From IMG/VR virus record IMGVR_UViG_3300042892_000491, positions 1 through 29,112 of that record: a stretch of 29,112 nucleotides of DNA; one strand, 5' to 3'. Positions 1 through 29,112 of this stretch are shown here, piece by piece; the first letter of the stretch is position 1; each line of letters opens with the position of its first letter. This DNA comes from a virus. Under the pieces are notes generated by a model. The model had not been told where the DNA came from and searched no databases. It saw only the letters and a program-made list of their open reading frames with translations. The position numbers and the translations under genes are program-made.

Positions 1-51
1 ATGAATGATTCTAAGTTTAGTGCAATTATTTTAATGGATGTAGGAGTTTAA
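1..51 (+). CDS. C-terminal end of a truncated upstream gene
   Basis: Frame 1 is the only plus frame open from the first base. It runs 16 codons to a TAA at 49-51, and the encoded tail ends ILMDVGV. The other two plus frames hit stops at once. The ribosome-binding site of the next gene (GGAG near 42-46) lies inside this tail, as is usual in packed phage operons. The position just before tail-fibre genes suggests a late structural gene, but too little is visible to say which. A 16-residue ORF starting at the first ATG is possible but less likely. Confidence 0.45.
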   Translation: MNDSKFSAIILMDVGV

Positions 52-52
52 T

Positions 53-400
53 ATGGCAAGTGGCGACAGAGTAGAAACACGACTGGTTAACCCGACAGCG
101 TTGACAGCAACAGACGCAGCACTTGGTGCTGCTGTCGTTCCTGCAGGTAATGCGTGGGTTATTAAACAAGTCATCTTGTGCAACACAACAGCAATAGACA
201 GGCTCATTTATCTTGGTATTGGTAACACGGTGACGGGTGGAACATCTAGCCGTTTCATTCATGCTTTACCCATTGGTGGTAATGACACTATTGTTTTGGA
301 TACTGCGATGGTTTTGAATGCTGGCGACAGACTTTGGGGTTACTCAGACGCTGGTAGTTCCGTGAACATTACTGTTGTTGGTTGGAATAAAACACTGTAA
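53..400 (+). CDS. Small beta-rich virion protein (probable tail/fibre-associated)
   Basis: This 115-residue protein has no signal peptide, membrane segment or enzyme motif that I can see. It is rich in Thr, Gly, Val and Asn and looks like a beta-sandwich, with alternating hydrophobic stretches (AWVIKQVILCN, INRL-type strands, VNITVVGWNK at the end). Small proteins of this style often sit among phage tail or head-decoration genes. The ATG follows a GGAG about 7 bases upstream. Its last base overlaps the first base of the collar-domain gene (TAATG), so the two are translationally coupled. I infer a structural role from context and composition; the exact location in the virion is unknown. Confidence 0.7.
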   Translation: MASGDRVETRLVNPTALTATDAALGAAVVPAGNAWVIKQVILCNTTAIDRLIYLGIGNTVTGGTSSRFIHALPIGGNDTIVLDTAMVLNAGDRLWGYSDAGSSVNITVVGWNKTL

Positions 401-1119
401 TGGGTATTTCTGCTGTTCTTAGTGCTGCTGGTGCTGTACCTGTTGGGGTTGTAAACCCTTTTGCTGGTGCTAACGCACCTGCTGGATGGTTGCTGTGCTA
501 CGGTCAGGCTGTTTCTCGGACGCAGTATCCTGTTTTGTTTTCCACTCTCAGCACTACTTATGGTGTTGGTGATGGTACAACAACTTTTAATGTTCCCGAC
601 CTGAGAGGTCGCACCATTGCTGGTGTTGACAACATGGGTGGTACGGATGCTGGTCGTCTTGATATTGCTAACAGTTCGGGTGCTGTTACTGGTTCACAGT
701 ATGTGACGTTAACTAGCGGACAGTCTGGTTTGCCTGCGCATGCTCATACAAACACCGCAACTTTTAGTGGTACGGCTGCAAGTCACACTCACGTTGCTGA
801 TGCACATAGCCACTCTGTTTATGACCCTAGCCATGGTCACTCTTTTACTCCTAGATGGGGTGGTTCACAAGGTGTTGGTTTGAATATGAACGCACCTGCT
901 TATTCAAGCCCTTATGGTCTTGGGGGTGGGTATGTTGAAGGTGCTTATGCTTCTACTTCTTTATACAGTGCTCAACCAGCCAACCAGTCAACTTCGATTA
1001 CTCCTGCTGGTTCTGTAACTGTATCCAATGTTAACAACACTGCTGCTAATGCAGTGTCAGCCCACGACAACATGCCACCAACTATGGTGCTTAACTACAT
1101 TATAAAGGCTATGAACTGA
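400..1119 (+). CDS. Tail-fibre protein with phage collar domain and His-rich metal-binding tip
   Basis: The 239-residue protein has a classic phage tail collar domain at about residues 17-80. Signs are the APAGWLLCYGQAVSRTQYP segment, the VGDGTTTFNVPDLRGR core and the following MGGTDAGRLD. After it, about residues 112-150 are full of His-x-His and His-rich turns (PAHAHTN, SHTHV, DAHSHS, SHGHS). Known phage fibres use such HxH sites to hold metal ions in the trimeric needle tip. The end (PPTMVLNYIIKAMN) is the usual C-terminus of this family. It probably binds the host surface. It overlaps both neighbours by one base (TAATG and TGATG). A paralogue lies at 2106-2930, so this locus carries two receptor-binding candidates. 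Confidence 0.88.
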   Translation: MGISAVLSAAGAVPVGVVNPFAGANAPAGWLLCYGQAVSRTQYPVLFSTLSTTYGVGDGTTTFNVPDLRGRTIAGVDNMGGTDAGRLDIANSSGAVTGSQYVTLTSGQSGLPAHAHTNTATFSGTAASHTHVADAHSHSVYDPSHGHSFTPRWGGSQGVGLNMNAPAYSSPYGLGGGYVEGAYASTSLYSAQPANQSTSITPAGSVTVSNVNNTAANAVSAHDNMPPTMVLNYIIKAMN

Positions 1120-1349
1120 TGTATTATTTAACTGAATTTTTTGATGGTGAGCAGACTTGCAATACAATTATTAAATTGCTTGATGGTGGTATTTTGAATA
1201 TTCCAATTAGTCCTGGCAATAAACAGTATGAGGCTTATCTTGTGTGGCTTGAAGAAGGTAACGAGGTTGGTTCTTGGGCTCAATACAACAATCATGACCA
1301 TGATCATCCTACGGAACTTCCACCCTTAGAGGATTCTAATGGGAATTAG
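1119..1349 (+). CDS. Small tail-fibre-associated protein (possible fibre assembly factor)
   Basis: This acidic 76-residue protein carries a segment of the type I-P-I-S-P-G-N-K-Q-Y-E-A-Y-L-V-W-L-E-E-G-N. It resembles a motif common in small phage proteins encoded next to tail fibres, often treated as fibre chaperones or assembly proteins. The C-terminus has a run of alternating His and Asp (NNHDHDHP) followed by an acidic, Pro-rich tail. It starts one base inside the preceding collar gene and ends 11 bases inside the next fibre gene, so it is embedded in the fibre operon. The assembly role is inferred from position and motif only; a minor virion component is the alternative. Confidence 0.7.
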   Translation: MYYLTEFFDGEQTCNTIIKLLDGGILNIPISPGNKQYEAYLVWLEEGNEVGSWAQYNNHDHDHPTELPPLEDSNGN

Positions 1350-2106
1350 TCAACAGATTGGTGCATCGTCAATGGTGAAATGGGGGGTATGTACTAGCAG
1401 TACACGACCAGCATCGCCGTATCACGGTCAACATATTTACGAGACAGACACAAACTTGCAGTATGTGTGGAACGGTTCAGCGTGGGTTAACAACTATGCC
1501 TCGTCTGCGTCACCTACGTTTACTGGTGTCCCTGCTGCTCCTACGGCTGCAGTTGACACAAATACAACACAGGTTGCCACTACTGCTTATGTTGTGGGTC
1601 AAGGTTACGCAAAATTGGCATCTCCAGCATTAAGTGGTACGCCTACAGCACCTACTGCTTCCGCTGGGACAAACACAACACAAATAGCAACTATGGCTTC
1701 ACGACCTTGGAATGTTGCATGGGGTCAAGTTGGTTATGTTAAAAAAACAACCACAACAAGTATAGTCAATAGCCCCCCTGTAACAGTTTTTTCTGTAAAC
1801 TTCACAGCGGTGTCAGGGAGAATGTATAAAGTAACTTCAGAACTGTATTTACAAAGCGCAAGCACGAACACATATATAAACTGTGCTATTTACAACGGCT
1901 CTACGAGAATACAAGGCGCAGACTATTACATGTCGCCAACTATAAACTTGTGGCATTCTCCAACATTGTTCACTTACTTTAGTGGAGCAAGTGGTTCCAC
2001 AACAATCAGTGTTCAATGTGCAATGGGTGCTGGAACTGGTCAGGTTTATGCTGACACTGGTGGGTACGCAAACGCTTTAATGGTGGAAGATGTAGGACCT
2101 GCATAA
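1339..2106 (+). CDS. Tail-fibre protein with phage tail repeats
   Basis: The 255-residue protein has three parts. Residues about 14-52 form a module with conserved Pro-Tyr-x-Gly-Gln, Glu-Thr-Asp-Thr and Trp-Asn-Gly-x-x-Trp; the same module opens the collar protein at 2106-2930, so these two share an attachment or folding unit. Residues about 55-115 hold two copies of a well-known phage tail repeat (SPTFTGVPAAPTA...TNTTQVATTAYV, then SPALSGTPTAPTA...TNTTQIAT). The remaining 140 residues are a beta-rich C-terminal domain with no motif I recognise, possibly the binding head. The gene overlaps its predecessor by 11 bases and its successor by one. Confidence 0.82.
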   Translation: MGISQQIGASSMVKWGVCTSSTRPASPYHGQHIYETDTNLQYVWNGSAWVNNYASSASPTFTGVPAAPTAAVDTNTTQVATTAYVVGQGYAKLASPALSGTPTAPTASAGTNTTQIATMASRPWNVAWGQVGYVKKTTTTSIVNSPPVTVFSVNFTAVSGRMYKVTSELYLQSASTNTYINCAIYNGSTRIQGADYYMSPTINLWHSPTLFTYFSGASGSTTISVQCAMGAGTGQVYADTGGYANALMVEDVGPA

Positions 2107-2930
2107 TGGCTATTAGTAACAACGCAAGTGGTATACGCCCAGGAGTATGCACATCCACAACACGACCATCCAACCCCTATCTTGGTCAACTAGTTTTTGA
2201 GACAGACACATTCGTATTGAAATACTGGAACGGCACCATATGGCAAGGTGCTATCTCTGCCCCAGCAGGAACAGTAAACACTTTTGCAGGATCCACAGCA
2301 CCCTCAGGGTGGCTGTTGGCTTACGGTCAAGCTGTGTCTCGAACAACATATGCGGATTTATACGCAATTGTTGGCAACACATACGGAGCAGGTGACGGAA
2401 CCACAACGTTCAATATTCCAGACATGCGTGGACGTGTGGTTGCAGGCGAAGATGACATGGGTGGTACAGCAGCTAGTCGTTTGACAAGCGCAGTTTCTGG
2501 AGTCAACGGGGCAACCCTTGGTGCTACTGGTGGAAACCAAATAATGCACGCCCACGACCATGCGAACTCAGCAACTTTTACTGGTACTGCTGCAAGCCAC
2601 GGCCACTCTCCGAATGCCCATAGCCACTCTGGTTCTGCAAACGAAAACGCATCAACTTCGTTTTTGCGTCTTGTTAATGCGGTTGGAACCACAATGGAAT
2701 CAAACCACTTTGTTGGTAGAGGAACCGCAGGTTTTGCCGACCACGTTGGTGCGTTCCCTCAACACTCTCACCCGTTGAGCATCAACGCAGAAAACGCAAC
2801 AGTGCAAAATGCTTCTATTACCCCTGCTGGTACCGTTGCAATGACTAACGCCACTTTCCCTCCTACTGCTGGTGGGGCTTCGCAAAACGTACAGCCAACC
2901 ATTATCTTGAACTACATCATCAAGTTTTAA
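2106..2930 (+). CDS. Second collar-domain tail-fibre protein
   Basis: This 274-residue protein starts with the ETDT / YWNGTIW module shared with the preceding fibre (residues about 9-45). A phage collar domain follows at about 57-125 (APSGWLLAYGQAVSRTTYA, AGDGTTTFNIPDMRGRVVAGE, DMGGTAASRL). A His-rich section comes next (IMHAHDHANS, SHGHSPNAHSHSG, FPQHSHPLS) and the typical ending NYIIKF. It is clearly a paralogue of the 400-1119 protein, with an added N-terminal module and a diverged tip. The two likely form alternative or cooperating receptor-binding tips with bound metal. After its stop there is a 39-base gap before the next gene. Confidence 0.87.
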   Translation: MAISNNASGIRPGVCTSTTRPSNPYLGQLVFETDTFVLKYWNGTIWQGAISAPAGTVNTFAGSTAPSGWLLAYGQAVSRTTYADLYAIVGNTYGAGDGTTTFNIPDMRGRVVAGEDDMGGTAASRLTSAVSGVNGATLGATGGNQIMHAHDHANSATFTGTAASHGHSPNAHSHSGSANENASTSFLRLVNAVGTTMESNHFVGRGTAGFADHVGAFPQHSHPLSINAENATVQNASITPAGTVAMTNATFPPTAGGASQNVQPTIILNYIIKF

Positions 2931-2969
2931 CCATGCACAGTAACAATAAACACTATATAGAGGATCTGT

Positions 2970-3419
2970 ATGAGCGACACAAGTAATTTTGACTACCTAG
3001 GGTATGGCAAGCGTAAGCGGGCAGCTGGCAGCCAGTATGGCGCCAAAGCAGCCCAGTCTGCCTATAGTCAGTTCCTGTCTCAGCAGCGTGGCAATCGCAA
3101 AGTGTTTGACATTAACAAACAGTTTGAACAGGCAGCCCCTGGGGTTGTTGGCAGTTTCACTAAGCGTGGCTTGGCTGGTCCTGGTGTTCAGTCTGGTATC
3201 TATAAAAAAGGTTTAACTGATTTTGCTAATCAGAAAACCGAGTCGATAAACAATAGCCAGATGGATACTGCTGGTGAAATTCAACAGTCTAAACTTGGTG
3301 ATGCTTATGACCAGGCTGCTTACCAGTCTGAGTTGGAAGCTTTGGATTTTGAGAAACAAAGTAATATTGCAAATACAGCAGCGTCTTTGACTGCTTGGAA
3401 ACCGTTTTTAGGAGCATAG
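2970..3419 (+). CDS. Small probable internal virion protein
   Basis: The 149-residue protein is rich in Gln, Ala, Ser and Lys and mostly helical by appearance, with no membrane segment. It has a basic start (GYGKRKRAAG), a central Gly-rich turn (FTKRGLAGPGVQSG) and a Gln/Glu-rich C-terminal helix. A ribosome-binding site (AGAGGA) precedes the ATG. It lies between the fibre genes and a series of repetitive proteins that ends with a giant protein, the place where T7-like phages encode internal core or ejection proteins. I do not recognise the family; the virion role is inferred from synteny and composition. Confidence 0.65.
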   Translation: MSDTSNFDYLGYGKRKRAAGSQYGAKAAQSAYSQFLSQQRGNRKVFDINKQFEQAAPGVVGSFTKRGLAGPGVQSGIYKKGLTDFANQKTESINNSQMDTAGEIQQSKLGDAYDQAAYQSELEALDFEKQSNIANTAASLTAWKPFLGA

Positions 3420-3421
3420 TC

Positions 3422-4528
3422 ATGGCAAAAGAAAAAAACAAACGTCAAGCGGCTATAGATGCCAACAAGAAAAACAAGGGTAAGGCAACAACGGTTGCTT
3501 CTGCTGATGTTGGTCCTACTAGTCGTGTGACAAACAAAAAATTTGAAGATAAAGCTACCTCTAGGCTGGTTGGACAGTCTGAATTAACTAAAACTCGTAC
3601 TGATGCTGCAAAAGCTGCTGCTGCTGCTGCTAGTGGTGGTGGAGGCGGCGGTCGTAATGTTTTGAATGATTACACTCGGCAACTTCAGTCTTTGCTTACT
3701 GGTGGTTCTTATGGTAAACCTTATGATCAGTTGCAGTCTCAACTTGAGGGTATGTATGGTGGTGCACAGGCTGATTTGACAACTGATCGTGATGCTCAGT
3801 TGTCTGGTTTGAACTCTTTGTATGGTGGTGCACAAACAAATTTAGATACTAGAAATACTCAGGGTCTTACTAATCTGCAAACTGGGTACGACACTGCACG
3901 TACTAGTCTTGCTGGTTTAAATACACAGGCTGGTAAAACTATTAATTCTTCTATGGACAGTTTAGAAGCCATGCTGAAAGGACAAGCTAATCCTTATGCT
4001 AATTTGCAGGCTGAGGCTGTTACTCCTACTGCGCAGTTGTCATCATTTTTGCAGGGGCAAAATGTTGGTGATCAGCAGACACAGGATTATGCTCAGGTTT
4101 TAAATGCTCAGAATGCTGGTTCTGCTGGTGCGTTTAATAATCTTGCTGGTATTTTACGCAGTATTTCTGGTGCTAATCAGCAGGGTGCTTTGGCTGATGT
4201 TGCTGTGCAGCGTGATGCTTCTACTCGTCAACTTGCTAGCAACAACCAGGCTTATGGTAATCAACTAACCCAGGGTTTGCTTGCTGATAAGTTGAAGATG
4301 GGTCAGGCTTACGATCAGAATACTTTTGATATTTCTAAGGGTTTGCTTGGAGATACTTCTAATGTTAACCAGAATTATTCACAGAATAAACAGACTTATA
4401 ATCAAGGGTTGTTGCAGGGCACGCAGAGTGTTGCACAGAATAAAACTGGTCAACAGAATGATTTGATTAAACAGATGCTTGCTGCTATGGCCAAGGGTGG
4501 CGTTCCGAAGAAAGGTAAGTTGTTCTAA
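3422..4528 (+). CDS. Gln/Asn-rich repetitive virion protein, probable ejection component
   Basis: The chosen ATG lies about 10 bases after a strong AGGAG and directly after the previous stop; an upstream in-frame ATG at 3395 lacks this. The 368-residue product has a very basic N-terminus (MAKEKNKRQ), an Ala-Gly linker near residues 65-75 (AAAAAASGGGGGGR), then long low-complexity helices rich in Gln, Leu, Asn, Ala and Gly. Near-repeats MYGGAQADL and LYGGAQTNL lie about 23 residues apart, and a Gln-rich heptad-like stretch follows. The end is basic (KGGVPKKGKLF). Such linker-plus-helix proteins fit internal virion or ejection proteins. It overlaps the next gene by one base (TAATG). I do not recognise a named family. 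Confidence 0.65.
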   Translation: MAKEKNKRQAAIDANKKNKGKATTVASADVGPTSRVTNKKFEDKATSRLVGQSELTKTRTDAAKAAAAAASGGGGGGRNVLNDYTRQLQSLLTGGSYGKPYDQLQSQLEGMYGGAQADLTTDRDAQLSGLNSLYGGAQTNLDTRNTQGLTNLQTGYDTARTSLAGLNTQAGKTINSSMDSLEAMLKGQANPYANLQAEAVTPTAQLSSFLQGQNVGDQQTQDYAQVLNAQNAGSAGAFNNLAGILRSISGANQQGALADVAVQRDASTRQLASNNQAYGNQLTQGLLADKLKMGQAYDQNTFDISKGLLGDTSNVNQNYSQNKQTYNQGLLQGTQSVAQNKTGQQNDLIKQMLAAMAKGGVPKKGKLF

Positions 4529-5580
4529 TGACCGATCAAGAGATGCAGATGATGGCGTTTATGGCTGCTGCTAGAGGTGGAAACAAAAACCTTAGTGGTG
4601 TTTTAAACAACATGGACAGTCAGTTGCTTGCTATAATGGCGGGTGCTTATGATCCACGTACTGCTGAGCAGTCTGGTCCTAGTGCTAATAGTTACTGGTC
4701 TAGGTATTCGCAGTCTGAAAATCCTATTATTCAGGATGTTATTTCCAAGATAACTAGTGGTGCAGATAAGTTTCAGATTAGTAGTTATATTGATTCTATT
4801 GCTGCTCCAGGTATAGATTTGGGTGGTTTTCAGGTTGCTGATTTGAAGGGTGTAGCTCAAGAATTGTATAAGGAATATACTGGAACCAGCACTGGTTCTT
4901 CTAGTTCTAAAAATAAGACCGCAACTCAAAAAGCTGGTATACCTGACCCTACGGAGCTGTACAACACTTCTACTGTTCCTCTTTCGTCAATTAATGAGCA
5001 GTACATTAGGAAACTTCAAGAAGATTTGGTACCTAAAGTTAAAGGTTATGGAGATGCACAATACAAAGTTAATGCTGCTAGAGAAGGTTTGGGACGAGGT
5101 AGTTCCGCCACTGAAGAGGGCAAGCGCATAAAGACTGCTGATGTTTTAAAATGGTTTGATGAGGAAAGTTCAAAAGGACGAGGTGCTCTTGGGTTGAATC
5201 GTGCTCGTTCTTACTTTAAAAATAACCCTGTTGATGATATATCTGTATCTGATTTAACTGGTGTTTTGGATAAGTCTGGTTCTGATTCTTTGAAGTATTC
5301 AAATAATCGTGGAGGAGATGCTAAAGGGTTTGGTAAGGCTGTTAAAAACATTACTAAAAAAGCTGGGTCATCTCGTGGGGTTGGCTACAATAAGGCTGCT
5401 AACAAAAAATATGATGACGCCATGCAAGCAATGCTAGACATGGAAGGAAGTGCTAATGCTGCCAAGCAGCGTGAGCAGGCTGTCCGTGAGGGTCAAATGG
5501 ATTATGCTAGGCAGAGTGGGGCTACTCCCACTACTGACGCCATGAAAATGATCATGAAGTTCATTGCTTCGTCTAAGTAA
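4528..5580 (+). CDS. Unrecognised probable internal virion protein
   Basis: The 350-residue protein has a Met/Ala-rich start (MTDQEMQMMAFMAAARGG) and a Ser/Thr-rich linker near residues 115-135 (TGTSTGSSSSKNK). A more globular part follows at about 140-250 (TADVLKWFDEESS, LNRARSYFKNN, VSDLTGVLDKS), then a basic helical C-terminus. No catalytic motif is evident. It is coupled to the preceding gene by TAATG and sits 18 bases before the giant gene. Position and composition suggest it travels with the giant protein in the virion, for example as part of an inner core or a DNA-ejection tube. This is inference; no homologue is recalled. Confidence 0.62.
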   Translation: MTDQEMQMMAFMAAARGGNKNLSGVLNNMDSQLLAIMAGAYDPRTAEQSGPSANSYWSRYSQSENPIIQDVISKITSGADKFQISSYIDSIAAPGIDLGGFQVADLKGVAQELYKEYTGTSTGSSSSKNKTATQKAGIPDPTELYNTSTVPLSSINEQYIRKLQEDLVPKVKGYGDAQYKVNAAREGLGRGSSATEEGKRIKTADVLKWFDEESSKGRGALGLNRARSYFKNNPVDDISVSDLTGVLDKSGSDSLKYSNNRGGDAKGFGKAVKNITKKAGSSRGVGYNKAANKKYDDAMQAMLDMEGSANAAKQREQAVREGQMDYARQSGATPTTDAMKMIMKFIASSK

Positions 5581-5598
5581 CGAAAAGTCTTACAGTAT

Positions 5599-8500
5599 AT
5601 GGCTAATCCTTATAATGACCAGCGTTACGCAATGGCTAAGGCCATGCGTGAACAGAAGCAAACACAACCTGGGTTCACCCCATTAAACAAGACCACTAGT
5701 GCTACTGGTGTGGCTTATGGGCGTCAGGCGTCTAATATGATGTCAACTAACTTTGATTTGAAGAGCGCTATTGACGCTATTGGTCAGGGCAAAACTTCCA
5801 AGTCTCCACAGGGTGGTGTCCTTGGTAGTGTTCTTGGTAACTCTGTGGTGCAGGGTGTTCTTAAACCTCTTAGTCTTTTGGCTTTGCCAGGTCGTACTGT
5901 TATTTCTGGTTTGCGTGAGTTTGGTGATGCCGTAGATGGTAACAACAAAACTAAAGCTTCCTTTGGTGATTTCAAGAAGCAAGCAAAAGATGTTTCTTTT
6001 GGTTTTGGTACTGCTTTCAATATTGACACTGGTTCTAAATGGCTGGATAGAGCTATTGGTTTTGCTGGTGACGTTGCTCTTGACCCTATTACTTATGTAA
6101 CTTTTGGTGCTGGCAAGTTTGCTGGATATGCTGGTAAGCTTGATTTGGCTAAAGCTGTTCTTGCGCACAACGGCGACGAAGCTCTTGCTGCTTCTGTCGC
6201 TCGTTTCGGTCGTGCTGCTATTAAAGATCAAAACCTACTTACTGACCTTGGTGCTAATAACCATGGTTTGTATATGCTAGGTAAGCGTATTAAAGTTGGT
6301 AAACTAAATGCTGCTAGCGGTGAAAGAATGGGTTTGCGTATCCCAGGCAGTGGTGCTATAGGTGCGTTTGGCGATAACGCTATGGCTAAGATGCGCATGA
6401 TGGGTTCAGAAACTAAGATGGGTGAATTTGTTCGTAAGTGGACTTTACCTAACGAGCATCTTGTTGCCCGTACAGCTTTGCTTAAAGGAGCTACTGCCAG
6501 TGGAAAGCCTTTGTCTACAGATACAAGCACTGCATTGATTGCTTATTTTTCTGCTACTCCAGCTATGAAACAGTTCATGGGTACGCTTGCGCAGAGCGAA
6601 CGTCAAGTGTTGGCTAAAACTTTAGAGACTGAAGCTGGTGCGGGTCTTGAAGGTTACGCTAAGGAAGTTTATAAGTATCTTGAGAACCCTGAGCTGTTAG
6701 CTACTGCTACTCCAGAGATTCAAGCTGCTGTACAAAAATGGGGACCAGAATTCTTTGATTCTTACGAGGCACGTGTTGGTGCCGCAATGAAAGAAGTTGA
6801 CCCTGCTTCTCCTGGGTTTGATGGCGTTACAAACTATTTCCCTAGAATACAATCAGACGCTGCAATGGCTTATCGTGCTAACCCTAACAGTCCTCATGCT
6901 GCTGACCTTAATAGTATTTATTCCAGGGACCCTATGGCTGGTGGTAAGAACTTTAAGACTCGTACAATGACAAAGGACGACATCTGGTTTGGTCACAAGT
7001 TAACGGTTGATGATTTAAAGAGCACAGACAGACTTAATAAACTTGCTAATGATGGTGGTTTCATTGGTGACTTCTTTGAAACAGACATTCGCATTGTTGC
7101 ACCTAGATATGTTGATGAGTTTGTTAAAGAGTCTGGTATCTTGTTTAAACACAAGCATCTTGCTGATGCTGGTTTTTGGGAACGTGCTGCAGCTATTGAC
7201 ATGAGTGGTGAGTTTGTTGACGAGATCATGCTTGAGTCCATTAAAAAGTCTGCTGGTTCTATCGCTGGTGATTTGAACGCTTTGTATAAGCAATCTTCAA
7301 AAGCTTATTTAACTTTCAACGATGCACTGGTTGCACATCAGGCAAAGCTTAGTGGTGAAATTAAAGAACTGCTGGGTGACACTGGTGCTGTTGGTTCAAG
7401 AGAGATTCTTTTGGACACAGAGGCTGCTTTGAATGATATTCTTACTGGTGGTTTAACTATCAGTGCAGACCAACTTGGGTTGGCTGCTAATGCTCTTGAC
7501 AAAAGTAAAAAGACTTTGGTTGATTTGTTTGGATACGCATATACAAAAGGGGGCAAGCTTGTTCTTAAAGATACAGGTCGTGAGGCTACTGAGTCTACGT
7601 ATTTGTTGAATGGTATCCTTGGTCATCTGGATAGCATCCAGGATGACTTCTTGGATCTTGAAAGACAAGCGACTGTTTTAGGTAAGGACCTTACAGGTAT
7701 TGAACTTAAAAGTATTGCCGACAAGACTGATGCTGCACACAAACTTGCTTTGGAGCGTTTGAAAGCTTCTGAAGAAAACGTTAAAATTGTTTTGGAGTTT
7801 GGTAACCAACTTGAAAGCGTTCTTGAGGGTGTTATTTCTGGACAGACATACGCTAGAGACATCACAGATATTCTTGGTATTATAGGCGAAAAGGGAATGC
7901 TTACTGATACTGCTGTTTCTAGTATTGTGGACAAGACTGCTGCTGGTGTTAAGAATGCTGAAAAGGCAGAACGTGTTCGTCAAACTGCTTTGCGTAATTT
8001 AATTAATAAAGAGGGTGGTCTTTTCCAGCGCCTTACTAAAAACACAAAATTAAATAAGACTTCTGTGTCTAAAATGAATGACAACCTGTTTAATAACAAT
8101 CTTCCAAAGGTTTTTACTGGCGAACTTTCTTCTAGTGAAGTTCGTAGTATGTCTATCTATACTTTGTTAAATGATGAGCGTATCTATGGAGAAAATGTTC
8201 CAGAGTTTCTTGTAGCGGTTAGGGATAAGCTTCTTAAAAACTTGCAGGAAGCGGACGAGGCTGAAGTTATTGCTGCGGAGATAGCTAAAGATGCTGGTGG
8301 TGGTGCCCGTAAGAACTCTGGTAGTATTTGGAAAACACAAACTAAGCCAAAGATTGCTGAAGCAAAGTTGCTGCGTGAGAACATTGATCAAATGGATGAG
8401 TTTGTCAACCTTATGAGAAACACTGATCTTCTTCGTAATCTTGGAGACACGGAAATTTCTTGGGGTTTGTTTGAATCACATGCAAGGTCTAAGCCTTGGT

Positions 8501-11500
8501 TGTCTCAGTTTATTCCAGACAATGATGTTGCGTACTTGAATGAAGAAGCAATTAAAGACTTGATGGGTTATTACGATAATGTTTCTGGTGGTAAAACTGT
8601 CGATGGTGCTGCTGGTTATGCTCCTTGGTCTGGAGATAAAGGACTGGATGTTACTCCAGAGTTTAAACCAGGAGAAGATGTTGTAGAGTCTATGGCGGTT
8701 AGAGACTTCTCGCAGTCTACTGGCGCAAGACCCCGTGGAAGTAACGTCATTACGTATAATGACTTGATGGGTGAAATAGATAGATATTCTGCTTTAGCTA
8801 AAGAGGCTTACGATAGACCAGAGTTTTTTGCTACTGGTGCTGGTGTTGGACGAAAGACATATTCGGCAAAGTCGCTTCTTGAAATTGACGCTAAATTAAC
8901 CGCTGCTCGTGCAAAGGTTAAACAACTTAGAGCAGCAAAAACATCTGGAACAGAGTCTTTGTCTGCTGCCCGTGAACTTGACGATGCACTTAACACTATT
9001 AAAGAAATCACTAGTGGTGGTTCTTTAACACGACCTGAATGGTTCCAAAGTGTTGCACATACAAACGAGGAACTTGGTCGTGCTTTGTTTGACTACCATA
9101 TTGTTTCCGACCTTGGAAAACGTTGGAATACTGTAAGCGAAATATTCTCTACGTTTGGTATTGCACCTAGTGAAAGAGTGTTCACTCGTATCAGTAAGAA
9201 TGTTTCACAAAAGTTTATTGATATTATTGATAGCAACTTGACTTCTACACGTATTGGTGTTTTGAATCTTGAAAAGTTTGAAAGGGCTGTTTCCGATATT
9301 ATTAACAACCCAGACCTTTCTGTATCTGCTGGTCGTGTCTTTCAAGACCAATGGGACAAACTGAGTTCTGCCGAGCGTGAAACAATCCAAGTTGCTTTAG
9401 GAAACAAGTCTGTAGCAAGTGGGGACGCCTATAGTCTCCGCATGGAACTAAAAGCAATCAAGGGCAGGGCACGTAAGGCTGGTGCAACTCGTTCAGAAAT
9501 AACTAAACTAGAAAATGATTTCTACAAAGAAAAAGTAGATCCATGGTATACACAGGCTTTCCCTGAAGGAAGAAACTACAAGGGCGACAAGACTGCTGCT
9601 CTTAAAGAGCTTGCACCTGTTCAAAGAAAGGGAGCCAAGTCTACGTACATGACTCCGTTCGCTGAAGAAGCTGATGCTGCTATTGTCAAGTCGTTCTTTG
9701 AAAAGCATTTGGGTGCTTCAACTATTAAAGGAAGAAGCGCCACCCCTGTCGGGTATGTTGGCGAGTCTGGTAGTGGATCGATGGTTAAAGTTGTTGGTGG
9801 AGAGAATACTTTGCAGACAAAAATTAAAGCATTGAAAGAATCTAAAGCTCGTTATGGTCAGATGTTGGATGAAGATTTGGATATGGAAACTTTCCTTCGT
9901 GACCCAGGCGCACCACAGACTCGTCCTAGCATGAAGGTGCGTATTATGCAGCACACTTCAGAGCGTTGGCAGGCAGCTACTAAGGAAGCACAAACAGAAG
10001 CAGATAACTTTGCTTTGCGTACTCGTGATGCTGTGTCTGCTAAAGAATCTGCTACTGTTCTTCAAACAGAAGCTGATCTGTTGTCCAAGGGTAAAGCCGT
10101 TCCTGCAAACTTCCTGGCTAAAGTCAAGGCTGTGGAGCCAAAGATTAAAGCCATTGAAACTGCTGACAAGGCAGTTGCTGCTGCTCAATCAAAACTGGAT
10201 GATGTAACTGCAAAGCTTGCAGAGGTTCAAGATTCTATTGCTGCAAAACAAGAAGTCTGGGTTTCTTCTGGCAAAAAAGGAAAGCGCCCTTTAACAAACA
10301 CAGAGTCTACCCGTATTGAGCGTTTAACTCCTGCAGTCAAGTCTGCTCAGAAGCAGCTTGACACGGTACAGAAAGCTAGAGCCAATGTTCCTGCGTTGAC
10401 TCCTAATGAGTCCAAGTTTGTTGATTTGGTTAAGGCTGAACCAACAATGAAAGCAGCCAACCCTATAACTGGTCAGACTGCACGCCCTGGACGCCCTTCT
10501 GCTCCTTATGCTGAACAAGCCAAGAAGATTATTGACACATACAACAAAAAGGCGAACAGTGTTATGACTGCTAAGGCTAAGGGTGATGAAAGACTTGTAC
10601 AAGTCATGAATGATGTTGCTGCATATGATCTTTCTACTTTTACTGATGGTTTTAAAACTGTTGATGGAGAGTATGCTGCATTTGACAATGGAACTAAAGT
10701 TGTTTTCACTCCCGAAGAAGCAGAGTCTTTGTATGTTGGTGGTTCGGTAAGATCTTCTGTTACTTCCGAAAACGTTAATGATTCTATTCGTGAAATACTA
10801 CAAGAGAAGAAACTTCTTGAACAGCAATACAAAGCAGCTGGCGCTGCTTTTGATGCGGTTCGTCGTAGAATGCCATCTGGTCAGCGTAGATCTGGTTTTG
10901 CTATGTCTGTGTCTGCTGTTGATGGAGACATTTACCAACAAGCATTTGTAAAGTTCAACAATGAAATTGATAGAATCAATGCAAGAGTTGCTGGCTTGAA
11001 CGCCGACCTTGTACCTCTTGAGGTGTCTAAAAGAGCATTGGACCCAAAGGTTCAAGCTTCTGCTTTAAAGAAGATGAGTATTCTTGTTAATGGTTCCAAG
11101 CGTGCTGGTGCTGTTTTTGATGAAGTTGGCGTTGGTCGCTGGGTTGACAACACGCATCCTACTCTTGTTGATGTTGCACGTCGTGACGGTCTTAAAGAGA
11201 TGGACGAACTAACTGCTTTGGGAGTTAACGCTCGTAGCACCCCCAAGTCTGTGTCTGAGCGTCTAGACAAGGGCTACAAGGTTGGTGGACGTGATCTTGA
11301 GATGCGTAGAGCAAACCTAGATAGGGCTTTTAAATCAACTCCAGAGTATAAGCATCTTCAGGAACTTGCCGAGATGGAGAATGATGTTGTTGTTGCTTTG
11401 CATAAAAACACTAGAGCTTCTGCTCAATCGATGCAAAACTATGCTAATGAACTTGCTAAAGAACTTGAAATTGCTAGGGGTGCTTTGTCTGGTCCTACCA

Positions 11501-13692
11501 ATGTTGCTAGACTTGAGCAAGAAATTCTAGCCGACGCACAGGCTGCTAGTGATAGTTTGCAAGCACTTAGAGGTGCTGGACCTGTTGGTCCTGATGGTGT
11601 TCCGTTGGAATTGCCAACGTCACCTGCTGCTGTTGATGAGTTTGGTCAGGCTATTACTGCACAGTCTGCTCCTGGTGGTACTTTTGTAGAGCCTGGCACT
11701 ACGCCTAATACTAGGTTGTCTGCTGCTCAGGCTGTTCAGGCTGAAAACAGATACAACGTTGGTTTCGGAAAGATTCAGGCTGATGATGCTGAGGAAGCTC
11801 GTCTTTTGTGGACTGAGAAACGGATTGATCCTGCTACTGGTCGCAAGACGCTACCATCTTTGAGAGATGAAACTATGAAAACAGTTAAGACTGCTTTGGA
11901 AAATAAGCGCACACAGAGGTCTGCTGTTGAGGATATTATTAAAGCGGTTAGTGGTGCGGCTGAAGAAGTGCGTATTAAGATTGAAGTGACTTCTGGTGGT
12001 GTTGACCAGTTTATGGAAGCATTGAACGATGGTCGTCAGTTGGCTGCTTCTTTGCAGCAGCAACTTGATGAAGTTAACATGTTGGTGGCTTCAATGCCAG
12101 CCAAGGACACAATGGATGTATTTAAATCTATGTCTACGGCAAAGGGTGGACGTAAAGTTACTCCTGCTCAACAGTCTGCAGCAATTGAATCTTACAACAA
12201 ATGGTTGAAAGATAACAAGCGTGTGTTTGAAATGCTTTCTGAATCACCTGATGATCCTGTTAACAAGGCATGGGCTGCTGCAGCGATGGCTGATTCGCAG
12301 TTGATTGATTTGGAATTGACTCATGCTGGTGAGTTGCTTGCCATTGCAGGTGCTAGTGCACCTGAATGGACAACCAGAGTGTTTGAACCATTCTCTAAAG
12401 AGTGGAAAAAAGCTGCTGAGGATATGGGCTTATACAAAAATATGAAGCGCATAGACGAAAAGGGATTCCCCAATCTTGTTGGTGACAGTGAAGCACTTAC
12501 CCTTCTTAATAGCGTTGGGCGATTAAACCAACTTGGTGTTGTTAATGACCTTGGTAGGTTTATGAGCGGATACACACAGTTCTTTAAGGCGTACGCTACT
12601 CTTAGTCCTGGTTTCCATTTGCGTAACGAGATAAGCAACGTGTTTTCCATGTTTGCTGCTGGTGCAGATGTAAAGAACATGTATGATGGGTTTAAGTTGT
12701 GGCGTATGGCTGACACTCATTTTTCTGGTGGTGGAAGTGTTGATTCGTTCATTGCAACCTTGCCAGATGCTCAAAAAGAAATTGCACGAAACAGTATTGG
12801 CGTAATGCTTGGCATGGGTGGCGGTAGAACACAAGACGCCCTGAGCAGTTTCATGGCTAGAGGCAACGCTAGAATTAACTCCAACGCTGCTCTTAACTAT
12901 TCAAAGAAAATTGGTGGCAAGCTTGAAGGCTCTGCTCATTTCATGCTGGCTTACGATTCTTTTGTAAAGGGTTTTGACCCTAGCCAGTCGTTCAACAGAA
13001 CAAAGCGTTACTTGTTTGACTATTCAGAGAAGTCGTTGCTGGATGAATCAATGCAAGACATTGTTCCATTCTGGACATGGATGAGCCGCAACTTGCCTTT
13101 GCAGATTACTAACCGCTGGGCTAACCCCAAGCCGTATCTAATGTATCAGCGTATGGTTTCAAACTCCCAAGAAGGAGAGGACATGTCTGGAGTGCCTGCC
13201 TACATGCGTAACGCCATCAGCCTTGGTGGAGACAAGTTCTTGAATCCTGATTTGCCGTTCAGCAGAGTGAACGATCAGATTGATTCACTGACTGACCCTA
13301 AGAGACTTCTTGGATACTTAAACCCTGGTATTCGTGTTCCTTTGGAGACAATGTTTAATCAAGACCTATACACAGGGAAGCCCATGACTGATAAGCAGGA
13401 GAAACTTTCGGGTGCTACTCTTTTGTTGGCTCCGTTCTTGCAAGCCACTGGTCAACTTAGTTACAACCAAGCGGGAGACCCTGTCGCCCCATCAAAGTTT
13501 GTTCGTGCCTTGACACAGATAATACCACCTATTGGGCAGGCACAACGTGTCGGAGACAAAGGTGTCAACAGTTACTTAGGTGTACCAGTTCAGACTGTTA
13601 CACAGAAACAAAAAGATGGTGTGGCTTTTGGTAAGCTTGAACAACTCAGAAAACTTTCCGAAAAACAACGTAACATCCAGAAAGCGGAGTAA
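5599..13692 (+). CDS. Giant (2697-residue) probable internal virion / DNA-ejection protein
   Basis: One uninterrupted 8.1-kb frame encodes 2697 residues. An N-terminal hydrophobic-helix region (about 75-190) includes GDVALDPITYVTFGAG near residue 154. The long middle (about 450-2280) is mostly charged, coiled-coil-like helices rich in Lys, Ala and Glu. The last 400 residues look the most conserved: LSPGFHLRNEISNVFSMF near 2336, then FDYSEKS...DIVPFWTWMSRNLPLQI near 2473-2500. Similar FHLRN and PFWTW-x-x-x-N-x-P-L-Q signatures occur, as I recall, in very large phage structural proteins. I see no polymerase, lysozyme, protease or nucleotidyltransferase motif. Its place after the fibre and repetitive genes and before the lysin matches internal core proteins of T7-like viruses. 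A tail tape measure is less likely, since no tape-measure chaperone genes or long-tail genes are seen. The start has only a weak ribosome-binding site. Confidence 0.75.
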   Translation: MANPYNDQRYAMAKAMREQKQTQPGFTPLNKTTSATGVAYGRQASNMMSTNFDLKSAIDAIGQGKTSKSPQGGVLGSVLGNSVVQGVLKPLSLLALPGRTVISGLREFGDAVDGNNKTKASFGDFKKQAKDVSFGFGTAFNIDTGSKWLDRAIGFAGDVALDPITYVTFGAGKFAGYAGKLDLAKAVLAHNGDEALAASVARFGRAAIKDQNLLTDLGANNHGLYMLGKRIKVGKLNAASGERMGLRIPGSGAIGAFGDNAMAKMRMMGSETKMGEFVRKWTLPNEHLVARTALLKGATASGKPLSTDTSTALIAYFSATPAMKQFMGTLAQSERQVLAKTLETEAGAGLEGYAKEVYKYLENPELLATATPEIQAAVQKWGPEFFDSYEARVGAAMKEVDPASPGFDGVTNYFPRIQSDAAMAYRANPNSPHAADLNSIYSRDPMAGGKNFKTRTMTKDDIWFGHKLTVDDLKSTDRLNKLANDGGFIGDFFETDIRIVAPRYVDEFVKESGILFKHKHLADAGFWERAAAIDMSGEFVDEIMLESIKKSAGSIAGDLNALYKQSSKAYLTFNDALVAHQAKLSGEIKELLGDTGAVGSREILLDTEAALNDILTGGLTISADQLGLAANALDKSKKTLVDLFGYAYTKGGKLVLKDTGREATESTYLLNGILGHLDSIQDDFLDLERQATVLGKDLTGIELKSIADKTDAAHKLALERLKASEENVKIVLEFGNQLESVLEGVISGQTYARDITDILGIIGEKGMLTDTAVSSIVDKTAAGVKNAEKAERVRQTALRNLINKEGGLFQRLTKNTKLNKTSVSKMNDNLFNNNLPKVFTGELSSSEVRSMSIYTLLNDERIYGENVPEFLVAVRDKLLKNLQEADEAEVIAAEIAKDAGGGARKNSGSIWKTQTKPKIAEAKLLRENIDQMDEFVNLMRNTDLLRNLGDTEISWGLFESHARSKPWLSQFIPDNDVAYLNEEAIKDLMGYYDNVSGGKTVDGAAGYAPWSGDKGLDVTPEFKPGEDVVESMAVRDFSQSTGARPRGSNVITYNDLMGEIDRYSALAKEAYDRPEFFATGAGVGRKTYSAKSLLEIDAKLTAARAKVKQLRAAKTSGTESLSAARELDDALNTIKEITSGGSLTRPEWFQSVAHTNEELGRALFDYHIVSDLGKRWNTVSEIFSTFGIAPSERVFTRISKNVSQKFIDIIDSNLTSTRIGVLNLEKFERAVSDIINNPDLSVSAGRVFQDQWDKLSSAERETIQVALGNKSVASGDAYSLRMELKAIKGRARKAGATRSEITKLENDFYKEKVDPWYTQAFPEGRNYKGDKTAALKELAPVQRKGAKSTYMTPFAEEADAAIVKSFFEKHLGASTIKGRSATPVGYVGESGSGSMVKVVGGENTLQTKIKALKESKARYGQMLDEDLDMETFLRDPGAPQTRPSMKVRIMQHTSERWQAATKEAQTEADNFALRTRDAVSAKESATVLQTEADLLSKGKAVPANFLAKVKAVEPKIKAIETADKAVAAAQSKLDDVTAKLAEVQDSIAAKQEVWVSSGKKGKRPLTNTESTRIERLTPAVKSAQKQLDTVQKARANVPALTPNESKFVDLVKAEPTMKAANPITGQTARPGRPSAPYAEQAKKIIDTYNKKANSVMTAKAKGDERLVQVMNDVAAYDLSTFTDGFKTVDGEYAAFDNGTKVVFTPEEAESLYVGGSVRSSVTSENVNDSIREILQEKKLLEQQYKAAGAAFDAVRRRMPSGQRRSGFAMSVSAVDGDIYQQAFVKFNNEIDRINARVAGLNADLVPLEVSKRALDPKVQASALKKMSILVNGSKRAGAVFDEVGVGRWVDNTHPTLVDVARRDGLKEMDELTALGVNARSTPKSVSERLDKGYKVGGRDLEMRRANLDRAFKSTPEYKHLQELAEMENDVVVALHKNTRASAQSMQNYANELAKELEIARGALSGPTNVARLEQEILADAQAASDSLQALRGAGPVGPDGVPLELPTSPAAVDEFGQAITAQSAPGGTFVEPGTTPNTRLSAAQAVQAENRYNVGFGKIQADDAEEARLLWTEKRIDPATGRKTLPSLRDETMKTVKTALENKRTQRSAVEDIIKAVSGAAEEVRIKIEVTSGGVDQFMEALNDGRQLAASLQQQLDEVNMLVASMPAKDTMDVFKSMSTAKGGRKVTPAQQSAAIESYNKWLKDNKRVFEMLSESPDDPVNKAWAAAAMADSQLIDLELTHAGELLAIAGASAPEWTTRVFEPFSKEWKKAAEDMGLYKNMKRIDEKGFPNLVGDSEALTLLNSVGRLNQLGVVNDLGRFMSGYTQFFKAYATLSPGFHLRNEISNVFSMFAAGADVKNMYDGFKLWRMADTHFSGGGSVDSFIATLPDAQKEIARNSIGVMLGMGGGRTQDALSSFMARGNARINSNAALNYSKKIGGKLEGSAHFMLAYDSFVKGFDPSQSFNRTKRYLFDYSEKSLLDESMQDIVPFWTWMSRNLPLQITNRWANPKPYLMYQRMVSNSQEGEDMSGVPAYMRNAISLGGDKFLNPDLPFSRVNDQIDSLTDPKRLLGYLNPGIRVPLETMFNQDLYTGKPMTDKQEKLSGATLLLAPFLQATGQLSYNQAGDPVAPSKFVRALTQIIPPIGQAQRVGDKGVNSYLGVPVQTVTQKQKDGVAFGKLEQLRKLSEKQRNIQKAE

Positions 13693-13693
13693 C

Positions 13694-14134
13694 ATGAAAT
13701 ATTATAATTGGCAGAAACCATCGAAACTTGACTACGTGAAGTTTCGTGTTGCATCACCGAACCTTGAGGTGTTGAATCGCTATTTGGCGAAGCGTTGGGG
13801 TGGTACTAACCTGGGGATTTTTGTGAAGCGCCCTGTTCGTGGTGGCACTGTTCCTTCTACTCATTCGTTTGGAGCGGCTCTTGATTGGCGCTACGACACC
13901 CGTGAGGAGGGTAAAGAAGTCATGGACTGGATAGTACTCAATCATGAGGTACTGGGAATCCAAGTCGTACAAGACTATGTTGGTTGTTGTATTTGGATTG
14001 CTGGTCGTGGCTGGAAAGCCGCAACACCAGACTCTACAGGCTTTGGTCAGCCGTGGGCTAAGTGGATACATGTTGAAACCTCACGTGAGTCTTGGGGAGA
14101 CAAACGCAAGGTTTCAGAACGTATTAAGGGTTAA
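13694..14134 (+). CDS. M15-type D-Ala-D-Ala peptidase-like protein, probable endolysin
   Basis: The 146-residue protein carries the zinc-peptidase signature of the M15/VanY-like family: STHSFGAALD at 55-64 gives His57 and Asp64, and WIHVE near 124-128 gives His126, the third metal ligand. Family members cut peptide bridges in peptidoglycan. As the last late gene, directly after the giant protein (one base after its stop), it is the best endolysin candidate here. No signal peptide or membrane segment is present, so release would need a holin, and none is visible next to it. A virion-borne wall-opening role is also possible given its neighbour. The frame extends upstream to 13580, but that part overlaps the giant gene; the ATG at 13694 is preferred. 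Its stop overlaps the convergent gene by four bases. Confidence 0.8.
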   Translation: MKYYNWQKPSKLDYVKFRVASPNLEVLNRYLAKRWGGTNLGIFVKRPVRGGTVPSTHSFGAALDWRYDTREEGKEVMDWIVLNHEVLGIQVVQDYVGCCIWIAGRGWKAATPDSTGFGQPWAKWIHVETSRESWGDKRKVSERIKG

Positions 14135-14409
14135 TCTTCCCATATATCTATATTGTCACGCTTTAATGCGTACTCCATAGTGCTTAGCAGAGACATCAGG
14201 ACGCTTGTTCCTATCATCCACGATGTGGGGTCACCCATGCGCATGCCATAGCCTGCACGTACTGCGTCTAGCATGTCTGCTTGTGTCATCATAACACTCA
14301 TCTCGTAATACTCTGAGTCTTGGCTGATGATGCGTTCAGCTTTTGCTGATATCTGGTTTATATCTTCTTCGGGAAGAAAGTTTTTAATCCAGTCGTTTTG
14401 ATCTGTCAT
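14131..14409 (-). CDS. Unknown small protein, last gene of the replication operon
   Basis: The 92-residue acidic protein is not one I recognise. It opens MTDQNDWIKNFLPEEDI, has a helical middle, and a hydrophobic stretch near residues 64-79 (SWMIGTSVLMSLLSTM) that is too short and polar to call a membrane segment with confidence. It overlaps the upstream 59-residue gene by 26 bases in another frame. Its TAA overlaps the TAA of the convergent endolysin gene. Being the distal gene of the minus-strand operon, it may be weakly translated. It could be an accessory regulator, but nothing in the sequence shows that. Confidence 0.6.
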   Translation of the reverse strand: MTDQNDWIKNFLPEEDINQISAKAERIISQDSEYYEMSVMMTQADMLDAVRAGYGMRMGDPTSWMIGTSVLMSLLSTMEYALKRDNIDIWED

Positions 14410-14563
14410 TTTTAATCACTATCCAATCGTGTGGCAATCCATTTACAAACACTCCTAAACCTAGTTCGGTATTTGTAACACCGTAATGCTTGGCTAGGAT
14501 TGTCTGCAGTTCTTGGACGCTTACCGCAACGTGGAAGGCGACCGTGAACTGTGTGGCTTTCAT
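14384..14563 (-). CDS. Unknown 59-residue protein, translationally coupled
   Basis: The ATG overlaps the TGA of the preceding gene (ATGA at 14560-14563), a coupling seen throughout this operon. The frame stays open for 59 codons to a TAA at 14384. The product begins MKATQFTVAFHVAVSVQEL and contains ILAKHYGVTNTELGLGVFV, a compact alpha/beta pattern. Without this gene there would be a 150-base hole in an otherwise gapless operon, which supports it. No family is recognised. Its 3' end overlaps the next gene by 26 bases. Confidence 0.6.
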   Translation of the reverse strand: MKATQFTVAFHVAVSVQELQTILAKHYGVTNTELGLGVFVNGLPHDWIVIKNDRSKRLD

Positions 14564-14751
14564 TCTACTTCAGGTTGTTCCTTGCGCATTGCATCTTCAA
14601 TTTTGGTTGCTGATTCAACAATTGATTCTACTGCTGGGGCACCGAACCTATCTTCAAGGTAGTGGATGATTGCAAATATGTTTGCAACAATCCAATATAC
14701 ATCTACTGGTTCTTTCTGCTCTGTATTAGCTATGTCCTGGTGTTCTGTCAT
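14560..14751 (-). CDS. Unknown small acidic protein
   Basis: The 63-residue product (MTEHQDIANTEQKEPVDVYW...) has one mildly hydrophobic helix (YWIVANIFAIIHYLEDRFG) followed by an acidic tail. A good ribosome-binding site (GGAG about 7 bases before the ATG) lies inside the end of the upstream gene, which it overlaps by 26 bases. It ends with an ATGA junction to the next small gene. The family is not recognised. The helix is amphipathic rather than clearly transmembrane, so I do not call it a holin. Confidence 0.6.
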   Translation of the reverse strand: MTEHQDIANTEQKEPVDVYWIVANIFAIIHYLEDRFGAPAVESIVESATKIEDAMRKEQPEVE

Positions 14752-15631
14752 AATCTTCTCCTAACTGAAGGTTGAATGTTTCGTCAATCAACATTAGGGC
14801 TACTACGCAATATCCTACGATATCGAGAAGCGTGTCAAACACTGATTCATTTTTTGCATATTTGTTTTTAAGGTTTGCATACCGTTCTACTTTGTCTGAT
14901 AGACGTACGATAATACCGTACAGTCCAAACTTGTTTATATTTTCGTGACCGTAATCATATTGTTTACTGCACAGTGTTTCAAAGACTGTAACTAAGTCCC
15001 ACGACTCAATATTTCTAAGCTCATTAATAGCGGATACAGCCATGGTTTCAAATATCTTTTCTGTGTTTGCTGATGAAGATGCTGATTTTTCTCCTACTGT
15101 TAGTGCTACAATCCATGTACGCATTGACGGGATATCTGCTGTGCGTAGAACATACATGTCTGCTTGTACTTTTGATAAATACTGGAGCCATTGCATTGCT
15201 GACTGGTCCCATGTGGTTGCTACTCGTACTGATTTTCTAATTGTTGTGTCGTTGCTCATTGTTTCCTTGAGTTTTTCAAATGCTTGGTTTCGTAAACGCC
15301 AAACATGTGTTTTGGTTATTGATAGTTCGTCCGCTATGGACTGAAGTGAACGGCCCTCGTTCATGAGGGCGTTCACAATCCATTGTTCACGTGGCAGTAG
15401 TTGCTCCACATGCATCATCACTGCGTCACGTAGTTCCATTAAACCATCCTGTGGTTCGTATGGTTCTTCGTGTGGCATGGTTTCCATTAACGCTTGGTAT
15501 TCGTTTTCTGGTACTCTGTAACTTGTAGACCCCATTTGACTACGATAGTTTTCAGTGTCGTGGTTATTGGGGCTGTCTGTGTACTGCATAGGCGTTGGCA
15601 TCGTATTTCGTTGGTTCAGATGGGAAATCAT
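14726..15631 (-). CDS. Sigma-region-4-like HTH fused to a nucleotide-modification-associated (Nmad1/DUF1599-like) domain
   Basis: A single 301-codon frame holds two recognisable parts. Residues about 78-123 (LLPREQWIVNALMNEG, then LQSIADELSITKTHVWRLRNQAFEKLK) match the helix-turn-helix of sigma factor region 4 and related regulators. Residues about 212-283 (ETLCSKQYDYGHENINKFGLYG, IVRLSDKVERYANL, ESVFDTLLDIVGYCVVALM) match the DUF1599 / Nmad1 pattern, as I remember it. That domain is common in phages and has been linked to nucleotide metabolism or base modification. About 85 residues of no known type join them. There is no sigma region 2, so it is unlikely to be a complete sigma factor. No strong ribosome-binding site marks a start: ATGs at 15631, 15601 and 15589 are all possible, and all overlap the end of the upstream gene. 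Confidence 0.72.
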   Translation of the reverse strand: MISHLNQRNTMPTPMQYTDSPNNHDTENYRSQMGSTSYRVPENEYQALMETMPHEEPYEPQDGLMELRDAVMMHVEQLLPREQWIVNALMNEGRSLQSIADELSITKTHVWRLRNQAFEKLKETMSNDTTIRKSVRVATTWDQSAMQWLQYLSKVQADMYVLRTADIPSMRTWIVALTVGEKSASSSANTEKIFETMAVSAINELRNIESWDLVTVFETLCSKQYDYGHENINKFGLYGIIVRLSDKVERYANLKNKYAKNESVFDTLLDIVGYCVVALMLIDETFNLQLGEDYDRTPGHS

Positions 15632-16049
15632 CTGTCAATAGTTTAACATACGCTTTCTTGTTGTCATCAAAATGATCGATTGTGCCCTTGGAGATGCAGG
15701 CTTCTTGCCATGCTTCTAGAGGTGATATCCACCATCGTTTTTTCGAGGAGTCGTAAACAAACAAATGTACGGGAGCCATTTGTTGCCAACGGGCAAGTGC
15801 GTTCATCTTTTCTATCTTGAACTTTAATGTCTTGTCACGACCTACACCCATGACTTCAATCATTCCGTCAACCGTGAGGAAGTCTGGAAGGAAACGCATG
15901 ATATACGGTAGTGATTGTGTGTGTAGGTTTGGTCGGTTAAGTCCGAGTCGGTGGTTCGCTGGGAATACATCTTCAAAGACTTTCTCTGCGACGTCCCCCA
16001 TTGCGCCGAAGCGTACGTGGAATGGTGATTGGTGGAATGCGTTACTCAT
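15564..16049 (-). CDS. PD-(D/E)XK nuclease-like protein
   Basis: The 161-residue protein has an early helix GDVAEKVFEDVFP (Glu for motif 1), then RFLPDFLTVDGMIEVMGVGRD. This resembles the Pro-Asp...Glu-x-x core of restriction-like nucleases, followed by a helix (KFKIEKMNALARW) and a beta-rich end. The usual catalytic Lys after the Glu is replaced: the sequence reads Glu-Val-Met, and Arg or Lys occur only a few residues later. It may therefore be a divergent or inactive nuclease. Its ATG overlaps the end of rusA by 8 bases. A role in DNA processing during replication or packaging is inferred from its neighbours; the fold call is tentative. Confidence 0.5.
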   Translation of the reverse strand: MSNAFHQSPFHVRFGAMGDVAEKVFEDVFPANHRLGLNRPNLHTQSLPYIMRFLPDFLTVDGMIEVMGVGRDKTLKFKIEKMNALARWQQMAPVHLFVYDSSKKRWWISPLEAWQEACISKGTIDHFDDNKKAYVKLLTDDFPSEPTKYDANAYAVHRQPQ

Positions 16050-16389
16050 GTTTTGTTACCAGTAGTCGTTGGACGAGTTTATCGTCAGTGTATGCAATGC
16101 CGTTCAATCCGTCCAGGATTGATTTGGCATAGTTGTCGATATCTCCTCGCAGTTTACTCGCTGGTCCATCTAGCGTTTTAACTGTAATAGTTACCTTGTC
16201 TTTGTATAAACCTATCACCATACTTACTGGTGTGTCAGCACATGGTCCATGCCAAGATGAGCCAATGTATCTTTCAAATACAAGGGTCTGTTCTGGGGTA
16301 AATACTCTACCTCTCCTGCCAAGCCTTGGGCGTTGTTTAACCTTTGGCTTGACTGGGATGGTTTGTTTGTGGTTGATTGGTTCTGTCAT
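16042..16389 (-). CDS. rusA: RusA-type Holliday junction resolvase
   Basis: The 115-residue protein is of normal RusA length. It shows the family pattern: a Pro-rich start (IPVKPKVKQRPRLGRRGRVFTP), the acidic motif RGDIDNYAKSILDGLNG at about 81-97 with Asp83, Asp85 and Asp93, then YTDDKLV with Asp102 and Asp103, and a Lys near the end. RusA dimers cut four-way DNA junctions symmetrically, which in phages resolves recombination intermediates and branched DNA before packaging. The gene starts with an ATGA overlap to the primase and overlaps the next gene by 8 bases, so it is fully embedded in the replication operon. Confidence 0.92.
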   Translation of the reverse strand: MTEPINHKQTIPVKPKVKQRPRLGRRGRVFTPEQTLVFERYIGSSWHGPCADTPVSMVIGLYKDKVTITVKTLDGPASKLRGDIDNYAKSILDGLNGIAYTDDKLVQRLLVTKHE

Positions 16390-17309
16390 GGTGTGCCCAT
16401 TGTGATTACGTATGCTCTTTCTATTAGTTTAATTAATTCTGATTCACCGTCTGCTCGGTCTTGGAACTTACCCCATCGTGCATCTGCTGAACGCACAACC
16501 ACCAACGCTTCGTTGGGTGGTATGTTTGCGTCACGCATTTTACAGGCGAGTCTAAACAGCGTGGAGGAACGGTCGTTTCCTTCTATTGGTCCGTCTCTCC
16601 ACATGATGTATGGTATTGCTCCGACTTTGCGCAGGATTTGTTTTATGTCTGCGTTATCTTCGGTGTTGGTTATGTGTACTCTCTGTGGAGGACGCCATAG
16701 GTTGGCTAGTGTGTCTAGCTGTTGTTCGGTGGTTAGGTTGGCGTTGGCTTCTTCTAGGAACTGTGTTAGTGACATAATGTTTTCATCGTTGTCTAGAATG
16801 TAGCGTTCGGCTGGTGTTTCCTTGCGGGCGTTTGGGTAAGGTAGACGTACGTAGTTGCCGTATCCTGTTCCTGCTGTTTCCTGCTTGGGGTTGACCTCTT
16901 TGGCTGGGTAGTTAATGGCTTGGTGGGCTGCTAGGAATGCTCTGCGCATTGTTGCGGCTGGTACTAGCGAGTCTGCGAACACCCAGATGTGATATCCTTT
17001 GCGTGTTCGTTCAACCCATGATGTTATTCCTTTAACGGCGAAAGACATTTGCAAGTTACGTGCTGCATCTAAGTCGTCTACGTCAATGTCTGAACACCCC
17101 CACACACAATACCAGCTGGCTTTGAATGGTAGAAGTGGGTACACACCAATAAGTTCGTCACCTTGTAGGTGTTCCAGGAACTTGTCTTGTGTCAGTGGCT
17201 GCTTGACGCATCCACCACCCCATGAACCGTATACATCACCTCTGCCTCTGAATAGTTTTGTAAACGATTCTAGAATGGCTGGGCTGATGGTAGTTCCGCT
17301 TGGCTCCAT
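16386..17309 (-). CDS. Archaeo-eukaryotic-type primase (PrimPol-like)
   Basis: The start at 17309 is chosen because AAGGAG lies 7 bases before it; the frame also opens further upstream to 17360. The 307-residue product has CSDIDVDDLDAAR at about 72-84, with the Asp-x-Asp metal site, then WVERTRKGYHIWVF at about 98-111, with the basic and His residues of motif II. GYGNYVRLPYPNAR follows near 149-162. These match the archaeo-eukaryotic primase / primase-polymerase superfamily found in many phages. The C-terminal 100 residues look helical, perhaps the helicase- or template-binding part. It would make primers, and possibly extend them, for the adjacent DnaB-type ATPase, whose gene it overlaps by 40 bases. 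Confidence 0.83.
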   Translation of the reverse strand: MEPSGTTISPAILESFTKLFRGRGDVYGSWGGGCVKQPLTQDKFLEHLQGDELIGVYPLLPFKASWYCVWGCSDIDVDDLDAARNLQMSFAVKGITSWVERTRKGYHIWVFADSLVPAATMRRAFLAAHQAINYPAKEVNPKQETAGTGYGNYVRLPYPNARKETPAERYILDNDENIMSLTQFLEEANANLTTEQQLDTLANLWRPPQRVHITNTEDNADIKQILRKVGAIPYIMWRDGPIEGNDRSSTLFRLACKMRDANIPPNEALVVVRSADARWGKFQDRADGESELIKLIERAYVITMGTP

Positions 17310-18337
17310 TGTGCGCTCCTTAAATACTGGTCGGGTAGTTCTCCGTTCTTGAGTTCCCATAGTCGTCCTGTTTTGACATCTATTTCAAAGTCCACATCGT
17401 CAACTAGCATTCCTGCTGGTCGTTTGTTTTTTAGCAGAGACAGAGTGATTGTGTACTCGTGTACTTTCTGGTCATACATGAGCATCTCTAAACGCTCTTG
17501 TGCTTTCTCTGTGTGGTTTCTGTCTAGGCGTTCTCTTAGGTCTTGTATTTCTGCTCCAATTTCCATCTTCTTTCGGCGTACACCAATGATCGATGTTGCT
17601 TGTTGTTCTCCACCGTAGGCACCTGAGGAGATGGTTAGTTTGCGTCCATCTGCTCCTGAGGTTCGTGAGGTTTGGTGTAGCACTAGCATTGGGATGTCGT
17701 GTCGTCTGCCGAATCCTTTTAGGAATCCTGCTTTCTCGGGCACTTGTTCTCCTGCTTCTACAAGTTCAAGGTAGTCAACTACTGCGAGGTCGGGCTTGTC
17801 GCCCCATACATCACACACTTCGTTGTATGCTCGTTCCATGTCTGCTGGTATTAGTGGTTGGTCAAAGACTGCAAGGTTGGGGAAGTCCTCCTCTGCTGTT
17901 TGGCGCAGTAGGTCAATGGCTTCTTTGTCGTCGTTAGCGACACGCATCTCTAGTTGACGTGCATCTATGTTGTGATGCATGCATGTCAGTTTAGTTAGCA
18001 CGAGTGTTTTGGGTTCATCGGGGATGAATAACGCTATCTTCTTGTCTCTGTTGTTGCGCAACGCATGCAACAGCACCAGTGTCTTACCACCGTGGCTGTA
18101 TCCGAGCATCATTGCTAGTTCTCCTGGGGCTATGCCACGCATCTCGTTATCTAGTGGCTCTATGCCAAGGTAAACTCTGTCTTGTGGTGATTGTGCCCAA
18201 CGCACAAACGCATGTGCTGCTTCTGTGAGTGGTACGTAATGGCGGTACTCTTTTGGAATAGAAGAAGCAGGGGGCGTAGTTCCCCCTGCCTCAACTTCGT
18301 TCCAACCCGCCTGTATTTGATCAAGCGAGAGTCTCAA
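17270..18337 (-). CDS. DnaB/RecA-fold replicative helicase-like ATPase
   Basis: The 355-residue protein has a Walker A loop GYSHGGKT at 79-86 after PGELAMML, a Walker B strand PDLAVVDYLEL at 182-192 with Asp188, and a LHQTSR sensor strand near 220-225. An arginine-rich GVRRKK segment follows, all in DnaB helicase order. It lacks the DnaB N-terminal domain, as many phage helicases do. The frame begins with TTG directly after the TAA of the upstream gene, and GGGAG sits 5 bases before it; no in-frame ATG occurs until well into the protein. With the primase encoded next, it probably forms the core of the phage replisome. Confidence 0.85.
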   Translation of the reverse strand: MRLSLDQIQAGWNEVEAGGTTPPASSIPKEYRHYVPLTEAAHAFVRWAQSPQDRVYLGIEPLDNEMRGIAPGELAMMLGYSHGGKTLVLLHALRNNRDKKIALFIPDEPKTLVLTKLTCMHHNIDARQLEMRVANDDKEAIDLLRQTAEEDFPNLAVFDQPLIPADMERAYNEVCDVWGDKPDLAVVDYLELVEAGEQVPEKAGFLKGFGRRHDIPMLVLHQTSRTSGADGRKLTISSGAYGGEQQATSIIGVRRKKMEIGAEIQDLRERLDRNHTEKAQERLEMLMYDQKVHEYTITLSLLKNKRPAGMLVDDVDFEIDVKTGRLWELKNGELPDQYLRSAQWSQAELPSAQPF

Positions 18338-18724
18338 TTACGCTCCCTTTGGTGGCCAGTAAGCTTTTTCCTTGTCGTTCACTGCTTTGAACCAAGGACG
18401 CTTTGGATTGGCTGCAAGGTCTGCACGATTGTCGTACACTTCTGTAACACCGTCACGCTGACAGGAAGATACAAGCCACTCAGGGATTGGACCTTGCTGG
18501 TCGTTCTTGATGCTGACTGTGAAGCCTGCGCTGGTTGCCTGTGGGAATGCCTTGGCTACCATTGCTTCTGGTGTTGCTTGTGCGCCACCGTAGATTGCAC
18601 TCATGAGAAGTTCGGTGACTGCTTCAAAGTTGTCCGCATACAAACCAAGGTCTGCTTTGTTGATTGTAAGTTCTGACGCAATTTTTGCGGCTACTTGTGT
18701 GATGATTGCTTTTGAGTTGTCCAT
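18338..18724 (-). CDS. Unknown replication-operon protein
   Basis: The 128-residue protein starts MDNSKAIITQVAAKIASEL. It has a helical N-terminal half and a C-terminal half with PIPEWLVSSCQRDGVTEVYD and ANPKRPWFKAV...AYWPP. The aromatic and Pro-rich ending reminds me of small proteins next to helicase and Cas4-like genes in actinobacterial phages, but I cannot name a family. A replisome accessory or single-strand DNA-binding role would fit the position; no OB-fold signature is clear. Its ATG overlaps the stop of the nuclease gene (TAATG) and its stop abuts the helicase TTG start. Confidence 0.68.
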   Translation of the reverse strand: MDNSKAIITQVAAKIASELTINKADLGLYADNFEAVTELLMSAIYGGAQATPEAMVAKAFPQATSAGFTVSIKNDQQGPIPEWLVSSCQRDGVTEVYDNRADLAANPKRPWFKAVNDKEKAYWPPKGA

Positions 18725-19608
18725 TATTGGGCTATCTCCTGTGTGTTGTTGTTTTCGAACTCGCTAATACGAGAACCTTTGCAAATTGACCAGTATGTGC
18801 ACCACTTTTCAGAGCAGAGAAAATGCTGGTCGTTTGTCATCCAAGGAGTTTCAAGTCCGAGTTTAACAAATGGTTGTACTATAGAGTCTACCTGATGTTT
18901 GAACCAGTCAACGTGGCTAGCAGTACGAATGATCGGTACTATCTGTCCTACGCTGGTGGTGGCTCGTGTCATCACTCCATAGTTAAATCTTACTGGGTAC
19001 CCTGGTGCCCATCCCATCTCCACGCTGGCATACGAGTATGCTGTCGCTTGGATGGACTGTAGTTGTTTCTCTCTTTGAGAGTATTTACGTCCTGCTGTTT
19101 TCCAGTCCCACACTAACCCGTTGGGGTCTACATAGTCCATGGTGCCACCTAGCCAAACCTCTGTGGGTTTGGTTTGTGGGTCTGTGGACGGCATGCCAAA
19201 CATGTCAATGGTTGGAATGTCAAAAAGCTTTACACCAAACTTGGCTTCAACCTGACCACCTGGCACAACTTCACGCATGATGTCACGCTCAAAGGTTCCC
19301 ATCAGTTTCTGTACATACTCACGCATGTGTGCAGGACCATTGGTTGAGTTAATCTTGTACGGTTCCTCATCCATCAGTCGGGTAAGTTCTGTATCTGCTA
19401 CTGTGTAGCCTTCCTTAACTGTTCCCCCACCTAGGTAGTGTTCAATGCCTTTGTGAACGGCGGTTCCGATGTGTGTGGCATCTGAACCTTGCCTCCACTC
19501 TGGAAGCCTTACGGCAAGTCGTGCACGCTCTGGGCATATCAGCACATCGTTAAGCCATGATTGGCGTACCCATACTTTTGTGTGGTCATCTAGTTCTTCA
19601 ATTCTCAT
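18724..19608 (-). CDS. Cas4/RecB-family PD-(D/E)XK exonuclease with probable iron-sulphur cluster
   Basis: The 294-residue protein contains the RecB-family nuclease motifs in order: HIGTAVHKGIEHYL with His52, Glu121, GTMDYVDPNGLVWDWKTAG with Asp158, Asp168 and Lys170, and LQSIQATAYSYA with Gln187 and Tyr191. One cysteine near the start (Cys25 in LICPERA) and three near the end (Cys265, Cys270, Cys276) match the split four-cysteine iron-sulphur site of Cas4 and AddB-type nucleases. In phages such proteins process DNA ends for recombination or replication; no Cas genes are nearby, so a CRISPR role is not suggested. The start overlaps the previous stop (TAATG). Confidence 0.88.
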   Translation of the reverse strand: MRIEELDDHTKVWVRQSWLNDVLICPERARLAVRLPEWRQGSDATHIGTAVHKGIEHYLGGGTVKEGYTVADTELTRLMDEEPYKINSTNGPAHMREYVQKLMGTFERDIMREVVPGGQVEAKFGVKLFDIPTIDMFGMPSTDPQTKPTEVWLGGTMDYVDPNGLVWDWKTAGRKYSQREKQLQSIQATAYSYASVEMGWAPGYPVRFNYGVMTRATTSVGQIVPIIRTASHVDWFKHQVDSIVQPFVKLGLETPWMTNDQHFLCSEKWCTYWSICKGSRISEFENNNTQEIAQ

Positions 19609-20063
19609 TAAAGTTCTCCTTTTTGTTGTAGTCGTTTTCTTAGATGGGTTACATACGATTTGTTTATCGTATAGCCAAACTCGTCAATGATTTCTTGACG
19701 CAGTGGGGTTGGCTGCATGCCCCGTCTAATTCCTCTGACTAGATACGCATACACATCCGCTGGTAAGAAGCGTGATGGTGTCATGGTTTTTTCTATCATA
19801 GGGTCGATCATTGAGTATTGAAATATTTCTTCTGCTTCAATATGTTTTCTGAACAATCTAATTGGTGGTGTCGCTTTGTTTACTAGCTCACACCAGTGTG
19901 GTATTGTGCCATCCCATTTGCCAAAGTATGCTAGTGCTTCACCGTTTAACATTTCGTGTGGTATCGCTAGATAGTTTGGGGATACTGGGGCTGTGATTTT
20001 TACGTCACATAAGCATAAGGGGTCGTGCGATATAACATCGCAACCCTCGGGTGATAAGGTCAT
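19608..20063 (-). CDS. Putative DNA-binding protein with C-terminal helix-turn-helix
   Basis: The 151-residue protein has a Cys-containing N-terminus (EGCDV, PLCLCDVK) and a middle of unknown fold. The basic C-terminal segment at about 118-151 (TPLRQEIIDEFGYTINKSYVTHLRKRL) has the spacing of a helix-turn-helix or winged helix. AGGAG precedes the ATG by 4 bases. It leads directly into the nuclease gene by a TAATG junction and follows a G-tract/hairpin element at 20103-20163. It could be a replication initiator, origin-binding protein or regulator of this operon. That is inference; no family is recalled. Confidence 0.62.
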   Translation of the reverse strand: MTLSPEGCDVISHDPLCLCDVKITAPVSPNYLAIPHEMLNGEALAYFGKWDGTIPHWCELVNKATPPIRLFRKHIEAEEIFQYSMIDPMIEKTMTPSRFLPADVYAYLVRGIRRGMQPTPLRQEIIDEFGYTINKSYVTHLRKRLQQKGEL

Positions 20064-20102
20064 GTTCTCCTGTCATGTATTTGTTATCTTGTCTTGTGGT
20101 GC

Positions 20103-20163
20103 GCCACCCCTAAGGTGGCTCACCTACGGGGTCTGGTACTTCCCCCCTCCGTTGGTTCCCCCC
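20103..20163 (-). promoter_or_regulatory. Hairpin plus paired G-tracts in the leader of the replication operon
   Basis: A perfect 6-base-pair stem, GCCACC (20103-20108) and GGTGGC (20114-20119) with loop CCTAA, lies 40 bases upstream of the gene starting at 20063. Further upstream on the minus strand are two runs of six G (plus-strand C at 20142-20147 and 20158-20163). There is no T-run after the hairpin on the minus strand, so it is not a standard terminator there. A very similar arrangement occurs at 27668-27714. It may be a leader structure or a processing site; function unknown. Confidence 0.4.
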
Positions 20164-20167
20164 AGGC

Positions 20168-20317
20168 TCACAGCCTAGCATTAGGCTTGGGCTTCTTGTC
20201 AACGGGCTCCATCTCAACGGCTTTCTTTCCTCGCTCATGCCAGTGAGTTGGGGGCTTAAATAGGGCTAGGTCTGTACCTATCCAGTGGGTGCATTTAGGG
20301 CACTGCCAGTAGTTCAT
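20168..20317 (-). CDS. 49-residue zinc-finger-like protein
   Basis: An ATG at 20317, preceded by AAAGGTGG about 9 bases upstream, opens a 49-codon frame. The product begins MNYWQCPKCTHWIG. Cys6 and Cys9 plus His11, His25 and His27 could bind one zinc ion. The rest is basic and Pro-rich (PVDKKPKPNARL). It occupies the gap between the Rpf-like gene and the replication operon. Its small size suggests a nucleic-acid- or protein-binding adaptor, but no family is recognised. Confidence 0.55.
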   Translation of the reverse strand: MNYWQCPKCTHWIGTDLALFKPPTHWHERGKKAVEMEPVDKKPKPNARL

Positions 20318-20352
20318 GGCTGATTACCACCTTTCGTGGCTTAGAACGCTTC

Positions 20353-20925
20353 TCAGCGTCTCTGACGGGACTTGGCGACCACCTTGTCCCACGCTGTCCA
20401 AGGCGCTGGGACGGGTGGTTTCAGGTACTCGTTGTTTTTGATGCAGCCCCAGCCATTAAATCCAACTGGCTGTTGGAAGTAACCGTTAGGAGCCAACCAT
20501 CCATGCAACGCAATCCTGTTCGCAATAGTGATTTGCTCTAGCCGTGTTGCGAGCCATTGCTTGGGTGCGAACTCTTGTCCACCCCAGCCCCGCCATGTCT
20601 GTATGTAAATACCGAGCCCACCAGCGAATTTACCACGATCTTTCCAGTTGCTCGCAGTTTCGCATTGAGCGACTTTGTCCCAGTATTTGTTGCTGGGTGG
20701 TTGGAGTGTAGCCAGCCACGATATATCCCACTTACTACTGTTTCGTGCTTGTACTTTTTGTTTGTGGACTTTTGGTGCTTGTGTGGTAGATGTGTTAAAA
20801 ACATATACAAATTCTTTCTTTACTGTTGTTATGGGTGAAGCCGATGCTGGCTTGTTGTCCGATAGCCAAAAGGCTAGCGTGAGAGTTAATACTAAAATGA
20901 TTTTAAGTATAGTAGATTTGTTCAT
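20353..20925 (-). CDS. Secreted Rpf/transglycosylase-like protein
   Basis: The 190-residue protein has an N-terminal membrane/signal helix (KIILVLTLTLAFWLS) ending near an Ala-Ser-Ala-Ser site at 27-30. After a basic linker, residues about 80-162 (YWDKVAQCETASNWKD, GGLGIYIQTWRGWGG, FAPKQWLATRLEQITIANRI, GWGC) match the resuscitation-promoting factor / transglycosylase-like domain of Actinobacteria. Glu89 is the expected catalytic residue, and Cys88 and Cys161 could form the conserved disulphide. It should act on peptidoglycan outside the membrane. AAGGAG precedes the start. It is encoded on the early strand, away from the M15 lysin, which is odd for a lysis gene; it may act in wall remodelling or be carried in the virion. 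Confidence 0.82.
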   Translation of the reverse strand: MNKSTILKIILVLTLTLAFWLSDNKPASASPITTVKKEFVYVFNTSTTQAPKVHKQKVQARNSSKWDISWLATLQPPSNKYWDKVAQCETASNWKDRGKFAGGLGIYIQTWRGWGGQEFAPKQWLATRLEQITIANRIALHGWLAPNGYFQQPVGFNGWGCIKNNEYLKPPVPAPWTAWDKVVAKSRQRR

Positions 20926-21136
20926 GATTGGTCTCCTTCATAAACTGAATTAAGGCAAGTTCCAGTTTATGCTTTGATGTCATTAGTAGAGCGTACTCCT
21001 CTGATACGCCGTCTTGCCATTTGGTGGATGATACTCTGCCAACTTTCTTGGCTACTTGGTCACAGCCGATACTCAGGGACTTGATGGTCGCTCGCAGTTC
21101 GTCAATGGTTAATTGTGTGTTTATGGTTAGTTCCAT
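20903..21136 (-). CDS. Unknown 77-residue helical protein
   Basis: The product (MELTINTQLTIDELRATIKSL...) is charged and helical, with no motif I recognise. The first gene after the dyad operator at 21167-21184, it starts 31 bases downstream of it. It overlaps the Rpf-like gene by 23 bases, so the two are probably co-expressed and coupled. The ribosome-binding site is weak (AGGT). A role tied to the Rpf protein is possible only by position. Confidence 0.6.
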   Translation of the reverse strand: MELTINTQLTIDELRATIKSLSIGCDQVAKKVGRVSSTKWQDGVSEEYALLMTSKHKLELALIQFMKETNHEQIYYT

Positions 21137-21166
21137 GTCGTTACCTATTTTGTTGTGTTGTGGATA

Positions 21167-21184
21167 TCTTTACAAGTGTAAAGT
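21167..21184. promoter_or_regulatory. Dyad operator, copy 1 (upstream of the Rpf unit)
   Basis: TCTTTACAAGTGTAAAGT contains the perfect inverted repeat CTTTACA-AG-TGTAAAG (21168-21183). It lies between the end of the 184-residue gene and the start at 21136. It is the only copy with AG rather than GG at the centre. Four further copies lie upstream of other minus-strand units, and none elsewhere in the window, which points to a shared DNA-binding regulator. Confidence 0.75.
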
Positions 21185-21186
21185 TT

Positions 21187-21741
21187 CTAAAAGGGTTCTG
21201 GCGCAACGGGTTCAGGCAACGCATACAGATTGTCCTCCATACGACTAGACAAGTAACTACACACACTAGACCTTAGGCTTGTCCACAGCAATGTGGTTGA
21301 GCGTTCCTTGTAGTCGTCACTAAGTTCACGCCACATCATTCTGAATGTTTCAGGGTCAAGTTCTGGCAGAGACCACACAGAGTCTCTATAGTCCGACTTG
21401 TGCATTAACTCTTTGTGTGTTTTAACAATTTCCCAGTCTGCGTCAAACACATTAATATCTCTAGCCATGTTGTTCCACATAGACATTGCGTTGTTCATTG
21501 TTAACGGATCAGTGTTTACATAGTTAATGTTACCTAGTCCTTCTGATATTGTTGTCTGTATGGTTCGTACACGACCACTGCAGAACAGGTCCTCGTTTTC
21601 TGTGCTGAACTTTTCTGACTGTACACGCATACCGTCACGGATGATTCCGTATGCATGTCGTTCTATCTCCCATTCTGTAATGCCGCTATCTGATGCGTCA
21701 ATGGTAAATTCTATTGTCATGCTAACTTGATATGATTTCAT
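21187..21741 (-). CDS. Unknown 184-residue protein in the amidoligase operon
   Basis: The protein opens with a beta-rich MKSYQVSMTIEFTIDASDSG, then a helical middle with many Met, Trp and Asp/Glu (NNAMSMWNNMARDINVF, FRMMWRELSDDYKERS). It has no known motif. AGGAG precedes the ATG by 7 bases. It overlaps the preceding 100-residue gene by 4 bases (ATGA type) and is the fourth gene after the operator at 24247, downstream of amidoligase and glutamine amidotransferase. It could be an accessory or substrate of that pathway; this is a guess from position. Confidence 0.62.
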   Translation of the reverse strand: MKSYQVSMTIEFTIDASDSGITEWEIERHAYGIIRDGMRVQSEKFSTENEDLFCSGRVRTIQTTISEGLGNINYVNTDPLTMNNAMSMWNNMARDINVFDADWEIVKTHKELMHKSDYRDSVWSLPELDPETFRMMWRELSDDYKERSTTLLWTSLRSSVCSYLSSRMEDNLYALPEPVAPEPF

Positions 21742-22040
21742 TTGTTTCTCCTAAGTAGGTTTGTTTTTTGTTTTGGGTGCCATGATGCGTAATACACGCA
21801 GTACATTTTGTCTGTGTCAATGACTAAGTTGTTGCCGTCGTCATAAATAAGTGGGTATGCTGTAACGCTGATGCGGTTGTCGTCTACATAAAGATTTATA
21901 TCTTGCCTGTTGAGAGGGTTGATATCTTCCATGTTGTATGTGTCCCACACATCATCGTAGTCGTTGTGTTTGTTCTTGCGCATCCAATGCTCAGCCATTT
22001 GTTTGGCGTAAGCATAGATGTCTGTATGTTTGTTTATCAT
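21738..22040 (-). CDS. Unknown 100-residue protein in the amidoligase operon
   Basis: The start at 22040 is chosen because AGGAG lies 5 bases before it, right after the stop of the amidotransferase gene; the frame opens further upstream, but that part overlaps the preceding gene. The product (MINKHTDIYAYAKQMAEHW...) has an N-terminal helix with several His, Tyr and Asp residues, then a beta-rich half (NLYVDDNRISVTAYPLIYDDG, KMYCVYYASWHP). It is not recognised. Tight spacing (7 bases after the amidotransferase stop, 4-base overlap with the next) makes it part of the amidoligase operon. Confidence 0.62.
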   Translation of the reverse strand: MINKHTDIYAYAKQMAEHWMRKNKHNDYDDVWDTYNMEDINPLNRQDINLYVDDNRISVTAYPLIYDDGNNLVIDTDKMYCVYYASWHPKQKTNLLRRNK

Positions 22041-22047
22041 GTATCTC

Positions 22048-23013
22048 CTAGAAGTAATAGTCTTTGTCTGAGTCGTAACCACCCCGTTGTAGTGATGGCA
22101 CATACAGTTGGGACTCACGATAATCATCAACGATGTCGGACTGTGCACCCATACATCTACACAACATTCGTGGCTCTGAACAGAACCAACACGAGTCACA
22201 CTGTGAACACAGGTCAGCATGGTTTACATTCTGTTCGTTGATGTACTCAATGTGGTCACAGTTGGCGCATCGCCACAGTTCACCCCACACTTCGTTGCCG
22301 TCGTTGTCAATGTATGTACAATCCTCAACAAGTAAAGACTGGTTATCCCACATGTCGTAATCGTATTTGGTTGTGTCAATACTGTATCGTGAATCAGGTG
22401 GTGTCTTGCCAGTAGATGTCCAGCCAGTAGTGTACATGCCGTGTCCTGAGTATGTGTAACGGTCGTACTTGTAACTATTGTTTGACCACCATACACCCTC
22501 AGCCCAATGCCCTAGGTCCTGGTTGATGATGTAATAGTCATCTTGAACATCAGGATTGGCAGACAGAAAAACAAGTTTAGAACCATCAGCGAACTTGGAT
22601 AGTTTCTTGCGTGTTTTCTTGCTGTTGAGTGTTGATGCACCACCCCAACTAGGGAATAGTTCCTTAGCAAAGATAGCGGTGTCACTCATACCGTTGCGAG
22701 CCGCAATCGGCAACATGCCGTTGTGTGCTACAACCGTGTTAGTGTCCTTGCCAACTTGGAATGGGTGACAGTTGTTGATGTTAGTACCGCCATGTGTTGT
22801 GATACGGGAGTGAAACAACGCAGGACCCGAATGGATTGCTCGTGTCTTGAGGAAGTTATCCAACACGGCATCAAAGTTGAGCCCGCTACCTTTCACAATG
22901 TGTGTACCAGCATGAACAGCGTAACCAAACCCGTCAGGGTTGTTCTGTGAACCAATAGCCAATGAATCTACATCCGCTGTTGTGTACTCTTGCATGAATG
23001 TTAATAAACACAT
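22048..23013 (-). CDS. Class II (Ntn) glutamine amidotransferase with C-terminal zinc-binding tail
   Basis: The 321-residue protein begins Met-Cys-Leu-Leu, so Cys2 can serve as the N-terminal nucleophile after Met removal. Further class II signatures are PDGFGYAV at 26-33, FHSRITTHGGTNINNCHPF at 67-85 with Arg70, and VVAHNGML at 94-101 with Asn98-Gly99 for the oxyanion hole. These enzymes release ammonia from glutamine or move glutamyl groups. The last 80 residues add several Cys pairs (CANC, CSQCDSCWFC, CRC), a zinc-binding tail not typical of the family. It lies 5 bases downstream of the amidoligase gene and is surely co-transcribed, suggesting it feeds ammonia or a glutamyl group to that ligase. 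Confidence 0.86.
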   Translation of the reverse strand: MCLLTFMQEYTTADVDSLAIGSQNNPDGFGYAVHAGTHIVKGSGLNFDAVLDNFLKTRAIHSGPALFHSRITTHGGTNINNCHPFQVGKDTNTVVAHNGMLPIAARNGMSDTAIFAKELFPSWGGASTLNSKKTRKKLSKFADGSKLVFLSANPDVQDDYYIINQDLGHWAEGVWWSNNSYKYDRYTYSGHGMYTTGWTSTGKTPPDSRYSIDTTKYDYDMWDNQSLLVEDCTYIDNDGNEVWGELWRCANCDHIEYINEQNVNHADLCSQCDSCWFCSEPRMLCRCMGAQSDIVDDYRESQLYVPSLQRGGYDSDKDYYF

Positions 23014-23018
23014 ATTTC

Positions 23019-24203
23019 TTATATGCCTTTCGTTGTGGCGTAAGCATCAAATGCTTCATAGCCGTTTTGTTTTGTGAATTGGCGGAAACGATCCCAGTCG
23101 TGACTAGCCTTGATGTTGATGTTGTACATTTGTGTGACGCTGTACTCCGCTACTGCGTGTACACCCTCTAGTCGTGCTTGGATAGTTTTGGGGTTGAGTG
23201 TGCCCTTGAAGAAACGCAACTCCAATGTGTTGCGTGGCTGTAAGTTGAGCGCAACATACCTGTCGTTGTTTGACTGTCGTGGATAACCTGAGCGTAAGCC
23301 CTTGGCGTAACGCAACATCTGTGTCGCTTCGTGGTCGTCCCATTGTGCGTATGTTGAACGGCTACGACCAGCAAGTGTTTTCCACTGGTCGGTGTTGCGA
23401 TAAAACATAGACATGAAACGATACAAAGATGACTCTCTACCCTCAAAGAATCCCTTGTTGATGTGAACATGAAGCCCACAGGTTCTTGTAGTAGCAGAAC
23501 GCATACCAATGTCAGACAACTCACGCAATCGTGCGAGTGGTAATACATTTTGTATGTACTCTTTAGTCATGGGGTGAGATACGACCTCAAACCCATTGCT
23601 AAGAGAACCGTCGTGCTTGAGATAACAAGACTCACCAAATATTTCTGTGGCAAGTTCTGCACCTTCACTAAGGTCACAACCATCTGCTTCCATTTCTAAC
23701 TCAAAGCCAGTCACACTGATGCGTCGTGGCTCTCGCATGGTTGTAAACATCTTGATGTCCTTGGTTAGAACATCAGGGCGCATACCATGGAAGATAGGGT
23801 CAGGACGGAAACTGTAGTCGTGAATCAATCGTGAACTTTCTTGCATCTCATCTTCGCATGAACAACCAGGTCCGTTGTCAATATGATAAACATTGTCACA
23901 GTATTCGCAACTGCTGTACTGTTCGTAACACGACTCGCATCGCATCTCATCCCAGCCTATGTCCATCATGTTGTCACGCTCTACATACAACCGACAGTCT
24001 GTACAGTATGTATGCTCATCGTCACAGTCTGCACAAAAGTATTGTGCGTTACCCGTTGTTAATGCTTCGTGTATGTCTTGGCGTCGCCAGTACGAGGTGT
24101 CCTCGTCCAAACGAATTGTTAGTGCCTCTATTAAGTGTTGGTCGTGACAGATACAGCACTCTGCTATTGCTGTTGGTTGTCCTAATGGTTCTTCTGTTGT
24201 CAT
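23019..24203 (-). CDS. Amidoligase (glutamine-synthetase-fold COOH-NH2 ligase) with N-terminal zinc-ribbon region
   Basis: The 394-residue protein has two parts. Residues 16-116 hold many Cys pairs (CCIC, CADC, CTDC, CESC, CEYC, CSC), probably two or three zinc-binding units. Residues about 162-360 match the Amidoligase_2 family: VTGFELEME at 164-172, KHDGSLSNGFEVVSHPMT at 196-213, RTCGLHVHI at 240-248 and NTLELRFFKGTL at 325-336. These supply the acidic, His and Arg residues of the ATP and metal site. The family is predicted to join carboxyl and amino groups using ATP, making peptide-like or amide products. AAGGAGG sits before the ATG, and operator copy 2 lies 44 bases upstream. It is the first gene of an operon with glutamine amidotransferase next. 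Substrate unknown. Confidence 0.87.
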   Translation of the reverse strand: MTTEEPLGQPTAIAECCICHDQHLIEALTIRLDEDTSYWRRQDIHEALTTGNAQYFCADCDDEHTYCTDCRLYVERDNMMDIGWDEMRCESCYEQYSSCEYCDNVYHIDNGPGCSCEDEMQESSRLIHDYSFRPDPIFHGMRPDVLTKDIKMFTTMREPRRISVTGFELEMEADGCDLSEGAELATEIFGESCYLKHDGSLSNGFEVVSHPMTKEYIQNVLPLARLRELSDIGMRSATTRTCGLHVHINKGFFEGRESSLYRFMSMFYRNTDQWKTLAGRSRSTYAQWDDHEATQMLRYAKGLRSGYPRQSNNDRYVALNLQPRNTLELRFFKGTLNPKTIQARLEGVHAVAEYSVTQMYNINIKASHDWDRFRQFTKQNGYEAFDAYATTKGI

Positions 24204-24246
24204 TGTGTACCCTCCTTGGGTGTTGTATTTTTATTTGTACATCTGG

Positions 24247-24268
24247 TTTCTTTACAGGTGTAAAGAAA
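24247..24268. promoter_or_regulatory. Dyad operator, copy 2 (upstream of the amidoligase operon)
   Basis: This is the longest copy: ten-base arms TTTCTTTACA and TGTAAAGAAA flank a GG centre. It ends 44 bases before the amidoligase start. On the minus strand the segment before it is AT-rich (TGTATTTCT), which could hold a promoter -10 element, so a bound protein would block initiation; this placement is inference. Confidence 0.78.
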
Positions 24269-24317
24269 TACAGATTGTTGGTTGATAGAATATTTACAGT
24301 AGTCAAATCGTCAATGA

Positions 24318-24575
24318 TTACTGGGGTTTGTGGTACACATTTCCATTGATGTCACACAACCTCCTGTCAAAGATGGGTGATATACGCCACGCTAAGCCGA
24401 CATTGTTAGCACGCTCAAACTCAAGCAAGTCATCTTCATCAACATAAGTCAAACGCTCAGTAACAGTATTCACTGCTTGCCAATACTTAGGCTTCACACC
24501 TCCCTTGCGTGCTCTCTCAACGCAACGAGCCAAGTCGTTGTCGTACTGCTTGCGTGATGATGATTGTTGTTTCAT
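24318..24575 (-). CDS. Unknown 85-residue protein
   Basis: The product has a basic N-terminal helix (MKQQSSSRKQYDNDLARCVERARKGG) followed by a mixed alpha/beta part ending CDINGNVYHKPQ. AGGAG precedes the ATG by 8 bases and lies in the end of the upstream gene. It is the last of three genes (50, 82 and 85 residues) that follow operator copy 3. A 114-base gap with operator copy 2 separates it from the amidoligase gene. No family or function is recognised. Confidence 0.6.
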   Translation of the reverse strand: MKQQSSSRKQYDNDLARCVERARKGGVKPKYWQAVNTVTERLTYVDEDDLLEFERANNVGLAWRISPIFDRRLCDINGNVYHKPQ

Positions 24576-24824
24576 TTATTTATCTCCTAGGTATGTGTTG
24601 TTGTATTTGCTAAGTAAGCGGTCAAACAATAAAGCATAAGCCATCTCGTCATCTTGCTGTACATCCAATGGGGTGTCAATAATCTTATGCCATGAACCCG
24701 TGTCATCATTCCATAAAGGTTTGTTGTACGGGACATTCACTGAACTATCTAGTGCGAAAGACACAACACCATCAGTGATTGTGGCTCGCACCATAAAGTA
24801 ATGCTCATAATTATTAGTAGTCAT
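24576..24824 (-). CDS. Unknown 82-residue protein
   Basis: GAGGAGG six bases before the ATG at 24824 fixes this start; an upstream in-frame ATG at 24854 lacks one. The product (MTTNNYEHYFMVRATITDG...) looks like a beta-rich domain followed by a helix (DDEMAYALLFDRLLSKYNN). It overlaps the preceding gene by 11 bases and directly precedes the 85-residue gene. Not recognised. Confidence 0.6.
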   Translation of the reverse strand: MTTNNYEHYFMVRATITDGVVSFALDSSVNVPYNKPLWNDDTGSWHKIIDTPLDVQQDDEMAYALLFDRLLSKYNNTYLGDK

Positions 24825-24966
24825 TGTCGTCCTCCTCAAAAGAAAACAGTTCATAGTCTGAAAGGAAATCTCTCAAACGGATAGGTTGCTCATCTGAATA
24901 ACGATCGATGTCTAGTTTGTGTAGACATTGTTCAAGGAACCACATAGTGTGGTTTCGTAGTCGCAT
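24814..24966 (-). CDS. Unknown 50-residue acidic protein, start abutting operator copy 3
   Basis: The C-terminal part (DFLSDYELFSFEEDDNDY) is clearly shaped as a coding tail and carries the ribosome-binding site of the next gene. The start is uncertain. ATG at 24966 touches the operator and has almost no leader. ATG at 25011 would place the whole operator inside the coding region, and ATG at 24945 has no ribosome-binding site. I annotate 24966 as a compromise. The protein begins MRLRNHTMWFLEQCLHKLD. If transcription starts within or just after the operator, the mRNA would be leaderless or nearly so, which Actinobacteria tolerate well. Confidence 0.45.
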   Translation of the reverse strand: MRLRNHTMWFLEQCLHKLDIDRYSDEQPIRLRDFLSDYELFSFEEDDNDY

Positions 24967-24983
24967 CTTTACAGGTGTAAAGA
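24966..24983. promoter_or_regulatory. Dyad operator, copy 3
   Basis: TCTTTACAGGTGTAAAGA is a perfect dyad with a GG centre. It abuts the likely start of the 50-residue gene. On the minus strand TATTCT, which fits a TANNNT -10 hexamer, lies immediately upstream of the dyad core. Confidence 0.76.
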
Positions 24984-25107
24984 ATAGAGTGAAGCGTAAA
25001 CGCCTGTTCATATTGGTAGGATACTTTCTGTTGAATGAAATATGACATGAACTGCAAGGCAGAACATAAAGTGTTGGATAAAGTGTTTCATGATTAGAGA
25101 CTAGACA

Positions 25108-25239
25108 CTATTGTGCGTAGTCAGCCTCCTCATCAAACGATTCTGTGTTTTCTTCTGGTGAGTCAATCACGGGAATGAGTAAGTCAATGAATGACTCCCA
25201 TTCGGCAATGATATTCTCTTGTGTTTCTACTGGCAACAT
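25108..25239 (-). CDS. 43-residue acidic protein
   Basis: ATG at 25239 with AAAGGG about 7 bases upstream opens 43 codons ending in TAG. The product (MLPVETQENIIAEWESFIDL...) is strongly acidic and helical and ends EEADYAQ. It lies between the 73-residue gene and operator copy 3. No family is recognised. The good ribosome-binding site and open frame support it, but it is short. The 97 bases between its stop and the 25011 ATG hold nothing I can identify. Confidence 0.5.
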   Translation of the reverse strand: MLPVETQENIIAEWESFIDLLIPVIDSPEENTESFDEEADYAQ

Positions 25240-25272
25240 GATGTTACCCTTTCTGTTTTGTCCCCATTAGTG

Positions 25273-25310
25273 GAGAGTCATGCCCACGAGCCGAAACCCG
25301 TGGACACTCA
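25273..25310. other. Hairpin-forming intergenic segment
   Basis: CCACG and CGTGG pair around a ten-base loop, and flanking GAGT/ACTC segments could extend the structure after internal bulges. It lies in the 87-base gap before the 43-residue gene. It could be a leader structure or a weak transcription attenuator; there is no T-run to make it a standard terminator. Confidence 0.3.
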
Positions 25311-25326
25311 CTCAACTATTAGATAG

Positions 25327-25548
25327 TTATCGTACGACTGTCACATAACCCTCACGCAAAGACTTTATGTGTCGTTGCCAACAAGCATGAAGAACACTTT
25401 GATAAGCATCACAATCATATTTGGAATCAAACTCAATTAGAGTTTGATTACAATCAGTAACACCACAAGTAGCAGACTGTGTAAACACAACCAAACCTTG
25501 ATTAGCAACACGGTCATAACCAACAACTGTTTCGTTATTTATCTTCAT
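25327..25548 (-). CDS. Unknown 73-residue protein with three or four cysteines
   Basis: The product starts MKINNETVVGYDRVANQG and contains CGVTDC, then CDAY and HACWQRH, so a small metal site is possible. It follows the 61-residue gene by two bases, and its ribosome-binding site (GTAGGT) is weak and lies at the end of that gene. It is in the unit that starts at operator copy 4. Function unknown. Confidence 0.55.
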   Translation of the reverse strand: MKINNETVVGYDRVANQGLVVFTQSATCGVTDCNQTLIEFDSKYDCDAYQSVLHACWQRHIKSLREGYVTVVR

Positions 25549-25550
25549 GA

Positions 25551-25736
25551 CTAGCGACCTACAATCACAGTAGGCATCAACGGAAGCAAACCGTCAATCG
25601 CATCAGTAAGCATGTCAGCAAAGTCAGTATCATAAGACACTTCCTCTTCATAATCACGCCAAGTTTGTAACTCGTCAAGCAATTCACTTATTTCTTTTTT
25701 GACATCATTCCATGTCTTGTGTATTTCCGTAGACAT
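25551..25736 (-). CDS. Unknown 61-residue acidic helical protein
   Basis: The product (MSTEIHKTWNDVKKEISELL...) is an amphipathic, acidic helix followed by a short hydrophobic end (LLPLMPTVIVGR). A GGAG ribosome-binding site lies about 7 bases before the ATG. It is the first gene downstream of operator copy 4, 83 bases away. Small acidic proteins of early phage regions often bind host proteins, but nothing here shows a target. Confidence 0.57.
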   Translation of the reverse strand: MSTEIHKTWNDVKKEISELLDELQTWRDYEEEVSYDTDFADMLTDAIDGLLPLMPTVIVGR

Positions 25737-25818
25737 CTCTGTCTCCTTTGTTTATCTAACTAATCGTCAGCAACACTCACAGGTGTTGTACGCCTAACGG
25801 CGTTTCATAGGGTAGATA

Positions 25819-25834
25819 CTTTACAGGTGTAAAG
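25819..25834. promoter_or_regulatory. Dyad operator, copy 4
   Basis: CTTTACAGGTGTAAAG is a perfect dyad with a GG centre. It sits two bases past the end of the gene at 25837-26286 and 83 bases upstream of the 61-residue gene. On the minus strand CATAATTCT directly precedes it and could include a -10 element. Confidence 0.75.
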
Positions 25835-25836
25835 AA

Positions 25837-26286
25837 TTATGCGAACCGCATGTTCTTTGCGATGATAAGCGCTGTCTTGCGCTCAACACCATTAGCAACC
25901 AACTCTTTCACAAGGTCAGCACCTGAAATAGTGCGAACCTTGTAGTTCGTAGTGTCCTTGACAGTAGTAACTGGCTTAGCCTTTGATGCTTTGATATGAC
26001 CCATAGACTTCCACTCTTTCGGACCGCCGAGAAGATTCTCAACAGCCCACGCAATCGTAGAGATTTGCTGTGCAATAGTGGACTCCTTCCAGATGTCAAT
26101 GTTCTTACCACGAGCCTCACGAACAGCGAGTCGTGCATACTCGGCAACATTCTTGAAGTCTTTGCTGTCAAGGTAGATAGCGTGCCACGATTGTACTCGT
26201 GACAACTCTGCCAAGTTCACTCCTTTCACAAGTGAAACAAAGTTAGTGGTCTTGCGTGTAGTACGCTTGCCTGTTGTTGTAGTAAT
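25837..26286 (-). CDS. Unknown early protein, apparently starting at ATT
   Basis: The frame is unambiguous from a GTG at 26229, but no ribosome-binding site precedes that codon. Further upstream in the same frame is an ATT at 26284-26286, placed 6 bases after a near-perfect AAAGGAG. ATT is a rare but real initiation codon. Starting there gives 149 residues with a Thr/Lys-rich N-terminus, then VKGVNLAELSRVQSWHAIYLD, a helical centre (IDIWKESTIAQQISTIAWAVENLLGG) and a basic linker. The C-terminal helix pair (ISGADLVKELVANGVERKTALIIAKNMRF) looks like a small protein- or DNA-binding domain. Operator copy 5 lies 21 bases upstream of the ATT. The family is not recognised. A sequence error that changed ATG to ATT is possible. 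Confidence 0.62.
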   Translation of the reverse strand: MTTTTGKRTTRKTTNFVSLVKGVNLAELSRVQSWHAIYLDSKDFKNVAEYARLAVREARGKNIDIWKESTIAQQISTIAWAVENLLGGPKEWKSMGHIKASKAKPVTTVKDTTNYKVRTISGADLVKELVANGVERKTALIIAKNMRFA

Positions 26287-26306
26287 GGGATTCTCCTTTG
26301 AGAAGT

Positions 26307-26324
26307 TCTTTACAGGTGTAAAGA
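26307..26324. promoter_or_regulatory. Dyad operator, copy 5
   Basis: TCTTTACAGGTGTAAAGA is a perfect dyad with a GG centre. It lies just before the ribosome-binding site of the ATT-start gene. On the minus strand TACTCT, a TANNNT-type hexamer, lies immediately upstream. This copy also marks the edge of the structured non-coding region at 26339-26606. Confidence 0.77.
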
Positions 26325-26338
26325 GTATTTGTTATGTA

Positions 26339-26461
26339 TGTATCTGATAGCCCCACCAAGTTCCTAGACTAGATAGGTAGACAGGCGTTGTGCCTTCTAC
26401 TAATAGTTTCTACGCCTAATACACGCATTCATGTGTATGTGCTAGAAGGCTCACAGATACA
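26339..26461. ncRNA. Candidate structured RNA with nested stems and a pseudoknot
   Basis: Within the roughly 370-base gap between genes, several exact complementary segments nest. An 8-base outer stem pairs TGTATCTG (26339-26346) with CAGATACA (26454-26461). An 8-base inner stem pairs GCCTTCTA (26392-26399) with TAGAAGGC (26443-26450). An apical stem pairs ATACAC (26419-26424) with GTGTAT (26433-26438). AGGCGT (26383-26388) pairs with ACGCCT (26412-26417) across the inner stem, giving a pseudoknot or a switch between two folds. More short stems follow at 26476-26494 and 26579-26605. The strand is not determined: it could be a long leader of the ATT-start gene on the minus strand or a plus-strand RNA. 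I do not recognise the family; it is not a tRNA or tmRNA. Confidence 0.45.
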
Positions 26462-26473
26462 GGCTGACACGAC

Positions 26474-26509
26474 CTAGGGGAGTAGGCCACCCCTGCCGCC
26501 ACTTGTCAT
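26474..26509 (-). CDS. Possible 11-residue leader peptide
   Basis: A strong GAGGAG lies 6 bases before an ATG at 26509. The frame encodes MTSGGRGGLLP and stops at TAG. The end of the mini-ORF overlaps a 5-base-pair stem, AGGGG/CCCCT (26476-26494). If this region is a minus-strand leader, translation of the peptide could control folding downstream. It is short enough to arise by chance. Confidence 0.25.
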   Translation of the reverse strand: MTSGGRGGLLP

Positions 26510-26656
26510 AAGGGACTCCTCTTGCGCAGGGAGCGAGCTACACGTTTTATAGGAAGGGTGGTTTTGGGCACACAGATAGGGGCCGCCTTGTTTCAATAAG
26601 GACCCTGGTTTGTATTTGCTATATGTGGTATGGTTTTTGTGGGGTTTGGATAGGCC

Positions 26657-26956
26657 CTAGCAGTCCCATTTACGCAGTGCTAGTGTTTTGCGTGTGGGTT
26701 TTCCGTTTGGTTTGGTTGCTGGTCCTGGCATTCCGCCCATGCGTGCGCAGAATGATTTTCTGCGTGCAGCTGATTTGGGGGATTTGGAGGCTTGTTTGGC
26801 TGAGACGGGTGGCTTTAGTGTGCCTCCTGTTTGGGCTTTGTAGGATGCTCGTCCTTTAGCGTTTAATCCGCCTGCTGGGTTTTTGCCTTCGGATCGTGTC
26901 CAGGCTGCGGTTTTGGGTGCGGCTTTCTTTTTGGCGGGTGCCTTCTTAAATGCCAT
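26657..26956 (-). CDS. Conserved small basic phage protein (DUF6321-like)
   Basis: The 99-residue protein is very basic (MAFKKAPAKKKAAPKTAAW...). It shows a pattern I recall from many marine and freshwater phages: WTRSEGKNPAGGLNAKGRASY, then LKPPVS, RRKSFCARMGGMPGP, KPNGKPTRK and a C-terminal LRKWDC. I believe this is the family called DUF6321. Its function is not known to me; the composition suggests binding to DNA, for example packaged genome. AGGAG precedes the ATG. It overlaps the end of the upstream gene by 11 bases and is the last of three genes on the minus strand near the terminase. The 370-base region downstream holds the candidate structured RNA. Confidence 0.8.
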   Translation of the reverse strand: MAFKKAPAKKKAAPKTAAWTRSEGKNPAGGLNAKGRASYKAQTGGTLKPPVSAKQASKSPKSAARRKSFCARMGGMPGPATKPNGKPTRKTLALRKWDC

Positions 26957-27236
26957 GTTGTTCTCCTAGTATTTCTATAGATGTGATCCATCCAAGAGGG
27001 ACGTGGTTTATGTCTCCTACACATTCAGGGTTTGGTAGTTCTGATTCAAAGATTGTACCTACTATTGTTAGGTAGCCTTCTTGGCAGTCTTTCCAATACC
27101 TGCCTAATGTGGTGGCTGTTGACTCTTTAGGTTCATAGGTTTCTGGGTTGTGCCATCCACTGTCGGGTGAGTGGGCGTCTTTCCATTTGACTTTAAGTTC
27201 TGTCCATTCTGGTAGACCTACCAGTTTGTCCAACAT
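26946..27236 (-). CDS. Unknown 96-residue protein next to the terminase region
   Basis: ATG at 27236, just after the stop of the upstream gene, is preferred; a TTG at 27260 in the same frame would overlap that gene. The product (MLDKLVGLPEWTELKVKWKD...) is Trp- and Glu-rich, contains HSPDSGWHNPETYEPKES, and has a beta-rich end (EGYLTIVGTIFESELP, WITSIEILGEQHG). I do not recognise it. The ribosome-binding site is weak (CTAAG), so translation may be coupled to the upstream gene. It could be a minor virion or assembly protein with its two neighbours. Confidence 0.62.
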   Translation of the reverse strand: MLDKLVGLPEWTELKVKWKDAHSPDSGWHNPETYEPKESTATTLGRYWKDCQEGYLTIVGTIFESELPNPECVGDINHVPLGWITSIEILGEQHGI

Positions 27237-27237
27237 G

Positions 27238-27567
27238 TTACTTAGCCGTACGGTCGCCAATGATTGAGACGGTGGCTGTACCAGAAGTATAGGATGTCAT
27301 TTGTACACGGAAACTTTTTATATGTGCTTCATGTGAAAAAATTCCGTTAATGGTAGTTGTTGCTTGCTGGTCGTAGTTGTTTGCACGACCAAGGGACTGC
27401 ATACACCAAGGCAAATAGTTTGTTCCATCGATAGAACCACTAAAAGAGATGGTTCCTACCCACGTGCCAGATACTTGCATTGCAAATGTGTCTGCACCGT
27501 CAAGGTTTACATCTACTGCAGCGTTTAAAACCCCTAGTGTTCCTGTTGTTGTTGATGGTGTTATCAT
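27238..27567 (-). CDS. Beta-rich, probable virion-associated protein
   Basis: The 109-residue protein is rich in Thr, Ser, Gly and Val with alternating strands. The core WVGTISFSGSIDGTNYLPW resembles small beta-sandwich domains found in phage decoration or fibre proteins. The end is SGTATVSIIGDRTAK. AAGGAG lies 6 bases before the ATG. It is the first gene of a three-gene minus-strand unit that diverges from the terminase genes, an unusual orientation for a structural protein. The virion role is inferred from composition. Confidence 0.68.
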   Translation of the reverse strand: MITPSTTTGTLGVLNAAVDVNLDGADTFAMQVSGTWVGTISFSGSIDGTNYLPWCMQSLGRANNYDQQATTTINGIFSHEAHIKSFRVQMTSYTSGTATVSIIGDRTAK

Positions 27568-27596
27568 GGGTTTCTCCTTAGTTGGGTGTTTAAATC

Positions 27597-27659
27597 TGTA
27601 TATGCTAAATTGGATCAGGTACGGGGCTACGCTTATGCTCGCCCCGATGTATATGCTAA
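27597..27659. repeat. 12-base direct repeats flanking an inverted repeat
   Basis: TGTATATGCTAA occurs exactly twice, at 27597-27608 and 27648-27659. Between them CGGGGC (27622-27627) and GCCCCG (27641-27646) can form a 6-base-pair stem. The set lies in the leader of the minus-strand unit and about 110-170 bases upstream of the small terminase. It could be a regulator-binding site or part of a packaging or end-formation signal. Confidence 0.55.
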
Positions 27660-27667
27660 CGGGTTAC

Positions 27668-27694
27668 AACCACCCTTAGGTGGTTTTCTTGTTT
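27668..27694 (+). terminator. Probable rho-independent terminator (plus strand)
   Basis: AACCACC (27668-27674) and GGTGGTT (27679-27685) form a 7-base-pair stem with loop CTTA, followed by TTCTTGTTT on the plus strand. It would stop plus-strand transcription entering from the left, insulating the terminase genes. The same stem also lies in the leader of the minus-strand unit. Two runs of seven C follow (27695-27701 and 27708-27714). Confidence 0.55.
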
Positions 27695-27714
27695 CCCCCC
27701 CTATAGTCCCCCCC

Positions 27715-27753
27715 ATCGTAACCTGAGAACCATTCTCACTTTTAGGTTACGAT
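27715..27753. repeat. Long palindrome directly upstream of the small terminase gene
   Basis: Ten-base perfect arms ATCGTAACCT (27715-27724) and AGGTTACGAT (27744-27753) enclose a second 5-base stem, GAGAA/TTCTC (27725-27737, loop CCA). The right arm ends 15 bases before the terminase start codon. It could be an operator, a leader hairpin controlling the terminase, or a terminase-binding (pac/cos) site, which commonly lies at or near the small terminase gene. Confidence 0.6.
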
Positions 27754-27768
27754 TATGACGTATAAGGT

Positions 27769-28194
27769 ATGAGAGAAGAACTAATTCTTACGCCTACACA
27801 GCAGCGTTATTTGGACTGGTTGTGCACGCCCCCGATGGAGCGTACACCTAATTCTAAGAATCGTATGGCTGTGGAATTGGATGTTGATGTTAAGACGCTA
27901 CGGCGTTGGGAGAAGAAGCCTGCGTTCCGTGAGCAGTGGCAATCCAGGGTGGATGACATCCAGGGGTCTCCAGAGCGCACACAGGGCGTGCTGGATGTTC
28001 TGTACGCTAAAGCTATTGAGGGTGATACTAAGTCGGCTCAGCTTTACTTGCAGGCTACTAATCGTATGGCTCCGCCTACGATTGAGATGCGTACTGATCG
28101 TAAGACGTCTGAGTTGTCGGATGCCGAGTTGGATGAGTTGATTGCTGCTATGGCATCTAGGGAGAAGGAGTCTCGTACTCTTCGTGTTGTGTAA
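27769..28194 (+). CDS. terS: Terminase small subunit-like HTH protein
   Basis: The 141-residue protein has an N-terminal helix-turn-helix (about 8-57: LTPTQQRYLDWLCTPP, KNRMAVELDVDVKTLRRWEK, AFREQW) of the type found in small terminases and related phage DNA-binding proteins. A helical oligomerisation region (TQGVLDVLYAKAIEGDTKSAQLYLQ) and a charged acidic-basic tail follow. It would recognise the phage DNA and guide the motor. The large terminase gene follows after one mini-gene, the normal order. The ribosome-binding site (TAAGGT) lies very close to the ATG, so translation may be weak or controlled by the palindrome upstream. Confidence 0.8.
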   Translation: MREELILTPTQQRYLDWLCTPPMERTPNSKNRMAVELDVDVKTLRRWEKKPAFREQWQSRVDDIQGSPERTQGVLDVLYAKAIEGDTKSAQLYLQATNRMAPPTIEMRTDRKTSELSDAELDELIAAMASREKESRTLRVV

Positions 28195-28316
28195 TGGACT
28201 TGGAGGAGTGCGATCGCTGTGGCGAGGAGTACCCTGCGACTTGGGTTGGTTGCCCATATTGTGATAGTGGCGAGAAGCCACATTTCAAACTTGATAAGGA
28301 TGACTTTTGGAATTAA
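28194..28316 (+). CDS. 40-residue zinc-ribbon mini-protein
   Basis: The ATG overlaps the terminase small subunit stop (TAATG). The product begins MDLEECDRCGEEYP and continues to GCPYCDSGEKPHFK; two Cys-x-x-Cys pairs 11 residues apart make a single zinc ribbon. The acidic tail ends DDFWN. Its last 10 bases overlap the TTG start of the large terminase, so it may couple translation of the two. Function unknown; an accessory to packaging is possible by position. Confidence 0.65.
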   Translation: MDLEECDRCGEEYPATWVGCPYCDSGEKPHFKLDKDDFWN

Positions 28317-29112
28317 ATGAATTATTGCAGGAACGTGAGTGGCGTTTATGCAAAGGACCTGATGATGCGTCTGATTCGGATTTAGCTGACGCTTTTGAGC
28401 ATTTCTGTTCTACGTACTGGTTCATTAGGCATCCTGAGCGTGGGCGTATCTTGTTTGAGATGCGTGAGGCACAGACAGAGACTGTTTACGCTTGGATAGC
28501 CAACCGTAACAGTATCGTGTTAAAAGCCCGCCAGATTGGGTTTTCTACTTTGGCTGCGGCTTTTGCTTTTTGGGAGGTATACTTTTGGCCTGACCGTTTT
28601 GAGGTTATGCTTAGCCGTACGGAACGTGAGGCTGCTAAGTTGCTTCAGAAATCTAAGTACGGATACAAGATGCTTCCTGATTGGATTAAACAACGGGGAC
28701 CTGGTTTGGTTTCTGAGAATCAACTGAAAATGGTGTTTGCTAATGAATCTGCTATTGAGTCTCTTCCTAGTGGCAATGACCCTGCTCGTGGTGAATCCGT
28801 GTATCGTGTCTTTATTGATGAGATGGCGTTTCTTCCGAACTCTGAGGAAGCCTGGGCATCTATTGAACCTATTGCCGATGTGGGTGGTCGTATCGTATGC
28901 TTATCCACCGCTAAAGGTGAGGGCAACATATTTCATCGCCTTTGGGTTGGGTCCCAGAATGGAACGAATGATTTTAAAGGTATTTTCTTTCCGTGGTCGG
29001 CGGGCGATCGTGATGACGCATGGTACGAGGTAAAGAAGGCGCAGCTTCCTGATTGGCAGCTTGCGCAAGAATACCCTAGTGATCCTGATGAGGCTTTTGT
29101 TCGTTCTGGTCG
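28307..29112 (+). CDS. terL: Terminase large subunit, 5' part (cut by window end)
   Basis: The frame opens with TTG at 28307, six bases after AAGGA; no in-frame ATG occurs until about codon 52, after conserved sequence. The visible 268 residues contain the motor motifs of the packaging ATPase: Walker A-like KARQIGFST at 73-81, Walker B VFIDEM at 168-173 with Asp171 and Glu172, and the coupling motif STAKGEGN at 200-207. The C-terminal nuclease domain lies outside the window. It would translocate DNA into the procapsid. The first segment (EREWRLCKGP) overlaps the end of the zinc-ribbon gene by 10 bases. Confidence 0.92.
   Translation, partial: MELNELLQEREWRLCKGPDDASDSDLADAFEHFCSTYWFIRHPERGRILFEMREAQTETVYAWIANRNSIVLKARQIGFSTLAAAFAFWEVYFWPDRFEVMLSRTEREAAKLLQKSKYGYKMLPDWIKQRGPGLVSENQLKMVFANESAIESLPSGNDPARGESVYRVFIDEMAFLPNSEEAWASIEPIADVGGRIVCLSTAKGEGNIFHRLWVGSQNGTNDFKGIFFPWSAGDRDDAWYEVKKAQLPDWQLAQEYPSDPDEAFVRSG

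Follow-up and report, generated by a model that had tools for sequence, protein, structure and literature searches.

Systems that pair an amidoligase with a glutamine amidotransferase of class II (GAT) were predicted in phages by Iyer, Abhiman, Burroughs and Aravind in 2009 (doi 10.1039/b917682a), as cited in two later papers (PMC10580990; PMC11318856). Modification of cell walls or peptides, with exclusion of competitors, is a prediction in that literature, as far as these two papers describe it, and superinfection exclusion has been suggested for phage phiEco32 (PMC10580990; PMC11318856). In mycobacteriophage Marvin (gp105-gp106) and in further phages of cluster S the two genes stand in the order amidoligase then GAT, and the OM43 (Methylophilales) phages MEP401/402 and the LUZ24-like Pseudomonas phages likewise have an amidoligase and a GAT. 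Such pairs have been known in phages since 2009.

Cellular enzymes offer further comparisons. MurT/GatD and LtsA/AsnB amidate peptidoglycan precursors in a glutamine-dependent reaction; MurT belongs to the Mur ligases and works with a class I GATase, and LtsA is an asparagine-synthetase fusion. The pathway of ergothioneine synthesis contains both a GCS-family ligase, EgtA, and a class II Ntn enzyme, EgtC; here EgtC removes the gamma-glutamyl group added by the amidoligase EgtA.

The window analysed here, a virus record of 29,112 bases, has tail protein genes in its left half and a terminase at its right end, and a leftward block at about 14,100-27,600 encodes RusA, an AEP-type primase, a DnaB-like helicase, a PD-(D/E)XK exonuclease, an Rpf-like transglycosylase and numerous small proteins. 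An amidoligase (AL) is followed on the minus strand by a GAT that begins 5 bases past it, and then by two genes called g100 and g184 (Table 1). The initial annotation had described this operon with protein lengths of 394, 321, 100 and 184 residues, and its positions, strand, lengths and 5-base gap were all confirmed.

Table 1. Positions of the genes, modules and palindromes discussed, counted from the first base of the window.
Feature	Positions	Strand	Basis or context
AL, Amidoligase_2 (PF12224), 394 aa, predicted GS/GCS-fold carboxylate-amine ligase	23019..24203	-	PF12224, predicted fold, site residues
AL N-terminal Cys-rich module, predicted zinc-binding; C16 C19 C57 C60 C67 C70 C89 C92 C99 C102 C114 C116	23856..24158	-	Cys conservation
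GAT, class II glutamine amidotransferase (predicted Ntn glutaminase, GlmS-like), 321 aa, Cys2 nucleophile	22048..23013	-	PF13230, 1xff, site residues
GAT C-terminal module CxxC-x16-CxxCxxCxxC-x6-CxC, predicted zinc-binding	22153..22269	-	8 conserved Cys
g100, small protein, third operon gene	21738..22040	-	Close relatives only
g184, fast-evolving protein, fourth gene	21187..21741	-	Ends in ...EPF, as do its counterparts at this position in several related phages
g130, candidate autoregulatory operator-binding protein, 148 aa if the start is ATT at 26283	25837..26283	-	Operator upstream
Operator palindrome CTTTACACTTGTAAAG	21168..21183		Between g184 and g77; upstream of g77
Operator palindrome CTTTACACCTGTAAAG	24250..24265		Upstream of AL
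Operator palindrome	24967..24982		Upstream of g65 gene
Operator palindrome	25819..25834		Upstream of g61/g73 genes
Operator palindrome	26308..26323		Upstream of g130

The assignment of AL to the Amidoligase_2 type, made in the initial annotation, is borne out by a profile search (PF12224, E 9e-9, 36 bits, Pfam cut-off 22) and by the predicted fold. An AlphaFold model of AL, obtained from a 65-sequence alignment, has a mean pLDDT of 89. A sequence search against solved structures gave no match for AL, but the fold search with Foldseek did, with YbdK, glutamine synthetases, gamma-glutamylmethylamide synthetase, PafA and Dop as the best matches; the match to 1r8g (E 3e-6, probability 1.00, TM-score about 0.4) places the model in the YbdK/GS fold, and TM-scores for the fold matches, at 0.3-0.5, are modest. 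Residues G166, E168, E170, D198, E206, H245, H247, R280, N320, E328 and R330 are invariant or nearly so, and E168, E170, E206, H245, H247, E328 and R330 are universal in the aligned rows of 187 distinct AL-GAT pairs. The acidic metal/ATP site with its Arg (E168, E170, D198, E206, H245, H247, N320, E328, R330) is intact in 183-187 of the 187, loss of ATP-site residues being very rare across these homologues, and the spacing of the conserved positions (ExE; D with an E eight positions later; HxH; ExR) presumably matches that of GS.

GAT, for its part, scores above the cut-off for PF13230 GATase_4 (E 1.1e-6, 28 bits, cut-off 23), and its profile matches 1xff, the glutaminase domain of GlmS, by sequence (E 8e-5). 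Its model, with a mean pLDDT of 81, is mostly above 90 in the catalytic part and uncertain in the tail; in Foldseek it matches 1xff (E 4e-8), and PurF and EgtC rank after GlmS. Residues C2, R70, T73, H83, N98, G99 and D111 are retained in nearly all of the 187 distinct pairs, and the class II amidotransferase site formed by C2, R70, N98, G99 and D111 is kept in 183-186 of about 186. The class II assignment thus stands, with an intact GlmS-type site, and from sequence and model GAT is predicted to be a glutaminase whose glutamine site is complete.

Both enzymes carry the Cys-rich extensions, N-terminal in AL and C-terminal in GAT, that had been noticed at the outset. In AL up to twelve Cys, mainly as CxxC pairs, precede the catalytic domain, and their retention in the 187 pairs is high for four of them (C67 and C89 in 180 each, C92 in 178, C70 in 175) and lower at C16 (139) and C19 (133); in a minority of lineages, e.g. 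L049 and L051, the module is short. The GAT tail Cys (249, 252, 269, 272, 275, 278, 285, 287) are each present in 167-171 of the 187 pairs, and all eight are invariant in a 73-sequence phage alignment. Judged from these alignments, the extensions are conserved modules rather than products of chance, and both may well bind zinc. Identity to the window proteins is about 29% for the AL of Marvin and about 31% for its GAT, and the eight GAT Cys and an AL Cys-rich stretch are retained there. The GAT tail is absent from more distant homologues (Methylophilales, gut and others), including the GAT of MEP402. The pair itself is already known, from Iyer et al. (2009), phage Marvin and the OM43 phages, and the window carries a new version of this predicted system, Cys-tailed and of the actinophage type. 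It shares with the 2009 systems a PF12224-type ligase adjoining a class II GAT in phages, an adjacency found in the 187 pairs, and differs from them, as they are cited, in the conserved eight-Cys C-terminal module of GAT and in its place in a phage-specific operator regulon.

The two genes are close to inseparable. A search by AL alone or by GAT alone recovers the other gene next door, and both are present in 201 of 210 loci with a homologue (some loci overlap on one contig). Viral contigs found through AL and lacking GAT end inside AL or shortly past it, and the sole other case of AL without GAT among the loci is C. difficile phage AR1086-1. The 187 distinct pairs, drawn from phages, actinobacterial genomes and plasmids, have AL before GAT, and in 183 the genes overlap or lie within about 130 nt of each other, so that the enzymes do occur together in related phages, and almost constantly. 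Divergence of AL and of GAT is correlated over 115 distinct pairs (Mantel r = 0.91; shuffled maximum 0.10), owing partly to shared phage ancestry. The pairs in actinobacterial genomes, mostly Nocardia, are often in tandem (AL-GAT-AL-GAT); because they lie near DUF4192 genes and genes that we read as ParB- and SSB-like, some with an M23 peptidase, we infer that they resemble mobile elements. The pair is also found on three mycobacterial plasmids. Membership of a known anti-phage defence system was considered and rejected, since PADLOC found no match for AL, GAT, g100 or g184, nor for the Nocardia and Actinocatenispora neighbours.

The remaining two genes behave differently. As the initial annotation had it, g100 and g184 are unrecognised, with no family found for either in a Pfam profile search, but its suggestion that they are a substrate or carrier did not hold. 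The gene g100 is limited to the nearest relatives of the window phage and, like g184, is absent from Marvin. In the next circle of relatives the g184 slot is occupied by 209-268 aa proteins whose profile similarity to g184 is weak at most (best match E 0.002 at 13% probability), so that homology to these positional equivalents was not accepted on such weak profile evidence, and further out it holds other, unrelated proteins beside an intact AL-GAT. In several lineages the protein in this slot ends in Glu/Asp/Gln-Pro-Phe. An obligate substrate or carrier role is thus rejected, as the two genes are missing or replaced in relatives with an intact pair; of the four-gene order surveyed, AL then GAT is conserved and g100 and g184 are not conserved partners.

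We consider that AL and GAT together would form a two-subunit glutamine-dependent amide synthetase, made early under a phage-specific operator, and give this reading a probability of about one half. The N-terminal Cys nucleophile of GAT would hydrolyse glutamine and pass ammonia to AL, which, with its GS/YbdK fold, would use ATP and metal ions to convert a substrate carboxylate into an acyl-phosphate; the ammonia would then give a primary amide. A complete glutaminase site beside a GS-fold ligase argues for ammonia delivery and a primary amide, so that, of the amide or isopeptide bond first proposed, the amide is favoured and the isopeptide disfavoured. The Cys-rich modules, probably with bound zinc, may serve subunit docking, substrate recognition or both. 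No signal sequence was evident by eye on AL or GAT, and both appear to be cytoplasmic; the acceptor should therefore be a cytoplasmic carboxylate. Our leading guess is a cell-wall precursor in the cytoplasm or a surface peptide, by comparison with MurT/GatD and LtsA/AsnB, in which a cytoplasmic glutaminase likewise supplies ammonia to an ATP-using carboxylate activator; the parts differ, however, as AL has a GS fold in place of the Mur ligase and GAT is of class II rather than class I. Because the hosts of pair-bearing elements differ greatly in their envelopes, a wall target is not forced. The gain, again as a guess, might be that the infected cell is shielded from competing phages or from lysis from outside. 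The pair is a compact two-protein enzyme open to direct testing, defined by its constant pairing, by intact sites, by the conserved Cys modules and by its presence on phages, mycobacterial plasmids and actinobacterial genomes.

Other divisions of labour have to be weighed, and we rank them in falling order as ligase plus gamma-glutamyl hydrolase, protein modification and DNA modification. A possible but doubtful reading is that AL forms a peptide-like bond, the acceptor being, for example, a small molecule, a wall peptide or a protein to which glutamate or a different amino acid is added, and that GAT acts as an amidohydrolase, trimming the product or undoing the bond in the EgtA/EgtC style. 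The GAT model does match EgtC (E 6e-4), the best structural match of AL is the carboxylate-amine ligase YbdK, with PafA and Dop also matched, and the LUZ24-like phages, unlike the window phage, have additional genes next to their PF12224 gene, namely a second ligase (PF14395), an ATP-grasp enzyme and a gamma-glutamylcyclotransferase-like (GGCT-like) protein. EgtC, however, hydrolyses a gamma-glutamyl intermediate, and GAT is nearer to the GlmS glutaminase in both sequence and structure and fully retains its glutamine-binding residues; moreover, a scan of two near-complete relatives turned up neither a third ligase nor a cyclotransferase family.

Modification by the pair of a protein of the host or the phage (RNA polymerase, a defence or a virion protein), the Cys-rich modules being the recognition parts, seems unlikely: no conserved candidate target gene adjoined the pair in the neighbourhoods compared, and PADLOC gave no defence-related match, although both enzymes do have conserved recognition-like modules, the protein-modifying ligase PafA has the fold of AL, and the pair is operator-controlled and adjoins replication genes. 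This last position, together with the fact that phages use amidotransferases for base modification, would also suit amidation of a carboxylated base in phage DNA. Such hypermodification is nevertheless very improbable and was rejected, since base-modification enzyme families were not found in a Pfam scan of two near-complete relatives and the window genes scanned, and the pair occurs on plasmids and in actinobacterial genomes too.

The regulation of the pair is the new and less expected part of the finding. The operator control suggested earlier was upheld: the palindrome CTTTACA-NN-TGTAAAG (core TTTACA-NN-TGTAAA) occurs five times in the window, each time upstream of a leftward gene, AL included. 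A phage-specific palindrome in at least three copies is present in 90 of 114 informative phage loci, against a maximum of one in 40 sequences after shuffling, no comparable palindrome recurring three times in the shuffled controls. Among the 90, a copy lies upstream of AL, no more than 160 bases from its called start, in 66 and at the AL/GAT junction in 44. At least 42 different cores were found among the phage loci, with spacers of 0-6 bases; in families defined by letter-for-letter identical arms inside one phage, the spacer varies (81 of 95) and the arms do not, as expected for sites of a dimeric DNA-binding protein. An RNA hairpin is disfavoured by these identical-arm families, by the variable spacer and by palindromes that have no spacer at all. 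Near-identical phages (L002, L003, L006) retain the window operator, whereas others with AL 86-89% identical have another palindrome at the same place (TGTAAG-4-CTTACA in L004, GTTAGA-2-TCTAAC in L009); in Marvin, no repeated palindrome was found in the 8.4 kb scanned.

The operators are likely read by the g130-type protein, because a copy always lies just upstream of its gene, in 28 of 28 distinct g130-like proteins from phages with an operator family, which would make this protein autoregulatory. Among the genes compared between close relatives, the N-terminal half of g130 is swapped together with the operator, and the neighbouring operator types CTGAGA and CTGATA are accompanied by TIRT and TIRQ at one and the same position of its putative recognition helix, a match that is suggestive only. 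Such private operators constitute a readable specificity system that predicts the timing of the pair's production, and a natural experiment on shifts in the DNA recognition of phage regulators.

A classical temperate immunity region was rejected: no tyrosine integrase (PF00589), serine recombinase or resolvase (PF00239) or HTH_3 repressor (PF01381) was found in 30 records scanned, several of them fragments. On the same grounds, a lytic-phase role fits better than ordinary lysogenic immunity. Quite tentatively, we propose that a large phage group, integrase-less and probably actinobacterial, has a small early regulon that includes AL-GAT, with an operator and autoregulator private to each phage or small group; that g130-type proteins may be a new family of DNA-binding regulators with fast specificity change; and that the pair may be an effector in phage competition, altering the infected cell and beyond silencing by the regulators of rivals.

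The host of the window phage would be actinobacterial, because of the Rpf-like gene, a WhiB-like gene in relatives and the mycobacteriophage relatives. SU10/P22-type portals, found by Pfam scan in near-complete relatives, indicate that the window virus is probably a podovirus-like phage. The WhiB-like gene of the relatives was recognised by eye.

Related phages (L004-L081 and L109-L181) carry their own multi-copy palindromic operators, amounting to 42 cores in about 100 phages, and in most cases one operator copy lies upstream of the amidoligase. A small protein of the g130 type, named after the window gene and always preceded by an operator, is a candidate regulator with a changeable N-terminal half. 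The window copy of its gene likely starts at an ATT codon, ahead of which lies a good ribosome-binding site.

Features in the window and in compared loci
Feature	Position	Strand	Remark
Operator palindrome copies	window 21168, 24250, 24967, 25819, 26308		
g130-like small protein	window 25837-26283	minus	operator always precedes gene
Glu/Asp/Gln-Pro-Phe-ending proteins	window 21187-21741; L029 6936-7739; L034 4873-5661; L044 7151; L047 4584		
Second amidoligase	L066 3134-3940; L076 3145-3954		shorter, no Cys module, upstream of first
GAT homologue, Kineosporia	L203 7908-8582		N-terminus MSLLTYLP, not MC...
Protein with sigma-70 region 4-like helix-turn-helix	window 14726-15631	minus	

The proteins encoded in the slot after the glutamine amidotransferase (GAT) do not otherwise align, but share a terminal Glu/Asp/Gln-Pro-Phe, reminiscent of the tip at the C-terminus in single-strand DNA-binding proteins.

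In actinobacterial loci (L182, L192, L195, L198, and others from Nocardia), amidoligase and GAT genes alternate in tandem (AL-GAT-AL-GAT); these loci also hold DUF4192 together with genes that look like ParB and SSB. The second, shorter amidoligase of phage locus L066 has a separate operator copy. Mycobacterial plasmids of 144-156 kb (NZ_CP025548, NZ_CP065286, and NZ_CP015269) bear amidoligase-GAT pairs, with the GAT annotated as glucosamine 6-phosphate synthetase in two of the three and without annotation in the third. The Kineosporia GAT homologue, with its divergent start and no amidoligase beside the gene, is probably an inactive relic.

Elsewhere in the window, the stretch following the helix-turn-helix of the sigma-70 region 4-like protein weakly matches DUF1599 (nucleotide modification associated).
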